Below, one piece after another: positions 1 to 64,000 of a DNA stretch of 64,000 bases. Position 1 is the first letter of the stretch. The number at the start of each line of letters is the position of its first letter. A program made the translations under genes and the position numbers. The notes beneath the pieces are model-generated. The model saw nothing but the letters and a program-made list of their open reading frames with translations, had not been told where the DNA came from and ran no database searches. Source of the stretch: Thermococcus barophilus MP (GTDB taxonomy: Archaea; Methanobacteriota_B; Thermococci; Thermococcales; Thermococcaceae); assembly GCF_000151105.2 (NCBI RefSeq), contig NC_014804.1, positions 1,538,567 through 1,602,566 on the forward strand, read 5' to 3'.

Positions 1-1713
1 TCACCAGATGGAAACTTCATGGCATTCACTTCAAAGAGAAACAAAGAAAGCAAGGAGAGTGAACTTTATTTAATTCCAACGAGGGGTGGAGAAGCTAAGC
101 TCTTAACAAGGTTCAAATACGGGATCAATGACTTTGAATTCTCCCCAGATGGAAAAGCCTTAGCTGTCATTTCCCCGGTAGAAGTTGACCGCAAAAAGGA
201 AAAGGATGATGTCCACATAATCAAAGAGATACCATTCTGGTTCAACGGGATAGGCTGGATTTACGGAAAGAGAGCCCAGATTTTCTTAGTTAACACAGAG
301 AGCGGAAGAAAGAGAAAGCTAACTAAGGGAAAGCTGAACATCCTAACTCTCAAGTGGAGCGACGATGGAAGTAAAATATACTTCATTGCTCAAGAAGACA
401 GAGAAAGGAAGCCAATGATAAGCGACCTTTACGTTTTAGATGTTAAGAGCAAAAAGATTGAAAAGCTCACCGATTCTAAGTGGCGCATTGGAGACTTCGT
501 GATAATTGATGAAAAGCACTTCGTTTTAAGGATGAGCACCCTTGAGAGGGGGATACCAACAAACACTCACATTTATCTCTTCAATGCCGAGACTAAGGAG
601 ATTAAAAAGCTCACTGAAAAGCTCGATCGCTCAGCATACAACTCACTTAACTGCGATGTGAGAGGAAAGTCAAGAAATCCGCTGATTTACAAGGATGGCT
701 GGGTTTACTACATAGCAACAGATGGACCGAGGGCGAACCTTTTTAGGGTAGATTTGGAAGGAAACATTGAGCGTGTTATTGCCGGCGACAGGAGTATTGA
801 AACTTTTGGAATTGGAAACTACATAGCGTTTATTGCTCAAGATGCAGTAACTCCAACAGAACTGTACATTCTAAGAGACGGCAAAGAGAAGAGGGTCACG
901 AACTTCAACGAGTGGATCAAGGAGTACAAGCTCTCAAAACCCGAGCACTTCAAAGTTAAGGCAAGCGATGGCGTGGAAATCGATGCATGGATAATGAGAC
1001 CGGTGGACTTTAAAGAAGGCAAAAAGTATCCTACCATTCTCGAAATCCATGGGGGGCCAAAGACAGCCTATGGCTACTCCTTCATGCATGAGTTCCACGT
1101 TCTAACCTCTAAAGGCTTTGTAGTGATATTCAGCAATCCAAGGGGAAGCGACGGCTATGGGGAGGATTTCGCAGATATAAGAAAGCACTACGGCGAAAGG
1201 GACTATCAAGATTTAATGGAAGTCGTGGATGAAGCTTTGAAAAGATTTGACTTCATTGACCCTGAAAGAATCGGAGTTACTGGCGGTTCCTATGGCGGCT
1301 TCATGACGAACTGGATAGTTGGGCATACGAACAGATTTAAGGCAGCAGTGACTCAAAGATCAATTTCCAACTGGATGAGCTTCTTTGGAACTACTGATAT
1401 AGGCTACTACTTCGCCCCAGATCAAATCGGGGAAGACCCATGGAGCAATTTTGAAGGGTACTGGGAGAAATCACCTCTAAAATATGCTCCTAACGTTGAA
1501 ACACCGCTTTTGATAATCCACAGCATGGAAGATTATCGCTGCTGGCTTCCGGAGGCATTGCAGCTTTTCACAGCGCTGAAGTATTTTGGAAAAACCGTTG
1601 AGCTGGCAGTCTTTCCGGGAGAGAATCACGACCTATCAAGAAGTGGAAAGCCGAAACACAGGGTCAAGAGGCTTGAGCTAATTGTTGGGTGGTTTGAGAG
1701 GTGGCTTAAGTGA
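1..1713 (+). CDS. S9 family (prolyl oligopeptidase-type) peptidase, 5' truncated by the window edge
   Basis: This is the C-terminal 570 residues of a serine peptidase that probably acts on short peptides or acylated N-termini. The reading frame is open from base 1, so the true start lies upstream. The N-terminal part shows beta-propeller repeats of the type 'SPDG' (SPDGNF, SPDGKA). The C-terminal alpha/beta-hydrolase domain carries GGSYGG with the nucleophile Ser codon at 1288-1290, the Asp in HSMEDYRC (codon 1531-1533) and the His in GENHD (codon 1627-1629). This layout is that of acylaminoacyl-peptidase-like S9C enzymes. A second S9 peptidase lies at 30554-32452. The gene converges on the next one and overlaps it by 8 nt. 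Confidence 0.93.
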   Translation, partial: SPDGNFMAFTSKRNKESKESELYLIPTRGGEAKLLTRFKYGINDFEFSPDGKALAVISPVEVDRKKEKDDVHIIKEIPFWFNGIGWIYGKRAQIFLVNTESGRKRKLTKGKLNILTLKWSDDGSKIYFIAQEDRERKPMISDLYVLDVKSKKIEKLTDSKWRIGDFVIIDEKHFVLRMSTLERGIPTNTHIYLFNAETKEIKKLTEKLDRSAYNSLNCDVRGKSRNPLIYKDGWVYYIATDGPRANLFRVDLEGNIERVIAGDRSIETFGIGNYIAFIAQDAVTPTELYILRDGKEKRVTNFNEWIKEYKLSKPEHFKVKASDGVEIDAWIMRPVDFKEGKKYPTILEIHGGPKTAYGYSFMHEFHVLTSKGFVVIFSNPRGSDGYGEDFADIRKHYGERDYQDLMEVVDEALKRFDFIDPERIGVTGGSYGGFMTNWIVGHTNRFKAAVTQRSISNWMSFFGTTDIGYYFAPDQIGEDPWSNFEGYWEKSPLKYAPNVETPLLIIHSMEDYRCWLPEALQLFTALKYFGKTVELAVFPGENHDLSRSGKPKHRVKRLELIVGWFERWLK

Positions 1714-2899
1714 TTTCATTTCTTTCTCCTCCTGACAACCTCTCGTAAAACCCATCTTTTTTCATTTCCCAGATTATTCGGTCAAATTTTTGAATGAGTT
1801 CCTCAACTTCAGGACTCCTTTGGTGCTTATTCTCGATGAGCACCACATCTTCCTCTGCCCGAATAACACTCTCAATCCCTGAAATCAGAAGAACATGCCA
1901 AACTGAGAAAACTAAAAGCATGAGAAGAAGAATTGTATTTGGAGAGAGAGTATATGTTAAAATAATTAACCAGATTAAACTTGCTGGAAATGCTATCCTT
2001 CTGAAAAGCTCGTTAAGACTCTTCTTGCCGCTAACAGCAAAGAGCACAACAGTTCCGATGAGCCCCACAGCAAAGCTTAACCCGCTCCAACGGATAATGG
2101 AAGCTGGAATCCACTCAATCCCAGTTATTGGCTTTTTACGAGCCTTTAACATTGCACTTCTGTAGGAGAGTACCTCAAAGTTCCAGAGAAGCAACACAAA
2201 GATTGACCATAGTATGTTTGCATCACCTTTAAGCGTGCTCAATGAACCTGAAAAATAAATGAACAAGGCTGCCATAGCAGGATAAAATTCTACCAACATA
2301 AAGGGAAGGAATATAAAAGAGAGCCTTGAGGGGAGAGAGGTGTCTTGATTCTTAGGAACTTCCCCTTTTCTGCGTCCCCAGATGTAAGCAATACTTACTA
2401 AAATACTAATAATAGAGACAAAAGCAATAGCCGCTTTCAGTATTTCTTTTATCTCTGATATTGCATCACCTTCAATATAGATGGGAATTGTAACATCCTC
2501 AACCGTTCCGTTGTCAAACTCAAAGCGAAACGTAAAGTAGTTAACTCTGTTGTAGAGAGCCCACTGATACTCTGAGTCTGTCCAAAAGGCATTCTTGACT
2601 GCCCGATATAGAAGAGACCACGGTATAAACTCTATTCCAATCGGAAGGGAAACTCCAGAGGGGGATTCACGAATAAAGTCATCTGTCTCGCTAAAAAACC
2701 AGACTCTGCTATGTCCAATTTCTATTCCATCAACTGCCACAAGATAAATCTTAGCTGTTCCAATGCCATTCACCGTGCACCTAACCTTTTCATGCACATT
2801 AACCTTCGGTGAACATGTTACGTTCAGTGCAAAAACTTGAGGGATAAAGACCATCACAATGAAAAATACCGTTATTACAGCGACTTTATAATTCCTCAT
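1706..2899 (-). CDS. Membrane protein of unknown function with signal peptide and C-terminal EVEELxxKFDR motif
   Basis: I do not recognise this 397-residue protein. It begins with a hydrophobic signal sequence (MRNYKVAVITVFFIVMVF, ending near FALNV). About 130 extracytoplasmic residues follow, with two Cys in the first stretch (CSP...RCTV), then a membrane segment (near residues 155-170) and several more hydrophobic helices (about 190-345). The C-terminal tail is hydrophilic and contains EVEELIQKFDRIIWEMKKDG, a motif shared with the product of the upstream gene. The start is ATG at 2899, supported by a GGAGGG ribosome site. It is last in a three-gene operon and overlaps the preceding gene by 14 nt. 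Confidence 0.75.
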   Translation of the reverse strand: MRNYKVAVITVFFIVMVFIPQVFALNVTCSPKVNVHEKVRCTVNGIGTAKIYLVAVDGIEIGHSRVWFFSETDDFIRESPSGVSLPIGIEFIPWSLLYRAVKNAFWTDSEYQWALYNRVNYFTFRFEFDNGTVEDVTIPIYIEGDAISEIKEILKAAIAFVSIISILVSIAYIWGRRKGEVPKNQDTSLPSRLSFIFLPFMLVEFYPAMAALFIYFSGSLSTLKGDANILWSIFVLLLWNFEVLSYRSAMLKARKKPITGIEWIPASIIRWSGLSFAVGLIGTVVLFAVSGKKSLNELFRRIAFPASLIWLIILTYTLSPNTILLLMLLVFSVWHVLLISGIESVIRAEEDVVLIENKHQRSPEVEELIQKFDRIIWEMKKDGFYERLSGGERNEIT

Positions 2900-3245
2900 G
2901 CTGATAACCCTCCTTTTTCATTTCCTTAATAACACGGTCGAACTTCCTAAGTAGCTCTTCCACTTCTAATGAGCGGGATTCATCTCCATAGGGAATGCTC
3001 TTAGCCTTCTCTCTGTATCTCCACAGAGCAAGGAGGTGAAAGATCAAGGCAACAAGAAAGACCAGCACCAGAGAAAAATCGGGGCGAGATAAGTACAAAA
3101 GGAAGATACACCATACCAGCCCAAGGGGCCAAGCACTCTCAAAGCGTGAGTGAAGAGAACGCCTCTGTTGAAACCAAATAAGCGTAAAGAAGAGAGGAAG
3201 CAGACAGAATATCAATAACAAAACAAGCAAAGTTCTCACATTCAT
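2886..3245 (-). CDS. Small membrane protein with two or three TM helices and EVEELxxKFDR tail
   Basis: This 119-residue protein has no recognised family. Residues 5-25 and two segments between about 38 and 75 are hydrophobic, and the rest is a charged cytoplasmic tail. The tail ends with EVEELLRKFDRVIKEMKKEG, nearly the same as the C-terminus of the next gene in the operon, so the two share a module by duplication. The start ATG at 3245 is preceded by GGAGGGATAGAAC, a good ribosome site. It overlaps its upstream neighbour by 4 nt and its downstream neighbour by 14 nt, which indicates translational coupling. Confidence 0.7.
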   Translation of the reverse strand: MNVRTLLVLLLIFCLLPLFFTLIWFQQRRSLHSRFESAWPLGLVWCIFLLYLSRPDFSLVLVFLVALIFHLLALWRYREKAKSIPYGDESRSLEVEELLRKFDRVIKEMKKEGYQHEEL

Positions 3246-4279
3246 GTTCTATCCCTCCTAACGCTGGCATAAACGTACTCGCGGTACTTGAAAATTAAAA
3301 CGGTGTAAATGGAAGCAATGGCAAAAAACAGACGAGCTGAAAATGGCTTTGCTCCAAAATAATTGGCAAAAATCAGGCCCATTATAGTATAAAGAACATT
3401 CAAAAGCAAGGCTGTTTTTGGTGAGATGCCGTCTGAGACTTCCCTATCCCAAACTATGAGGAGCATGATTCCAAAAACAACAAACGCAGCCGCTCCAAAG
3501 AAGTGATAAGCAACTCCAAGAATGGGTATCATTGGTATTACAAAAATTCCACTGTAGCCAGATTTAACACCTCTCTGAAACCATACGAAGAGATAAATCA
3601 GATGAAGGAAAATGTAAACTGAAAGGATGTTCAGCAAATTGTCAGCAAAATCAAAATAGTTTTGGACAACTATAATCCTATCAAGTAAAAGGAGAAAGAA
3701 CAGCAAAGTGCCAAGGAGAATAAAATAAACATGTGCACGAACTTCACTCGGTTTGTGCCTAAATATCTCAAACAAAAAGAAAAGTCCCACAAAAGACACT
3801 CCAAAATATGTAGGAATGTCACGTTGTGTCTCTGGGGGCACGTAAAAAGTCTTCTGGAGAGCATAACCGTTGCTGAAAATAACTTTAATGGTATGGTTTT
3901 TGTCACTCAACAGAAATCGATAATCTGATATGCCAGAAAATGTCCGTCCGTAGAGTTTCTCAGCAAGTGTTCTCTTCAAGCGGAGATACAGAAACGTCGA
4001 ATCATAATCGCCAGAATGTTCAAAAATTATCTCTTTTTCTGTTAAAAATCCGAGAGAGCCTTTTCCAGATAAAACCTCGGAAGTTATATCCATACCATCG
4101 AAGTAGACAGCAGAAACCAAAACTCTGCCATCAATATCGGGAAATAGAGTTATTCTGAAAATAAGTGTAGCACCGATATGAGGTTTATTTTCAATAGTGA
4201 TATTCCCAGAAATCTCTCCTTGAACCAAGGGGAGGAGTGTCATTAGAAGACCTACAAAAATTAATTTAAGGAGTCTCAT
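3242..4279 (-). CDS. Membrane protein of unknown function, signal peptide plus multi-TM C-terminal half
   Basis: First gene of the three-gene operon at 1706-4279. The 345-residue product starts with a signal sequence (MRLLKLIFVGLLMTLLPLVQG). About 150 extracytoplasmic residues of mostly beta character follow, and then about seven hydrophobic helices from residue 155 to the end. It has the same plan (secreted N-domain, membrane C-domain) as the protein at 1706-2899, but lacks the EVEEL tail. A TATA-like TATTTAAAGG lies about 25-35 nt upstream of the ATG. No catalytic motif is visible and I do not assign a function. A membrane complex of the three products is an inference from overlap and shared build. 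Confidence 0.72.
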   Translation of the reverse strand: MRLLKLIFVGLLMTLLPLVQGEISGNITIENKPHIGATLIFRITLFPDIDGRVLVSAVYFDGMDITSEVLSGKGSLGFLTEKEIIFEHSGDYDSTFLYLRLKRTLAEKLYGRTFSGISDYRFLLSDKNHTIKVIFSNGYALQKTFYVPPETQRDIPTYFGVSFVGLFFLFEIFRHKPSEVRAHVYFILLGTLLFFLLLLDRIIVVQNYFDFADNLLNILSVYIFLHLIYLFVWFQRGVKSGYSGIFVIPMIPILGVAYHFFGAAAFVVFGIMLLIVWDREVSDGISPKTALLLNVLYTIMGLIFANYFGAKPFSARLFFAIASIYTVLIFKYREYVYASVRRDRT

Positions 4280-4337
4280 AAATTATTCTTGACACCTGGC
4301 CTTTAAATACTTTTCGAAATAAGAAAAGATAAAAACT

Positions 4338-4799
4338 TCAAAGCGTATAATCCAGAACCTTTCCAGCCTCTTCAATGTGCTCTGGGTAAACATTCTTAAC
4401 CTCCGGGTGCAAAGCCTTGATAACCCTTCCAACAAGTACAAACAGCGTTCCTGTTATAATGGGCAGCTCGTTAACAACCTCCTCGTCGAGCGGCAGATCA
4501 GAGGGTATCTTCTTAAGAACGAACTTCCTTATCGGCTCAATTTCCACTTTCTCATCCTCAATGACAGCTCTGAAGAGGTTCATTGAATTCTTGAATCCCT
4601 TTGTTAGCGGTAAATGCCTCAGCCTTATTATCCCTGTGTTCTCAGCTTTTGCGTTCTCATAGGCAACTTCAAACAAATCGCTGAGCTTCTTCTCAACTAT
4701 CTCCATCATCTCCTCTGCTCTTGGCTTTATCACTGCCAACTCACATGTTCTCTCAAGAATCTTCTGAAGCTGTGGATATGGGATTATCATCTCTGCCAT
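4338..4799 (-). CDS. DUF1931 family histone-fold-like protein
   Basis: A 153-residue soluble protein resembling the DUF1931 family of archaea and Aquifex, whose members fold as two consecutive histone-fold-like helical units in one chain. The N-terminal half ([19 protein letters not shown]) and the C-terminal half ([20 protein letters not shown]) are helix-rich and of similar length. DNA binding is suspected for the family but the role is not settled. The frame stays open upstream to 5021, but ATG at 4799 is chosen because GGAGGTGAGAGTG directly precedes it and the upstream part is not protein-like. Confidence 0.8.
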
Positions 4800-4867
4800 C
4801 ACTCTCACCTCCTTTCGATTATGCCAGTAAAATTTTAGTAACATAAAGTATATAAAATTTTCGGCCC

Positions 4868-5191
4868 TCAGAGAAAGAGGACAACAATCAACAACGCCGC
4901 AAAGATGAGTGGACCAAAAAGGAACATCGCAACGGCGCTCTCCTTGGTGGGCTTTTCCGGTCCCACTCTCTGAACAAACCAGAGGCTGAGCAGAAAGCCG
5001 ACAATAGTACCGAGAAACCAACCGAGGGGCTCACCGAGACGATATTTTGCGTAGTTCAAGACTATCATGGCCAAGAACAGTATGGTCACTCCCAAAGTAG
5101 CCTTCCAGATGCTCTTCTGCTTCCCCACGATCACAAAAAAGCCCGCCCATGTCAGGGTGAAAAGGAAGCCTACTGTAAACTCCGCCAGCAT
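4868..5191 (-). CDS. Small membrane protein, four predicted TM helices
   Basis: This 107-residue protein is almost entirely hydrophobic. Four helices are predictable: about 2-20, 28-46, 56-75 and 84-106. The first connecting loop contains GKQKS and the third contains [11 protein letters not shown]. No family is recognised. The start is placed at ATG 5191, where GGGTGGTGTC forms a ribosome site. An in-frame TTG at 5203 would lie within that same site and is less likely. It is a single gene between the DUF1931 gene and ppcA. A small membrane chaperone or subunit role would be a guess. Confidence 0.6.
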
Positions 5192-5237
5192 GACACCACC
5201 CAACCTAATTACGATGGGAAGTATAAAAGCTTGGTGG

Positions 5238-6668
5238 TCACCCCAAAAATCCCCTAATGCTCGCCGCTTTGATTATTAACTCCTCATTAATCTCGCCATC
5301 CAGTATTTTATTTGTAATCTCACAGTGCTCCTCATTTCTCTCAAATTCGAACAGTTGGCTCATTTTCAGAATATCCCTTAGGAATTTAAATTTCTCAGCC
5401 GATTTAGGATTGAAATACCTAAATGCTAAGCTTAAATCTTTGTAGATACCATTGTAAACATTACTTATGACCTCAACATCTTTTTCACTAAGTGCATTTA
5501 ATCCAAGAACTTCTGGAGGTACGCCAAGAGAATAAAGAGATGCAGTGAATTTTATTGCCCTTGGAAGTGCAAAGCCATTAACGTCCCTGGCATAACCAAA
5601 CAGTCCAATGTGGAGCTTTCTCTTTCTTCTGGAGGGAACAAACTTTGCAACCTCCCTTACCAATTTGGCCAAAGCCTTAATCTGCTTAGAATACTCAATT
5701 TCATATTTTCTGAGAATTAGGAGGATTTGCCCATTAATCGGCTCAGCTTCTTTTCTCTTTGAGCTTTTAATTTTCTCAACGGCTTTTATAACCTCCCTCG
5801 GTGGATTGTCGTATTTAAACGAGCTTTGAATTGTAAAAGTCTGAGCCCCTCTATACTCTTCCAGAACATTTTCAACATTTTCTGGGACAAGATGGCCTCT
5901 AAAAGGCGCACTGCCTACACCAATAATTGGATAAATACTAACACTCTCCTCTTCTTCAAGCTCCTGAAGCTTAAAGAGGGCATATTTATCATAGACGACA
6001 GCACTTATTAACCCATAGTTCATGGCAGGGTCGCTCCTTGCCAAGAAAACCCTTTGGTATTCAAAGTCCTTCCCATGCAAGTACTCTCTCAATATTTCAG
6101 CCGAGTTCAGTATTGCATCTTTTGTCTCAAAGAGTGGTATTACGTTAATTTCTTCAGGAAAGAATTTCCCAATCCACTCGTAGAGCTTTACGTCATAGAC
6201 TCTCTTATACTGCTTTCCAACAATATAACGTTTGTACAGATCGTAGACTCTGTTAATTTCGTTTGCTGAAGTTGTCATCGGAAGAATAACTTCAAATATC
6301 GGGGCAATCTCTTTGCCGTAGAATATCTTTGAATAATCAGCTGAACGGGAAATGCTCTCAAGCGTTTCAAGTAGAAGTTTTGCTTCAGCCTTCTCAACGC
6401 TGGGATTGGGTACTCTTGGAGTTAACCTAAAATCCTCTCCAAGCTTATGCTTTCGAAAGAAGTGAGGATACCTCTCCAGAAGCTTTTTAACAACAAACTC
6501 ATCCACCTCTTTTCCTTCGAAATCCCACATCTGCTCTTCTATGCCGAGAACGCTGAAGGCATAAAACGCTTCAATTATTTCATCCTCACCACCCAACTGA
6601 GGTTCCCGAGCAAAGAAAGGTATATATACATTGTCAGGATGTTGAGTACTCATTGTTTTTGGTATCAT
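5238..6668 (-). CDS. ppcA: Phosphoenolpyruvate carboxylase, archaeal type (PpcA)
   Basis: Carboxylates phosphoenolpyruvate to oxaloacetate, an anaplerotic step, in the cytoplasm. The 476-residue length fits the short archaeal-type PEPC family, about half the size of bacterial PEPC. Recognisable segments are the N-terminal MSTQHPDN, LPMTTSANE around residue 130, FLARSDPAMNYGL, GVGSAPFRGHL, and GLFGYARDVNG near residue 360. These glycine-, histidine- and arginine-bearing motifs are conserved in the family and thought to contribute to bicarbonate and PEP binding. The start MIPKTMSTQHPDN matches the usual family N-terminus. The gene is monocistronic and divergent from the MobA-like gene. Confidence 0.93.
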   Translation of the reverse strand: MIPKTMSTQHPDNVYIPFFAREPQLGGEDEIIEAFYAFSVLGIEEQMWDFEGKEVDEFVVKKLLERYPHFFRKHKLGEDFRLTPRVPNPSVEKAEAKLLLETLESISRSADYSKIFYGKEIAPIFEVILPMTTSANEINRVYDLYKRYIVGKQYKRVYDVKLYEWIGKFFPEEINVIPLFETKDAILNSAEILREYLHGKDFEYQRVFLARSDPAMNYGLISAVVYDKYALFKLQELEEEESVSIYPIIGVGSAPFRGHLVPENVENVLEEYRGAQTFTIQSSFKYDNPPREVIKAVEKIKSSKRKEAEPINGQILLILRKYEIEYSKQIKALAKLVREVAKFVPSRRKRKLHIGLFGYARDVNGFALPRAIKFTASLYSLGVPPEVLGLNALSEKDVEVISNVYNGIYKDLSLAFRYFNPKSAEKFKFLRDILKMSQLFEFERNEEHCEITNKILDGEINEELIIKAASIRGFLG

Positions 6669-6751
6669 TTAGCCCACTAAAAATGCAGAAATATGAACAA
6701 TTTAAGTTTTTTGTAAAAATCTTTGATTAAATGACAAAAATCAGCAAAAAT

Positions 6752-6760
6752 CTTTTTAAA
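6752..6760 (+). promoter_or_regulatory. TATA box for the MobA-like gene
   Basis: TTTTTAAAG lies 23-31 nt upstream of the ATG at 6783, and no ribosome binding site precedes that ATG. The spacing fits an archaeal promoter giving a leaderless transcript that starts at or next to the initiation codon. Confidence 0.5.
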
Positions 6761-6782
6761 GCTACCTTAGTACCAATATCCC

Positions 6783-7388
6783 ATGCGCGCTTACATTTTA
6801 GCATTCCCAGAAAAAAGATGGGAGAGCTATCTCACACCTTTAAATGGAGGGTCTCTCGTTAAGATAGTTGAGCAAAGGCTCAGAATGACAAAGAGGATTG
6901 ATAAAGTCTACACAATCATAAGAAAGGGACAGCTGAAGCGCTTTTCTCTTCACGTCTCAAATCCCGTTGGAGTTGAAGCCAAAAACAAAATCGAAGCGCT
7001 TTACAAAGCTTTACCAGCTTCTGGAGAGCTCCTCCTTGTTGAAGGGAATATGCCGCTGATAATGCCCTTCTTGGTAAATTATCTCTCGACGCTGTTTTTA
7101 GATTCAGACAGCGAAGCATTGATTCCATCATGGAGTGATGGGAGATTAGAGGTTACACATGCGTTTTATGACGCAAAAGCATTAAAGAGTGCCTTAGAGA
7201 CTTGTCTGGCAGAAAACGAGAAAAAGCTGAGCTGCATTAAAGAATATCTGGATTATGAAACAGTGAGTATTGAAGAGCTTGCTAAGAGAAATCCCAAGAT
7301 AACGCTGAGCTTCTTTAAAGTTAAGAGCAGCTTTGATTTAAGATTCGCTGAAGAAACACTCAAAAAGATTGAAAGAGGGGAAATTTAA
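6783..7388 (+). CDS. MobA-like nucleotidyltransferase domain protein
   Basis: A 201-residue protein that resembles the MobA-like NTP transferase fold (GT-A type). It starts with MRAYILAFPEKRWESYLTPL, where the glycine-rich LxAGxxxRxG nucleotide loop of true MobA is replaced by LAFPEKRW. LLLVEGNMPLI sits where the Asp-containing metal motif of MobA would be (VxGDxP). With both motifs altered, guanylyl transfer to molybdopterin is not assured. Related nucleotidyltransferases make sugar- or lipid-linked cofactors. Promoter and leaderless start are described separately. Its 3' end overlaps the convergent bioY gene by 4 nt. Confidence 0.6.
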   Translation: MRAYILAFPEKRWESYLTPLNGGSLVKIVEQRLRMTKRIDKVYTIIRKGQLKRFSLHVSNPVGVEAKNKIEALYKALPASGELLLVEGNMPLIMPFLVNYLSTLFLDSDSEALIPSWSDGRLEVTHAFYDAKALKSALETCLAENEKKLSCIKEYLDYETVSIEELAKRNPKITLSFFKVKSSFDLRFAEETLKKIERGEI

Positions 7389-7900
7389 ATAACTCCAGAT
7401 TTTTTCACCCTGTCCGCAACCACCACAGCAACCCCAGCTTTTATCAGGTCAATAACAACAAAGGGTGCAACACCCACTGCAAAGGCTTTTCCGAAGTTTC
7501 CTCCGAAGTAGAAGCCCAGTCTAAGCCAGCCTAAGAGATAGATGACACCAATGCCAGTTAAAGAGCCCAAGATATAACCTTTTAGATTCTCATATCTCTC
7601 ACTTATCAGACCAACCAAAAATGCAGCTACTGGGAAAGCTATTAAATAACCTCCCGTTGGACCATAGAGGTAGACAAATCCCCCTTTGAATCCTGCAAAA
7701 ACGGAGAGTCCGATGGCGCCCATTAGAAGATATATCGCCTGACTTAGGAAACCCAAACGCGCTCCCAAAATCAATCCGCTGAGCAGGACGAAGAGAACCT
7801 GCAGAGTTACCGGCACTTCCCCAATTGGAATGCTTATTTGAGCTCCAACTGCAGTTAATGCGGCAAACAAGGCTGAGTATGCAATTTCCTTTGCCTTCAT
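7385..7900 (-). CDS. bioY: Biotin transporter BioY (ECF S component)
   Basis: This is the substrate-binding membrane component of an energy-coupling factor transporter, and it takes up biotin. The 171-residue product has six hydrophobic helices and the BioY signature features IPIGEVPVTLQVLFVLLSG and GPTGGYLIAFPVAAFLVG. Length and motifs are typical. The frame runs back to 8164, but ATG at 7900 has GGAGG nine nt upstream and starts at the family's usual N-terminus (MKAKEIAYSALFAALTA). The partner ATPase and T component lie at 9577-11126, on the other strand, with one gene between. An imperfect inverted repeat GTTAA-N11-TTAAC (7928-7948) sits in the promoter zone. Confidence 0.92.
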   Translation of the reverse strand: MKAKEIAYSALFAALTAVGAQISIPIGEVPVTLQVLFVLLSGLILGARLGFLSQAIYLLMGAIGLSVFAGFKGGFVYLYGPTGGYLIAFPVAAFLVGLISERYENLKGYILGSLTGIGVIYLLGWLRLGFYFGGNFGKAFAVGVAPFVVIDLIKAGVAVVVADRVKKSGVI

Positions 7901-8111
7901 TTTAGCATCCTCCAGTGTTTTATTTTGGTTAACTTTTAAAATTTTAACTTCTCTAAAAAAGAACTTAGAAAAGAGGTCAATCTTCTCGAGCCTCATGAAA
8001 GAACGTGATCTCTGACCCTCAAACATTTGGTAATCTGTCATTACTAAAATAGATTGAGAGCATAGAATAAAGCAATACAACTGCTTAGCAGTCGAAATTG
8101 GAGGGAAGTTT

Positions 8112-9488
8112 ATGAAAAAAATAGCAAGTTTAGTGATTGTATTCTTATTTCTAGCGAGCAGCATTGGGTTTGGTAGTTTTCCAGAAGTTTCTGCTCAAAG
8201 TAATTATAGCAACCAGAGGGTTTTGGTTCTGAAAAATGTTGATGCTTGGGGCTCAAATGCCGTCGAGGAAATGTTAGATGAAATAGGTGTCCCATACGAT
8301 GTCCTTTCATCTTCTGAGTTCGCGCCTTTAACGGCTTCATATCTCATAAATAAATATGACGTGATCATCATAGAAAGTGATCAGCCTCAAAATTTCTATG
8401 ACGAACTTGCCCCAGAAATGGGGGACATTGAAGAGTTTGTCAAAGCAGGGAAAGTCCTACAGGTACATGCCGCAAACTGGGGATGGCACGGGGGAGTATG
8501 GAAAACACCTTTACCCGGAGGAGTTGAAATAGTGAAGAGTTACTCAAACTATGACTACAACGTCGAAAAAGATTTGTGGTATTACAGCACCTTTGCCAGC
8601 CATGGTTACCTTATAAACCTACCTCAAGATGCCAAAATTATAACCGTGCAATCAGACGTCAGCTATTCTCAAGGAGCCCCTGATTACAATAAACCCAGTG
8701 CCGTCACGTATCAATATGGAAAAGGTCTCGTGTTTGCAACCGGGCTTACTTTGGAATACAGTGCAAAATATAGGGGGGCTATGTGGAAAGAATTCCTTAA
8801 GGAAATCATTATTGGCAGCCTTGAGTTTAAACCAGCTAAAAAAGTTGAATATTTTGACTACGCAATGATGAACTACATATGGTACATGCTCTACAACAGA
8901 TATACTGAGAAATTTGATGAGATGTACAAGGAAACTGAACAGTACAACATAACAAACTCAACCATCCCCCAAGTAGCTGAGTATAAATCACTTGCAGAAA
9001 AGCACTATGAACTGGGCTGGCAATATGGACATCCGATTAAAGGCCACATACAAGCGTTGCCACATATGAGAAGGGCGTACATGAACATAAAGAAGGCATA
9101 CGTTCTGCTCGACTACTCTCTGAAGGGATTGAAACATTGGCAGGCACTTGAGAACAACAACTTAACTGCACTGATTCAACAGAACAATGATGCATCGACG
9201 CTTTACTGGGTTGGAGGACCACTCAATGGCACATATAAAGGAATAGAGAATGCAAAAGCGACATGGAGCAGATTCTTAGGTGGCAATAACGTGACTAAAG
9301 TAGATGTATACAACATAACACTTGCAAAAAGTGAAGATGGCATGACAGGCATACGTGCCGTTGTGATAGTATCAACCAAGGAAGGCAAGAGGATTCCGCT
9401 GAGATATGAGATCTACTTCAAAGATGACAGCATAATTGAGGAGTGGTGGATCATCGATCCCTCAGTCCTTGAAATGGCAAAAGATTGA
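8112..9488 (+). CDS. Secreted protein with glutamine amidotransferase-like N-terminal domain, function unknown
   Basis: The 458-residue product has a signal peptide (MKKIASLVIVFLFLASSIGF, cleavage likely after VSAQ). Residues about 38-240 look like a class I glutamine-amidotransferase-like flavodoxin fold: RVLVLKNVDAWG, KYDVIIIESDQ, and VHAANWGWHGG at the nucleophile-elbow position. The catalytic Cys expected there is absent, so enzymatic amidotransfer is unlikely. A helical region and a beta-rich C-terminal domain follow. GGAGGG precedes the ATG by six nt. It lies between the two halves of the biotin ECF transporter; whether it helps capture substrate is speculation. I do not recognise a named family. 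Confidence 0.7.
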   Translation: MKKIASLVIVFLFLASSIGFGSFPEVSAQSNYSNQRVLVLKNVDAWGSNAVEEMLDEIGVPYDVLSSSEFAPLTASYLINKYDVIIIESDQPQNFYDELAPEMGDIEEFVKAGKVLQVHAANWGWHGGVWKTPLPGGVEIVKSYSNYDYNVEKDLWYYSTFASHGYLINLPQDAKIITVQSDVSYSQGAPDYNKPSAVTYQYGKGLVFATGLTLEYSAKYRGAMWKEFLKEIIIGSLEFKPAKKVEYFDYAMMNYIWYMLYNRYTEKFDEMYKETEQYNITNSTIPQVAEYKSLAEKHYELGWQYGHPIKGHIQALPHMRRAYMNIKKAYVLLDYSLKGLKHWQALENNNLTALIQQNNDASTLYWVGGPLNGTYKGIENAKATWSRFLGGNNVTKVDVYNITLAKSEDGMTGIRAVVIVSTKEGKRIPLRYEIYFKDDSIIEEWWIIDPSVLEMAKD

Positions 9489-9576
9489 CTTATCATCCCA
9501 TCTTTTCTATTTTATTGTCTAAAGTTGTGAAAGCAACGGGTCACATTTTTAAAGTATTTTTCTTAACGCAGATACG

Positions 9577-10371
9577 ATGATAGAAGTCAAAAATCTCTGG
9601 CACATCTATGAGGGAAAAAGAATTGCTCTGAAAAATGTTAGTCTGAGCTTTGGAAACGAGATAGTTGCATTAGTTGGCCCCAATGGCTCCGGAAAGACTA
9701 CCTTGGCAAAACACTTCAATGGACTTTTAAAGCCCACAAAAGGGGAAGTTTTCATTGACGGTATCAACACCAAAAACGCCAGTGTAGCGGAGCTTTCAAG
9801 GATTGTTGGATACGTTTTTCAGAACCCAGAAAACATGTTCTTTGAAGAAAACGTCTTTAAAGAAGTTGCATTTGGGCCAAAAAATCTTGGACTTAGCGGA
9901 GAAGCCCTCGAAGAGAGAGTTAAATGGGCGCTCAGGATTGTGAATTTAAGCGGATACGAAGACAGAAGCCCATATTCGCTCAGCGGTGGGGAGAAGCAGA
10001 GACTGGCAATAGCGTGCATACTTGCAATGAAACCCAAGTATGTAATTTTAGACGAACCGACCACGGGCCTGGATGAAAAAAGCTCGAAAAGCGTAAAAGA
10101 GGTTATAAAGAAGCTGAGAAAGGAAGGACATGGGATAATGCTGATAACCCATGACATGGAGCTTGTTTTAGAGCTGGCGGAGCGAGTAGTTCTGCTATAT
10201 GATGGGATCAAAGTTTTTGATGGCTCCGTTGATGAATTCTTTCAGCTTGATCTAAGAAATTACGAAATGGAAATACCCGAACTCCTCAGGATCAGTAAAT
10301 CCCTTGGAATCAGCTTTGTGAGAAACGTTGATGAATTTGTGAATTTCCTCTTAGAGAGGGTGGGAACATGA
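9577..10371 (+). CDS. ecfA: ECF transporter ATPase subunit (EcfA/BioM-like)
   Basis: Cytoplasmic ABC ATPase that powers an energy-coupling factor vitamin importer. The 264-residue protein has Walker A GPNGSGKTT (about 35-43), a Q-loop in GYVFQNPE, the signature YSLSGGEKQRL, Walker B VILDEPTTGLD and the switch histidine in LITHDME. The ATG at 9577 has no ribosome site. A TATA-like TTTTTAAAG about 25 nt upstream suggests a leaderless message. The stop overlaps the ATG of the EcfT gene by 4 nt. bioY at 7385-7900 is the nearest S component, so biotin is the likely substrate, although one ATPase/T pair may serve several S components. Confidence 0.92.
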   Translation: MIEVKNLWHIYEGKRIALKNVSLSFGNEIVALVGPNGSGKTTLAKHFNGLLKPTKGEVFIDGINTKNASVAELSRIVGYVFQNPENMFFEENVFKEVAFGPKNLGLSGEALEERVKWALRIVNLSGYEDRSPYSLSGGEKQRLAIACILAMKPKYVILDEPTTGLDEKSSKSVKEVIKKLRKEGHGIMLITHDMELVLELAERVVLLYDGIKVFDGSVDEFFQLDLRNYEMEIPELLRISKSLGISFVRNVDEFVNFLLERVGT

Positions 10372-11126
10372 TGTACACCCTTTACATTGAGCGCGATTCA
10401 TTCCTTCATCGCTTAGATCCGAGGGTTAAAATAATTTCCTCCCTCCTTGGAATTTTAGCCATGATTCTCTTCAACTCTCCTTATCTGCTCTTTGCCCTCT
10501 TCATGCTACTTTCCCTTTCTCTTAGATTCCTTGGAAAAATTAGTTTTAAGGAGCAGATAAAGGTATTAAAGCCACTGACACCACTAATAGTCATAACAAT
10601 TGCAATCTGGCCTTTCATTTTAGATCCAAAGACGTTTGGACTGTTCATCGGATTAGGATATGCTTTAAGACTTGCATCCATGGCTATGATAACTTTTGGT
10701 CTCTTAATGACAACAACTCAGAGAGAGCTAATTTTAGGCTTCATAAAACTCAAAATGCCTTATGAGATTGGACTGACACTAACGATAGCATTAAGATACA
10801 TCCCTACCCTATTCGGCTTAGCTCAAACAATAATTGACGCCCAAAGATCGAGGGGTCTGGAGCTTGAAAAAGGCAGCTTTTTCTCGAGGATTAGAAAAAC
10901 GGTACCCATCTTAATTCCACTGATAATTGCCTCCATAAAAACCGCCCATGAGCTTAGTATAGCCTTAGAAAGCAGGGCTTTTGGTGCAAGTAGAAAGAGA
11001 ACGTTCCTCCATACAATCCAAATGGAGAAGAAAGACTACGTAGCACTTATTTTTGTGTTTCTGCTGTTCGGCTTAGCCTTATATGCAAGGTACCAGCTTG
11101 GAATTGGGTATGTGAAGCTATACTAA
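10368..11126 (+). CDS. ecfT: ECF transporter transmembrane subunit EcfT (BioN-like)
   Basis: This is the T component that couples the ATPase to the S component in the membrane. The 252-residue protein has five to six hydrophobic helices. The two cytoplasmic coupling-helix signatures of the family are seen as AQRSRGLELEKG and ALESRAFGASRKR. The start ATG overlaps the ecfA stop (ATGA) and is preceded by GAGAGGGTGGG. Residue order and length are typical for CbiQ/BioN-type proteins. The 3' end overlaps a convergent gene by 9 nt. Confidence 0.92.
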   Translation: MMYTLYIERDSFLHRLDPRVKIISSLLGILAMILFNSPYLLFALFMLLSLSLRFLGKISFKEQIKVLKPLTPLIVITIAIWPFILDPKTFGLFIGLGYALRLASMAMITFGLLMTTTQRELILGFIKLKMPYEIGLTLTIALRYIPTLFGLAQTIIDAQRSRGLELEKGSFFSRIRKTVPILIPLIIASIKTAHELSIALESRAFGASRKRTFLHTIQMEKKDYVALIFVFLLFGLALYARYQLGIGYVKLY

Positions 11127-11768
11127 GAACATCTTGGCTTTCTTATCAATAGGTATGCTATGCTCCCCAATATTTTTGACGAATTCCGGTGGAGCCTTGA
11201 GAACGCTGATGTTCATACGATAATGCCCCCTGTATCCGCTCGTCCTCAGAACCAGAAGATGTTCAAACAGTTCGGGAATTACAAACAGCCGCTTAAATTC
11301 GGAATTTAAGTCAAGCTCATTTATTTCAAGGGTATTGTGCGATAAAACTAAAAACAGACTTTTTTCATCAACAACCCTTCTCATTTTAATAAGCTTTTCC
11401 CTTGACTGATTTTCGAGAATCGAGAAGTTTGAAACAAAGACAAGGGAATTATCCTCAACAAGCTCCAAAGCTGAGGAGAGCTCATCCAGAGTATAGACTT
11501 TGCCTAAAAATAAGTTCTCATTGTTTTCAGAGAGCTTATTCAAAAGCTTTAGCGAGAATCCATTAGTTGGCTCGAGATAATAAGCGGTCATTCCAGAATT
11601 AAGGGCATTTGCAAGAGCTGAATACTGAAGGATAGTTTGGGATAGAGCATCTGTAGTCACCACAGCCACCATACTACCTTCCTCTACCTCACCCACCAAC
11701 GGCGAAAGCTCCTCAATGAGCGGCACTTTTCTCTTTTCCTCACCAGCTGGTCTGAAGAACATCGGCAT
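11118..11768 (-). CDS. Hypothetical protein resembling a RecA/KaiC-fold domain without Walker A
   Basis: A 216-residue soluble protein of unknown function. The strand and helix rhythm (MVAVVTTDALSQTI, MTAYYLEPTNGFS, NSLVFVSNFSIL, SLFLVLSHNTLEI) is like a RecA/RadB/KaiC-type core. The position where a P-loop GxxGxGKT is expected reads VVTTDALSQTI, so ATP binding is doubtful. No ribosome site is present. A TATA-like ATAAATATTTG about 25 nt upstream of ATG 11768 suggests a leaderless transcript; the in-frame TTG just upstream is a less likely start. It may be a degenerate ATPase relative, but this rests on pattern only. Confidence 0.55.
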   Translation of the reverse strand: MPMFFRPAGEEKRKVPLIEELSPLVGEVEEGSMVAVVTTDALSQTILQYSALANALNSGMTAYYLEPTNGFSLKLLNKLSENNENLFLGKVYTLDELSSALELVEDNSLVFVSNFSILENQSREKLIKMRRVVDEKSLFLVLSHNTLEINELDLNSEFKRLFVIPELFEHLLVLRTSGYRGHYRMNISVLKAPPEFVKNIGEHSIPIDKKAKMFLV

Positions 11769-11830
11769 CAAAAAGTTAATTCCCTGTTCAAATATTTATA
11801 ATTTGCGAAAAATATGAAAGGAAAAGCACA

Positions 11831-12205
11831 TCAAAGAACCGCCATGACAGAAAGCCCAACCACAATCATGATAATTACCATTAGAATTATTGCTATCACT
11901 ATTGCAAAGAGCCATGCTATCACTGCTTTGCCCCAGTCCGTATTAAAAACTGTTTTGACGATCCAGAGAAACGCTATTAGTCCAAGAAGCCCTCCTATGA
12001 CTGGCACTATTGAACCCAGTATCGCAGAGACTATGAGACCTCCAAGCGTTGCAATGAATGCCTTTCCAAAGCTTGCATCTTCGATTTTTGCAAACTTGGC
12101 ACCCAGCCAAAGAAAGACGGAATCCACTGCAATAATAACTAAAAACATAACTACTGCCATAGCTCCAAGAGCCCCGAACACAGCCATTGGCCCAACTGGC
12201 GCCAT
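11831..12205 (-). CDS. Small hydrophobic membrane protein
   Basis: A 124-residue protein, mostly small hydrophobic residues. Four hydrophobic segments can be drawn (about 8-32, 45-62, 66-84 and 91-122), with a short polar stretch AKFAKIEDASFGK between the first two. The C-terminal helix is very long (AVIAWLFAIVIAIILMVIIM). No family recognised. ATG at 12205 is preceded by GGTGATCCGTA, a good ribosome site. It stands alone, divergent from the DUF63 gene. Confidence 0.6.
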   Translation of the reverse strand: MAPVGPMAVFGALGAMAVVMFLVIIAVDSVFLWLGAKFAKIEDASFGKAFIATLGGLIVSAILGSIVPVIGGLLGLIAFLWIVKTVFNTDWGKAVIAWLFAIVIAIILMVIIMIVVGLSVMAVL

Positions 12206-12321
12206 TACGGATCACCTTTTTTAAGATAAACACCCAAAGTTTATTAAGTTTTCCTATTCATTGAAGAAAGTTTTTGCGAAAAAGCTTTAAGCATTTTTCC
12301 TTAGGTGTTGAGGGGATCAAA

Positions 12322-13116
12322 ATGCTTGAATCAATAAAGGAATTCTTCTGGATTTACTTCATAAGACCTATGTACACAAGAGAAGGCTACAACCCATACA
12401 ATACGCTCGTATATGCGTTTCTCCTTGGTTTGGGCGTCATATATTCCTACAAATACATAATCAAACCCTTAAAGATCAAAGTTGATGAAAAGCTTTTCTG
12501 GGCTGTTACCCCTATGGTTGTCTTTGGAGCAACTGTCAGAGCGTTAGTTGATGGTGGAGTGCTGAAGCCAAATCCCCTGATTCTAACACCTGGAATATTT
12601 TTCACAGCATTTTTCCTGATTGTTCCCGCTTTAATAGCCGATGCAAAGCTGAAAACATACCCAAAAGTTACGATAGCTTGGGGCACGATTTTGGCATTAT
12701 ATGCAAACTATCTCCTCGTAACACACGTTAAAAGCTTCAAACCTTATGAGCTTACGATTTTCTGGACGGTAATTTTTATACTCCCGGTTCTGATTTTCTA
12801 CAGGTTTAAGCCTTTCGAGAAGATGTATCTATATCCCGTTTTGGCACATCTATTCGACATAGGCTCAACGGTTGTAGCAATACACTACTACGGCTACAGG
12901 GAAGTCCACTGGCTTGAAAACATCCTCGTTACAAAATTTGGGGCATTCATTTACTATCCGTGGATACTCTTCATCCTCATAGTTGTTTATTATGGGCTCA
13001 AGTGGCTTGTACCAGATGAGGAAGAAAGAAGGTACTGGTATCTGGCAATTTACATTCTCGGCTTGGGTCCAGCAATAAGAGACCCGGCTCAGATGATTTT
13101 ACAGCTTGCTGGTTAG
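12322..13116 (+). CDS. DUF63 family membrane protein
   Basis: A 264-residue polytopic membrane protein of the archaeal DUF63 family, function unknown. About eight hydrophobic helices are visible. Features are FWIYFIRPMYTREGYNPYNTLVYA at the N-terminus (aromatic and NPYNT-containing), FGATVRALVDGG after the second helix, HLFDIGSTVVAIHYYGYREVHW in the middle and DPAQMILQLAG at the end, all recurring in the family. The frame opens at 12274, but ATG 12322 is preceded by GAGGGGATC and matches the usual N-terminus. It converges on the ABC operon of the peptide cassette, 7 nt from its last gene. Confidence 0.85.
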   Translation: MLESIKEFFWIYFIRPMYTREGYNPYNTLVYAFLLGLGVIYSYKYIIKPLKIKVDEKLFWAVTPMVVFGATVRALVDGGVLKPNPLILTPGIFFTAFFLIVPALIADAKLKTYPKVTIAWGTILALYANYLLVTHVKSFKPYELTIFWTVIFILPVLIFYRFKPFEKMYLYPVLAHLFDIGSTVVAIHYYGYREVHWLENILVTKFGAFIYYPWILFILIVVYYGLKWLVPDEEERRYWYLAIYILGLGPAIRDPAQMILQLAG

Positions 13117-13123
13117 TCTTTTC

Positions 13124-14152
13124 TTAACTTTTCTCCTCGGCTCTTGAGTTAACACAGGAGTCAAATGAGCATATATGCGTAAATACATCTTCGAGGGTTA
13201 CTGGCTCGTTTTGGATATCAACGACATCATAATTTGTTAGGATTGCAAGGATATCCTTTAGATAATCTCGTTTAATATAGATCCCCAAGTAGGTAAAACC
13301 ATTTTGAGTGTAAGCGTTAATCTTCTCTGCTATCCCGTTAAAGTCTTCAATTTTAATCTTACCTTTAATTTTGACTAACAGTTTCCTATCTATTTTTAGA
13401 GTCTGGAATTTTTCAATTAGTTCTTTTGGCTTGCCTTCAGCGATTTTCTTCTTATTAAAAATTAAAACCCTGTTACATAACACTTCAGCCTCGTTCAAGT
13501 TGTGCGTGGTTAGTATTATTGTTGTCCCAAATTCTTTGGAAAGCTCTAAAATGGCATTCCAAACTTCTCTTCTTGTAAAAACGTCCAAGTAAACTGTTGG
13601 TTCATCCAAAATTAAAACTTCAGGCTGAATTATCAGCGGCAGTGCGAGGTAAACCTTCTGCCTCATGCCAGCAGAAAGCTTTTGATACCATTCGTTCTTC
13701 TTATCCTTGAGATTCAAAAGCTCCAAAGCATAATTAATTCTATTTTCAGCTTCAACTTTAGGAATTCCCCAGAGTTCTGCAATAAATTTCAAGTTCTTCT
13801 CCACGCTTACACGCCATTGAAAAAGCCCAAACAAATCCCTCTCACCGCCGAAAATCGTGAAAATTTTACCCTTGACTTTATCATGCTCTTTCACCGAATC
13901 ATAACCATTAATGTAAAGATTTCCTCGAGTTGGAATCACCAAAGCATTTGCAATCTTACAAAAGGTTGTCTTTCCAGCACCATTAGGACCCAGAAGACCA
14001 AAAATCTCACCCTCTTTAATCTTGAAACTCAAATCAATCAAAGCTGGGATTTTCTCTCTGGGTTTCCCAAGGAAATCTCTCAAGCTCTTCAGGTCAAAGA
14101 GCGATTTTATCGGTGGAGGATAAAACTTAGTCAAGTTGACAGACTCAATCAT
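13124..14152 (-). CDS. ABC exporter ATP-binding protein of the peptide cassette
   Basis: This 342-residue ATPase is likely the motor of an ABC-2 type exporter. It shows Walker A GPNGAGKTT near residue 57, the signature LSAGMRQKV, Walker B VLILDEPTVYLD and the H-loop LTTHNLNEAE. A C-terminal extension of about 90 residues follows and ends with a Cys-containing tail (ICSFDSCVNSRAEE). It is the last gene of the operon permease-HTH-ATPase; its ATG follows the HTH stop directly, with the ribosome site inside the HTH gene end. Divergent placement opposite a Cys-rich peptide and its radical SAM maturase suggests peptide export or self-protection. That role is inference. Confidence 0.85.
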   Translation of the reverse strand: MIESVNLTKFYPPPIKSLFDLKSLRDFLGKPREKIPALIDLSFKIKEGEIFGLLGPNGAGKTTFCKIANALVIPTRGNLYINGYDSVKEHDKVKGKIFTIFGGERDLFGLFQWRVSVEKNLKFIAELWGIPKVEAENRINYALELLNLKDKKNEWYQKLSAGMRQKVYLALPLIIQPEVLILDEPTVYLDVFTRREVWNAILELSKEFGTTIILTTHNLNEAEVLCNRVLIFNKKKIAEGKPKELIEKFQTLKIDRKLLVKIKGKIKIEDFNGIAEKINAYTQNGFTYLGIYIKRDYLKDILAILTNYDVVDIQNEPVTLEDVFTHICSFDSCVNSRAEEKS

Positions 14153-14428
14153 TTAAATCACCCGTATGACATAGGTTCTCCCTTTCTTCTTTCGTTCTAT
14201 CAAGCCCTTCTTTTCTAAGTTCTGAATAACCCTGCAAGCCCTAACTTTCCCAAATTTATTGCTAAGTCCTTTCTGAGTAACTTCACCATTTTGAAGTATA
14301 AACTCCAGGACATCCCTTTCCAACTCGGTTAATTCCACTTTGTACGCATGCTCAAGATCAATTTCTATTCTAAGGAACAATATCAATTTTCCATTTTCAC
14401 AGCTTGCTTTTAATAAATGGGTTCTCAT
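14153..14428 (-). CDS. Small winged-helix (HTH) regulator inside the ABC exporter operon
   Basis: A 91-residue protein. The N-terminal 30 residues are beta-rich; residues about 33-91 form a winged helix: LTELERDVLEFILQNGEVTQ (helix 1), GLSNKFGKVRACRVIQNLEK (recognition region), KGLIERKKKGRTYVIRVI (wing). This resembles MarR/ArsR-type or stand-alone archaeal wHTH proteins. ATG 14428 is chosen over GTG 14443 because AGAGGTGGTAGG sits immediately before it. It lies between permease and ATPase genes, so it is made together with the exporter and is a good candidate to bind the four-fold direct repeat at 15327-15398. Confidence 0.78.
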   Translation of the reverse strand: MRTHLLKASCENGKLILFLRIEIDLEHAYKVELTELERDVLEFILQNGEVTQKGLSNKFGKVRACRVIQNLEKKGLIERKKKGRTYVIRVI

Positions 14429-14439
14429 CCTACCACCTC

Positions 14440-15252
14440 TCACATGTGTCCTAAAGTTCCCAATTCTCTCGCTTTATTAAAGCCCCAGGAGAACATTAAA
14501 TAACCCAAAACCAGCATTATTAGCGTTATAACCAGCATGTTTCGTAAGCTTGGGAGGATTTGGGTTAGAGAATATCCGCCACCCATTGTCAGCCTGCCCA
14601 TTTGGAGAATGTAAGTTTCTGGGTGAATTTTTGAAAGTGGTTGAAGCCATTTTGGTAAAGCTTCGGGTGGGAAATACAAGCCGCTAACAAGCTGGGCGGT
14701 AATGTTGAAGAACCAGTTTAGTGGATCTTGTGTTGCTTTGGTGGCAATTCTGAAGCCTGCTGAGAATAAGTCAAGGGCGAAAATAAGCAAAACGCCGCTT
14801 AAAATGACAATTACAACGCCAAGGTTAAGATGGATGGTTAATCCGAAAAAGAGAACATAAATTGTGGTTATTATCAAAGTTAATCCCAAGTTCCATAAAA
14901 TTCGCCAAGCATTGATTCCGATGAAAATTGCTGTTAAAGAAGCTGGTGAATTGTATAACACTGGAAATATCCTGCCTAAAACGAATGAAGAGATACTGCC
15001 CTTGGGCAGAAAGACGAGATTGTGGATTATTGAACCAATTAAAAGATAATCAAGGTAACTTGGAGTGCCATATTGTGAAATGTTTGCATTGATTGTGATA
15101 AGCTTTGCAAAGATTCCAATGAATAGAATGTTTAATCCTAAGCTGATAAATTGAAGGAGTAGATCAAACCTCCTTGAAAAGAAGACTTCTTTTTGAATGA
15201 AAATGAATGCCTTAATTACCTTGATACTTTTGATCATCGCATTAATGTCCAT
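14440..15252 (-). CDS. ABC-2 type exporter permease of the peptide cassette
   Basis: A 270-residue membrane permease with six hydrophobic helices, built like ABC-2 family permeases. Residues 30-55 form helix 1 and 66-90 helix 2. The loop FYFPPEALPKWLQPLSKIHP-like segment (SGLYFPPEALPKWLQPLS) before the last helix is a hallmark of the family. The start is ATG 15252; a GTG one codon earlier is possible. It is first in the operon with the HTH and ATPase genes; the HTH start lies 11 nt beyond its stop. A TATA-like element at 15291-15298 on this strand would drive it. Confidence 0.85.
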   Translation of the reverse strand: MDINAMIKSIKVIKAFIFIQKEVFFSRRFDLLLQFISLGLNILFIGIFAKLITINANISQYGTPSYLDYLLIGSIIHNLVFLPKGSISSFVLGRIFPVLYNSPASLTAIFIGINAWRILWNLGLTLIITTIYVLFFGLTIHLNLGVVIVILSGVLLIFALDLFSAGFRIATKATQDPLNWFFNITAQLVSGLYFPPEALPKWLQPLSKIHPETYILQMGRLTMGGGYSLTQILPSLRNMLVITLIMLVLGYLMFSWGFNKARELGTLGHM

Positions 15253-15290
15253 CACTGCTCATCACACCCTATAAAAAATCAATGAAATTA

Positions 15291-15298
15291 CTTATAAA
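15291..15298 (-). promoter_or_regulatory. TATA box of the exporter operon
   Basis: On the minus strand TTTATAAG lies about 40-46 nt upstream of the permease ATG, with an A-rich tract (11 A, the complement of 15305-15315) just upstream of it. Position and composition fit an archaeal TATA/BRE. It is a pattern call, not an experimental start site. Confidence 0.45.
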
Positions 15299-15326
15299 CA
15301 TTGCTTTTTTTTTTTCTTTGTAAATG

Positions 15327-15398
15327 GTTTCATGGCATTTATAAATAAGTTTCAGTAGTTTATAAATCGGTTGCAGTAAAGCTTATTTATTGTTTCAT
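15327..15398. repeat. Four direct repeats GTT(T/G)CA(T/G) at 22, 21 and 22 nt spacing between divergent operons
   Basis: Copies are GTTTCAT at 15327-15333, GTTTCAG at 15349-15355, GTTGCAG at 15370-15376 and GTTTCAT at 15392-15398. Start-to-start distances are 22, 21 and 22 nt, which is two helical turns, so all four face the same side of the DNA. The first two units also share TTTATAAAT downstream of the heptamer. The array covers the promoter of the Cys-rich peptide gene and sits upstream of the exporter promoter. This is the form of an iterated operator. Confidence 0.7.
15359..15367 (+). promoter_or_regulatory. TATA box for the Cys-rich peptide gene
   Basis: TTTATAAAT lies 70-78 nt upstream of the peptide ATG, inside the second repeat unit. 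A second AT-rich candidate (CTTATTTATT) is at 15382-15391. Either would place transcription start within or just after the fourth repeat, so a protein on the repeats would block or assist TBP. Confidence 0.45.
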
Positions 15399-15436
15399 TG
15401 AAAATGTGAATGCAAAAACTTAGGGAGGTGAAAAAG

Positions 15437-15598
15437 ATGGGAAAGTTTGAGATTATAGAAAAAGGCTCTACAGAAGGAATTGCAGGGAATCTCTGTGTGT
15501 GCAATGATCTATGCATCCAACAGTGTTTTATCAACATATTTTCAATCTGCCCATGTGTGGCAGGTGGATACTGTGAAAGTAATTGTGTGTGTTATTAA
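15437..15598 (+). CDS. Probable RiPP precursor: 53-residue peptide with nine cysteines
   Basis: This is likely the substrate of the radical SAM enzyme encoded next. The 53 residues divide into a short charged leader (MGKFEIIEKGSTEGIAGN) and a core with Cys at 20, 22, 26, 30, 38, 40, 46, 50 and 52, including three CxC pairs (CVC, CPC, CVC) and the C-terminal Tyr. Nine Cys in 34 residues with few charges is typical of ribosomal peptides whose Cys are linked to other residues. The start ATG 15437 has a strong GGAGGTG with 6 nt spacing; an in-frame ATG at 15410 lies before that site and would put it inside the gene. An 82-nt gap with T-rich stretches separates it from the maturase gene. Precursor identity is inference from neighbours and composition. 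Confidence 0.75.
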   Translation: MGKFEIIEKGSTEGIAGNLCVCNDLCIQQCFINIFSICPCVAGGYCESNCVCY

Positions 15599-15680
15599 AC
15601 ATCCTTCCCCTCTTTACTTTTTAATGGATAATACTCCTCATATATTGCCACATATTGTAGGGGTTAGGAGGAAAGAAGAT

Positions 15681-17123
15681 ATGATGGGCAAAGAAAATAT
15701 TTCACAATATAAGCCTTCGTTTTATAACCTGATCATACCTCTGAATGAAGAAGGAGAATTCGTTCTCTTCAACACACTTAGGAACATTGTGGCGAGAATT
15801 GATAGAGAAACCAAAGAAGGCCTTGAGACAGGTTCCTTAGAAAGATTAGACAATGAAACAATTACACGAATGAGAGAAACTGGAGTGATTATACCCAAAA
15901 ATTTGGATGAGCTTGATTATTTGAAATATCTCCGAATACTTCACTTGGGGAATATGCTTGCTAATTCTCGGGTAGGATTAACCCTAGTAATGACGTACTC
16001 GTGTAATTTAGCGTGCCCTTATTGTTACGAGGGGGATAGAAAAACTAAAGGAGGGTTATTGACTCCAAAAAAGATTGACAAAATATTAACATTTGCAAAA
16101 AACCATGAGCAAAATGATAAGAAACCAATAGTTTCCATTAGTTTTTATGGTGGAGAACCGCTCTTAAACTGGAAAGGGTGCAAATACACACTAAAGAGAT
16201 TGAAAGAAATGAAAGATGAAGGAGAAATTCGAGATTACTCAACTAGTTTTGTTACCAATGGAATACTAATCAATGAGGAAACCATCGATGCAATCAACAC
16301 GTACAATGTGTATTCAATGCAAATAACACTGGATGGTCCTAGAGATATCCACGATAAAAGGAGAATAAAAATAAATGGTGAAGGAACTTTTGATGAAATA
16401 ATTGAAAATATTAAACTACTGAAAAATGAAGTCACTAATGAAAAATTCCGTTTAGGTTTAAGAATAAATGTTGACAAGACAAATTACAAGCGAATCCCGG
16501 AATTATTGGATTTTTTAAAGAAGGAAGGACTTAATGACATACCGATCTCATACGGGATTGTTAGGAGTAATATTCCATACTGTAGCGATTGCTCAAATAC
16601 TCATGTTTTTCTTGGTAGGGATTTACCTGAATACTTACCATTCCTCTGGAAAGAAGCTTATAGACGAGGATTTAAAATTACCACAAGACCCAATCTAAAA
16701 TTTGTTTATTGTGTGTACGATAACCCAAATGGATACGTTGTTGATCCTGAGTTAAAAGTTTACCCTTGTTGGGAGATGGTTGGTGCAGAAAAATACATTA
16801 TTGGTAAAATAAAAGAAGAGGGTTCTTTTGAGCCAGAACCATTCTATTATACTGTCAAGACGAGGAATCCCATAGAGTTTGAGGAATGCAAGAACTGCAA
16901 ACTCTTGCCAATCTGCATGGGAGGTTGTGCTGCTGAGTCAACAAGAAGAAATGGTCATCCAAATGGACCTGGATGCGACATAACCAAGTACGTATGGAAA
17001 GAAGGACTAAAATTTTATTTAATGAGAAAATATCCCAACCTATTTACGAACAAAGAACTTACAGAAATCCTAGGTACTGTACCAATGGAAGAAAATAGTA
17101 ATATGTTAAAATTCAAACTATAA
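15681..17123 (+). CDS. Radical SAM/SPASM peptide maturase
   Basis: This 480-residue enzyme should install post-translational links (such as Cys thioethers) in the adjacent Cys-rich peptide, using SAM and iron-sulfur clusters. An N-terminal region (about 1-90; SFYNLIIPLNEEGEFVLFNT, then NTLRNIV) resembles the substrate-handling part of such maturases. The radical SAM core has Cys108, Cys112 and Cys115 (CNLACPYC) and GGEP at 157-160. The C-terminal SPASM domain has Cys344, 363, 403, 406, 412, 416 and 432, the full seven-Cys pattern, plus an extra CSDC at 301-304. ATG 15681 follows GGAGGAAAG; an ATG at 15684 is equally possible, and the longer open frame overlaps the peptide gene and is rejected. 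The peptidase gene follows immediately. Confidence 0.88.
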   Translation: MMGKENISQYKPSFYNLIIPLNEEGEFVLFNTLRNIVARIDRETKEGLETGSLERLDNETITRMRETGVIIPKNLDELDYLKYLRILHLGNMLANSRVGLTLVMTYSCNLACPYCYEGDRKTKGGLLTPKKIDKILTFAKNHEQNDKKPIVSISFYGGEPLLNWKGCKYTLKRLKEMKDEGEIRDYSTSFVTNGILINEETIDAINTYNVYSMQITLDGPRDIHDKRRIKINGEGTFDEIIENIKLLKNEVTNEKFRLGLRINVDKTNYKRIPELLDFLKKEGLNDIPISYGIVRSNIPYCSDCSNTHVFLGRDLPEYLPFLWKEAYRRGFKITTRPNLKFVYCVYDNPNGYVVDPELKVYPCWEMVGAEKYIIGKIKEEGSFEPEPFYYTVKTRNPIEFEECKNCKLLPICMGGCAAESTRRNGHPNGPGCDITKYVWKEGLKFYLMRKYPNLFTNKELTEILGTVPMEENSNMLKFKL

Positions 17124-17137
17124 TGGTGATGAAAACA

Positions 17138-18850
17138 ATGAAGCGCAAGTATCTTTTAGGTGTGCTGTCTGTTTTTATCATATTTCTACTTTTTTTCATG
17201 AGGGATGATAATAACATTCAGGTAACTCACGTTAATATTCTTAATCTCTCCATATCCCTTGTTAGTGATGAAGAGTTGAATAACTTAGCGAACCAATCTG
17301 TCATCAAGGGATACAGTCAGGTTAAAATAAGGATTTTCGAGAATTATACCTTTAACGCAAACAAGACGATAAAAGTAGGGAATACCGGAGTTGTGTATGT
17401 CCCGGTTTTATATTCGCCACGTATTCACTTTAATGACATATTCATAGAAAATGCGGAACTACTAAATGCATCCATCTTAGTTAGTGAGAGAGGTAGCATT
17501 CTCCTGCTAAAACTTAAAATTCCAAAAGGCACAAGGGCAGGTATTAGATTTGAATATCAAGGCAGTATTAGAGAACAAATATGTGCTCGAGTTGGCATAA
17601 TCAGGACTCTTTTTGTTAAATATGAAAGCCCTGATGAAATTGAAATGTGTCCCGAAATGTTTTTGCCTGAAATATCAAATGGATTCTTGGAGACCAAGAT
17701 TATTTTGGAACTACCTCAATCGTGGAGAACTTGGACGGGAATTATTGTAAGCAACTCAGGAGTATTGGAACCTAAGGCCCAACTCAATGGCCGGCTGATA
17801 TTTACTTCAAGGGGACTCTTTATCCCGTTCCTTATACTTGGGGATTTTAAGATGATGAGATATAATGTTAATGATGTCAAGGTAGAGATATACTTTCCTA
17901 AATACCTCTCCCTAAATGTGTCCTCCAGATATGAAGATGTTGTTGGTGACATTATCAGGACGTTCTCCTCGTGGTACATGCCTTATCCGTATCAGAATCT
18001 GACTATCATCTTTTCTTCCAACATGATGAGAATGACGGGAATTAACAAGAACAGCCCAATTTTAATCACGGCAAATGCAACTCCAAGCTTATTAGCTCAT
18101 GAAATCTCTCACTCGTGGTTCGGAGGGTATGCAGAATTCGGGAATATCGATGAGAGTCTGGCAACATACTCCGAAATGTCGTATATGATAAGATTTTATA
18201 ATGAACATCCAGAGGAGCTGGAGAATTATGCCAGATACAATCTTACAACAATCCAAAAAGTGCTCGATTTTGTAGAAGAGCGAGTGCTCAAATACAATCA
18301 CGATTATCCCAAACCTCTCTCCCAGGTTTACAGAACATGGATACCAAATTCTACTATTAGAAATGCAATAATGTATGATAAAGGTGCTTTCGTCTTCCGC
18401 TCTCTTCAGTTTGTTCTTGGAAACGAGACCTTCTTTAAGGGGTTGAGGGAGCTTTTAAGGGAATGTCATAATAAAGAGTGCAATTTAACTGACGTTCAAA
18501 ACGTTTTTGAGAGGGTTAGCGGTCAAAACTTGGACTGGTTCTTCAAAGAGTGGTTTTACACTGCAAAAGTGCCAGATTATGATGTAAGAAACTTAAGCTT
18601 GGAAGAAAAAGGTGGAAAATACCTGCTAACTTTTGAAATTATTGACAAAAACAACTTCACAATGCCCCTTGAGGTCGAAGTAAAAACTCCCACAAAGAGT
18701 TTCATTAAGAAAGTCTGGATCAACGGAACTGCAAGGGTAGAGTTTGAGCTTGACAAAAAACCCACAGAGATAATCCTCGACCCAAACGAATGGATGGTGA
18801 ATGAGAACAAAAAATATAACGTTGATGAAATAGAGATAACAATTGAGTAG
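17138..18850 (+). CDS. Membrane-anchored M1-like zinc metallopeptidase of the peptide cassette
   Basis: A 570-residue gluzincin-like protein anchored by one N-terminal helix (about residues 5-21), with the rest outside the cell. The zinc motif HEISHSWFGG is at residues 321-330 (His321, Glu322, His325), and the likely third ligand Glu339 lies in DESLATY after 13 residues, shorter than the 18 usual in M1 aminopeptidases. The C-terminal part (NLDWFFKEWFYTAKVPDYDV) matches the helical end of M1-like catalytic domains. ATG 17138 is preferred because GGTGATGA lies just upstream; ATG 17123 overlaps the maturase stop. Cleavage of the leader after export is the natural hypothesis. Translation is probably coupled to the maturase. 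Confidence 0.82.
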   Translation: MKRKYLLGVLSVFIIFLLFFMRDDNNIQVTHVNILNLSISLVSDEELNNLANQSVIKGYSQVKIRIFENYTFNANKTIKVGNTGVVYVPVLYSPRIHFNDIFIENAELLNASILVSERGSILLLKLKIPKGTRAGIRFEYQGSIREQICARVGIIRTLFVKYESPDEIEMCPEMFLPEISNGFLETKIILELPQSWRTWTGIIVSNSGVLEPKAQLNGRLIFTSRGLFIPFLILGDFKMMRYNVNDVKVEIYFPKYLSLNVSSRYEDVVGDIIRTFSSWYMPYPYQNLTIIFSSNMMRMTGINKNSPILITANATPSLLAHEISHSWFGGYAEFGNIDESLATYSEMSYMIRFYNEHPEELENYARYNLTTIQKVLDFVEERVLKYNHDYPKPLSQVYRTWIPNSTIRNAIMYDKGAFVFRSLQFVLGNETFFKGLRELLRECHNKECNLTDVQNVFERVSGQNLDWFFKEWFYTAKVPDYDVRNLSLEEKGGKYLLTFEIIDKNNFTMPLEVEVKTPTKSFIKKVWINGTARVEFELDKKPTEIILDPNEWMVNENKKYNVDEIEITIE

Positions 18851-18917
18851 CAACAAATCAAAATAGTGAAGTAGGGTATTCACACAATAATTTAAAACAT
18901 ATGGTGAGGGCACAACA

Positions 18918-20891
18918 ATGAAGGATATAGTATTTCCAGCTCTCTTGGTTTTTCTCATTATAGGAATTTCGTTCGGTTGCATTTCTGGCGAACATTCGTC
19001 ACCAACTTCCACTGTAAAAAATATTCAGACTTCAGAAACTATGCAGACAGCTAATTTAAGCTACACCTATTACAAAGACTGGCTCCACAACTCCACAAAG
19101 TACTTCGAAATCTACTATCCAGAAGAGATTTATGAAGATCCAACACTGCAGTCAAAGCTCAATATGCTCCTTCTCGGCGCAGACAGCACTTATGAAAGCT
19201 ATTCTAAGCTCTTTGGAATCAAACCACAAAGAGCAAAAATTTACCTCTATCCCTCAAAAGATAGCCTAAAAAGCATCACGGGGAAAAATACGCTCTGGTT
19301 CGTAGATTACCGGAACAGAGAAATACACATTGCATTGATAGAAGAAAGCGGTATGTATTCATCGTTTGAAATTGTTTCAGCACTCTTGGAGTTTGCAGCC
19401 GGCAGAAAGCTTCCGGATGTGATTGCTGTTGGATTTGGAGTGCTGAACTTCAGAATATCAATGAGCCCTCAAGAAAAAGCTGCCAAGTATGTGAGCATAG
19501 AGCAGCTGAAGTCATTAGATCTAAGAAAAGAATACAACGAAACCCTATATGCCGAAGCTGGGGATTTGCTAAGATACATTGCAGATATTCACGGCACTCA
19601 AGCCCTAATAAAAACACTAAAAGATGGAAATATTCCAACTGTCAACGAAAAGGATTTCCTTGAATTTTTAGAGGTTGAAGATCACGAAACAAGCAACATC
19701 GAAAAAACGATCATAACCCTGAACATCAGCATAGAGCAGAAAAAGTTTGAAGGAGCTATAACCTATAACAATGTTACCTCACAGCCGTACATATACTTCA
19801 GAAGAACACCAAGAATTAACATCAAGGAAATTAAAGTGAACGGCAAAAGCGTTGACTTCATCCAGAGCTTTACAATTGTTATTCCCATGAAGAACTTCAA
19901 AAAAGGAAGCATCGAAATCAAATACAGCGGCGATTATTCAAAAATCGAGAAAATAGCACCTAAGAGGGGGTACATAGAAGGGCAGATTAAGAAAAATACT
20001 GCATTTTTAAGGGGTGCATTTCTGCGTCCTATGCTGAATTCCGTTGAGCTTTTCAATGTCATCGAAGTTAGAGCCAAGACAGATAGAGGAATAGTTGTAG
20101 CTCCAGGTGAATTAATTTCCTCCAATGTTTGGAGAATTTCATTTCCCAGTGGCTTTAGCGGGGTAATTCCAGTCTTTGCTGGAGAATTCAAGAAGATGGA
20201 GCTGATGAACGGCTACTTAACGGTGTACTACATGGGGCTTGATGACAAAACCGCAGAGGGATACGCCAACCTTACCGCGGAAATTCTGGAGTTTGGAGTG
20301 GAACATTTTGGAAAGCCGGGATACGGGAAAGTTAAAGTTGTTTACCCCAAGGAAATAAGCATTTCAAGTTTAATGCTCGATACTCTTGCATATTCCCATA
20401 ATCCGCTGAGGTACAAATACGGCTACACCTATGAGGTAGCACACTGGTGGGTTCCCGGGACGGTGACATTTGACAGAAACATGAGCCAGTTCTGGTTCAA
20501 TCTTGCTTTCCCATGGTACTACTCTTTAAAATACGCTCAGAATATTTCACAGGAAAGCTACCGTGAGCTAAGAAACTATGGGATTTCAAAATATCACAGG
20601 GCAACAAAATATGGAGAAAAGGATGTTCCATTAACAGAGGTGTGGAAGGTATGGAGAACAGATATCAACCTCTACTATGCGGTTGGCGCATATAAAGGAG
20701 CTTTGGTTCTTGAAAAGCTTGAAGAATATACAGGTAGAGAGGCATTTTTCCAGTCTCTCAGAGAGTTCTTTGAAAAATACAGATTTAGGGAAGGAAATTT
20801 AAACGATTTTGTAGCAATACTGGAAAAGAACTCCGGAAAACCAGTTAAAGAACTCTTCCAGAATTTGACAGCGAATACAGGATTACCATAG
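18918..20891 (+). CDS. Lipoprotein with M1/gluzincin-like fold and broken zinc motif
   Basis: A 657-residue protein with a signal sequence ending in FGC (Cys21 as the likely lipid anchor) and a Ser/Thr-rich linker. Residues about 60-235 look like a peptidase-MA-like domain without HExxH; 265-425 are beta-rich; 430-657 resemble an M1 catalytic domain in which the motif reads YEVAHWWVPG (505-514), so the first zinc His is Tyr. The C-terminal helices (ALVLEKLEEYTGREAFFQSL and FREGNLNDFVAILEKNSGKP) parallel those of the preceding protein. It follows that gene by 67 nt, with GGTGAGG before ATG 18918. It may bind peptide or act as immunity or a cofactor protein; the function is not known. Confidence 0.75.
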   Translation: MKDIVFPALLVFLIIGISFGCISGEHSSPTSTVKNIQTSETMQTANLSYTYYKDWLHNSTKYFEIYYPEEIYEDPTLQSKLNMLLLGADSTYESYSKLFGIKPQRAKIYLYPSKDSLKSITGKNTLWFVDYRNREIHIALIEESGMYSSFEIVSALLEFAAGRKLPDVIAVGFGVLNFRISMSPQEKAAKYVSIEQLKSLDLRKEYNETLYAEAGDLLRYIADIHGTQALIKTLKDGNIPTVNEKDFLEFLEVEDHETSNIEKTIITLNISIEQKKFEGAITYNNVTSQPYIYFRRTPRINIKEIKVNGKSVDFIQSFTIVIPMKNFKKGSIEIKYSGDYSKIEKIAPKRGYIEGQIKKNTAFLRGAFLRPMLNSVELFNVIEVRAKTDRGIVVAPGELISSNVWRISFPSGFSGVIPVFAGEFKKMELMNGYLTVYYMGLDDKTAEGYANLTAEILEFGVEHFGKPGYGKVKVVYPKEISISSLMLDTLAYSHNPLRYKYGYTYEVAHWWVPGTVTFDRNMSQFWFNLAFPWYYSLKYAQNISQESYRELRNYGISKYHRATKYGEKDVPLTEVWKVWRTDINLYYAVGAYKGALVLEKLEEYTGREAFFQSLREFFEKYRFREGNLNDFVAILEKNSGKPVKELFQNLTANTGLP

Positions 20892-20995
20892 TTTTTATCT
20901 GGTTCCCGTTTTTACAGATTTTTCGCCCTGATTTATAATCAATATCATTCTGTACTCATTATCCAGTGTGTTCATCTTAACCCACCAAACATTCG

Positions 20996-23500
20996 CTAAC
21001 CTCCTCTTAACTTTCTTCCCTCTTCGAGCTCTCTTCTCAAAGTCCTTGCCTCAAACTCTGCATTCTTAACCCTAAACACCTTTGCAATCCTCTCAACTGC
21101 TTCAAGCTTTCTAATTATGCCGTCAAGCCATGTAAATATGTCCCCGGGATAAAGAATTAAGCCGTACATCTTTCTAAAGTACTCACTTATCTGGGTTGGA
21201 TGCTTTCCTTCTCTCCTCAGCTCCATGATGCGGTCGCTTATTCTGTGCATCGCGTACTCAGTGCACTCCTTTTCTTCACACATAAAGAAGTCCTGATAAA
21301 TCGTGAAGAGCCTCTCTTGAGCATTTGGGCTGAGCTCTGGGATAACTTTTTCAAGCTCCTCTAAGATCGAAGCAAAGCTTGGGGAAAAGATGTTAGCACT
21401 CAGCCTTCCTCTAACTGCTCCTTCCAGCTCCCTCTGCAGAGTTCCGCTGAGATAAACATTTTCAAAAGGCAAAAGCGTGATTGCAATCTCTCTTGGACTT
21501 TTCTTTGTGAGGTTTTCTCTTATGAACTGAGCTTCACTTGGCAGCAAAAAGCTCATGCTAACGGCTCTTCCATAGGGTGTAACGTTCACAAGCTTGCCCC
21601 TAAGCTTAACAAACTCATATTCCTCAAGCTTTTTCAAAACCTCTTCAGCACTTTGATTCGCTCCTAAGCATCTGCTCTGAACTTCTTCTATATCATCCAA
21701 GTATGAGAACACACATGCATGAGCCAAAACCTGATCTTGCTCCAGCTCATCGCTCCACTCAAGGTAAACAGGCTCAATAGATGCTGTTAACAGCTTAAAT
21801 GCGACTTCATCTTCGCTTTGCTCCATTTGAGCTGAGTACTTCTTTCCAGGCTCAATTATGAGGTAAACCTTTCCTTTCTCGTGGTAGAGAGGTCTCCCCG
21901 CTCTTCCAAGCATCTGGTGGAACTCTCTAACGCTCAGCCACTTATTACCCATTGCCAAGCTTTCAAAGATTACCTGACTTGCTGGAAAATCAACTCCCGC
22001 CCCTAAAGCAGCCGTAGTTACAACAACATCAAGCATCTGAGCTTGAAACTCCATCTCCGTGAGCTTTCTTTGATGATATGGCAAGCCAGAGTGATAGGGC
22101 TTTGCCTTCAATCCTCTGCTTGTTAAAAACGCAGCAAGCTCGTGGCATCTCTTCCTCGAAAAGGTGAAAACTATGGTCTGACCTTTATAGCCTTGCTTCG
22201 ATTTTCTCATGGCCTCAGCTTTAGCTAATTGAGCTATGTAGCGCCATTTCTCACTCTCGTTTCTTGCCAAAATGACGTGCCTCTCCAAAGCCACTGGTCT
22301 TTCGTCATAGAGAACCAGCTTAAGCCCAAGCTCTTTTGAAAGTTCTTCGGGATTTCCAATTGTAGCACTCAGCCCAATGAACTGAGCTTTTGGATAGAGC
22401 TTCCTTAATCTCGCTATTAAACCGTCCAATCTTGCCCCTCTCTCCTCGTCATCAATCATGTGAATCTCATCAATGACGATAGTTCCAACTCTTCCAATTT
22501 TTCTGCCAGCCCTCAATAGATAATCAATTCCCTCATAAGTTCCAACAATTATGTCGGCATCAATTCCCGTATCCACAACGACGAGCTCGTCTTTGGTCTT
22601 AATTCTGCTCATACCAACCCTTATGGCAACTCTTAAGCCAAGCTTGGAATATCTTCTCTTGAAGTCTTCATATTTTTGATTTGCCAAAGCCACAAGGGGA
22701 ACCAAAAAAAGCATTTTCTCCCCTTTCATTGCCTTGGGAACTCCAGCCAATTCTCCTATGAGGGTTTTCCCACTTGCTGTGGCTGAAACAATGAGAAGGT
22801 TTTCTCCTTTTAACAGACCATGCTGAATAGCCAAGCTCTGAACCGGTAAAAGCTCCCTTATGCCCTCACTCTTTAACACATCTTTGAGCTCTTCCGGAAT
22901 TTCAAGCTCGTCAATGTTCAGCTTTTTGACTTTAATCTTCTTCGGCTTAAGCTCATCCCATTTTGTAACTTCAGGATTCTTGGTCGGATCAAATCTTGGA
23001 TCAAAAACCATTAGAACCTTATCTAAATCTCTAAATCGCTGTAAAAGCTTCTTTGCTTGGTCAAACATTCCCAAACTCCTGAAGCGATAGCGGAGCTCAT
23101 TTTTAAGCTCTTCCTCCGCACATCCCTCACAAATGTATTCGCTATGGAATTTTATTCTATTTCCTTCAGTTAATACGGTTATCTTCCCACTGAGAAGGCA
23201 GAACCTACATAGATGGGCTTTTTCAACCCTCTTATTTTGAAGTCTCACTTTAAAATAATTTTCCCATTCATCTGCATCTACCAAAACAACCCTCGCCTGT
23301 CTCAAAAGTTTCTCAACCTCTTTGGGATTTCTGTACTGACTACCTTCAAGAACTTTAAACAAACGGTTGTCTCTCATAATCAACCGATAAATTTTGTCAG
23401 CCTTCAAATTTTGCATCTGAGAAAGTTTTTCAGGTTCTTTCTCAATGTAGTATGCTTCAAGCTCATTCTTTTTTCTGCCCTTCCTGATTACAAACAGCAT
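20996..23500 (-). CDS. Large SF2 helicase with N-terminal zinc-binding domain (DUF5814-type)
   Basis: An 834-residue ATP-dependent nucleic acid helicase. The N-terminal domain has two Cys pairs (CRFC at 98-101, CEGC at 124-127), likely a zinc site. The helicase core has Walker A SATASGKT (239-246), the DEIH box in VIDEIHMIDDEERG, SAT in GLSATIGNPEE, and motif VI QMLGRAGRP. The C-terminal region has CEEKEC and helical segments. This corresponds to archaeal Ski2/Hel308-like helicases carrying a DUF5814 region. ATG 23500 is used; it has GGTGATTTC upstream, which also contains the GTG at 23509. It overlaps the upstream lrp-type gene control region (stop at 23506), so the two are probably co-transcribed. 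Confidence 0.85.
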   Translation of the reverse strand: MLFVIRKGRKKNELEAYYIEKEPEKLSQMQNLKADKIYRLIMRDNRLFKVLEGSQYRNPKEVEKLLRQARVVLVDADEWENYFKVRLQNKRVEKAHLCRFCLLSGKITVLTEGNRIKFHSEYICEGCAEEELKNELRYRFRSLGMFDQAKKLLQRFRDLDKVLMVFDPRFDPTKNPEVTKWDELKPKKIKVKKLNIDELEIPEELKDVLKSEGIRELLPVQSLAIQHGLLKGENLLIVSATASGKTLIGELAGVPKAMKGEKMLFLVPLVALANQKYEDFKRRYSKLGLRVAIRVGMSRIKTKDELVVVDTGIDADIIVGTYEGIDYLLRAGRKIGRVGTIVIDEIHMIDDEERGARLDGLIARLRKLYPKAQFIGLSATIGNPEELSKELGLKLVLYDERPVALERHVILARNESEKWRYIAQLAKAEAMRKSKQGYKGQTIVFTFSRKRCHELAAFLTSRGLKAKPYHSGLPYHQRKLTEMEFQAQMLDVVVTTAALGAGVDFPASQVIFESLAMGNKWLSVREFHQMLGRAGRPLYHEKGKVYLIIEPGKKYSAQMEQSEDEVAFKLLTASIEPVYLEWSDELEQDQVLAHACVFSYLDDIEEVQSRCLGANQSAEEVLKKLEEYEFVKLRGKLVNVTPYGRAVSMSFLLPSEAQFIRENLTKKSPREIAITLLPFENVYLSGTLQRELEGAVRGRLSANIFSPSFASILEELEKVIPELSPNAQERLFTIYQDFFMCEEKECTEYAMHRISDRIMELRREGKHPTQISEYFRKMYGLILYPGDIFTWLDGIIRKLEAVERIAKVFRVKNAEFEARTLRRELEEGRKLRGG

Positions 23501-23505
23501 TGAAA

Positions 23506-24000
23506 TCACCGCCGTCTCCGCCTTCTTGTTTTTCTCTCCTGCATTATTACACCGCCTTCCTTGAAGGTATCCATAATAACCGAAACCTTCGCTCTTTTCA
23601 TGTTCTTTCCAAGATACTTTACTGAGAGACTTTTTACAAATTCCTTAAGCTGAGGGACGTCCTTAAAGTTTGCCCGTATCAAAATTTGAAATTCTCCAGT
23701 TTTTCTGTAAACTCCAATGACATTATCAAGCCTGCTTATGTTATAGAGCATTCTATCAACGGCTTCATTGTCAACAAGGAGCTCAACTTCAATTATTGCC
23801 TGAATAAACTCATTCAAAAAAGCGGGATCAACTATTGCGGAATATCCTTTGATGGCACCCAAGCTTTCAAGCTTTTCAATTCTGTTCTTTATGCTTGCAG
23901 GTGAAAGTCCAATTTTTCTTCCCAACTCTGTCAGAGTAGCCCTACCGTTTTTCCTGAGCTCTTTGAGAATCTCCTCATCTTTTTCATCAATGCTTGCCAT
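23506..24000 (-). CDS. Lrp/AsnC family transcriptional regulator
   Basis: A 164-residue DNA-binding regulator. Residues 3-60 form the HTH (DEEILKELRKNGRATLTELG, then RKIGLSPASIKNRIEKLESL), and residues 65-145 the ligand-binding RAM domain. An unusual C-terminal tail ends in six arginines (TRRRRRR). Proteins of this family respond to amino acids. ATG at 24000 is taken; a GTG two codons upstream is possible. The stop lies a few bases before the helicase start, so the pair forms an operon. Confidence 0.88.
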   Translation of the reverse strand: MASIDEKDEEILKELRKNGRATLTELGRKIGLSPASIKNRIEKLESLGAIKGYSAIVDPAFLNEFIQAIIEVELLVDNEAVDRMLYNISRLDNVIGVYRKTGEFQILIRANFKDVPQLKEFVKSLSVKYLGKNMKRAKVSVIMDTFKEGGVIMQERKTRRRRRR

Positions 24001-24035
24001 TTTCACTCAAAGAGAAAATAGTAGGGAGAAGGTTA

Positions 24036-24713
24036 TTATTTTTTCGCTGTTTTAATTGGTGCACCAAAAGCCCTATCTCCGGCATCTCCCAGTCCCGGAA
24101 GGATGTAACCGTGGTCATTAAGTTCCCGATCAATCTTTGTCACAAATACCTCCACTTCTGGATATGCTCCCTTAATTCTGCTTATTCCTTCTGGAGCTGC
24201 TAAAACTCCAAGAACAATCAAGCGCTTTGGGGTCCCGTATTTCTTGACTTCCTCAATCACTTTCAGCAACGTTGAACCAGTCGCTATCATGGGGTCCGCA
24301 ATTATTACGGTATCCTCAGGCTTAATCTCTGGGATCTTAATGTAATTCATTTCTATCTCAAACTTTGGCGCTTTGCCTCTTGATGCTGAAACTATGCCGA
24401 CTCTTGCATGCTCGAAAACCTTTATCAGACCCTCCATAAGAGGAATTGCTGCTCTGAGAACGGTCACAATCACGACATTCTTTCTGTCTTTGGCTATTAT
24501 TCCTTCTGTCTTTTCTAATGGAGTCTCAATTTCGACTTTTTCAAAATCCATAGTCTTTGTCAGCTCATAGCCCATATATCTGCCAAGCTTTACTAAGCCC
24601 TTTCTGAACTCTATTGCACCCGTATGCTTATTCCTGAGCTCTGTAAGAATTTCCATTAAAAATGGTGAGTCTTCAAACGAATAAACACCTTTCCATCTCT
24701 TGTCAGCTATCAT
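24036..24713 (-). CDS. upp: Uracil phosphoribosyltransferase
   Basis: Converts uracil and PRPP to UMP (pyrimidine salvage) in the cytoplasm. The 225-residue product has the PRPP-binding motif [11 protein letters not shown] near residue 140, the flexible-loop region and the uracil-binding C-terminal [17 protein letters not shown]. Length fits archaeal Upp. The start is ATG at 24713 with GGCGGGC upstream. It is 35 nt upstream of the Lrp-type regulator gene on the same strand. Confidence 0.93.
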
Positions 24714-24789
24714 TAAAAGCCCGCCTCGAGTTTGAAAAAATCTGTTTAAAAATGTTGCGGAAGGGAGGAGAAAAATTTAAACAAACCTG

Positions 24790-25161
24790 TCAATCTCCCC
24801 TTTCCTCCGGAGGGATGCTCTTCTCAGTTACAGGGATTATGCAGAGGAACTCAAAGGTTTCCGAATCTGGATTTTCATAAGCGTGAGGTTCATTTGGCGG
24901 GATGTATAAAAAGCTGCCTGGAACAACCTTTACAGTTTTTCTACCGTTTGTTATGTACCCTTCTCCTTTGATCACAAATATTTCATGCTCCCATGGATGC
25001 TGATGTGTGGGGATTTTCCCTCCTTTCTTAATTACAAAGTACCTCATTGCAAAGTTCTTTGCCCCAATTTTTGGAGAAATGAGCCATCTAATTGTTGTTT
25101 TCTCAACCCCTTCTATCGTAACTTCCTTTTCCTCAACATCAAGATAATGCCCAACGAACAT
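24790..25161 (-). CDS. Cupin domain protein
   Basis: A 123-residue single-domain cupin. Motif 1 is HQHPWEHEIFVIKGEG, with His, His and Glu ligands for a metal, and motif 2 is PPNEPHAYENP, with the last His. Many small archaeal cupins of this type are dioxygenase-, isomerase- or sugar-binding-like, so the substrate cannot be read from sequence. ATG 25161 is chosen because GGGTGGC lies just upstream; the open frame runs to 25191 without a better site. A single gene upstream of and in the same direction as upp, divergent from the metallophosphatase gene. Confidence 0.82.
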   Translation of the reverse strand: MFVGHYLDVEEKEVTIEGVEKTTIRWLISPKIGAKNFAMRYFVIKKGGKIPTHQHPWEHEIFVIKGEGYITNGRKTVKVVPGSFLYIPPNEPHAYENPDSETFEFLCIIPVTEKSIPPEERGD

Positions 25162-25229
25162 TTTTGCCACCCAAAGAATCTTAAACCTCAAGATACTTAA
25201 GGATTTTTAAAATCAAAGGGGGCTCTACT

Positions 25230-26885
25230 ATGAAAATGAAAAAACTCATGGTGCTGATTCTGATAGGATTTGTAGTTCTCTCAGCGGGATGCACGCAGAA
25301 AGGAACAACTCCGACAGAGACTCAAGAAAAGCCAAGCGAGACACAAATAACAACTTCCACGCCAGCACAGACTCAAGCTCAGGGAATTAACTTCAAAGAG
25401 TACAAGCGTGGGGAAATAATTGGAAATTGGTGGAAGCTTTTTGATACAAGTGTAATTTATGTCAGCAAGGGATATGAGGACTTAGCGAAGCACTACTTCC
25501 CAAATGCTCAGATAAAACCTGCAAGTGAATTTAAGAGCGGAATTGCAATTTTAAGCCCAAAAGATGCAAGAGAACTTTTGAGAGGAAAGCCAATGCTGAT
25601 AACCATCAACAATTATTTCGGCTATGTGGTTTACAAAGTTGGTTACAAGTTCGTCGGACAGGATATTGGCATGATAGTGGCATACAAGGAGGACAACAGA
25701 GACAGGCTGATCTTTACAGGTAACGGAAAAGCCGGAGCTGGGGCTACATTGAAATATGCCTTAGAAATTAAAGAGGGAAAAAGAAAACCGAAAACAACAT
25801 ACATCTTAAGAAGAGGGGACTTTGAGGGCGTTGTGCTGAAGGAAATTGGGGACAACAACTGGAACGGAATTCCAGAAAATGGCGAATACTGGACAATTGA
25901 CGAAATTTACTTTAAGGAGCCGTTTATTTACAACTGGCGTATTGTAAATGGAGAGAACATAACGGTCAGTGGAGGATTCATCAGATATGTAAACGGCTCA
26001 AGGGTTTACATCTACGCTTTGAGCTTTAATGTCAGTGTTGAGGTTAAAAATGGAAACGGAGCTAAGATAACGTACATTGTTGAAAACGTGAATCCAAGCA
26101 TTATGAAGATTCCAGAAAATGCAGAAACGGGAGACACATGGATTAAGTTTACGACAAGTGAAGATCATTTTGCAGTTCAGGCAAAGGATCTTGAAAACTT
26201 CACTTTCTTAGCCTTTGGTGATCATAGACCTGGAAGTGGGAGGAAAGTTCCGGAAATGTTTCTGAAGGTTAGAGACGCCATGAATAAAGACAATGGGGTT
26301 TTCATAATTGACGGCGGGGACTTAGTGTATTCAGGAAAGGTTGATGAATGGGGAGAGCTGTTCAAAGCCTGGAAGTTCAACAAGCCCGTTTTCATAGCCG
26401 TGGGCAACCACGAATATCAAGGAGAGGGCGTCAATGTATACCACAAATACTTCGGACCAACCGACTATTCCTTCGTCCTCGGAAACTACTACTTCATCTT
26501 CATGAACAATGTCGAAAAGGGATACTCTTTAAGTGCCTCACAGTGGAAATGGCTCAAAAATGAGCTTGAAAAAGCAAAGAAACTCAACAAAAAGCCAATA
26601 ATTGTCATGCATGCTCCGCCAATAGACCCCAGACCCGGTGGAAATCACTCAATGAAGGAAAGTGAAGGGAAAAAGCTTCTTGAACTCATGAAAGAGTACA
26701 ATGCATTTGGAATTTTCAGCCACATCCACATCTACTGGTACGGAGAAAAGGATGGAGTCAGCTATGTGGTTACAGGAGGGGGTGGGGCTCCATTATATGC
26801 AAAAGAAGGTGAGGGTGGATTCTACCATTATGTAAAAATTTCTGTAGATGGAGGAATCCATGTTGAGCCTATAAAAGTCAGTTGA
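25230..26885 (+). CDS. Lipoprotein with calcineurin-like metallophosphatase domain
   Basis: A 551-residue cell-surface lipoprotein. The signal ends with LSAGC (Cys21 lipid anchor), followed by a Thr/Gln/Pro-rich linker to about residue 50. Residues 55-320 are an uncharacterised beta-rich region. Residues about 325-551 are a metallophosphoesterase: LAFGDHRPG (motif I, Asp then His), GGDLVYSG, VGNHEY, VMHAPP and SHIHIYW. Metal-binding residues are all present, though the first and last motifs differ slightly from the classic GDxH and GHxH. It probably hydrolyses phosphate esters outside the cell. The PiT phosphate transporter lies 350 nt downstream, which is compatible with phosphate acquisition. 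Confidence 0.85.
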   Translation: MKMKKLMVLILIGFVVLSAGCTQKGTTPTETQEKPSETQITTSTPAQTQAQGINFKEYKRGEIIGNWWKLFDTSVIYVSKGYEDLAKHYFPNAQIKPASEFKSGIAILSPKDARELLRGKPMLITINNYFGYVVYKVGYKFVGQDIGMIVAYKEDNRDRLIFTGNGKAGAGATLKYALEIKEGKRKPKTTYILRRGDFEGVVLKEIGDNNWNGIPENGEYWTIDEIYFKEPFIYNWRIVNGENITVSGGFIRYVNGSRVYIYALSFNVSVEVKNGNGAKITYIVENVNPSIMKIPENAETGDTWIKFTTSEDHFAVQAKDLENFTFLAFGDHRPGSGRKVPEMFLKVRDAMNKDNGVFIIDGGDLVYSGKVDEWGELFKAWKFNKPVFIAVGNHEYQGEGVNVYHKYFGPTDYSFVLGNYYFIFMNNVEKGYSLSASQWKWLKNELEKAKKLNKKPIIVMHAPPIDPRPGGNHSMKESEGKKLLELMKEYNAFGIFSHIHIYWYGEKDGVSYVVTGGGGAPLYAKEGEGGFYHYVKISVDGGIHVEPIKVS

Positions 26886-26957
26886 CCTGTTTTCTTTTCT
26901 TTTATTAACGAAAAGTTCTTAAAGTTATGATGCAGAAAGACAGTAGGGGGTGAGAAC

Positions 26958-27122
26958 ATGCAACCTCCCAAGAAAAAGAGAGTTGAAGAGATAGAGGAGG
27001 AAGAGTTCTTTGAGGAGGAAGAGTTCGAAGAGTGGGAGGAGGATTGGGAGGAAGAATGGGAAGAAGAATCATGGGAGGAAGATTGGGAAGAGGAAGAGGA
27101 CTGGGAAGAGGAGGAGTGGTGA
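26958..27122 (+). CDS. 54-residue Glu/Trp-rich acidic protein
   Basis: A small gene with a strong ribosome site (GGGGGTGAG, 4 nt before ATG 26958). The product starts with a basic patch (PPKKKRVEE) and then consists almost only of Glu, Asp and Trp, in repeats like EEDWEEEWEEESW, with seven Trp and two further Phe pairs or singles. No Cys or hydrophobic core is visible, so it is probably disordered or folds only with a partner. I do not recognise a family. T-rich sequence (TTTTTATTTTT) follows the stop. It lies between the metallophosphatase and the PiT transporter genes. The strong start signal and intact frame support expression. Confidence 0.65.
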   Translation: MQPPKKKRVEEIEEEEFFEEEEFEEWEEDWEEEWEEESWEEDWEEEEDWEEEEW

Positions 27123-27143
27123 GCTTTTTATTTTTACGCTTTT

Positions 27144-27162
27144 TCTATATAGTCTATATAGA
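27144..27162. promoter_or_regulatory. Near-perfect palindrome upstream of the phosphate transporter
   Basis: TCTATATAG-T-CTATATAGA: two 9-nt arms that are exact inverted repeats around one base, and also two direct copies of CTATATAG. It lies about 36 nt upstream of the TATA-like ATTTATAT (27198-27205) of the PiT gene and just after the T-rich end of the acidic-protein gene. It may be an operator for phosphate control or part of a terminator; the sequence does not decide. Confidence 0.4.
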
Positions 27163-27236
27163 CATCTGTGCTTAGATATATTCTATTTCGACAAACTATT
27201 TATATCCGCCAAGCAACGTTCTTCTGGTGGTGGCAA

Positions 27237-28460
27237 GTGATTGAAGCGCTCACGGATCCATGGCTTTTCATAACCATTGCTGTTGGTCTTTTTATGGCAT
27301 GGACAATAGGAGCAAATGATGCCGCAAATTCAATGAGCACGGCAGTTGGTGCTGGAGCAATAACTCCAAAGCAAGCTGTTATAATTGCAGGCGTTTTAGA
27401 GTTCACTGGGGCTTATTTCTTTGGAAAGAGCGTCACAGAGACAATAAGAAAAGGCATAATTGACCCATCCAAAATAACCGAGCCATCTGTTCTGATCTAC
27501 GGTTCGATAGCAGCTCTGCTTGCAGCAGCTTTGTGGCTTCTCATGGCTACAAAATTTGGACTGCCGGTGTCAACAACGCACTCCATCATAGGCGGAATAG
27601 TAGGATATGGAATTGTGTATGCAGGTATTGGTATAGTTAACTGGGGAAAGATGGCTCAAGTAATAGCAAGCTGGATTCTCTCACCCATTTTTGGAGCAAT
27701 AATGGCATTTATGGTCTTTAAAGCAATTTCCAAGACAATCCTGCAGAGTGAAAATCCAGTGAAGAGCGCCAAAAACTACTCACCGGTGTGGATTGGGTTA
27801 GCGTTTGTTGTTATAGGGTCGATGTTCTACATAAAAGTACTTCACGGAAAATCACTGCTGATAGCAGTAATAAAGTTTGGAATTCCAGCAGGTTTTGCCG
27901 CATTTCTCGTGAGTTTTATGCTTCTGAGACGGAATTTCAAAACAGCAGATCCCTATCTCGGTGCAGAATCGATCTTTAAGAAAGTTCAGGTTCTAACATC
28001 GGCTTATGTTGCTCTATCCCACGGAGCCAATGACGTTGCCAACGCAATCGGCCCAGTGGCAGCTGTTTATGCTGTTGCCACAATGGGGCTTGCTGGAATG
28101 AGGGTTCCAGTGCCGAGGTGGATCCTGGCAATGGGTGGTTTGGGAATTGCAGTTGGTGTAGCCACATACGGCTACAAGGTCATGGAAACCGTTGGAAAGA
28201 AAATCACCGAGCTAACAAACACAAGAGGCTTCAGCATTGATTTTTCAGCCGCAACTGTCGTTTTGATAGCTTCATGGCTTGGACTCCCAATTTCAACTAC
28301 ACACACAGTGGTTGGGGCGGTAATTGGCGTGGGATTGGCAAGGGGAGTAAAGGCAATAAACAAAGACATTGTTAAAAATATAATAATTTCATGGTTTGTT
28401 ACCGTACCCATAGCCGCTATTATCAGCGGAATAATATTCAAGATATTGATGGTGGTGTGA
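27237..28460 (+). CDS. pit: Inorganic phosphate transporter, PiT family
   Basis: Low-affinity, cation-coupled phosphate permease in the cytoplasmic membrane. The 407-residue protein has about ten hydrophobic helices and the two family signatures GANDAANSM (near the N-terminus) and GANDVANAIG (second half), plus STTHSIIGG and STTHTVVGA. These paired repeats are the inverted-topology halves of PiT. GTG 27237 is chosen as start: GGTGGTGG lies just upstream, and the frame before it (27168) is not transporter-like. The DUF47 partner gene starts 1 nt after its stop, so both are one operon. Confidence 0.92.
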   Translation: MIEALTDPWLFITIAVGLFMAWTIGANDAANSMSTAVGAGAITPKQAVIIAGVLEFTGAYFFGKSVTETIRKGIIDPSKITEPSVLIYGSIAALLAAALWLLMATKFGLPVSTTHSIIGGIVGYGIVYAGIGIVNWGKMAQVIASWILSPIFGAIMAFMVFKAISKTILQSENPVKSAKNYSPVWIGLAFVVIGSMFYIKVLHGKSLLIAVIKFGIPAGFAAFLVSFMLLRRNFKTADPYLGAESIFKKVQVLTSAYVALSHGANDVANAIGPVAAVYAVATMGLAGMRVPVPRWILAMGGLGIAVGVATYGYKVMETVGKKITELTNTRGFSIDFSAATVVLIASWLGLPISTTHTVVGAVIGVGLARGVKAINKDIVKNIIISWFVTVPIAAIISGIIFKILMVV

Positions 28461-28461
28461 A

Positions 28462-29136
28462 ATGCAGGTTTGGACTAAGCTCTTTGCAAAAAGTCCGTTT
28501 AAGCCCTTAATAAAGCATGCCGAAGTTGTACTGGAAACTGTTGAAACCCTTGAGAGAGCCCTTGAGCTATGGCATGAAGGAAAATACCAAGAGATGGAAA
28601 AAGTAGCAATTGAAGTTGATAACTTGGAGGATATCGCCGACAGGATTAAAGAGGAAATTAGAGACAGTCTAACGACAAAGCTCTTCATGCCGGTGAACAG
28701 AAATGACATCTTAGAGTACCTGCACATGCAGGATAAAATAGCGGATGCTGCTGAAGACACCGCAAAATGGCTCCTCATAAAGAGACCCAAAGAAATTCCG
28801 GAAGAGATTAAAGGGATAATCTTAAAAATGGGAAAGGAAAGCATTAAAGCAGCGAAGCTTGTTCACAATGCAATACTCCAGATGGACACTGTGATCGAGA
28901 GCGGCTTCAGTGAGAAGGAGATTGAAAGGGAATACGAGCTTATAAAAGAGATAGAGAGTGTTGAGAACAAGATAGATGGGCTTGACACGAAGCTCATGAA
29001 ACTCGTTTTTGAAAACGAAGACAAGCTCAGCTGGGGAGATGGGATTTACATTTTAAACATAGCAAGAACGCTCAGCAACATATCGGATAAGGCTAAGGAC
29101 TCAGCTGAGAGAATAAGGCTTATGATGAACAAATGA
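28462..29136 (+). CDS. DUF47 (TIGR00153) PhoU-like protein, partner of PiT
   Basis: A 224-residue all-helical protein related to PhoU. Members are encoded next to PiT transporters and are thought to regulate phosphate uptake. It contains two repeated three-helix units; the pairs EVDNLEDIADRIKEEIR and EIESVENKIDGLDTKLM correspond to the acidic metal-binding E/DxxxD motifs of PhoU-like proteins. The start is one base after the PiT stop, with GGTGGTGTGA as ribosome site in the end of that gene. This is the expected gene pair. Confidence 0.92.
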   Translation: MQVWTKLFAKSPFKPLIKHAEVVLETVETLERALELWHEGKYQEMEKVAIEVDNLEDIADRIKEEIRDSLTTKLFMPVNRNDILEYLHMQDKIADAAEDTAKWLLIKRPKEIPEEIKGIILKMGKESIKAAKLVHNAILQMDTVIESGFSEKEIEREYELIKEIESVENKIDGLDTKLMKLVFENEDKLSWGDGIYILNIARTLSNISDKAKDSAERIRLMMNK

Positions 29137-29148
29137 AGAAAGAAAACT

Positions 29149-29376
29149 TCAGATTGCAATCATCGTTGATGTCATCTGTATTTCAGGCATTTTTCTTATT
29201 TTTTCCGTTATGAACTGGTCTAAGTCCTTGAGCGTGTCTGTCTCAACTTTAACAATTAGATCGTACTCCCCGTAAACCACATAGGCTTCTTTAACTTCAG
29301 GCATTGCCAAAAGCTTCTCCATGACTTCTCTTTCCTTTCCAGCGGCTGTCACCATCAAAATAAATGCTGTCACCAT
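29149..29376 (-). CDS. Stand-alone RAM/Lrp ligand-binding domain protein
   Basis: A 75-residue protein equal to the C-terminal ligand-binding domain of Lrp/AsnC regulators without a DNA-binding part. Motifs are ILMVTAAGKEREVMEKL and VKEAYVVYGEYDLIVKVE, and the Gly-Glu-Tyr-Asp stretch lines the effector pocket. Such proteins bind amino acids and may form mixed oligomers with Lrp. ATG 29376 follows GGTGGTAAGC. A paralogue with the same length lies at 61957-62184. It converges on the pit operon. Confidence 0.85.
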   Translation of the reverse strand: MVTAFILMVTAAGKEREVMEKLLAMPEVKEAYVVYGEYDLIVKVETDTLKDLDQFITEKIRKMPEIQMTSTMIAI

Positions 29377-29537
29377 GCTTACCACCAGTTTATAGTTTGT
29401 TTCAGAGATATTTAAGACTATCGGAAAGGTGAATACAGATTTATGAATCAGGCTAAAATCTTGCCGAACAGAGACTAATAAGTGGCGACCCAAAAAATAT
29501 ATCAAAACCCAATAGCATGTAAAACGTGGGAAGGCTC

Positions 29538-30188
29538 ATGATTGAACATTTGATCAGCAGAAATGAGCTGAGACAGTTCAGAGAGTTCATGAAAAGAAAA
29601 GGTATAGAGGAGCTGACCTTTTATTCAAAAGGGACCACGAGCTTAATTTTTCTTGGGAAATTCCAAGGAAAAAGAGTTATTGTAAAACTTGAGAGAAAAG
29701 ACACCCCCCGCAAAAATTTCAAAAGAGAGGCAGAGATTTTAAAACTGCTTGAGGGAGATGACATAACTCCAGAACTTATTGACTACGGGATCATTGGAGG
29801 AAAGGAGTACTTGGTGAGAGAGTTTGCTGAGGGGAAACCTCTGCTGTATGCAGACCTTGAAAAACACCACTTGATTGAGATTGCAAAGAAAACCCATAAA
29901 CTCGATGTTCTTGGTATAGATCACGGGCAGATTCAGGGCGGAAAGCACATTATAATAGGAAAATCCGTATGGATAATTGACTTTGAAAAAGCAAGCACAA
30001 GAAGAAAGCCAAAGAACTTAACGTCCGCTATGGCAATGCTGTTTTTGAATGAAAACGCTATATCAAAGAGAATCCGAGAAAAATTCAAGATAAACACAGA
30101 ATTCCTTTCAGAATTAAGAAAAGCATTAAAGGAGTACAAAGAAAACAGGGACATTGAAAGAATCCTATCACTTCTTGGAAGTCTTTAA
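29538..30188 (+). CDS. Predicted serine/threonine protein kinase (RIO/Bud32-like, COG2112-type)
   Basis: A 216-residue small kinase-fold protein. The N-lobe has a glycine-loop-like KGTTSLIFLGKFQGKRVIVKLE, with Lys as the ATP-binding residue, and the C-lobe has LGIDHGQIQGGKHIII (catalytic loop, His-Gly-Gln instead of HGD) and WIIDFEKAS (DFE in place of DFG). These features fit archaeal predicted kinases. Kinase activity is not certain because the catalytic loop departs from the standard. ATG 29538 is used with GTGGGAAGG upstream; an in-frame GTG lies at 29526. Its 3' end overlaps a convergent membrane gene by 21 nt. Confidence 0.75.
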   Translation: MIEHLISRNELRQFREFMKRKGIEELTFYSKGTTSLIFLGKFQGKRVIVKLERKDTPRKNFKREAEILKLLEGDDITPELIDYGIIGGKEYLVREFAEGKPLLYADLEKHHLIEIAKKTHKLDVLGIDHGQIQGGKHIIIGKSVWIIDFEKASTRRKPKNLTSAMAMLFLNENAISKRIREKFKINTEFLSELRKALKEYKENRDIERILSLLGSL

Positions 30189-30482
30189 TCTATCCATCCA
30201 GTATATCACAAGGGGAATCACAATCGCCATCACAATCAATCCCAGCCTTGGGTCCGCAAAATACTCAAAAGCCAGTATCACAAGAACCGTTAGCCCCATC
30301 ATCAAGAACAAATCCCTGTCAAACAATCTCGACTTGGCCAAGATGTTCTGTTCTCTTGCAGTATATGCAAGATAAAATGGTATTCCAAGGGCAGCAATGA
30401 GAATTCCAGCATAACTCCTTAGGATAACTGAAGCTATAAGACCTATTAGGAGAATTAAGCCGATCCTATATTCCACCTTCAT
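30168..30482 (-). CDS. Small membrane protein, four hydrophobic segments
   Basis: A 104-residue protein with hydrophobic segments at about 9-22, 26-41, 60-75 and 80-95, a charged loop AREQNILAKSRLFDRD between the second and third, and a basic C-terminus (MDRLKTSKK). No family is recognised. ATG 30482 follows GGTGAAAAAC. It overlaps the 3' end of the convergent kinase gene by 21 nt. Function unknown. Confidence 0.6.
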   Translation of the reverse strand: MKVEYRIGLILLIGLIASVILRSYAGILIAALGIPFYLAYTAREQNILAKSRLFDRDLFLMMGLTVLVILAFEYFADPRLGLIVMAIVIPLVIYWMDRLKTSKK

Positions 30483-30553
30483 GTTTTTCACCTGTGAAAG
30501 ATGGTTAAATTTTAAATACTTTTAAAGATTCTCTAAAAATTGGTGGTAACGTT

Positions 30554-32452
30554 ATGAGCAAAATCGAATGGAACGAAAAAACCTTTGCTAAATTCTCCTA
30601 TTTAGGCGATGTAAGGATTTCTAAAGACGGAAAGCAGATAGCGTATGTTCTAACAAAAGCAAACCTCAAAGACAACAAATATGAAAACACAATCGTCATT
30701 GAAGATAAAAGCGGAGTTAGAAAGTTTATAGAAAATGCCTCAATGCCCCGCTTCTCCCCAAGCGGGACAAAGATGAGCTTTGTAAGACCTAATGAGGAGA
30801 AAAAGACAAGCGAGCTATGGCTTATTGATTTAAGGTCAATGAGTGCCAAAAAGCTTATGGAGACTAAGAACATCCTCAATGTGAGCTGGAGCAGTGATGA
30901 TAGACGCTTGCTGATTACTGGCTTCAAGAGAAGAGAAGACGAAGATTTTATATTTGAGGACGATGTTCCGGTGTGGTTTGACAATAAAGGCTTCTTTGAT
31001 GGCGAAAAAACAACCTTCTGGATTTACGACACTGAAGGAGAGGAGATTTTAGACGAGTTCACGGCTGATAAATTTTCATCTGGAATTTGGCATGGTGAAG
31101 AGATAATCTACAACGTTCCCCACAGGGAAGACAACAAACCTCAGTTCTTCAAGTTCTACGACATCTACCGCTATAAAGATGGAGAGAGCGAGAAAATATT
31201 TGAAAAAGTATCATTCACAGCAATTGACTCCAATGGAAAAGAAGTTCTGCTCATAGGAAAGCCAAAAAAGGAGAAACTCAGCGAGCATGATTACCTATAC
31301 CTTTGGAATGGCAGGGAAATTAGGTCATTGACAGAGCGCTTTGTTTACAACAACTGGGACGGAAAGCTTGATGCTGAAGGAAATGTCTACTTCCTAAGCC
31401 CCAGAGAAGGGAGGGTTTCATTATATAAGCTCAGTGAAGATGAGCTGATTCCAATAGTTGACGAGAACGCTTGGGTCATGGGGTTTGACGTCAGCAACGA
31501 TGGGAAAGTTGTTCTCCTAAAACAGACAGACACAAAGCTCAGCGAAGTGTTCCTCTGGGACGGAGAGCTCAAGCAAATCACCGATTATAACGGCCCAATC
31601 TTAGCGAAGCTCAAAACAAGACCAATAAAGCACTTCCGCTTTAAGTCCCTCGATTTGGAGCTTGACGGCTGGTACATCAAGCCAGACATCAAAGAGGGCG
31701 AAAAAGCTCCAGTCATAGTCTTCGTTCACGGTGGTCCGAAGGGGATGTACGGCTATTACTTCAAATACGAAATGCAGTTAATGGCTGACAAAGGCTACTA
31801 CATAGTTTTCGTCAACCCAAGAGGAAGCAACGGCTATGATGAAGATTTTGCCTTGAGAGTTCTTGAGAGAACGGGCTTAGAAGACTTCCAAGACATAATG
31901 AACGGAATTGAAGAATTCTTCAAACTTGAGCCCCAAGCCGATCGCGGAAGAGTGGGAATCACAGGAATAAGCTACGGTGGCTTTATGACGAACTGGGCAC
32001 TAACACAGAGTGATTTATTCAAAGCTGGTATTAGTGAGAACGGCATAAGCTACTGGTTGACAAGCTATGCCTTCTCCGACATAGGACTGTGGTTTGACAA
32101 GGAAGTTATCGGCGACAATCCACTCGAAAACGAGAACTACAAAAAGCTCAGTCCATTGTTCTATGCACAAAACGTTAAAGCACCAATACTAATCATCCAT
32201 AGCCTTGAAGACTACCGCTGTCCGCTCGACCAGAGCGTTATGTTCTACCACGTGCTCAAAGACTTAGGAAAAGAAGCTTACATCGCAATCTTCAGAAAAG
32301 GAGCACACGGACACAGCATAAGGGGTTCACCAAGACACAGGGCAAAGCGCTACAAGCTTTTCATGGAGTTCTTCGAGAGAAAGCTGAAGAGGTATGAGGA
32401 GGGCTTTGATGTCGAGAAGATTTTGAAGGAAGAGAAGAAAGAGGAGAAGTGA
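30554..32452 (+). CDS. S9 family (acylaminoacyl-type) serine peptidase, second paralogue
   Basis: A 632-residue cytoplasmic peptidase. Residues 1-360 form the beta-propeller with repeats such as RFSPSGTKMSFV and SWSSDDRRLLITG. The C-terminal hydrolase domain has GISYGG with nucleophile Ser473, Asp in HSLEDYRCP and His in GAHGHS. Unlike the partial gene at window start, the His motif is KGAHGHS, typical of acylaminoacyl peptidases. GGTGGTAAC precedes ATG 30554. It has the same 'GGFMTNW' segment as the first S9 gene, so they are recent or conserved paralogues. It is followed by a convergent methyltransferase gene 4 nt away. Confidence 0.93.
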   Translation: MSKIEWNEKTFAKFSYLGDVRISKDGKQIAYVLTKANLKDNKYENTIVIEDKSGVRKFIENASMPRFSPSGTKMSFVRPNEEKKTSELWLIDLRSMSAKKLMETKNILNVSWSSDDRRLLITGFKRREDEDFIFEDDVPVWFDNKGFFDGEKTTFWIYDTEGEEILDEFTADKFSSGIWHGEEIIYNVPHREDNKPQFFKFYDIYRYKDGESEKIFEKVSFTAIDSNGKEVLLIGKPKKEKLSEHDYLYLWNGREIRSLTERFVYNNWDGKLDAEGNVYFLSPREGRVSLYKLSEDELIPIVDENAWVMGFDVSNDGKVVLLKQTDTKLSEVFLWDGELKQITDYNGPILAKLKTRPIKHFRFKSLDLELDGWYIKPDIKEGEKAPVIVFVHGGPKGMYGYYFKYEMQLMADKGYYIVFVNPRGSNGYDEDFALRVLERTGLEDFQDIMNGIEEFFKLEPQADRGRVGITGISYGGFMTNWALTQSDLFKAGISENGISYWLTSYAFSDIGLWFDKEVIGDNPLENENYKKLSPLFYAQNVKAPILIIHSLEDYRCPLDQSVMFYHVLKDLGKEAYIAIFRKGAHGHSIRGSPRHRAKRYKLFMEFFERKLKRYEEGFDVEKILKEEKKEEK

Positions 32453-32455
32453 CTA

Positions 32456-33307
32456 TTAGCCAAACTTCCATCCTAAAATCCCCAAAGCCTCTTCCACTCT
32501 TTTAACATTTTTGAAGCCAACTTTTCTCAACCTTTCCATGACCCCTCTCTGCAAATCTTTTCTCCTAAATTTCTTTCCAGGGTTGCCTACATAGTGGAAG
32601 ATCCTCCCTCCAGGCTTAAGGACTCTGAAGAGTTCAGCATAAAACTCCTCGCTGTAAAGCTCACCAGCCAGTGAAAATCTTGGAGGATCGTGGACAATTA
32701 CATTAAACGTCTCATCCCTAAACTTCCTGATGACATCAAAAACATCTCCTTGAACTACTTGAATGTTCTGGGAGTGAAAGACCTCATAGCTCCAGGGATT
32801 CAGCTTAGCAAGCTCAATAACGTTTGGATCTTTTTCTACAGTTATTACATAAGCTCCCCTCTTTGCGCTCTCTATTGCTGTGTAGCCCAATCCCATGCAC
32901 GTGTCAAGGACAAATTCGCCTTCCTTCGGCTCAACGGCTTTAATCTTAGCTCTCGTGTCCCAGAGAGGATTCGTATCCTTGGTCCGGTGCATCCTTATTC
33001 CATTAATCTCTATCGTTGGCGGGATCGTTGGAACAAGCTTGTAGAAGTGCTCGCCAGCAATGGCAGCTTTAAAAACGTGTCCATTCTTTACGAAATAAAC
33101 TGTGCCCTCGTCTTTTGCTATCTTTTCAATGATTTTCTTCTCAACTTCACTCCCATCAGGAAAAATTATCTTATCATCTTCAACTTTTACAGCAAAGGTT
33201 CTGTTTGTTTTCCTTAAATCGAGGTTTAACTTAACCTCACCTCTTGAGAGCAGAATCCTACGTGCCTCTCTGAAAGTTAGAAAATAAGCTTGAAACCCAG
33301 GCTTCAA
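32456..33307 (-). CDS. SAM-dependent methyltransferase (archaeal COG2521-type)
   Basis: A class I methyltransferase of 283 residues; the substrate is unknown, likely RNA or DNA because the family motif is close to DPPY. An N-terminal domain (KPGFQAYFLTFREARRILLS) precedes the Rossmann domain: DTCMGLGYTAIESAKRG (motif I), VEKDPNVIELAKLN (motif II) and VHDPPRFS (motif IV). The Arg in DPPR is unlike amino-methyltransferases (DPPY/F). TTG 33307 is chosen because GGTGATTAAC lies just before it; GTG 33316 and ATG 33337 are also possible, and the last would overlap the PIN gene by 29 nt. Confidence 0.75.
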   Translation of the reverse strand: MKPGFQAYFLTFREARRILLSRGEVKLNLDLRKTNRTFAVKVEDDKIIFPDGSEVEKKIIEKIAKDEGTVYFVKNGHVFKAAIAGEHFYKLVPTIPPTIEINGIRMHRTKDTNPLWDTRAKIKAVEPKEGEFVLDTCMGLGYTAIESAKRGAYVITVEKDPNVIELAKLNPWSYEVFHSQNIQVVQGDVFDVIRKFRDETFNVIVHDPPRFSLAGELYSEEFYAELFRVLKPGGRIFHYVGNPGKKFRRKDLQRGVMERLRKVGFKNVKRVEEALGILGWKFG

Positions 33308-33308
33308 G

Positions 33309-33788
33309 TTAATCACCGAAGAAGCCTTTGATGTCATCTATCGTCAATTCTCTGATTAAATATGACTTAATACCCATACCCATTGCTTTAATGTGCATAC
33401 CTTTGTCATCGGTGAATAACGGCAAATTTAGCAGATTAGCAAGAGCAATAAAATATGAGTCAAATCCACTGGCACCAGTAGATAATGAAATTTCAAGGGC
33501 TTTTTCAATTAGCTCCACATCATAATGTAAGTTGTAGTTTTCAGAAATTGTTATCGCTGCTAATAATGCTTTATCAGCATCTCCAGTTACTCTTTTTATA
33601 ACCCCTGCGACTTCAACTTTAGCGACTGTTGGAACGTGAACTTCAATATTTCTTTCCTCAATAAGTCTCATCAAATATTTACATTTTTCATGTGTTTGTC
33701 TTTCTCTGTTGTACACTTTCTCCGGAAGGTTTCGTGATGGTGAGAGAAGTGCCTTTAAAATAACAGAGGAATCAAGAATCACTCCCAT
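33309..33788 (-). CDS. PIN-domain toxin-like ribonuclease (VapC-type)
   Basis: A 159-residue PIN nuclease, probably the toxin of a VapBC pair with the gene just upstream. Acidic residues expected in the active site are visible: Asp in ILDSSVILK, Glu in KVEVAGVIK, Asp in GASGFDSYFIALA and Asp in LFTDDKGM. The ATG at 33788 lies 10 nt inside the antitoxin gene, a layout typical for coupled toxin-antitoxin genes. The RNA target cannot be deduced. Confidence 0.85.
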   Translation of the reverse strand: MGVILDSSVILKALLSPSRNLPEKVYNRERQTHEKCKYLMRLIEERNIEVHVPTVAKVEVAGVIKRVTGDADKALLAAITISENYNLHYDVELIEKALEISLSTGASGFDSYFIALANLLNLPLFTDDKGMHIKAMGMGIKSYLIRELTIDDIKGFFGD

Positions 33789-33979
33789 ATTTTTCTCTCC
33801 CTGCCTTCTTTTAGAGCTCTTTCAACATCTTCTTTGACTTCAACATTCTCAAATGCTTTTAAAAGCTCCTTAATTGAAGGCTTTATAATTAGCTCCACTT
33901 CCATTCCTTCCGGAAGATTAAGTTTTTTCTTCGGCTTTAACACCCCATTCTCATAAACGGCTACAATTTTTGTGACCAC
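33779..33979 (-). CDS. DUF104/AF2212-like antitoxin (VapB-type)
   Basis: A 66-residue protein starting VTKIVAVYENGVLKPKKKLN, the characteristic N-terminus of DUF104 (AF2212-like) antitoxins, followed by a helical toxin-binding C-terminus (ERALKEGRERKIWE). GTG 33979 is chosen because GGTGAG lies just upstream and the product then matches the family; ATG 33991 would place that site inside the gene. It overlaps the PIN gene by 10 nt. It neutralises the PIN toxin in such pairs. Confidence 0.78.
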   Translation of the reverse strand: MVTKIVAVYENGVLKPKKKLNLPEGMEVELIIKPSIKELLKAFENVEVKEDVERALKEGRERKIWE

Positions 33980-34027
33980 TAAACTCACCATATTAAACTT
34001 AAAAGAGAGGGGTTTAAAAATCCACCC

Positions 34028-34963
34028 CTAACCAACGACCCTTTCAAAAACCCGCTCGAAATTCTTGAAAGCTATTGCTTCAACTTCCTTTTTGCTGAAC
34101 CTTTCATTTAGCTTTTCTAAAAGTGCTGGGATTTTACTCTCATCCTCAAATCCTTCAACGCTTTCTCCTTTCCAGCCTTTCAGATAGTACACAAAGTCAA
34201 AACCTAAACCCACGTGCTGATAGCCAGCTAAATCAGCCATGTAAGCAATGTGATCAAGGTATTTATCAAGCGTCCGCTTTTCTTTGTCAACAAAGCTTGG
34301 AATCGCCACAGCTCCTATAACTCCGTCCCTCTCAGCTATCGCTTTAATCTGCTCATCTGTTAAATTCCTCTTATTGTCACAGAGAGCTTTTGCATTTGAA
34401 TGCGAAGCTATAACCGGAAAGGCTGTGGTTTCAAGGACATCCCAGAAGCCCCTCTCGTTTATGTGGCTTAAGTCAACTAATATTCCAAGCTCCTCAGCTT
34501 TTCCAAGAACTTCAACTCCAAAATTGGTCAAGCCGCCGTTGGTTCTCTCAAAGACACCATCTCCTATCGCATTCCTTAAGCTCCATGTTAATGTTAGAAC
34601 CCTCAACCCAAGCTCATAAAACACTTCAAGCAGATCCAAGCTGTCCTCTATTGGTTCCCCACCCTCTAAGCCAAGCCATAGAGCAACCCTACCGTTTTTT
34701 ATGGCACTTCTCATCTCTTCAACATTTGTTACAATGGCAAACTTCTCGCTTTCAAGAACATCTTTGTAGAGCTGGTTCATAACCTCAAGTCCATACCTCA
34801 GAGCTTGAGCCCTTTTGTCCTGTCTCGTCCAAACTGCCATGACACGAGCCTTTATATAACCTCCAAAGAACCTTTCAAATTCTCTGTCAAGAACTCTACT
34901 CTTTCCTTCTTTTCGCATATCATAGACGTAAGTGGGCAAATCAGAATGGGCATCAAAGATCAT
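34028..34963 (-). CDS. Membrane dipeptidase family (M19) zinc dipeptidase
   Basis: A 311-residue metalloenzyme that hydrolyses dipeptides. Zinc-binding residues occur in the family order: HSD in FDAHSDLPT, Glu in GLEGGEPIED, His in LVDLSHINERGF and His in VIASHSNAKA. Length is in the usual range of archaeal M19 enzymes, which lack the signal peptide of eukaryotic forms. GGTGATGAT precedes ATG 34963. A stand-alone gene, possibly in peptide turnover with the S9 peptidases. Confidence 0.9.
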   Translation of the reverse strand: MIFDAHSDLPTYVYDMRKEGKSRVLDREFERFFGGYIKARVMAVWTRQDKRAQALRYGLEVMNQLYKDVLESEKFAIVTNVEEMRSAIKNGRVALWLGLEGGEPIEDSLDLLEVFYELGLRVLTLTWSLRNAIGDGVFERTNGGLTNFGVEVLGKAEELGILVDLSHINERGFWDVLETTAFPVIASHSNAKALCDNKRNLTDEQIKAIAERDGVIGAVAIPSFVDKEKRTLDKYLDHIAYMADLAGYQHVGLGFDFVYYLKGWKGESVEGFEDESKIPALLEKLNERFSKKEVEAIAFKNFERVFERVVG

Positions 34964-35004
34964 ATCATCACCAAAAATAAGAGCAAGCTTAAGGTATTTA
35001 ATCC

Positions 35005-36084
35005 TTACAGTGTTGCTTCAATTTCAACGATCTCCTCAAGAGCCTTCTTTTTGATTTCATTATCTGGAATTATCTCAATTATTTTATACGCGTCTTTTAG
35101 TTCTTTCTCTCTGGCAAGTTCAAGAGCAATTGCTTTCAATGCCTCACTTTTCTTTTCAACATCCTCAATCTTATTTGCAAATACAAGAGCCTCTTTGATG
35201 CTTCCCAGTTCTGTGAGTAGAGTGGCAATATACGCCACACCTTCCTGCGAATAACTGAAGGCATCTATCTGTTCCAAAATCTCCCTAACAATCTTTTTAT
35301 ACTCAAAAACATCAAGCTTTTTCATCCAGAGCGCTATCTCCAAAAGTCCGATTGCTATTTTTTCTCCTTTTAATAAATTTTTCACCTCAGCGACAGCATG
35401 CCCATACCTACCTTCTAAGAGTGCACTTCGGATCTCAGGCTTGCCACAAACCTTAAGGGTTTTTGCAAGCAGTATCTTTTTCTCAAGAATTGCGGCTTTA
35501 AAATTCACATGGAGTTTGTCAAAAAGATCATACGCCCTCTCATAAAAAGGCAAAGCACCAGTTGAATTGAGGGAGTCACCAGTTTCCTCAAGGATTTCAC
35601 CAAGTTTTATTGAATAATCCGTTTTTTGAGTGTAATCAATCTTAGACCTGATTACTGTGTCAAAAGCGACCTCAAAGGTTTCCAACGCACTGTCTATAAG
35701 CCCAGATATACCCATGTGGTAGGATATCTTCCCAAGGGCAATAGCCCGTTCTCCGCTGTTTTCTATATGCAATGCCTCATCGAGAGCCTTTTCAAAAAGC
35801 TTGACTCCTTTTTTTCTGTTCCCAATTATCAAATAAGCAGAAGCAACGTTGCTTAGGGCTATCGATTTTTTGAAGGGATCTTTAATCTTTTTTGTAATAT
35901 ACTCGGCATCTTCCATGATATCTAAAGCAAGATTAATGTCTGAGAACTTTTCATATATATCAAGGGCAATCAAACTAACCGCATGAACTTTATCCAAATT
36001 ATCTTCCAGCTCATCAACCTTAAGCAGGGCATCTTCATATAGCCCGCCTTTTACAAGAAGTAAAATATCCTCTATTGTTGTCAT
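35005..36084 (-). CDS. TPR-like helical repeat protein
   Basis: A 359-residue all-helical protein made of about nine helix-turn-helix repeats. Repeat-like units include KKGVKLFEKALDEALHIENS, GLIDSALETFEVAFDTVI and GSIKEALVFANKIEDVEKKS. Such tetratricopeptide-like proteins act as scaffolds for protein complexes; no partner can be named. ATG 36084 is taken by default because the upstream GGGGAG is 12 nt away; a TTG three codons earlier is possible. Divergent from the DUF531 gene. Confidence 0.75.
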   Translation of the reverse strand: MTTIEDILLLVKGGLYEDALLKVDELEDNLDKVHAVSLIALDIYEKFSDINLALDIMEDAEYITKKIKDPFKKSIALSNVASAYLIIGNRKKGVKLFEKALDEALHIENSGERAIALGKISYHMGISGLIDSALETFEVAFDTVIRSKIDYTQKTDYSIKLGEILEETGDSLNSTGALPFYERAYDLFDKLHVNFKAAILEKKILLAKTLKVCGKPEIRSALLEGRYGHAVAEVKNLLKGEKIAIGLLEIALWMKKLDVFEYKKIVREILEQIDAFSYSQEGVAYIATLLTELGSIKEALVFANKIEDVEKKSEALKAIALELAREKELKDAYKIIEIIPDNEIKKKALEEIVEIEATL

Positions 36085-36167
36085 ACATTTCAAATTCTCC
36101 CCAAATCCTTATAAAGCCTTTGTTTAATAGCCTTATTTGGTGTCTAATGACGTAAACGGTGATAAGA

Positions 36168-36710
36168 ATGCTTACTTTGGCATTATATAATTCATATGAC
36201 CCAAAAAAAGTTCATGAAGCCCACTTAAGGGCAATCGCAAGGGCTGCTCCTATTTGTTATGCATTCGATTTCCACTTGGCTCTAATTGGATTCCCATTCA
36301 ATGAGAAACCTCTCGATTTGTCAGAGAAAATATCTGAAAACACAACAATTGGAGAAGGTGGGAAATACCTCCTCGAACTTGCCAAGAAAAACAAGTTCCA
36401 TCTGTTGGAATTTCCAAAGAGGGGATTTCCACCCCAGTTTGGAACCATAATAGCAACAACCAGAAAGCCCGATGAACATAAGGAAATAAGTGCCATAGAA
36501 GTAGCTAAAAGAGCTTTGAAGGGAGAAAGCTTTATGTTGATTGTTGGCTTGGGGAGACATGGCCTTCCAGAAGAAATCTTTAAGTTAGCTGAGTACCACT
36601 TGGACATAACGGATGGCAAAAGGATAAGCTTAGAAACATGTACCGCTATAGGATCAATACCAACTAAGATTAGAACTTTAATGGAGGCACTAAAATGGAA
36701 GAAAAGATAA
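36168..36710 (+). CDS. DUF531 family protein (predicted SPOUT-like)
   Basis: A 180-residue archaeal protein of the DUF531 family. It has the rhythm of a SPOUT methyltransferase: the central FGTIIATTRKPD and the C-terminal region LIVGLGRHGLPEEIFKLAEY, DITDGKRISLETCTAIG, comparable to the knotted SAM-binding loops. Activity is not established. ATG 36168 is selected with GGTGATAAGA before it. The end overlaps the signal peptidase gene by 16 nt, so they are co-transcribed. Confidence 0.78.
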   Translation: MLTLALYNSYDPKKVHEAHLRAIARAAPICYAFDFHLALIGFPFNEKPLDLSEKISENTTIGEGGKYLLELAKKNKFHLLEFPKRGFPPQFGTIIATTRKPDEHKEISAIEVAKRALKGESFMLIVGLGRHGLPEEIFKLAEYHLDITDGKRISLETCTAIGSIPTKIRTLMEALKWKKR

Positions 36711-37168
36711 AAAGCTGGAAAAATGACCTTGTGTTCATTGTAATTTCGCTAATTGTTATATTTGCAATACACAACGGGCTAAAAATAGCCCTGCACACCG
36801 ATTCCCCTCTCGTCATTGTTGTAAGCGGTTCAATGGAGCCCGTGTTTTATAGGGGTGACGTCGTGCTCCTCAAAGGTGTCAAGCCAGAGGACATAAAAAT
36901 AGGCGATGTAGTTGTCTACAAAAGACCATACACCAAATATCCGATAATTCACAGAGTTAGGGAAATTGAGAAAATCGTTTTAAACGGAAAGGAAGAGCTA
37001 TGCTTTGTAACATGGGGAGACAACAATCCCGCACCTGACCCATATCCCTATGATGGGGAAATCCTACCGTGTGTTCCCCAGGAGGCTGTTGAGGCAAAAG
37101 CATTGCTTGTCTTTCCGAAAATTGGCTTAATTCCACTGGAAATAAGGGAAAGACTCGGCTTAACCTGA
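36695..37168 (+). CDS. Signal peptidase I, archaeal type
   Basis: Cleaves signal peptides of exported proteins at the outer face of the membrane. The 157-residue protein has an N-terminal helix (VFIVISLIVIFAIHNGL), the catalytic Ser in VVSGSMEPVFYRGDVVL, and YPIIHRVREI with the His used by archaeal and eukaryotic-type signal peptidases in place of Lys, then WGDNNPAPDP with the Asp residues. The stop (37166-37168) overlaps the 5' stem of a C/D box sRNA. Translation overlaps the DUF531 gene. Confidence 0.92.
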   Translation: MEEKIKSWKNDLVFIVISLIVIFAIHNGLKIALHTDSPLVIVVSGSMEPVFYRGDVVLLKGVKPEDIKIGDVVVYKRPYTKYPIIHRVREIEKIVLNGKEELCFVTWGDNNPAPDPYPYDGEILPCVPQEAVEAKALLVFPKIGLIPLEIRERLGLT

Positions 37169-37225
37169 GGGATGATGTGAGGGTAGGTAGCTGAGCTGTG
37201 ATGATCTAATCGGCCCCTGACCCTT
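37167..37225 (+). ncRNA. C/D box sRNA (2'-O-methylation guide)
   Basis: All elements of an archaeal C/D sRNA are present in order: terminal stem strand GAGGG (37167-37171), C box ATGATGT (37172-37178, one base from RUGAUGA), 12-nt guide (37179-37190), D' box CTGA (37191-37194), C' box GTGATGA (37198-37204, perfect), 12-nt guide TCTAATCGGCCC (37205-37216), D box CTGA (37217-37220) and stem strand CCCTT (37221-37225) pairing with the first. Both guides have exactly 12 nt, the archaeal spacing. By the N+5 rule both guides would direct methylation of a C in the target. Targets were not identified. Confidence 0.85.
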
Positions 37226-37642
37226 ACGAAAGTCAAGAAGGCGAGGGGTGAAGCCCCCTTTGTGATCTCAAACCCCTCTCGAGTGAGCTTCGCCTCATTC
37301 GAAAATTGCGCTGATGCCCTCCCCTTGGCATGCAAGTTGACTATACCCCTTTCAAATTTGATTTACTTCTGAATTGCACTTTTTATGGTGTTTCACTCTT
37401 TCCAAAAACGTCCGAAGGACACCAGAATAAAGTGTGAAACTAAATCCCCTATTCGAGGAGCAGTTTAGAAGTGCACGCCATGATTTTAAGCCCAAGTTAG
37501 AAGAGAAAAAACTTTTGATCAAACTTTGCACAAGCAAAGTTTGCTCAGTGGTGACCGCTTTCATCACCCTTCAGGAGGGCTTAGGCATCATCATTGCACA
37601 CCTTTTTAAGCTCTCACTCCTTTTTAATCTTTGGTGGATATC
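37226..37642. other. 417-nt non-coding stretch with at least five stem-loops
   Basis: No convincing gene is seen. Inverted repeats: AGGGG/CCCCT at 37244-37248 and 37255-37259; TCGAGTGAG/CTCATTCGA at 37279-37287 and 37294-37302 (one G-U); GTTTCACTCTTT/AAAGTGTGAAAC at 37390-37401 and 37429-37440 (one mismatch), enclosing GTCC-gaa-GGAC; CAAACTTTGC/GCAAAGTTTG at 37522-37531 and 37536-37545 (perfect, loop acaa); CCCT/AGGG at 37567-37570 and 37576-37579. Open frames of up to 95 codons here have no ribosome site and do not look like proteins. It may be a repeat-derived or structured RNA element. Confidence 0.5.
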
Positions 37643-38392
37643 ATGAGGTTTATCCCGCTAATCATTGCCCGTCCTGAGGTTCAGATGGCAATTGATGAAG
37701 CAATCTTAAAAGCGAGAATAGAGGGCAAAGTCGAAGACACAGTCAGATTGTATGTCTTCAAGCCAAGCTCAATAACCATTGGAAGGTTTCAGAGTATTGA
37801 ACATGACGTCAACTTGAGGAAATGCCAAGAGCTCAACATCCCAGTTGTGAGAAGGATAACAGGTGGAGGAAGTGTTTTCCACGACGCCTACGGGGAGATA
37901 ACTTACAGCGTTGTTCTCGGAGAAGAGTTCCATCCGGATTTAAAGGATATACACAAAAGCTACCGCCTGATTGCTTCCCCCTTAATTGAAGCTTTGAAAG
38001 AACTCGATATCAGGGCTGAATTCTCTGGACTAAATGACATCATAGCAAATGGAAAGAAGATCAGCGGCTCCGCTCAAACGAGAAGAAAAGGGGTAATCCT
38101 ACAGCATGGAACCTTCATGTATGCAACAAGGCTTGATATCTTGGCATCTGTGCTGAAGGTCTCAAAGAAAAAGCTCGCCGATAAAGGGGTGAAGAGCATC
38201 TGGGAGAGGGTTACAACAGTTGAGAGAGAAGGGATAAAGCTCAGCAGAAACGATGCATATGAACTGTTGAGAGAGAAGTTTTTCGAAGAGTTTCCGCTTG
38301 AAGAAGGCGAGCTTACAGATTACGAGCTTGAACTGGCTGAAAAGCTCATTGAAGAGCGTTATGGAAGAGACGAGTGGAACTTTATGAAATAA
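37643..38392 (+). CDS. Lipoate-protein ligase A family (BPL/LPL catalytic domain)
   Basis: A 249-residue enzyme of the LplA family that attaches lipoate or octanoate to a carrier protein. The nucleotide and lipoyl-binding motif RRITGGGSVFHDAYGEITYSV lies near residues 70-90 (RRITGGG and VFHD are hallmarks), followed by SGLNDIIANGKKISGSAQTR, where the Lys is the adenylate-binding residue, and the loop HGTFMY. ATG 37643 follows GGTGGATATC; an earlier TTG is less likely. The next gene (14 nt on) is a radical SAM lipoyl synthase candidate, which strongly suggests a joint lipoate function. Confidence 0.85.
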   Translation: MRFIPLIIARPEVQMAIDEAILKARIEGKVEDTVRLYVFKPSSITIGRFQSIEHDVNLRKCQELNIPVVRRITGGGSVFHDAYGEITYSVVLGEEFHPDLKDIHKSYRLIASPLIEALKELDIRAEFSGLNDIIANGKKISGSAQTRRKGVILQHGTFMYATRLDILASVLKVSKKKLADKGVKSIWERVTTVEREGIKLSRNDAYELLREKFFEEFPLEEGELTDYELELAEKLIEERYGRDEWNFMK

Positions 38393-38405
38393 AGAGGTAT
38401 GCCTC

Positions 38406-39233
38406 ATGAGAAAGCTCAAAATTTACATTCCCGGCATTAAATTTCCCTCAATTTCACTCACCGGGGGTTATTGTTCATTGAACTGTGCTCACTGCGGAAA
38501 ACATTACTTAGAGGGAATGCTGAAGGTTACCCGCTCATCTTTAGTTGAATACTGCAAAAGCCTTGAAAGAGAGGGCTATGTGGGCTGTCTCCTCAGCGGA
38601 GGACTTGATAATCGGTTAAAAGTTCCGCTTGACAAGTTTGCTGAAGAGATAAAAGCCATCAAGAGAGAAACTAAGCTGAAGCTCAATGCTCACGTTGGTT
38701 TCATTGATGAAAAAGATTTAGGGTGGATTAAATACGTTGATGCAGTGTCTCTGGATTTCGTCGGGGCTGATGAGGTGATAAAAAGGGTTTACAAAATTGA
38801 TAAAACTGTCAAAGATTATCTCAAAATTTTAGACATCTTGACAGAAAACGGGGTTAGAGTTGCACCGCATATAACCATCGGACTCGACTTCGGAAAAATT
38901 TGGTGGGAGTATAAAGCAATAGACATGCTCGTTGAGTATCCAATAGATGTCCTCGTTTTGGACGTGCTGATTCCAACAAAGGGAAGCGAAATGGAAAATG
39001 TCGAAAAACCAAGCGTTGAGGAGAGCTTAGAAGTCGTCAGATACGCAAGAGAAAGATTTGACGGAGAGCTGAGCATTGGTTGTATGAGACCTCTTGGGAA
39101 ATGGCGCTTAGAATTTGACAGAGGTGCAATTTTGGCTGGCGTGGATAGGATAACGAATCCCCCGAGAAAAGTTATTGAATGGGCAAAAACCGTAAGAGAA
39201 GTTGAGATAATCTACGAATGCTGTGTGATGTAG
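38406..39233 (+). CDS. Radical SAM protein of the LipS1/LipS2 lipoyl synthase type (COG1856-like)
   Basis: A 275-residue radical SAM protein. The cluster motif CSLNCAHC (residues 23-30) is within GGYCSLNCAHCGKHYLEGM. Other conserved Cys are in VGCLLSGG, IGCMRPLG and the C-terminal ECC, probably auxiliary-cluster ligands. Two such proteins, LipS1 and LipS2, form a lipoyl synthase reported from Thermococcus; this one matches the biotin-synthase-like homologue family. The other subunit is not in this window. It is encoded directly after the lipoate ligase-like gene, in the same operon. Which of LipS1 or LipS2 it is I cannot say. Confidence 0.7.
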   Translation: MRKLKIYIPGIKFPSISLTGGYCSLNCAHCGKHYLEGMLKVTRSSLVEYCKSLEREGYVGCLLSGGLDNRLKVPLDKFAEEIKAIKRETKLKLNAHVGFIDEKDLGWIKYVDAVSLDFVGADEVIKRVYKIDKTVKDYLKILDILTENGVRVAPHITIGLDFGKIWWEYKAIDMLVEYPIDVLVLDVLIPTKGSEMENVEKPSVEESLEVVRYARERFDGELSIGCMRPLGKWRLEFDRGAILAGVDRITNPPRKVIEWAKTVREVEIIYECCVM

Positions 39234-39244
39234 GAGGTGGGAAA

Positions 39245-39877
39245 ATGCCATATCTAATCATCGAGCACCTTGAGGAGATAAGCGAGTGGCTCTGGCTTGA
39301 ATATAAGCACGTAAGCGAGTGGTGGAAGGATAAGCTGATATTCACCAATGTCAGAGAAGATGAAAGGGAAAAGCTCGCAAAATTGGGAAGCGTTCTAACA
39401 GAAAGCGTTACAAAGTTCCCTTTTGACAGGTCAAAGATAATAGTCCTTGACCTGCAGGCTGAGGAAGAGCTCAAGCCCGAAGATATAAATGAAGACACAA
39501 TAATTGTTGTCGGAGGGATCCTGGGGGATGCGGTGCCGAGGGGAAGGACAAAGGAGTTCATAACTTCGAAGATGGAAGGTGCAAAAGTTAGGCACATCGG
39601 AAAGCCGCAGTACTCTATAGACGGTGCAGCGATAGTTGCAAAGCTGATTGCTGATGGCAAACGCTTGGAGGAAATAGAGTACGAAGAAAATCCGACGATA
39701 AAGCTTGATGAATTCAGTGAAATCACTCTGCATTATGCCGTACCAAAGCTGAATGGAAAGCTTTTGCTTACGCCGGGGTTGATAGAGCTGCAGAAGAAGG
39801 AACTTGGATATTTTGATGAAGAAGAAATTAGCGACGAGGAGCTTGAGGAGTTCTTTGAAGGGAAGAGAGAGCTTTAA
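39245..39877 (+). CDS. Sfm1-like SPOUT methyltransferase (DUF431 family)
   Basis: A 210-residue SPOUT-fold protein resembling yeast Sfm1, an arginine methyltransferase for ribosomal protein S3. Similar stretches are YLIIEHLEEISEWLWLEY at the N-terminus, VVGGILGDAVPRGRTKEF in the middle and RHIGKPQYSIDGAAIVAKLI, which form the knotted SAM site. The archaeal substrate is not known; RNA methylation was also suggested for the family. ATG 39245 is chosen because GGAGGTGGG lies directly upstream. It overlaps the convergent DUF2103 gene by 4 nt. Confidence 0.8.
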   Translation: MPYLIIEHLEEISEWLWLEYKHVSEWWKDKLIFTNVREDEREKLAKLGSVLTESVTKFPFDRSKIIVLDLQAEEELKPEDINEDTIIVVGGILGDAVPRGRTKEFITSKMEGAKVRHIGKPQYSIDGAAIVAKLIADGKRLEEIEYEENPTIKLDEFSEITLHYAVPKLNGKLLLTPGLIELQKKELGYFDEEEISDEELEEFFEGKREL

Positions 39878-40167
39878 GATTTCTTCCACTTCTCACTAAT
39901 CCTCTCTATCTCCTCACTAACCCTTTTTCTGTCTTTCTTATCAACAACCAAGAAAATTTCCTGAACACTGCCGTCACTCTTCGCTAAAAGCTTTAATCCT
40001 GTCAGCGTTTCTCTGACAACCTTGATCTCAAAACCTCGAGAATCGCTGGCATAAATCCTCCCCGGAATTACTTTCTTAACTCCCTCTATCTCCGCAATCT
40101 CTTCAAGAGCTGGCAGAATACCTTTGAGGAGATGATGTTCAAGCTTTACCTTGGACTTTCTTTTCAT
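39874..40167 (-). CDS. DUF2103 family protein
   Basis: A 97-residue protein matching the DUF2103 family of archaea and cyanobacteria, predicted to bind metal. The motif HHLLKGILPALEEIAEIEG-VKKVIPGRIYA starts with the His pair typical of the family, and TGLKLLAKSDGSVQEIFLVV is the C-terminal strand region. ATG 40167 follows GGTGAGG. Function is unknown. Divergent from the PEGA protein gene and convergent with the Sfm1-like gene. Confidence 0.75.
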   Translation of the reverse strand: MKRKSKVKLEHHLLKGILPALEEIAEIEGVKKVIPGRIYASDSRGFEIKVVRETLTGLKLLAKSDGSVQEIFLVVDKKDRKRVSEEIERISEKWKKS

Positions 40168-40263
40168 TTTCCTCACCTTTAAGTAGTAAATATGATTCAA
40201 ATTGATTTGAAACCAACGACACTTTTATAAATTATAAAGCGAACTCATCTTATGGTGGTCTAA

Positions 40264-41541
40264 ATGTTCCGAAAAGAGCATGTGTTTACAGCATTAATAA
40301 TGTTTCTGCTCACAATATCTGCATTTTCCAGTGTAAGTGCCTTTGGTAATGAGAACATAGTGCTCCAGATAGACTCCAGGCCAAGTAATGCAACCGTTAT
40401 CATTCAGGGCATTAACAAAACGTTTAAAACTCCAGCAGTAATTGAGCTACCTTCAAAAAACTGGGTTATAAGAATTTCCAGCGGCAACTATACCGTTCTA
40501 TACAATTTAGTTCCACCCGAGGATGAAAGGTTTGTTAAAATAGTTGTTTACTTTGGAAGGATAGATTTGGCAGTGAAAGGCCCTTTTAAGAATATAACCG
40601 TAGAATACGGCTTCAATTCAACGGTACCGACAAAGGAAGACGAGTATGTGCCCCCAATTGCCGCTCCCTTCTGGGATGAGGAAGTGTGCGGCGGAATAAT
40701 AATGTTCGGACCAAAGAATCCTCCAATGGTCATCTACAAATACGACAATAAAGACCCTTACTACCAGCTCTTCCTCAACAGTACACCTTCAATTGAAGAA
40801 TATCGAGGAAGAAAGGGCTGCAAAATGATAGAGATGATATACTACTTCGGCAATGAGAGCGCGATGGCAAGGGGCTTCCCTTACCGCGAGGCAAGCTTCA
40901 TAGTCCCCTACTCCCTTCTCTCCATAGATAGTCAACCTAAAAATGCCACGGTTTACATCTTCGACTTCCACCGGTTTGGAGAATGGTTTACTCCTTTTGA
41001 TGCTTTAGTTCCTGTAGTGATGGAACCACAGCGTAATGTTAGCCTAATCCACTATGACCTTGAACTCGGAAATCTCACCACCACAGTAATCCCCTATATC
41101 CCAGAACTCCACACCTACAAGATTTCTATGGGTCACAATGGCTATCCCTTCCTTGAGGGATGGCTGGAGCTAAAGCCCAACCAGAGCTACAACATAAGGG
41201 TAAACTTCAATATTCTCAGGTCTGCCTTAACCGTGAATGGAAAGGAAGTGGAGATGCAGGTTCCAAAAACAAAGAAAACCACCTACTACCTTCCAAACAC
41301 TACCCTGCTAATTATCAATTCCACCATTGCATTGGACGTGTATATCGATGGAAGCTACGTTGGGAAAACACCATTTAAGGATGAAGTCCCCAGCGGAGAG
41401 CACGATATACTCCTAAAATTTGGAAGCTACGTAGTATACCACAAGAAACTTGATATCGGCTATGGAGGACGGTTTAGGCTGACCGTAATTCCAGTTAAAT
41501 TGCTAAAAATCCTCAATGTTCCCAAGATAAGAAGCGTGTAA
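40264..41541 (+). CDS. Secreted PEGA-domain protein
   Basis: A 425-residue exported protein with signal peptide (TALIMFLLTISAFSSVSA, cleavage near AFG). It carries PEGA-like surface domains: IDSRPSNATVIIQGINKTFK (about 38-60), IDSQPKNATVYIFDF (about 220-235) and DVYIDGSYVGKTPFKDEVPSGEHD near the C-terminus; the last has the full 'GxTP...PSGxH' form. Asn-rich sequons (NVS, NLT, NTT) suit glycosylated surface proteins. GGTGGTCTAA precedes ATG. Function unknown; it likely binds to the envelope. Confidence 0.75.
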   Translation: MFRKEHVFTALIMFLLTISAFSSVSAFGNENIVLQIDSRPSNATVIIQGINKTFKTPAVIELPSKNWVIRISSGNYTVLYNLVPPEDERFVKIVVYFGRIDLAVKGPFKNITVEYGFNSTVPTKEDEYVPPIAAPFWDEEVCGGIIMFGPKNPPMVIYKYDNKDPYYQLFLNSTPSIEEYRGRKGCKMIEMIYYFGNESAMARGFPYREASFIVPYSLLSIDSQPKNATVYIFDFHRFGEWFTPFDALVPVVMEPQRNVSLIHYDLELGNLTTTVIPYIPELHTYKISMGHNGYPFLEGWLELKPNQSYNIRVNFNILRSALTVNGKEVEMQVPKTKKTTYYLPNTTLLIINSTIALDVYIDGSYVGKTPFKDEVPSGEHDILLKFGSYVVYHKKLDIGYGGRFRLTVIPVKLLKILNVPKIRSV

Positions 41542-41569
41542 ATCCTTAGCTCAATCTTTTTAATTTATT

Positions 41570-43279
41570 TTAAGCCCTCTTCTTAACTTTCACGGCAACT
41601 CCACGCTTAGCTTTTACCATCTCTTCGCCGCTTAGAAGAGCTTTTCCAACGGCAACAACCTGTTCATCCCTCACAACGGCAACTAAATCATCCGGTCTGA
41701 TCTTCTCATCAGCCTCACTCACACCGACAGCAAACACATCTCCCCTCAAATCGAAGTCAATCCTAACGTAATAGCTCTTTGTCGCCTCGTAAATGCGCTG
41801 CATTCCGTAAGGAGTTACGCTTATCACGCCATCCTGGAAAGTTCCGGTTTGCCTGCCATCAACAAAAATCCTCAGCATCCTTGAGCCCTTAATCTGTGCA
41901 TCATCTGGAAGGACAGCATCTCCAGCGCCAATACCAAAGTAGAAGTCAAAGATTTTCCTGATGTTCTCATAGAAGCGATAAGTTCTATCTTCCTTCCCAG
42001 CCTTTAAATCTAAGCCGAGTTCTTCAAGGGTTTTCTTCAAAGCAGCTATGCTTTCTCTTGATGTCGTGCCATTTTTAACAGGGACAAAGATTATTTCCTT
42101 TCCGCTCATTTCGCTTGCTCTTTTTGCAATCTCAACGTAAGCCTCATCGAGGTGGGCAACTATTGGAATATCTGGATACTTCTCAAGGGTTTTCGCCAAA
42201 AGCTCTGCTGCCGAACTTATCTCCTCCTCACTCCAATGCCCAGTTACAACTATGTCGTACTTAGCCAGCCACTCCCACTCCCTTGGAACAACACCGAAAG
42301 GAGATGTTAAGATGAGCTCGTGAACCTTATAAATCCCAGAGCCCAAAACTTCTTGCAGAGCTTTTCTGTAGAGAGTATGACTCCTTGACCTCGAATAAGG
42401 TTTCTTGGCTGAACATGGAAATAAGAGCAAAAGCTTGGCTTTGGGGGGAACAAACCTTTCTATTACTCTCTGGTGCCACCTTTTAACTTCGGGTCTGTTT
42501 TGGGAGGCATCACTGATGAAATAGACAGTATCTTTCTGAATTGGCGTGTACTTTTCGAGATAGTCGCCATGCTCCTTATCAGCTATCCTTAAAATTCCCG
42601 CATGGCTCTGGGTGTAGAAGAAGTTCTCAACTAAATACCTCAGCTTGCCCTCTTCAAGGGCCTTCCTCACGAGGGAGATAACTTTTTCAGCAAACTCCAG
42701 AGAGTTCTCTCCCTCATCCCAAAGAAGAGGTGAATACATGGTGAAAGATTTTTTGTGAAAATCATACAGCTTTAGAGAGCGCGTATCAAATGCATCAATG
42801 CCAAGATAAACGGCTAAAGGATAAAAGAAAGGCTCCAGGTCAGTGATTATCATTAAATTTGGATCTTTTTCCCTAATCATTCTTAGAGTTTGTACAAACC
42901 TGCGGTAGTCTTTAACTAAAACCTTTGAATTTCCCAAATAGAGAGCATCAAAGCTGTTGTTAGCTAAAATTTCATCCAAAAACTTCTCAAGTCTTTCAAC
43001 ATCTCTAATCGCTGGGAGATAAAAAGCGTTGAAGTTTGAGTAGTCAACTCCAATTAGTCGAGAAAACGCTTTTTCCACAATCTCGCTCGGCGTGTAGAAG
43101 CTTATCGGTATGGAAGGGGCCAAATTAAAATCATACTCAGAAAAGGCCTTTGGATAGAAGTAGGAATTGAAGGGAGATAGGGTAAAGTCTACATTCACCA
43201 AAGCAGGTGTTCTAAAAGATTTATCCTTTAACCTAACTAACCCCAGTCTTCCAGGGCCTTCGTGTTTGAGTATCTCCAT
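41570..43279 (-). CDS. arcS: Archaeosine synthase ArcS (TgtA2)
   Basis: Amidinotransferase that converts preQ0 at position 15 of tRNA to archaeosine. The 569-residue protein has an N-terminal TGT-like half with a degenerate catalytic site and the ArcS-specific motif PCSAKKPYSRSRSH (288-301), considered the active site. The C-terminal PUA domain covers about 480-569 (MLRIFVDGRQTGTFQDGV, then VRPDDLVAVVRDEQVVAVGK-like sequence). ATG 43279 is 3 nt downstream of the stop of a coiled-coil gene on the same strand, so both are one operon. The bona fide TgtA1 is not in the window. Confidence 0.92.
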   Translation of the reverse strand: MEILKHEGPGRLGLVRLKDKSFRTPALVNVDFTLSPFNSYFYPKAFSEYDFNLAPSIPISFYTPSEIVEKAFSRLIGVDYSNFNAFYLPAIRDVERLEKFLDEILANNSFDALYLGNSKVLVKDYRRFVQTLRMIREKDPNLMIITDLEPFFYPLAVYLGIDAFDTRSLKLYDFHKKSFTMYSPLLWDEGENSLEFAEKVISLVRKALEEGKLRYLVENFFYTQSHAGILRIADKEHGDYLEKYTPIQKDTVYFISDASQNRPEVKRWHQRVIERFVPPKAKLLLLFPCSAKKPYSRSRSHTLYRKALQEVLGSGIYKVHELILTSPFGVVPREWEWLAKYDIVVTGHWSEEEISSAAELLAKTLEKYPDIPIVAHLDEAYVEIAKRASEMSGKEIIFVPVKNGTTSRESIAALKKTLEELGLDLKAGKEDRTYRFYENIRKIFDFYFGIGAGDAVLPDDAQIKGSRMLRIFVDGRQTGTFQDGVISVTPYGMQRIYEATKSYYVRIDFDLRGDVFAVGVSEADEKIRPDDLVAVVRDEQVVAVGKALLSGEEMVKAKRGVAVKVKKRA

Positions 43280-43282
43280 GAA

Positions 43283-44224
43283 TCACACCAAGTTGTATCT
43301 CTGCAACAGCAGAATTTCATCCAGTGTAAGCTTCTCACCGCGCTTGAACTTCTCCAGTGCCTCAACGGCTTTCTCAAATGTTGCGTCCCTCTTTGCCCTC
43401 ATCCTTGCAACGAGTTTGTAAGCAATTAACTCCTTGTGCTTTTCATCATACTCCATTATCTTCCTCTCAATCTCACGCAGCTGTCTCCTTACTTCCCTAA
43501 TCTTCTCCCTAAGCTCAACGACTTTCTGGTGATATTCATCCGCCTCCTTCTTTATCTCGTCTGCCTGCTGGTATGCTTTGATCATCTGCTCATGGAACTG
43601 CTGGCTCTGGTTTGCGAGCTTTTGGATTTCCAAACTTATGGCTCTTCTTGCCTTCTTCAAACTTTCAACTTTTTTCCTGGTTTCTTGGAGCTTCTGATGG
43701 AACCTTTCAGCCTGCTGGATTATCTCAAGCTCCGTCGCTAAAACCTGAATCTGATCAACAATCTGCTTCTCTCTCTCGGGGGTTATGTTGGGATTGGTCT
43801 GCAACTCCCATTCAAGCTTGTCAATTCTCTCTTCAATCTTTTCTTTAGGCATCCTAAGCCTTCTCAGCTGATTATATTCATCTCTCTTGGTTCTATATTC
43901 AAGGATCTCTTGATAGAGAAGGTCAAGCTTTGCATTGATGTCTTCCCTATTCTTTTTGAGCTCCTGTATTTGCTTATTCACTTCATCTCTTTTCTGCTTA
44001 TATTCTCTTGCTTTTTGTCTAAGCTGCTTAACCTCATTATTCTTCTCATCTCTCTTTTGTATCCAGATATTCAACTCCTTCTGAAGCTCCTCAAGCTTAG
44101 CTTGAATTTCTCTTTTCTCCTTTTCAAGAGCTTCAATCTCTGCTTTTATCCTCTTAATTTCTTCTGGGTCTACTTTTACTTGCATGGTATCTTCCCCTTC
44201 CCCAATTTTAGAATAGTTACTCAT
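43283..44224 (-). CDS. Archaeal coiled-coil protein (COG1340-type)
   Basis: A 313-residue protein made almost entirely of coiled coil (residues about 15-285), rich in Glu, Lys and Arg, with heptads such as IEALEKEKREIQAKLEELQK. A break around MPKEKIEERIDKLEWEL and TNPNITPEREK is also found in archaeal homologues, and the C-terminal FKRGEKLTLDEILLLQRYNL is a separate small domain. Homologues are often misannotated as phosphoserine phosphatase; no such motif is present. GGGTGAGAG precedes ATG. It is coupled to arcS and may act in tRNA or ribosome function, but that is inference. Confidence 0.8.
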   Translation of the reverse strand: MSNYSKIGEGEDTMQVKVDPEEIKRIKAEIEALEKEKREIQAKLEELQKELNIWIQKRDEKNNEVKQLRQKAREYKQKRDEVNKQIQELKKNREDINAKLDLLYQEILEYRTKRDEYNQLRRLRMPKEKIEERIDKLEWELQTNPNITPEREKQIVDQIQVLATELEIIQQAERFHQKLQETRKKVESLKKARRAISLEIQKLANQSQQFHEQMIKAYQQADEIKKEADEYHQKVVELREKIREVRRQLREIERKIMEYDEKHKELIAYKLVARMRAKRDATFEKAVEALEKFKRGEKLTLDEILLLQRYNLV

Positions 44225-44425
44225 TCTCTCACCCTTATTTAAGCCTCGCTATGTGAAAAAGTAAGAAGTAAATAAAAACTTTTTGGCTCTAAATAAAGAG
44301 CTCATAAATTTGAGTTAATTTAAAACTGCCAGAGTAATGTTTGTTTTACATTATTTATTCTGAGCTTTCTATTGTCAAAAGATGGGCAGAAATAGTGTTT
44401 TAAAAAGTTAAAAACTCCAAAGAGA

Positions 44426-45376
44426 TCACATTTTGATTACTTGGGTTCCAGTTCTGCCTTCCAATGCATCAACTGCTTTATCAAGAGCAGCAATGACCGC
44501 TCTCTCCCCGCCCCATTCCACAAATCTTATCGCTGCTAAGACCTTAGGCCCCATGCTGCCTTTCTTAAAGTGCCCCTCTTCATAATACTTCCTGAGCTCA
44601 TCAACAGCAACTTTGTGGAGCCACCTTTCATTCGGCTTTCCATAATTTATTGCAGCCCCATTTACATCAGTGAGAATCATGAAGATGTCAGCATTAACAA
44701 CCTCAGCCAGCTTTTCTCCAGCCAGATCCTTATCAATGACAGCCTCAACACCTTTGAGCTGTCCGTTTTCCTCTATAACCGGAATTCCCCCACCACCCGA
44801 CGCTATGACAATGAAGCCTTTCTCAACTAAATCCCTGATTATGTCCTTCTCAATTATATCCTTTGGATCCGGAGATGGAACAACTCTACGCCATCCTCTA
44901 CCAGCGTCTTCCACAACAACCCACTCTTTCTCTTTGGCGAGCCTTTTTGCCGTTTCCTCATCATAGAATGGTCCAACTGGCTTTGACGGATTCTGAAAAG
45001 CTGGATCGTTCTTGTCAACAAGAACCTGTGTCACAATTGTTGCAACAGGCTTGTAAATCCCCCTCCGTTTAAGCTCGTTTGTTATAGCCTGCTGTATCAT
45101 GTAGCCTATCTGACCCTGAGTCATAGCTCCAGCAACATCCATTGGCTGAGCTGGAATCCCATAAAGTTGTTGCCCAGCATCCATGTGGAGAAGCAAGGCT
45201 CCAACCTGAGGACCGTTTCCATGAGTAATTACAACCTCATAATCGTTGTTAAGGATTATATCGACAATTTGCTTTGCAGTTTTTTTTACATTTTCCATCT
45301 GCTCATCATAAGTCCCCTTCTGACCACGCTGAAGAATAGCGTTTCCGCCCAAGGCAATAACAACCCTCTTCCTCAT
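44426..45376 (-). CDS. cpkA: Carbamate kinase (carbamoyl-phosphate forming in Thermococcales)
   Basis: A 316-residue amino-acid-kinase-fold enzyme that interconverts carbamoyl phosphate plus ADP with carbamate plus ATP; the Pyrococcus enzyme was proposed to make carbamoyl phosphate in vivo. Motifs are [20 protein letters not shown] (N-terminal nucleotide and phosphate loop), [28 protein letters not shown] and [13 protein letters not shown]. The length is typical. GGTGAGGGTGC precedes ATG 45376. A single gene in this window. Confidence 0.92.
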
Positions 45377-45497
45377 GCACCCTCACCTCTGAATTGACTT
45401 TCACAAATATTTGATAAAAGGCTTTCTTAGTAATAAAATGTTTTATTCAGAAAAAAGTTCGGAAAATCCGCAGAAAGCTTTACAAAGGTAAGAAAAC

Positions 45498-46757
45498 TCA
45501 GAGGTACCACTCATCAAACCTCCCAACCCCAAGCTCCTGAAGAACTTTCATAACTCCAAGGGCAATTCCTTCGACCTCTATTCCACCCTCCCCCTTGTTG
45601 GCGTCTCCAACAATGTAAACGTTCTCCATCGGAAAGTCTAAATGCTGTCCTGAGGCTACTCTGTTGACGGGGTTTCCGTCAAGATAGGTCTGTATGAGCA
45701 GAATCTCTCCATTTTTATCAAGTTCAGGGAACAGGTAATACAAATCTTCCACTCCCAATCTCTGCTCCTTCTTTATGTTTCTGCTCCTCAGCGCTTGATG
45801 TGCCATAATCAGGGTGTAGCCCTCCTCAGCTAATTCCGGACTCAAAGCTGAAGGCTCGTTGTAGCCGTTAATTCTCTTTGTGTCAAGGGTGAACACCACC
45901 GTATTTCCGATTCTTGGCTTTCCTTTTAGCGCAATGTTAATTTTGATTCCCTCAGCAGGTTTTAATGAATCAAGTTTTTTGAGGTATTCCTTATCAAAGT
46001 TCTCTCTTCCAAAGAGCTCAACAGTCTCTTTAATTCCAATGTTTGAAATTAAGATGTCATAAGGGTACTCCTCACCATCTGCTGTGAAAACTTTTCCCTC
46101 TTCAGCCTCAACGACCTTTTTTCTCGTTATTATTTCTCCGCCGTTTTCTCTAACAATCCTCGCTAACTCATCCGTCACAGCTTTGCATCCACCCTTTATT
46201 AGCCCCGGCCCTCCCCACTTAAGCGTAGCTTTAATTTCCTTGGCAAATTCAATCGCTGGAACTTCTTCTGGGGCTAAACTTACAGCCCAGCCGAGAAAGC
46301 TCTTTATGAAGAGATAAGCAAATTCATTTTCTCCAATTTTATCGCTTAGCCACTCCCAAGCATTCATCTGGGCATCTTCACCTTTTGGCAGACGGTTTGC
46401 TTTTATCTCTGCCAGAAGCTTCATTGCTTTGGCTTTCTCCTTAAAGCTGAGGTACTTCCATCCTTCCCTGTAGTGATAGAGATTTCCATCAATAAAGAAC
46501 TTCCCTTTCGGGTTTGAGTTTACTATCTTCACATTAGCGTTGAGGAGCTTAAGGAGATGAGCTAACGGTCCGTCTTCACCGTGAGGAACCATATGCAAAG
46601 CTCCAGTTGAAAGCTGAAAACCCTTGTATCTCAAATTCGTGAATCTGCCGCCAATAAAAGATGATTTTTCAAGAACAATCACTTCATATCCGGCTTTTGC
46701 CAAAAATGCTGAGGTCAATAAACCTCCGAGACCAGCACCAATCGTTACAACCCTCAT
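45498..46757 (-). CDS. FAD-dependent oxidoreductase, phytoene dehydrogenase-like
   Basis: A 419-residue flavoprotein with an N-terminal dinucleotide-binding motif VVTIGAGLGGLLTSAFLAKAG followed by EVIVLEKSSFIGGRF, as in phytoene desaturase and related NAD(P)/FAD oxidoreductases. The C-terminal FAD motif is ENVYIVGDANKGEGGIEVEG. The substrate is unclear; family members act on isoprenoid lipids and other hydrophobic substrates. ATG 46757 is preceded by GGTGAT; the frame extends to 46781 and overlaps the PPAT gene end there. Operon with coaD is likely. Confidence 0.85.
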   Translation of the reverse strand: MRVVTIGAGLGGLLTSAFLAKAGYEVIVLEKSSFIGGRFTNLRYKGFQLSTGALHMVPHGEDGPLAHLLKLLNANVKIVNSNPKGKFFIDGNLYHYREGWKYLSFKEKAKAMKLLAEIKANRLPKGEDAQMNAWEWLSDKIGENEFAYLFIKSFLGWAVSLAPEEVPAIEFAKEIKATLKWGGPGLIKGGCKAVTDELARIVRENGGEIITRKKVVEAEEGKVFTADGEEYPYDILISNIGIKETVELFGRENFDKEYLKKLDSLKPAEGIKINIALKGKPRIGNTVVFTLDTKRINGYNEPSALSPELAEEGYTLIMAHQALRSRNIKKEQRLGVEDLYYLFPELDKNGEILLIQTYLDGNPVNRVASGQHLDFPMENVYIVGDANKGEGGIEVEGIALGVMKVLQELGVGRFDEWYL

Positions 46758-46761
46758 TTTA

Positions 46762-47229
46762 TCACCTCTTGGGATTCCCAAATGGATCTATTAGACCTGC
46801 TCGTATGAGAGACGAACTTATTTTGCACCCCAATTTGCTTTTAATTATCCCTATTTTTACAATTTTCAAGGGTTTTAGACCTTTTTCCTCTCTCGCTTTA
46901 TTAACTATCAGGGCGCCTTTATATGTTTCTTCACTGACAACAATAGCATCTAAGCTCTTTAACTTATCAGCAAAACCTATTGCATTGTGAATTTTTATTA
47001 TGCGATAATTTTTATATCCATTAACTTCAAAAAATTTAATTAAATCCTTCAGCCGAAGCTCATAGGGGAGAATTTTTTCGGCATAGGGCTTGTTTTTAAT
47101 CATTTCATCAGATGTCAAACCAATATAGACGTATTTCCCAACTTCAAAGGCCTTCCTAAGTAAAGCTTTATGCCCCAAATGCAGTCTATCGAAAGTCCCG
47201 CCGACTACAACTTTCTTGTACTTCCTCAT
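46762..47229 (-). CDS. coaD: Phosphopantetheine adenylyltransferase, archaeal type
   Basis: Forms dephospho-CoA from phosphopantetheine and ATP in CoA synthesis. The 155-residue protein belongs to the archaeal/eukaryotic-type PPAT family and shows the nucleotidyltransferase motif GGTFDRLHLGHKALL (HxGH at residues 16-19) and the IGLTSDEMIKNK and GCKISSSLIR (ISSSxIR, second ATP motif). ATG 47229 is taken; GTGATGAGC lies just upstream. ATG 47235 and GTG 47238 are alternatives. The flavoprotein gene follows 4 nt after the stop. Confidence 0.92.
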   Translation of the reverse strand: MRKYKKVVVGGTFDRLHLGHKALLRKAFEVGKYVYIGLTSDEMIKNKPYAEKILPYELRLKDLIKFFEVNGYKNYRIIKIHNAIGFADKLKSLDAIVVSEETYKGALIVNKAREEKGLKPLKIVKIGIIKSKLGCKISSSLIRAGLIDPFGNPKR

Positions 47230-47299
47230 GCTCATCACTTCAACACTTGCACCAATAAATTTTTGTATCCACTTACAAAAAGTTTAGGGAGGTGAGAAA

Positions 47300-48406
47300 A
47301 TGAGTGAGAGACTCAAAGCAGGTGCCATATTGTTGATATTCTTCTTTTCATTAGGTCTAATAAATCAGGCAGTTGCATATCCGCCTCAGCAAATCTTTGA
47401 CATTCAAATTTTTATGACAATTACTGAAAGTGGAACTGCTTCTGTCAAGATGACAGCTAAGCTTATAGATCCGTATCTGCTCTCTTATCTGAACAATCTT
47501 CAGAAGAATGACCCTCAAAAAGCCCAAAAAGAGTTTCATGATATGGTATTCTCTTTGATATTCCTAAATCTTCAGGAATTCATACAGTCACAGACAAACA
47601 AAACAGTCATTATAACACCCCAAACAGGATTTATTGAGCTTCATCCAAATTGGACTACTACACTGAACTTTAAAATATACAACTATCTAATTTTAAAAAA
47701 CGGAACCCTAAAAAGCGCTGTTTATGGTCCAATGAGGTTCATTTTTAAAAATAAAGTTCTTTCATATCACTGGAAGAAGCTCACAATAATATTCCCGAAA
47801 AATGCTTACATCATTAACCTTGCCCCAGTACCAAAGGAGATGACCGAGAATGTCGCAGTTTGGGAGAATGGCGACTATCTCCCCATAATTGTACTCACAT
47901 TTAACGAAACCGTGTTCCAAAAAGAGAGAGCAAAGAAAACCAAAATAATCCCATTTAAGGAGTTTTTAGACAACAGCACCAAAGTCATAAATCTGAGATA
48001 TGACCCCTTTGCTGGAACTGTGACATTTAACGGGAGCATTATTGGGATGAAGCCGGAGCAATACCACATTGCAAAGCTCATTGATGAGTTTAACATGAGC
48101 ATGGACTTAATCAAATTCGATATAAAAAGCACGGAAAACGGTGTAACATTTTCAGGAGAAGCAAAGCCAATGCTCCAGTATAAGGAGACCCTCACAAAGA
48201 AGGTGTGGAACATCACAATTAGGTTGCCATTCAGATTTGATAAGGTGAACATTAAAGCTCCCAAAGACCAAAGCGTTCAGATGATTTACGAAAAAACAGA
48301 TAACACAATTGTAAACATGGTTTTTGAAGAAAAGAAGATCTGCGGTCCAGGAGTTATCGTAGGATTGGCACTATTTCCGCTGCTTCTGAGAAAACGCAGG
48401 AGGTGA
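47300..48406 (+). CDS. Surface protein with CGP-CTERM sorting signal
   Basis: A 368-residue secreted protein with signal peptide (AGAILLIFFFSLGLINQAVA). The body is beta-rich and of unknown function, with Asn-sequon sites. The C-terminus CGPGVIVGLALFPLLLRKRR (Cys348 to near the end, followed by the final Arg) matches the CGP-CTERM domain of Thermococcales: Cys-Gly-Pro, a hydrophobic helix, and an Arg cluster. This domain probably directs processing and lipid attachment or anchoring of the Cys. GGAGGTGAG precedes ATG. Its C-terminal codons contain the ribosome site (GGAGGTG) of the acdA gene 4 nt further. Confidence 0.78.
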   Translation: MSERLKAGAILLIFFFSLGLINQAVAYPPQQIFDIQIFMTITESGTASVKMTAKLIDPYLLSYLNNLQKNDPQKAQKEFHDMVFSLIFLNLQEFIQSQTNKTVIITPQTGFIELHPNWTTTLNFKIYNYLILKNGTLKSAVYGPMRFIFKNKVLSYHWKKLTIIFPKNAYIINLAPVPKEMTENVAVWENGDYLPIIVLTFNETVFQKERAKKTKIIPFKEFLDNSTKVINLRYDPFAGTVTFNGSIIGMKPEQYHIAKLIDEFNMSMDLIKFDIKSTENGVTFSGEAKPMLQYKETLTKKVWNITIRLPFRFDKVNIKAPKDQSVQMIYEKTDNTIVNMVFEEKKICGPGVIVGLALFPLLLRKRRR

Positions 48407-48410
48407 ATTA

Positions 48411-50293
<1,883 letters not shown>

Positions 50294-50359
50294 ATCTGGT
50301 TTGTGTTTTTTGACTTTTTGTGTTCGAATGTGAGGTTTAAAAGCCGATTGTAAGGGTAA

Positions 50360-52206
<1,847 letters not shown>

Positions 52207-52212
52207 AGATCC

Positions 52213-53049
52213 TCAAAACTTTTTCTTAATTTTGAGAGTGTATTTTGGATAAATCTCTTCAGAAAAGCGTATAAATTTTGTCTTCCTTGGGGATTTTTTT
52301 ATTGTTATTTCAATATCTGGAGTGAGATATGTGTAAAACTGACCGTCTATTGCCAGTATCACGTTTCTTGTCAAAGTTAAGATTCTTACATCAATCTTAG
52401 ATGTTGCGGGAACAACCATCGGACGAGAGCTCAGGGCTATGGGGGCAAGAGGTGCTATAACAACACCATCAATTCTTGGATCTAAGAAAGGACCACCTGC
52501 AGACATAGCATACCCCGTTGAGCCCGTGGGAGTTGAAATTATGAGACCATCAGAACGAACCTCATCAGCCAATCCCTCATCAACGTAATACTTCAAATGC
52601 ACTATTTTACCTGGGACTCCCGTTAAAATAGCCACTTCATTTAGAGCATCTGGGACTGTATTTTCCCCATTTAGATACGTCCTCAGCTTTATTCTCTCAT
52701 CAATGTGATAATCTCCCTCAATCAGCTTATTAATTGCAAAAAATGCCTCATTGGGCTCAACTTCCGTTAAGAATCCCAGCGTCCCCATATTGATCCCAAG
52801 GATTGGGATGTCCTTCTTGGTGCGGTGTTCAATTCTCAATATCGTTCCATCCCCTCCAATTGCAATTATAAAATCCACGTCCATGTCCTCAAGTTTTACG
52901 ACATCTTCTACACTAAAGTGGGGAAAATGCTGATATGTCTCCTCATCAACGAAAACGTCAAACCCACTAACCTTAAGAAAATCATAAACTCTATACGCAA
53001 GCTTTAGGGCAGCTTCCTTATCCCTTCTCGCCACTACACCAAACTTCAT
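52213..53049 (-). CDS. ppnK: NAD kinase
   Basis: Phosphorylates NAD to NADP. The 278-residue protein has the ATP motif [11 protein letters not shown] with GGDGT near residue 70, the NAD-binding [19 protein letters not shown] and the C-terminal DGQFYTYL region. This is the usual archaeal length. ATG 53049 is preceded by GGTGAGTGTTG. The upstream zinc-ribbon gene ends 32 nt inside this gene, so the genes overlap. The operon order is methyltransferase, flippase, zinc ribbon, NAD kinase. Confidence 0.92.
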
Positions 53050-53197
53050 CAACACTCACCACAAGTTGAGGAATACCATCAATGATGGGGTATTTTAAAT
53101 TACAGCGCTTACAGAATAAATAGTTTTCCTTAAGCTCCAGCCTATCTTTGCAGCAGGGACAAGCTAACACATCAATATTTTTCCTTAATTCCTCCAC
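53018..53197 (-). CDS. Trm112-like zinc-ribbon protein
   Basis: A 59-residue protein with two Cys pairs, CPCC (residues 14-17) and CKRC (29-32), that bind zinc, and a short C-terminal segment [13 protein letters not shown]. The pattern 'LACPxCKxxL...CxxC...YPIxDGIPxLL' is that of Trm112/UPF0434 proteins, which activate methyltransferases. GTG 53197 is chosen because GGGTG lies 6 nt upstream; GTG 53206 is an alternative. The gene overlaps its upstream neighbour by 26 nt and its downstream neighbour by 32 nt. Being next to a m5C RNA methyltransferase operon fits a partner role, but this is inference. Confidence 0.75.
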
Positions 53198-54197
53198 TTT
53201 TAACACCCAGATAAACGCTCAAAGCCCCCCCCACTATACTTGGAAGCCAGAAGGAAACAAACCTATCTATGACCGTCGCTGTAACAGCTAAGCTCTTGTC
53301 TATGCTCAAGCTTAAATAGAGAGCTGAATTTACGGCTTCCGTTATGCCAATACCTCCAGGAAGGATGCTCACCATTCCCAGCGCTATCCCAGCCATCTGA
53401 ACCATCAGAATCTTGTAAAGTTCAAGGGGATAATCTATGCTTCTAAATACAAAATATGTCCTGAGAAGCATAAATACCCACAGGGCAAATGAATAAAACA
53501 GCGTTTTCATTAGAACTGATTTATCCGTTGACAGTTCTTTTAACGTTTTCCTGAATTCAAATATTGATTTTTTAAGTTTCTCCTCAAGCTTTTCCTCAAT
53601 TCCCTCAAACTTCTTAGGAAAAATCCTTTTCAAAAGCAGTATAATTGCTTTGAGAAATCTCATTGCAAGCCTTTCATTAAATGAGAGAAGTATAGAGATC
53701 ACCAAAATTGACACCAATGCCACTGTTGATACAGAAAGAACCAAAAGCAAGATGTGTATCTTCAAGATTAAGGCATACTTAAAAGCAATAAACGTAAACA
53801 CCATAACAGGAATGACATCAAGAATTCTATCTGCCATTATGGTTGCAAAAACCTGCCCATAGGTGCTTTTTGATCGAGACGTTTTGCTTACGACGACCAT
53901 TCTTGCAGGTTCTCCCCCAGCCCTTGCCCCCGGGGTTATGTTGTTAAAAAACACCCCTATGAAGGTCGCCACCATTATGCTCCAGAATCCGATCTTAACT
54001 CCAGCCCTCTTTAGAAAAACTTGCCATCTAAGTGCCCAAGCAAGCGTTGCAAACAGCTGCATTGTTAATGCCAAGAGAAGATAGTTAATTTTAGCACCCG
54101 CTATAATTTCCATTGTCTCATCTATCCCTGCCCACCAGATGAGAGCAAATATCAGCAGGACTCCAATGATTATCATTGGAATTCTTTTTTTCTTCAT
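53172..54197 (-). CDS. Flippase-like membrane protein (UPF0104/LPG-synthase TM family)
   Basis: A 341-residue polytopic membrane protein with about seven to eight hydrophobic helices. It has the family motif NNITPGARAGGEPARMVVVS after helix 3, and LGMVSILPGGIGITEAVNSA and TATVIDRFVSFWLPSIVGGA. Proteins of this type (TIGR00374) are proposed lipid or glycan flippases. GGTGAGAGA precedes ATG 54197. It overlaps the methyltransferase gene by 4 nt upstream, and its 3' end the zinc-ribbon gene. Confidence 0.88.
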   Translation of the reverse strand: MKKKRIPMIIIGVLLIFALIWWAGIDETMEIIAGAKINYLLLALTMQLFATLAWALRWQVFLKRAGVKIGFWSIMVATFIGVFFNNITPGARAGGEPARMVVVSKTSRSKSTYGQVFATIMADRILDVIPVMVFTFIAFKYALILKIHILLLVLSVSTVALVSILVISILLSFNERLAMRFLKAIILLLKRIFPKKFEGIEEKLEEKLKKSIFEFRKTLKELSTDKSVLMKTLFYSFALWVFMLLRTYFVFRSIDYPLELYKILMVQMAGIALGMVSILPGGIGITEAVNSALYLSLSIDKSLAVTATVIDRFVSFWLPSIVGGALSVYLGVKSGGIKEKY

Positions 54198-55348
54198 TCT
54201 CTCACCTTCCTCAGCTTTGCTATAAAGAAGCCCTGCGTCAGGTGTTTGTGAGGGTAAAATCGCTGCACTTCTTTAAGCCCTATTCCCGGAGAACCTATGA
54301 AAAACGATTGTTTTTCAAGCCTCAACCCCTTTTTGATCATATATTTAACATTTCCCTCATTTTCTTCATAGCTGAGTGTGCATGTTGAGTACACCAAAAT
54401 CCCACCCTTCCTCAAGCTCTTTATTGCAGCATTTATAAAGTGCCTCTGATAGCGGGCTGTTGCGATAATGTCCTTCGGCGTTCTGCTCTCCCAAAGCTTA
54501 GGTCGAACTCCCAGGGCTGTGCACGGAGCATCAAGCAGAATCTTGTCAGCTTTTATGCCAAGCTCCGGCAGATTCCTTGAGTCCATATGAACCAGCTTAA
54601 CATTTTTAACCCCCAATCGCTTTAAGGTTTCCTCCATTTTCCTGAGTCTGTTTTTGGACTTATCAATTGCTATTATCTCCCCCCTGTTCTGCATGAGCTG
54701 AGCTAAGTGAGTAGTTTTGCCTCCAGGAGCAGCTGCCATATCAATGATTAAATCCCCCTCATTAGGTTCAAGAATTCTCGCAGTTACCATAGAAGGCAGG
54801 CTTTGAGGGTAAAAGTAACCTTTCTCAAAGCTTTTAAGCTCACTCAGGCTTGGAAGCTTGAACTTCGGCAGAGTGACTTCAACGGCAATCCCTCTTGTGG
54901 CTTTTATCATTTCCTTTGCATTCATCTTTGCTGTCCCAATTCCAACCAAAAGGCCCTTCGGGTCTCTTATTTGGACTTCATCACCTTCTTTAATACTCTT
55001 ATCTGCCTTGAGAACACCGGGAGCATAGAGCATGGCACCTTGATACACACTTTCAGCTGCATATTTATTTGCAACAACAGTGGGAAGCCTGGGATTGTAA
55101 TCATCAGGAAAATTTGGACCCTCTCTATCAAAATAAATACCCTCATCAAGGTATGGGCTTCTCTTAGGCTTAAGACCTTCTCTTTTAAGCTCATCAATCA
55201 ATTTGTCTCTGCTGATCTTGAGGGTATTAACCCTTATGTAGTATTTTTCCACAGGTTCTCTCAGCTTCTGCATTATTATCTCAGCTTCTTCCCCAAAGAG
55301 CTTTCTGTAGTACTCCTGGAGTTCCTCTGGAAATGCTTCAAGATACAT
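54194..55348 (-). CDS. RNA m5C methyltransferase of the RsmB/NOP2/Sun family with PUA domain
   Basis: A 384-residue SAM-dependent cytosine-5 methyltransferase. The PUA domain is inserted at about 95-170 (APGVLKADKSIKEGDEVQI). The catalytic domain has motif I MAAAPGGKTTHLAQL, motif IV LDAPCTALGVRP with a Cys, and motif VI YSTCTLSYEENE, with the nucleophilic Cys. The PUA plus the two Cys resembles NSUN6-type tRNA methyltransferases, so a tRNA target is likely; the exact position is not known. GGTGATATC precedes ATG 55348. It heads the four-gene operon. Confidence 0.92.
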   Translation of the reverse strand: MYLEAFPEELQEYYRKLFGEEAEIIMQKLREPVEKYYIRVNTLKISRDKLIDELKREGLKPKRSPYLDEGIYFDREGPNFPDDYNPRLPTVVANKYAAESVYQGAMLYAPGVLKADKSIKEGDEVQIRDPKGLLVGIGTAKMNAKEMIKATRGIAVEVTLPKFKLPSLSELKSFEKGYFYPQSLPSMVTARILEPNEGDLIIDMAAAPGGKTTHLAQLMQNRGEIIAIDKSKNRLRKMEETLKRLGVKNVKLVHMDSRNLPELGIKADKILLDAPCTALGVRPKLWESRTPKDIIATARYQRHFINAAIKSLRKGGILVYSTCTLSYEENEGNVKYMIKKGLRLEKQSFFIGSPGIGLKEVQRFYPHKHLTQGFFIAKLRKVRE

Positions 55349-55357
55349 GATATCACC

Positions 55358-55870
55358 TTAAAGGTCAAAGAGGCTGTATTTTTTGATAAGTTCGATAAAA
55401 TCAAAGAGATACCTTTCCAGTTCTTCAACGGTCAGCTCACCAACTTCAAAGTTTATAATCTTCTCTTCGCTTTCCTTTATTTCCTTAAACACTTCATTTG
55501 GTTCTTTTGGACTCTGATAGTTATAAAAATCCTCAAGAAAATTCTCGCTTCCATAGATGTAGGATTTTCTGAATTTTTCAATAAATTCCTTTACAAACTC
55601 CTCGCTTATTTTCTCCTTAAGAATGCCAAACACAAAATAAAATCCCTGCAGAGTGGCTCCAACCTCTCCACCAGGCTTAATCTCAAACGCTGGATGAGGA
55701 TAAAGCATCTCTCTCCATTCTCCGTCAAGATATATATAGGCGTTGAAAACCTCCTCAACAGGCTCAACCTTAAACCCGAGGGGCTTAAGCTTCTCTCTGA
55801 GCTCCTCATTGAGTCTGAAAGTCTCGCCCCAGATAAAGTTGAGTAAGTTGTGAACATCAAGTAGATTCAT
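55358..55870 (-). CDS. Thermococcales-specific protein (DUF3201-like)
   Basis: A 170-residue soluble protein, probably of the DUF3201 family known mainly from Thermococcaceae; I am not certain of this name. Features are the N-terminal LLDVHNLLNFIWGETFRLNE, a central strand region FNAYIYLDGEWREMLYPHPA and FEIKPGGEVGATLQGFYFVF, and an acidic helical C-terminus. GGAGGTGAAGTT precedes ATG 55870. Function is unknown. The RNA methyltransferase gene starts 9 nt after its stop, so co-transcription is likely. Confidence 0.65.
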   Translation of the reverse strand: MNLLDVHNLLNFIWGETFRLNEELREKLKPLGFKVEPVEEVFNAYIYLDGEWREMLYPHPAFEIKPGGEVGATLQGFYFVFGILKEKISEEFVKEFIEKFRKSYIYGSENFLEDFYNYQSPKEPNEVFKEIKESEEKIINFEVGELTVEELERYLFDFIELIKKYSLFDL

Positions 55871-55913
55871 AACTTCACCTCCAGAGAAAGAAAAGAGGGA
55901 GAAAATTTAAAGT

Positions 55914-56807
55914 TTAGGTTTTAAGCTCAAGCATTGAATTTATCTGTTCAATTATATTGGTTTTAATTTTCTTCTCAATATCGGCAACTTTGATCCTAAA
56001 CTCCTTATTAAGGACGTTGGCTTTCAGGTAAATAATCACTGAAACATCACTTTCTTCGCCACGCTTTATGTGTTCTGCCCATACCTTTGGCAGAACGGAC
56101 GTATCAAGGAGCGTTTTAACCTTAACAACCCCATATCCGTTTGCTGGAAGCACTGTATTCTCAACTAAGGTGCCCGTAGCGACAGGATAATTATCTATGT
56201 TGACATTAAATTCCACTCCAGATACTGGAATTGGGAAGCTGTTGGGGTTGTATAGCTTAACATCACTGTATACTGTAATGTACTTATCACCAACTGGTCC
56301 CCATCTTGAGGAAATTCCTTCCACAGCGGGCGTTTTAATTAAATCTCCCGTGCTTTCGGTCTTTATATTAAACTGGGATAGTATATCTGTCTTAACTTGC
56401 TGAGTAAATTCCTTTTTAAATACCAATATTCCGAAAATAGAAACTCCCAGAGCTATTTTTACATAGCTTTTCTCTCCGCCCCTAATGTGGTTCTTCAGAG
56501 CTTCAACAGCCTTGTAATTGTCCAGAATTAAAACACCGTCAACCTTATCCTGCATAAAGCCAAGCTTCATATTTTCAACCTTTCCAATCTTTACCCCTGC
56601 CCACTCAATTGTGACATTATCAACCCTGAGAGCTATCGGTAGCTTTTTTCCCAAGTCTATGTGAAGCCAAAGTTCAGTTGTTTTGTCATCAACGTATCCC
56701 CATTCTGCCGTAATTTTTGGCTTCAAATTCAAAGCAGCGTAGCCCAGATAACCAAGCCAGAGTATAAAAATAAGAAACAAGACTGCTATTATTTTAACGA
56801 TCCTCAT
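55914..56807 (-). CDS. LEA14-like (WHy domain) membrane-anchored protein
   Basis: A 297-residue protein with one N-terminal helix (IVKIIAVLFLIFILWLGYLG) and an external part containing an LEA type 2/WHy domain: VYSDVKLYNPNSFPIPVSGV followed by EFNVNIDNYPVATGTLVENT, with the N-P-N-x-[FY] core of the family. A first beta domain (about 30-145) precedes it. Such proteins are associated with desiccation or stress but have no clear role in archaea. GGGGTGGGAAC precedes ATG 56807. It is a single gene 36 nt downstream of the CARDB protein gene. Confidence 0.78.
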   Translation of the reverse strand: MRIVKIIAVLFLIFILWLGYLGYAALNLKPKITAEWGYVDDKTTELWLHIDLGKKLPIALRVDNVTIEWAGVKIGKVENMKLGFMQDKVDGVLILDNYKAVEALKNHIRGGEKSYVKIALGVSIFGILVFKKEFTQQVKTDILSQFNIKTESTGDLIKTPAVEGISSRWGPVGDKYITVYSDVKLYNPNSFPIPVSGVEFNVNIDNYPVATGTLVENTVLPANGYGVVKVKTLLDTSVLPKVWAEHIKRGEESDVSVIIYLKANVLNKEFRIKVADIEKKIKTNIIEQINSMLELKT

Positions 56808-56876
56808 TGTTCCCACCCCATCAAATATAATGATATTCAAAACCGTTTAAAGTTTTCTGAAAAAGAAAAAGAGAAA

Positions 56877-59627
56877 TTATCTGCGTCTTTTCATGTAAGT
56901 AGCAAGAATTGCCAAAACAACTAAAAAACCAACCCCCATTCCAGCATACTTCAGGGTGTGTGCCTGCTTTGTGTTTTCCTCAACTGGTATTTTTATGCTG
57001 TCCTCAAAAACGTAAACGTTATCGTCTCCGCTTTCTTTATCCCCAACTGCTCTCATCCTTATCTGGATGACATAAGTCTTCGGCACTGCATCTTTATCTA
57101 TGCTGAGCTCTACAACTCCCTCTCCACTCTGTCCAGGTTTTAGATTTCCAATGTAGTCAGTCCTCTTTGTTAATGTGAAAGGCTGGGAAGACTTCACGAT
57201 GCCTTCAATCATCACACTGCTTGCTTTCTCTCCACCAACGTTTTTCACAGTGATGTAAACTTTTATTTCTTCACCTTGCATTGGAGTTTTGTCAAAGCGA
57301 ACATTTTCAACAACAAGCTTTGGCTTTTCGTGGATTATTATTGGAACATTCAACATAATTTTCTGGCTGTTTCCAAGAGCGTCCTTATACTGAATCTCTA
57401 TGGGAAGCTTATAACTTCCCCCTCTTGCATCCTCATTAACGTTAATCCTAAAGACAGCATTTGCTGAATCCCCTTGCCTCAGCGTCCCAAGGTTTATTAT
57501 CTGCTCGCTTGTGTCGCTAAGCTCAAACGGACTTTGGGGCTTCGGGATGAGAAGAACATACTTAGCCTCCCCACTTCCAATGTTCTCAACGCTTAAGCTT
57601 ACCTCAACGTTGTGCATTCCCGGGTAAACTCTGCTCGGTGAAGTTGAGACCTTTGAAATTATGAGCTGCTCCTTTCCGAGAACACTGATGCCAATTAAGC
57701 GCTCATCACTAATCTTTGAATCGTCTGGAGATGAAAGGTACTCAACGCCTATTCTCAATGGATAAATTCCATTTTCAAGTCTATCGTTTGCCTTTAGGTG
57801 GAATGTCAAAGTTACCTCTTGATTTGGAGCAATCTCTGGAACATACTTCACGTTATCTTCTCCAATAGGCAAGAATGCATCAACATTTCTCTTTGCAAGC
57901 TCTTTTAATATTTGGTTTAATGCCTCTTGGAGGTTCTCACTTATGGCTTGGCTCCCTTGAATCGGCAGGTTTTGAAGCGACGAAAGGTCAACTTTTTTAA
58001 TTTCTCCCTGAACCGGAACTTGGGTAGGAATTATTTTCAGTACAAATGCCCTTGCATTTTCTTCTCCAACGTTTCTGAGCTTTATTGTAAGGGTGAACTC
58101 ATCCCCTGGCTCAATTTTCTTTGGCTCCATATCAATGCTTTCAATTTCTATGAATGCCTCCCTTTTTCTAAGCACTTGAACTGAGAACTCAAAGCTTTGG
58201 CTCTTTGAGTCCTTTGAATCCCCACTGTAGTAGGTGAGCTTTAGGGTTACAGGATAGCTACCAGTCTCTGCATCTTCGCTCACATGAAGCCTGAAAGTTA
58301 GCTCAACCTCCTCATTTGGCTCAACAATCGCCCTATAGTATTGGTCAGTCCTATTGGCCACGAGAATTGGCGTTTTTGCTTCCATTGGCAGATTGCTTTG
58401 AGGTAGCTGGGCATTCTGAATCCGCTGCTCTTCGATATTTAAAGAGCCTTTGGGTTCAATGGTTGCTAAAAAGTCTTTGGCAGTATCCCCTCCCATGTTT
58501 CTAAGTTTTATTTTAACTTCAAAGTCTTCACCGGGATGAACTATTTTTGGCTTCTCAATGCTCTCAATTACGAACGATGCATCGCTATCCCTTGCTACAG
58601 TAATTCCAACAAAGTTGAAGCTCTGCATCTGCCGGATATTTTGCCCCACACCGAAGAAATAGATTACAGTTACATATAGTGGATAAACACCAGGCTGGGC
58701 ATTCTCATTAGCTTTGAACTTGAACTCCAGTGTTGCACTCTCCTTTCCATCAAGAAATTCGATGTACTTTATTGAGGTATTTACCGGCATTAAAGCAGAC
58801 TGTACAACCCCGCTTTGGCTCAAAGCCTGAGCTAAAGCTTGTCCCGTTGAACTCTGATTTTCTCCACTTCCAACGTTCAGCATAACCGGAGAGACCATAA
58901 CGGTTATATATTTTGCTTTCAGCGCACCTTCATTCTTTAGATGAACCTTTACGGTAAATTCCTGCCCCGGATTCACACTTTTAGGGGCTTCTATGCTCGT
59001 GGTTATGAGTGCAGGTATCAGCGAAGCTTTCCACTCATAGGGACCGCTTATGCTTATCCTTGCTCCGTTTGGGTATATCTCAAGCGCAGTTATGGTAACC
59101 TTTTGTCCATCAACGTTAAGCTCAATGGTCTCATTCTCGCCAATGTACGTAAATTGCGGAACTCTCATTGGCATTAGAATGTCTTCTTTGTTTATACCCA
59201 ACTCAGGATGTTCATTAATTGTCTTAAAAACAGCATCTGCAATTTCTTCAGGAGAAGCTGTAGCAAGCCAAGCCAAAAACTGGGCGTAGGAGAGTGGATT
59301 CGTAGCGTTGTAGCCGAGGGTTTCTGCCATCGCTCTCAGGAACTGTGGATCCTCCAGCAGAGACTGTATCTTACTGGGATTTGGCACATAGATCACAGTA
59401 TAGTTGGCATTGATTATTTTTCCATCCTTCATTATCACAAACATTGCCTTGTACTGATTCGTAAGGTAGTCCTTCTGAACATCGTTCAGCGTGATTATAA
59501 GGGGACCAACTAAGATTGCATCCCCTTTATTTAAATATCCCTCAAAAAGCACAGTGTCCTGAGCTAAAACCATGTTAAAAGTCGCCACAATAATCATTAC
59601 ACCCAGCAATATCCCAAATTTCTTCAT
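56877..59627 (-). CDS. Surface protein with five CARDB/S-layer-type repeats, anchored at the C-terminus
   Basis: A 916-residue secreted protein. The signal peptide is MKKFGILLGVMIIVATFNMV, with cleavage near LAQ. Residues about 25-205 are unassigned. Five repeats of about 100-140 residues begin near 208, 350, 490, 655 and 770; each opens like SIEKPKIVHPGEDFEVKIKL and LRNVGEENA. These are COG1361/CARDB-like adhesion modules with a 'PG..F.V.I.L.N.G...A' core. The end has a helix (AGMGVGFLVVLAILATYM) and KRRR. It overlaps the MMPL exporter gene by 4 nt, so they work together. Confidence 0.85.
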   Translation of the reverse strand: MKKFGILLGVMIIVATFNMVLAQDTVLFEGYLNKGDAILVGPLIITLNDVQKDYLTNQYKAMFVIMKDGKIINANYTVIYVPNPSKIQSLLEDPQFLRAMAETLGYNATNPLSYAQFLAWLATASPEEIADAVFKTINEHPELGINKEDILMPMRVPQFTYIGENETIELNVDGQKVTITALEIYPNGARISISGPYEWKASLIPALITTSIEAPKSVNPGQEFTVKVHLKNEGALKAKYITVMVSPVMLNVGSGENQSSTGQALAQALSQSGVVQSALMPVNTSIKYIEFLDGKESATLEFKFKANENAQPGVYPLYVTVIYFFGVGQNIRQMQSFNFVGITVARDSDASFVIESIEKPKIVHPGEDFEVKIKLRNMGGDTAKDFLATIEPKGSLNIEEQRIQNAQLPQSNLPMEAKTPILVANRTDQYYRAIVEPNEEVELTFRLHVSEDAETGSYPVTLKLTYYSGDSKDSKSQSFEFSVQVLRKREAFIEIESIDMEPKKIEPGDEFTLTIKLRNVGEENARAFVLKIIPTQVPVQGEIKKVDLSSLQNLPIQGSQAISENLQEALNQILKELAKRNVDAFLPIGEDNVKYVPEIAPNQEVTLTFHLKANDRLENGIYPLRIGVEYLSSPDDSKISDERLIGISVLGKEQLIISKVSTSPSRVYPGMHNVEVSLSVENIGSGEAKYVLLIPKPQSPFELSDTSEQIINLGTLRQGDSANAVFRINVNEDARGGSYKLPIEIQYKDALGNSQKIMLNVPIIIHEKPKLVVENVRFDKTPMQGEEIKVYITVKNVGGEKASSVMIEGIVKSSQPFTLTKRTDYIGNLKPGQSGEGVVELSIDKDAVPKTYVIQIRMRAVGDKESGDDNVYVFEDSIKIPVEENTKQAHTLKYAGMGVGFLVVLAILATYMKRRR

Positions 59628-61882
59628 TTCTCTTCACCTCTTTTCTTTATTTGTTTACCGTAAAATATCTGAAGCAAAGCAGGGGTAACAAGATATGACG
59701 CCAGCATTGATGCAAATATTCCAAATGCAAGGGTTTTTCCAAAATCGTGCATAGGTGTGAGCTCACCAAAGAGTAAAGCCAAAAATCCTCCAGCGGTTGT
59801 TAATGCACCGATGAAAATACCAGGACCTACACTTTTAACAGCCGTAACAATCGGATAAGGATTGCCCTCTTCAAGCTCCTCCATAAATCTGTGGGTGAGA
59901 TGCATCCCATAATCAACACCCAAACCAACAATCATTGAAATGGTTCCAGCCAGAACTTGGCTGAAGGGTATTCCAGCCCAGCCCATGAAGCCAATTGTCC
60001 ATAAAGCTCCAAGGAACATGGGAGTTGCCATTGCAATTGAGAGCTTTGCACTTCTAAAGAGCAGTATCACTATAAGCACTACGAGGAGAGTTCCATAGGT
60101 AGAGATTCTTTGAAGTTCAGTGTTTGTAAGCTTATCAAGTGCATAATTAAGATATGTATCCCCAGCCAATGAGACCTCAATCCCCGGAGGAAATTCTGAA
60201 TTCTGGATTTCCTCTTCAAAAGCCCGTATGATTTTTCTGAACTCGTCCTGACTAACCCCCATGAAATTTCCTTTAAAGCGAATCAATGTCATAGAGTAAT
60301 CAGAGCTAACAAGAGGCGTCCCCTGGTATTCTTCAAGAGCTTGCTGTATCTTTTCCTTATCCTCTGGGATGTAGCCGTATTTTCTGATCACAACATCAGC
60401 TATGCTCTCTGCCTCTACGGCATTGTTATAATAGGAGTCCGAGAGAACACTTTGCTCAAAAATATAGATTGCTTTTACAACATTCGGATCCCTAACATCA
60501 TCAGCCTTTACAAGGACATCAAGCTCGTCTTCACCTCCAAATTCATATCTAACATCGTTCATGACTTGGATTTCGGGGATGTTCTGGGGTATCATCTTTT
60601 CAAATCTCACCTCTGTTGTTACCATTGTGAGACCATAACCAAAGAACAGGGTTATAACAAAAACCAAAGCCAAAAATTTCCATGGATTATCTCTAACTGT
60701 TCTTCCCATCAATTCAAAGACCTTTGCTATGAATCCAGAGTGGGATCTTGTTTCTGGTATTTCATAGTGTCCAGTAATGAGTTTTCTCAAGTCCTCTTCA
60801 AGGATTATGATTGCCGGAGTTATAACAACAGCATTAAGTGCCGCAAGTCCAAGACCCATGATAAGAGCTAAGCTGAGTCTCCTAAGTCCAGGAAGAACTG
60901 AAATGCTGAGAGCAGAGAAACCGGCTATTGTTGTAAGTGCCGCCCCAAGTAGGGCTTTGCCGGTCTCGGCTATAGACTCTTCCGCAGCTTCCTCTATACT
61001 CCTCCCTTTTTTCCTTTCTTCATAATACCTGTTTGTTACATGAACTCCATAATCAATACCCATACCAACCAGCATTGCCCCGACAGTTGTGGTTTCAATA
61101 TCAAGGGGGATCCTCAAAATTCCCATGAATCCAAGGGTCATTATAACCCCAAATATCAGGGGTATTAACGGAATAACTGCTTTTATTGGAGAACGGTAGA
61201 AATAAAGGAGCAAGGAAGCAACAAAGAGAAATGCTATCGCCATAGTCAAATACATGTCATGCTGCATGAATAGGAGGAACTTATACAGTATCCCCACTGT
61301 CCCAGTCTGGACAACCTCAACATTCTGGGGGAATTTAACGCTATCAATATCATTTTGGATTTCATTGTAAACCCTAACTAAAGCTTGGGTATTCTTTTCT
61401 CTGTTCATTGTGGCGATTATCAGAGTAGTGGTGTAGTCCGAGCTTATAAGCTGATTTCTGACATCCTCGGGAAGCATATTAAGAACGAATTTAGATTCCT
61501 CCCTATTCTTCGGCAATCTTCCAAGAACATTTATGTAAACATCAGCAATGCTCATTGTGTTGGTTATATACTCATGCTGCCTCAATTTTTGCTCAAGGTC
61601 ATAGATTCCTTGAATAACCTGTGGATCCCTAATATCATAAACTCCCCCTTCTTTAATATCCTTAATCTTGACAACAACTATCAAAACCTCATTGCTTTGG
61701 AACTCATTCTGAACAGTGAAGTAATCCTGAACAGCCGGCAAATTTTCTGGAAGCTGATTTGCCAGATTGGTTTCAAATTTAAGCTGAGCTATGCCATAGA
61801 AGGAGACAACTAAGAGAAATACAGCCACCAATCCGAAGGCAATTCTGTATTCCACTATTATTTTTGCAAGTTTCTTGAGCAT
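59624..61882 (-). CDS. MMPL/RND family exporter
   Basis: A 752-residue membrane transporter of the RND superfamily, similar to the hydrophobe exporter (HAE3/MMPL-like) families. It has two halves, each with a helix, an external domain and five helices: the first half begins IVEYRIAFGLVAVFLLVVSF, and the paired motifs VGMGIDYGVHVTNRYYEE and VGLGVDYGMHLTHRFMEE carry the charged residues in helix 4 used for proton coupling. ATG 61882 is preceded by GGTGAGAGGT; the frame upstream crosses the palindromic operator and is not the real start. It is coupled to the CARDB protein gene. Confidence 0.92.
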   Translation of the reverse strand: MLKKLAKIIVEYRIAFGLVAVFLLVVSFYGIAQLKFETNLANQLPENLPAVQDYFTVQNEFQSNEVLIVVVKIKDIKEGGVYDIRDPQVIQGIYDLEQKLRQHEYITNTMSIADVYINVLGRLPKNREESKFVLNMLPEDVRNQLISSDYTTTLIIATMNREKNTQALVRVYNEIQNDIDSVKFPQNVEVVQTGTVGILYKFLLFMQHDMYLTMAIAFLFVASLLLYFYRSPIKAVIPLIPLIFGVIMTLGFMGILRIPLDIETTTVGAMLVGMGIDYGVHVTNRYYEERKKGRSIEEAAEESIAETGKALLGAALTTIAGFSALSISVLPGLRRLSLALIMGLGLAALNAVVITPAIIILEEDLRKLITGHYEIPETRSHSGFIAKVFELMGRTVRDNPWKFLALVFVITLFFGYGLTMVTTEVRFEKMIPQNIPEIQVMNDVRYEFGGEDELDVLVKADDVRDPNVVKAIYIFEQSVLSDSYYNNAVEAESIADVVIRKYGYIPEDKEKIQQALEEYQGTPLVSSDYSMTLIRFKGNFMGVSQDEFRKIIRAFEEEIQNSEFPPGIEVSLAGDTYLNYALDKLTNTELQRISTYGTLLVVLIVILLFRSAKLSIAMATPMFLGALWTIGFMGWAGIPFSQVLAGTISMIVGLGVDYGMHLTHRFMEELEEGNPYPIVTAVKSVGPGIFIGALTTAGGFLALLFGELTPMHDFGKTLAFGIFASMLASYLVTPALLQIFYGKQIKKRGEEK

Positions 61883-61892
61883 ACCTCTCACC

Positions 61893-61916
61893 AACTTTCG
61901 GAAATTTCCGAAAGTT
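61893..61916. promoter_or_regulatory. Perfect 24-bp palindrome overlapping the exporter promoter (operator)
   Basis: The two arms are AACTTTCGGAAA and its exact reverse complement TTTCCGAAAGTT, with no spacer. It lies between the TATA-like element of the MMPL operon (61917-61926, minus strand) and its ribosome site, covering the expected transcription start. The two small regulators divergent from the exporter are the obvious binders. The position suits repression. Confidence 0.75.
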
Positions 61917-61926
61917 TTATATGTAT
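61917..61926 (-). promoter_or_regulatory. TATA box of the MMPL exporter operon
   Basis: On the minus strand ACATATAAAA directly abuts the palindrome. Transcription would start about 25 nt further on, inside the palindrome's distal arm, followed by the GGTGAGAGGT ribosome site and ATG 61882. Confidence 0.5.
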
Positions 61927-61929
61927 GAA

Positions 61930-61940
61930 AATTTAAAAAT
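61930..61940 (+). promoter_or_regulatory. TATA box of the regulator pair
   Basis: AATTTAAAAAT lies 17-27 nt upstream of ATG 61957 and just outside the palindrome. A GGTGATC ribosome site follows. The palindrome would sit immediately upstream of this promoter, so one protein could act on both operons. Confidence 0.45.
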
Positions 61941-61956
61941 CTTTTGGTGATCATCG

Positions 61957-62184
61957 ATGATTGCCTTTATCTTAATTACAACTAAAACCGGGAAGGAGAA
62001 TGAAGTTGCAAAGAATCTCAAGAAAATCTCAAAGGTTAAAGAGGTGTACACTCTTTATGGGAACTACGATGTCATCGCCAAAGTGGAAGTTGAAAATCTG
62101 CAAAGATTAAACGAGCTTGGAAACGAAATCTTAAAAGAGAATAAAGGAATTTTATATACCGAAACTCTAATCTGTGCGAGGTGA
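61957..62184 (+). CDS. Stand-alone RAM/Lrp ligand-binding domain protein
   Basis: A 75-residue protein like that at 29149-29376. Motifs ILITTKTGKENEVAKNL and VKEVYTLYGNYDVIAKVEV match the Lrp/AsnC effector domain; there is no DNA-binding part. It could sense an amino acid or amphiphile and pass the signal to the HTH protein of the next gene. The stop TGA is at 62182-62184, inside the ribosome site of that gene, so the two are coupled. It is divergent from the MMPL operon. Confidence 0.85.
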   Translation: MIAFILITTKTGKENEVAKNLKKISKVKEVYTLYGNYDVIAKVEVENLQRLNELGNEILKENKGILYTETLICAR

Positions 62185-62189
62185 TCCTG

Positions 62190-62717
62190 TTGGGGATTGA
62201 GGAGGCAAGAAGGATTATGATGAATCACTTTGCAAACGCCGCAAGAAGGTTTGGACTAAGCGAGCTCTATGGGTACATCTATGGTGTTTTGTTCTTTGCA
62301 GATGAACCGCTAAGCTTAGGAGAAATTGCGGAAAAGACAGGATACTCTATTTCTCATGTAAGTTCCGCCTTAAAGCTCCTTGAAAGTGTTGGCTTAGTTA
62401 CAAGGATTAAAAAGCCAGGAGACAAAAAAGCATACTTCACAGCAATAAAGAATCTAAAAGAATGGAGAAAAGCTGCATATTACAACAAGCTTCTTGAAGA
62501 TGTCCGACAAACAAGGGTAAACGTCCAAAAAGCTCTTGAAGAAATCAAAGAGGACAAGAGTGAAGAAGCCGAGAAAATAAGAGAAAAGCTGAAATTTATG
62601 CTTAAAAGAAATGAAATAACAGAGAAAATTATAAAATTGCTTGTAAGAAGTGATGAAGAGAGGCTCCTCGAAAAATTAATCCTCTGCCTACATGAACTTG
62701 AGAATGAAAGAGCTTAA
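62190..62717 (+). CDS. GbsR/MarR-like winged-helix transcriptional regulator
   Basis: A 175-residue DNA-binding protein. Residues about 20-95 form the wHTH: LSELYGYIYGVLFFADEPLS, LGEIAEKTGYSISHVSSALK and LLESVGLVTRIKKPGDKKAY. A helical C-terminal dimerisation part follows. The build is that of GbsR-type regulators. TTG 62190 is chosen because GAGGTGAT lies just upstream; GTG 62181 is possible. It probably binds the 24-bp palindrome and controls the exporter operon. This is inference from position. Confidence 0.85.
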   Translation: MGIEEARRIMMNHFANAARRFGLSELYGYIYGVLFFADEPLSLGEIAEKTGYSISHVSSALKLLESVGLVTRIKKPGDKKAYFTAIKNLKEWRKAAYYNKLLEDVRQTRVNVQKALEEIKEDKSEEAEKIREKLKFMLKRNEITEKIIKLLVRSDEERLLEKLILCLHELENERA

Positions 62718-62750
62718 AAAGGAAAGCGAGAAAATCATGCAGGTGATTAA

Positions 62751-63257
62751 ATGAATCCTCTGTTTGAGGCGCTTTGGTACATTCTTCCAGCATATTTCGC
62801 AAATGCATCCCCTGTGATATTTAAGGGAAAGACCCCAATGGACTTTGGTAAGGAATTCATTGATGGAAAGCGTCTATTGGGAGATGGAAAAACCTGGAGA
62901 GGGTTCTTCGGAGGACTACTCACAGGTATTTTTATAAGCATTATCCAATATCACATAACCCCAAACTTCTATGGCTCCTTTGCTGTGGCATTAAAATTAG
63001 GATTTGCCCTTTCTTTAGGAGCCCTTATTGGTGATTTAATTGGAAGTTTTGTGAAGAGAAGAGTAGGGATGGAGAGGGGATATCCCGCTGTGGGATTGGA
63101 CCAGTGGGGGTTTTTAATCGCAGCCCTAATTTTTGCATATCCTATAAAGACACTCTCAACTGGGCAAGTTTTGTTTTTACTGGCAGTTACGCCCTTTATT
63201 CACTGGTTTGCCAACGTATTTGCATATAAAATGGGATGGAAGAGCGTTCCCTGGTAG
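62751..63257 (+). CDS. carS: CDP-archaeol synthase
   Basis: Transfers CMP from CTP to unsaturated archaetidic acid (digeranylgeranylglyceryl phosphate) to give CDP-archaeol, a step of membrane lipid synthesis. The 168-residue protein has five hydrophobic helices and the family's conserved loops FANASPVIFKGKTPMDFGK, DGKRLLGDGKTWRGFFGG and FVKRRVGMERGYPAVGLDQW, with the Asp and Lys residues of the catalytic site. GGTGATTAA precedes ATG 62751. It is downstream of the regulator but has its own start signals. Confidence 0.92.
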   Translation: MNPLFEALWYILPAYFANASPVIFKGKTPMDFGKEFIDGKRLLGDGKTWRGFFGGLLTGIFISIIQYHITPNFYGSFAVALKLGFALSLGALIGDLIGSFVKRRVGMERGYPAVGLDQWGFLIAALIFAYPIKTLSTGQVLFLLAVTPFIHWFANVFAYKMGWKSVPW

Positions 63258-63308
63258 TGCCATAAATCTTTTTATAAAAAGAGAAATATTAAATTTCTTG
63301 GTGATAGC

Positions 63309-63572
63309 ATGAAGGTTAAAGTAAAATATTTTGCCCGCTTCAGAGAGCTTGCTGGAGTTAGCGAGGAAATTGTAGAGCTCCCTGACGGAGCTAAAGTTAA
63401 AGATCTCATTAAAATCATAAAAGAGAGACATCCAAAGTTCAAAGATGAGGTTTTTGAACAAAGTGAGGATGCTGACGTTAACGTGTCAAGAAACGGGAGC
63501 TACGTGAACTTTGACGAAGAATTAAAAGATGGAGATGTTGTTGCCCTCTTCCCGCCAGCGAGCGGTGGTTGA
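63309..63572 (+). CDS. MoaD/ThiS-like small archaeal modifier protein (ubiquitin-fold)
   Basis: An 87-residue beta-grasp protein. It starts KVKVKYFARFRELAGVSEE, a MoaD signature, and ends VALFPPASGG with the terminal Gly-Gly that is adenylated and then thiocarboxylated or conjugated. It could supply sulfur for molybdopterin or tRNA, or be attached to proteins as SAMP. Both roles are known in archaea, and sequence cannot separate them. GGTGATAGC precedes ATG 63309. Confidence 0.88.
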   Translation: MKVKVKYFARFRELAGVSEEIVELPDGAKVKDLIKIIKERHPKFKDEVFEQSEDADVNVSRNGSYVNFDEELKDGDVVALFPPASGG

Positions 63573-63573
63573 G

Positions 63574-63762
63574 ATGAAAGTGATAAAAGTGGAAGTTCCA
63601 GAATGGGTAGACGAAGAAGAAGTAAAAAGGATAATCAAAATATTCTTTACAGAGAAACCGGATTTCATGGACTTTGCTGGCCTCTGGAAGGATATGAGTG
63701 AGGAAGAAGCAAAAGAGTTCAAAGCAACTATAAAACGGATGTGGGATACATGGAAAATCTGA
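63574..63762 (+). CDS. Antitoxin-like protein of a VapBC pair
   Basis: A 62-residue protein, KVIKVEVPEWVDEEEVKRII at the N-terminus (strand then helix) and a Trp-rich C-terminus (MWDTWKI). The size and the overlap with a PIN-domain gene are those of VapB-type antitoxins, though no well known DNA-binding family is clear. ATG 63574 follows GGTGGTTGAG, the ribosome site lying in the end of the MoaD-like gene. The stop overlaps the PIN start by 13 nt. Confidence 0.7.
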   Translation: MKVIKVEVPEWVDEEEVKRIIKIFFTEKPDFMDFAGLWKDMSEEEAKEFKATIKRMWDTWKI

Positions 63763-64000
63763 TTCTTGACACCGATGTTGTAATTGATTTTCTTAGGGGT
63801 AAACGTGAAACAATTGAAAAATTGAAAGAACTAAGAAAAACCTACCAATTCATAATAACAACGATAACTGCTTTTGAATTATATCTCGGAGCATATAAGT
63901 CCCAGAAAAGGGAGAAAAGGTTACTTGAAGTCAAAGCTTTCTTAAACACATTACTAATTCTTGAACTCGACGAGGTATCTGCCGAGATTGCTGGGAAAAT
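63750..64000 (+). CDS. PIN-domain toxin (VapC-type), 3' truncated by the window edge
   Basis: The first 83 codons of a PIN ribonuclease. The N-terminus NLILDTDVVIDFLRGKRETI has the first catalytic Asp, and TTITAFELYLGAYK has the Glu of the second motif. The rest lies outside the window. It overlaps the antitoxin-like gene by 13 nt, as usual for toxin-antitoxin pairs. It is the second VapBC-like pair here (first at 33309-33979). Confidence 0.85.
   Translation, partial: MENLILDTDVVIDFLRGKRETIEKLKELRKTYQFIITTITAFELYLGAYKSQKREKRLLEVKAFLNTLLILELDEVSAEIAGK

Follow-up and report, generated by a model that had tools for sequence, protein, structure and literature searches.

The 64,000-nucleotide stretch of Thermococcus barophilus MP DNA analysed here (the window) carries a RiPP cassette, a reading that is well supported, and the cassette probably represents an apparently undescribed family of Cys-rich precursors and maturases residing at an exchangeable expression site. 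An encoded precursor with a leader and a core adjoins a modifying enzyme of the radical SAM/SPASM class, and the two genes form an operon with a membrane-anchored zinc peptidase. Feature positions are reported in Table 1. Each gene of the set described in an earlier note on this DNA is present in the window (by ORF, Pfam and motif checks), and the bounds given there, 13124-20891, lie near those of the true genetic unit. In the same-genus relatives G087, G089 and G092, the flanking DUF63 and helicase genes are 9 bp apart, and as read from these sequences the precursor, maturase, peptidase and exporter genes are a single island inserted between the two neighbours. A Shine-Dalgarno site and the homologues place the start of the radical SAM gene at 15681; the mechanical ORF start at 15480 overlaps the peptide.

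Table 1. Features of the inserted island and its flanks (positions in the window).
Feature	Position	Strand	Evidence
DUF63 gene, island flank	12274-13116		name from Pfam
Inserted island, 7.9 kb	~13137-21004	.	empty sites in relatives; 9-bp CTTAACTTT repeat at each edge
ABC transporter ATPase (DrrA-like), exporter module	13124-14152	-	Pfam ABC_tran 4.2e-25; NCBIfam drrA 3e-64, under cut-off
Winged helix-turn-helix (TrmB/MarR-like)	14153-14428	-	Pfam TrmB 3.5e-6; candidate regulator of the divergent promoter
ABC-2 permease, exporter	14440-15255	-	Pfam ABC2_membrane 4.6e-7
Bidirectional promoter/operator element, ~138 bp	15271-15408	.	TATA-like boxes, tandem repeats; core motif 15359-15386
RiPP precursor, 53 aa, nine Cys	15437-15598	+	Shine-Dalgarno site; family of 7
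Radical SAM/SPASM maturase	15681-17123	+	Pfam/NCBIfam, invariant residues, AF2 model, fold match
M1-family zinc peptidase, membrane-anchored	17123-18850	+	Pfam Peptidase_M1 5.5e-15; HEISH; one N-terminal TM
M1-like lipoprotein (pseudo-peptidase)	18918-20891	+	YEVAH in HEXXH position; lipobox-like FGC near N-terminus
DEAD-box helicase gene, island flank	20996-23509		name from Pfam

The precursor gene is preceded by a strong ribosome-binding site, GGGAGGTGA, and encodes a leader (MGKFEIIEKGSTEGIAGN, 15437-15490) and a Cys-rich core (15491-15595). Its nine cysteines fall within 33 residues and include several CxC pairs (residues 20, 22, 26, 30, 38, 40, 46, 50 and 52). We surveyed the distribution of precursor and maturase in 94 Thermococcaceae genomes, the window included. 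The precursor profile matched in seven, exactly the genomes whose maturase orthologue is either intact or frameshifted, and in every case the precursor lies directly upstream of that orthologue; maturase homologues lacking a nearby Cys-rich peptide, which according to the earlier note would speak against its proposal, were not encountered. Family members contain 9-13 Cys and keep the leader, in which F4, I6, E8, G10, S11, E13, G17 and N18 are invariant, with a core that is hypervariable in sequence and length. Across three close members, all 13 core Cys columns are kept and 17 of the 44 non-Cys core columns vary (Fisher p=0.006). A Cys content of 14% or higher is seen in 8 of the 2,239 ORFs of 40-90 aa in 721 kb of sequence (the window plus related loci); six of the eight belong to the precursor family, and 20 shuffles of the window gave no ORF reaching 16% Cys or more.

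The nine cysteines and CxC pairs would also suit a Cys-rich metal- or cluster-binding peptide, with the radical SAM enzyme acting on another substrate. This is very unlikely given the conserved leader and variable core, the strict association with a SPASM enzyme predicted to have an RRE-like domain, the linked exporter and surface peptidases, and the other RiPP types swapped in under the same promoter. Cofactor pathways, too, have a SPASM enzyme and peptidase layout, and by this likeness the peptide could act as the scaffold on which a small redox cofactor is built (cf. PQQ, mycofactocin), with only a fragment becoming the product; the hypervariability of the core, the patchy distribution and the lack of a linked dedicated dehydrogenase make such a role more improbable still.

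Under the RiPP reading, the maturase would be the enzyme acting on the core. It has a CX3CX2C motif at residues 108-115 and seven SPASM cysteines (344, 363, 403, 406, 412, 416 and 432) for two auxiliary clusters. An AF2 model (pLDDT 86.8) found its best fold match in CteB (5why/5wgg), a thioether-forming enzyme, with TigE and SuiB also matching. In this model, the N-terminus forms strands at residues 10-40 and helices at 42-50, 58-67 and 77-94; the best whole-chain match, CteB, is RRE-bearing, and an N-terminal RRE-like domain is predicted for the maturase. The protein scored 359.8 bits against CefB (NF038107) and 260 bits against Clo7bot (TIGR04334), where the cut-off is 600 for both, and 117.5 bits against the SCIFF maturase (TIGR03974, cut-off 425). 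It therefore lies well under every NCBIfam equivalog cut-off, and its chemistry is not transferable from a named family. The precursor likewise passed no NCBIfam cut-off, and the CefA model (NF038108) had no match at E<=1 among the six type A precursors scanned, in keeping with the earlier note, which recognised no named system in this gene set. The maturase gene is frameshifted in G060 and only a remnant is left in G074, which indicates that the precursor/maturase trait is dispensable. A plasmid collection yielded only distant bacterial relatives of the maturase (best ~33% identity), and viral contigs searched for the maturase and permease contained no relative, giving no sign of a viral carrier.

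Several known systems resemble parts of the cassette. The CefA/CefB 'Cys-every-fifth' system (NF038108/NF038107) shares a short Cys-rich precursor upstream of a SPASM maturase, but the precursor in the window has another leader and its cysteines are not spaced at every fifth residue. In the plasmid collection, the nearest maturases (33% identity over 94%) are Clo7bot/CtpM (TIGR04334) enzymes, which have Cys-rich precursors directly upstream, whereas the Clo7bot locus from that collection has tandem small peptide genes and other transporters, with no M1 or DUF4932 annotated. Of the solved structures, the CteB/SCIFF maturases of ranthipeptides, peptides with a Cys thioether to a beta or gamma carbon, match best in both fold and profile, and the window enzyme is predicted to share their RRE, radical SAM and SPASM layout; their precursor, in contrast, has six Cys in forty-five, compared with 9-13 Cys here.

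The M1 peptidase retains the HEXXH residues and a downstream glutamate (H325, E326, H329 and E343), and the zinc motif is kept in all cassette copies and paralogues. The usual M1 spacing to the glutamate ligand is 18, and the spacing from H329 to E343 is shorter. In each of the eight loci, one of them a remnant, the gene directly 3' of the maturase encodes a zinc peptidase; in G047, DUF4932 takes the place of M1. The M1 peptidase is a candidate for removing the leader or trimming the peptide. Removal of RiPP leaders by M1 peptidases has a precedent in AplP, for class III/IV lanthipeptides (PMC10885120). The likeness to AplP-type enzymes lies in the candidate use of an M1 zinc peptidase for RiPP processing; the window enzyme differs in being membrane-anchored, in belonging to a radical SAM pathway, and in having a DUF4932 substitute in a sister cassette.

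The motifs (HEISH versus YEVAH) bear out the earlier identification of a peptidase paired with a pseudo-peptidase, the lipoprotein having lost its zinc ligands. A structure model of the lipoprotein was discarded (pLDDT 38). Its gene lies at the island edge facing the helicase gene, as it does in G078 and G082, with truncated fragments in G064 and G075. It was found in 16 genomes, most of which have no precursor, so that by its distribution it is only loosely linked to the peptide, and a role as a core part of the pathway is weakened.

The ABC ATPase and ABC2_membrane permease, both assigned by Pfam, together make up a putative ABC-2 exporter, presumably acting outwards and on the peptide. Permease matches occur in 27 of the 94 genomes, with a close group at 82-95% identity, and in most relatives the HTH gene sits between ATPase and permease. 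ATPase copies beside other RiPP cassettes are mostly 70-88% identical. The exporter had been proposed to protect its producer; we set a specific immunity role aside because the same module adjoins unrelated RiPP types. Self-protection might instead come from the pseudo-peptidase capturing the product at the cell surface. Its family sequence is kept despite the lost zinc ligands, it is a lipoprotein at the island edge, and it is partly retained in G064 and G075, where the peptide cassette is lost. We nevertheless regard this as unlikely, since the cassette carriers G084, G008, G047, G060 and G061 have no orthologue, the protein is found in cassette-less genomes, and only truncated copies remain in G064 and G075.

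The divergent promoter element contains TTTATAAAT boxes that resemble TATA boxes, as well as ~22-bp repeats, arranged in tandem, of the type GTTTCA...TTTATAAAT. It is 65-86% identical upstream of unrelated RiPP cassettes (66-87% by pairwise alignment), compared with 43-57% for a control upstream region, and its core pattern has 24 exact matches in 18 genomes, as opposed to none for the reversed pattern. Copies precede at least six RiPP cassette types, mostly next to the same exporter; these include Cys-rich SPASM, CefA, Cys-free radical SAM, radical SAM with a PPDK-like protein, and YcaO/ThiF types. G023 and G047 carry CefA-type precursors behind the shared promoter and exporter, a second promoter copy in G008 runs into a remnant, and no precursor was seen behind this promoter in G043, G075 and G088. 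Two-mismatch hits (GTTATAAACC..., genus g5) were set aside as a separate family, judged by sequence. The sharing of a common promoter by different RiPP cassette types is new here; like the island boundaries, the cassette exchange and the loose linkage of the pseudo-peptidase, it was beyond the view of the earlier note. Approximately 2.7 kb of the cassette (cassette A) is ~99% identical across two genera, and this identity stops abruptly at a breakpoint within the M1 gene. On balance, we lean towards a Thermococcales RiPP 'expression site', in which one regulator-linked bidirectional promoter and one exporter module would serve chemically unrelated RiPP cassettes swapped by recombination between conserved flanks.

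The same arrangement bears on the role of the product. Several features would suit a strain-specific pheromone rather than an antimicrobial, with the peptidases and pseudo-peptidase as processing and receptor parts: one bidirectional promoter is conserved, bears tandem repeats and has an HTH gene beside it; constant regulation of swapped products recalls pherotype loci; and no product-specific immunity gene is obvious. We hold this signalling role to be possible but doubtful, as a dedicated receptor or two-component system is absent from the linkage, and bacteriocins equally predict hypervariable cores and a mobile island.

Combining these observations on the RiPP cassette, we propose that the divergent promoter would drive the precursor operon on one side and the exporter genes on the other. 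The RRE-like domain of the maturase would hold the conserved leader, and the radical SAM cluster and two auxiliary Fe-S clusters would crosslink the Cys-rich core, most likely by thioethers. The ABC-2 exporter would carry the product out of the cell, where the surface M1 peptidase (DUF4932 in the sister cassette) may cut off the leader or trim the ends. Cassette exchange itself is shown by the sequences; the unit of precursor, maturase and peptidase N-domain would swap between strains via recombination in conserved flanks, leaving the promoter and exporter in place. The role of the product is likely competition or kin signalling. The Ig-domain hypervariable gene islands of Thermococcales (PMC8416519) are similarly strain-variable modules of the same order with a proposed role in biological conflict; they differ in being built around large Ig-domain proteins, and radical SAM, RiPP and ABC transporter are unmentioned in the text of that paper.

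Characterised archaeal RiPP products are very few, with two haloarchaeal lanthipeptides named as prior work (PMC12144867). Our literature searches found no RiPP product reported for hyperthermophiles, no paper among those searched that joins Thermococcales with all three of radical SAM, RiPP and SPASM, and nothing relevant on Clo7bot, Cys-every-fifth or geopeptide. The present family has seven carriers, a defined insertion site and a testable precursor/maturase pair, which makes archaeal competition or signalling via modified peptides directly testable and offers a source of thermostable SPASM enzymes. The promoter element is a sequence tag that finds more peptide cassettes of unrelated chemistry, whose enzymes need not be known first, and cassette exchange between genera is visible at base level. 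If the expression site is real, strains would switch peptide identity with regulation and export kept, which would parallel, in archaea, the switching of bacteriocins or pherotypes.

The features named in the earlier note (Cys-rich peptide, radical SAM/SPASM maturase, surface peptidase, pseudo-peptidase and ABC exporter) are all present in the window sequence, as tabulated below. The precursor, MGKFEIIEKGSTEGIAGNLCVCNDLCIQQCFINIFSICPCVAGGYCESNCVCY, is preceded by GGGAGGTGA and contains nine Cys residues. Such Cys-rich ORFs are rare: across 721 kb of the window and related loci, 8 of 2,239 ORFs of 40–90 aa have at least 14% Cys, six of which are precursors of the window's family (type A). No family in Pfam or NCBIfam matched the precursor; in NCBIfam, five of its relatives gave nothing above cut-off. 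Alignment of the family shows a leader and core, with a nearly invariant leader (F.I.E.GS.E...GN) and a core that varies in length and sequence and stays Cys-rich; among three close members, Cys columns are conserved (13/13) versus 17 of 44 other columns that are variable. A short leader pattern (EFEIIE, KIEILK, KFEIFE, DFELLK) recurs in the unrelated precursors at loci L167, L172, L177 and L190 and may serve as a shared recognition signal.

Features of the cassette, its control region and its insertion site (window coordinates)
Feature	Position	Strand
Small hydrophobic protein (124 aa)	11834–12205	-
DUF63 gene	12274–13116	
Island (limits from alignment with empty sites)	~13137–21004	
Exporter ATPase	13124–14152	-
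TrmB/MarR-like winged HTH gene	14153–14428	-
Exporter permease	14440–15255	-
Shared bidirectional promoter	15271–15408	
Precursor peptide	15437–15598	+
Radical SAM/SPASM maturase	15681–17123	+
M1 peptidase	17123–18850	+
M1-like lipoprotein	18918–20891	+
DEAD-box helicase gene	20996–23509	

The maturase gene starts at 15681, the 15480 of a mechanical ORF call being the wrong start. It matches Radical_SAM in Pfam (2.2e-20) and reaches no NCBIfam model's cut-off, the nearest being CefB (359.8 bits, cut-off 600), Clo7bot (260/600) and TIGR04463 (216/525). An AlphaFold2 model built from 24 related sequences (pLDDT 86.8) has as top solved-structure matches CteB (5why, 5wgg), TigE, anaerobic sulfatase maturase and SuiB, and profile search likewise found CteB and TigE. 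The Cys complement is complete (three radical SAM and seven SPASM), and residues 10–94 of the predicted model have the strand and helix order of what we take to be an RRE domain. The enzyme would crosslink the precursor's Cys residues.

Relatives were sought in 94 Thermococcaceae genomes. Outside the window, close maturase relatives (about 48–68% identity) occur in genomes G078, G084, G008, G047, G061, G060 (disrupted by frameshifts or stops) and G074 (a remnant). The precursor profile matches exactly the window's genome (G000) and the first six of these, and in each the precursor lies directly 5′ of the maturase. An M1 gene lies directly 3′ in seven loci (G000, G078, G084, G008, G061, G060 and the G074 remnant), with a DUF4932 gene in its place in G047; G060 and G061 have both. 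DUF4932, which weakly matches a zincin domain, is presumably a zinc peptidase. Elsewhere in the class, the maturase alignment has 14 or more related places in each of G113 and G114 (family f5); peptide-maturase-like enzymes have expanded there.

The peptidase and lipoprotein are both M1-like. In alignment, the peptidase has HEISH and a downstream Glu, and HEXXH is kept in all cassette paralogues; the lipoprotein has YEVAH at this position. This pseudo-peptidase is an edge gene distributed more widely than the cassette, and might, at a guess, be a binding protein or one that confers immunity. Leader removal by M1 peptidases has precedent among RiPPs (AplP; PMC10885120), so the proposed trimming is plausible; here the M1 enzyme would cleave the peptide. 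The exporter, presumably the peptide's route out, is of ABC-2 type, with the HTH gene between ATPase and permease; because it is common to many products, the suggestion that it protects the producer is unsupported. A second exporter type (permease identity 58–63%, no HTH gene between; loci L094–L103 and L107, in G093:C5, G017, G016, G043:C5, G061:C81, G023:40k and others) often has a radical SAM gene of another class nearby.

Comparison with empty sites shows that the island is an insertion: the DUF63–helicase gap is 9 bp in same-genus G087, G089 and G092 versus 7.9 kb in the window, and CTTAACTTT stands at both island edges and in single copy in empty sites. RiPP-type genes or remains occupy the same site in G064, G075, G078 (21 kb), G079, G082 and G084; in G064 the permease gene joins straight onto the 3′ portion of the lipoprotein gene, the arrangement expected after deletion of the peptide operon. 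One unrelated gene occupies the site in G090, so this is an insertion site of a general kind, open to more than RiPPs. The small hydrophobic protein adjoining the DUF63 gene has no Pfam match and is kept there in several relatives.

Cassettes have also been exchanged. In G078 and G008, which belong to different genera, ~2.7 kb from the maturase start into the peptidase gene is 97–100% identical per 100-bp block (mostly 99–100%), dropping to 64–79% within the last ~300–350 bases of the peptidase gene. The precursor region just 5′ is only about 89–95% identical, so the precursor changes faster than the maturase. The helicases of these lineages are far more divergent (85% and 77% to the window's). 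The peptidase genes of L035 (7870–9615) and L037 (8789–10534), compared between genera, are 96–100% identical to nucleotide ~1350 and then 64–90%, a clear recombination breakpoint. When cassettes are compared, most pairs share 11–50% identity in the N-terminal part of the peptidase, and the C-terminal part is 57–84% identical; conserved flanks would act as recombination arms, and the N-terminal part may vary so as to suit the variable core.

The shared promoter, ~138 bp, is 65–86% identical to regions upstream of other cassettes (66–87% in pairwise alignment), versus 43–57% between lineages for the region upstream of the DUF63 gene, taken as a control. Cassette type makes little difference to the promoter's identity (76.1% within types, 72.6% between them). 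Exact matches to the core pattern number 24, in 18 Thermococcaceae genomes (two, at contig ends in G055, may be one place), and 21 genomes from the class's other families have none; the reversed pattern, a control, had no matches. Most sites adjoin the same exporter genes. Behind the promoter lie type A cassettes (7 genomes); CefA-like precursors (G023, G047; NF038108 above cut-off); a MKIEILKVENGKI...CGGGG precursor accompanied by a SPASM-like enzyme of its own (G074, G078; truncated in G084); Cys-free YVPPxGG-type peptides paired with a radical SAM enzyme (G068, G093); a 46–47-aa RGRCGK.PCGH peptide alongside radical SAM and PPDK-like proteins (G001, G082); a 52-aa CCCCGGGG peptide with ABC, ThiF and YcaO genes after it (G078); a short peptide and radical SAM gene (G055); a lone DUF4932 or M1 gene (G043, G075); and an ABC gene (G088). 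The YcaO/ThiF cassette at L162 (G078:C1:126000-134000, 371–4640; same promoter, 52-aa precursor MVEGFKFEIFEEYEEGPILEPLDDDDPIIIIACCCCGGGGDNWKIFSTKPNP) is likely an azole-type RiPP in a hyperthermophile. The Cys-free peptides of L171 (G068) and L182 (G093) start MEYIPPAGGE and MSYVPPVGGD and are Ala/Val-rich, with an adjacent radical SAM enzyme lacking SPASM Cys in the alignment; we know of no named family for them.

Predicted RiPP clusters, ranthipeptides included, are known from archaeal genomes (PMC12144867), and CefA-type peptides already have an NCBIfam model. A search of mostly open-access literature gave no paper on the type A family or on a shared RiPP promoter in Thermococcales, which does not prove absence. 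The window cassette alone adds a new member to the Cys-rich SPASM RiPPs, with a likely role in competition or kin signalling; the more novel part, beyond this cassette, would be a common expression platform with exchangeable chemistry.
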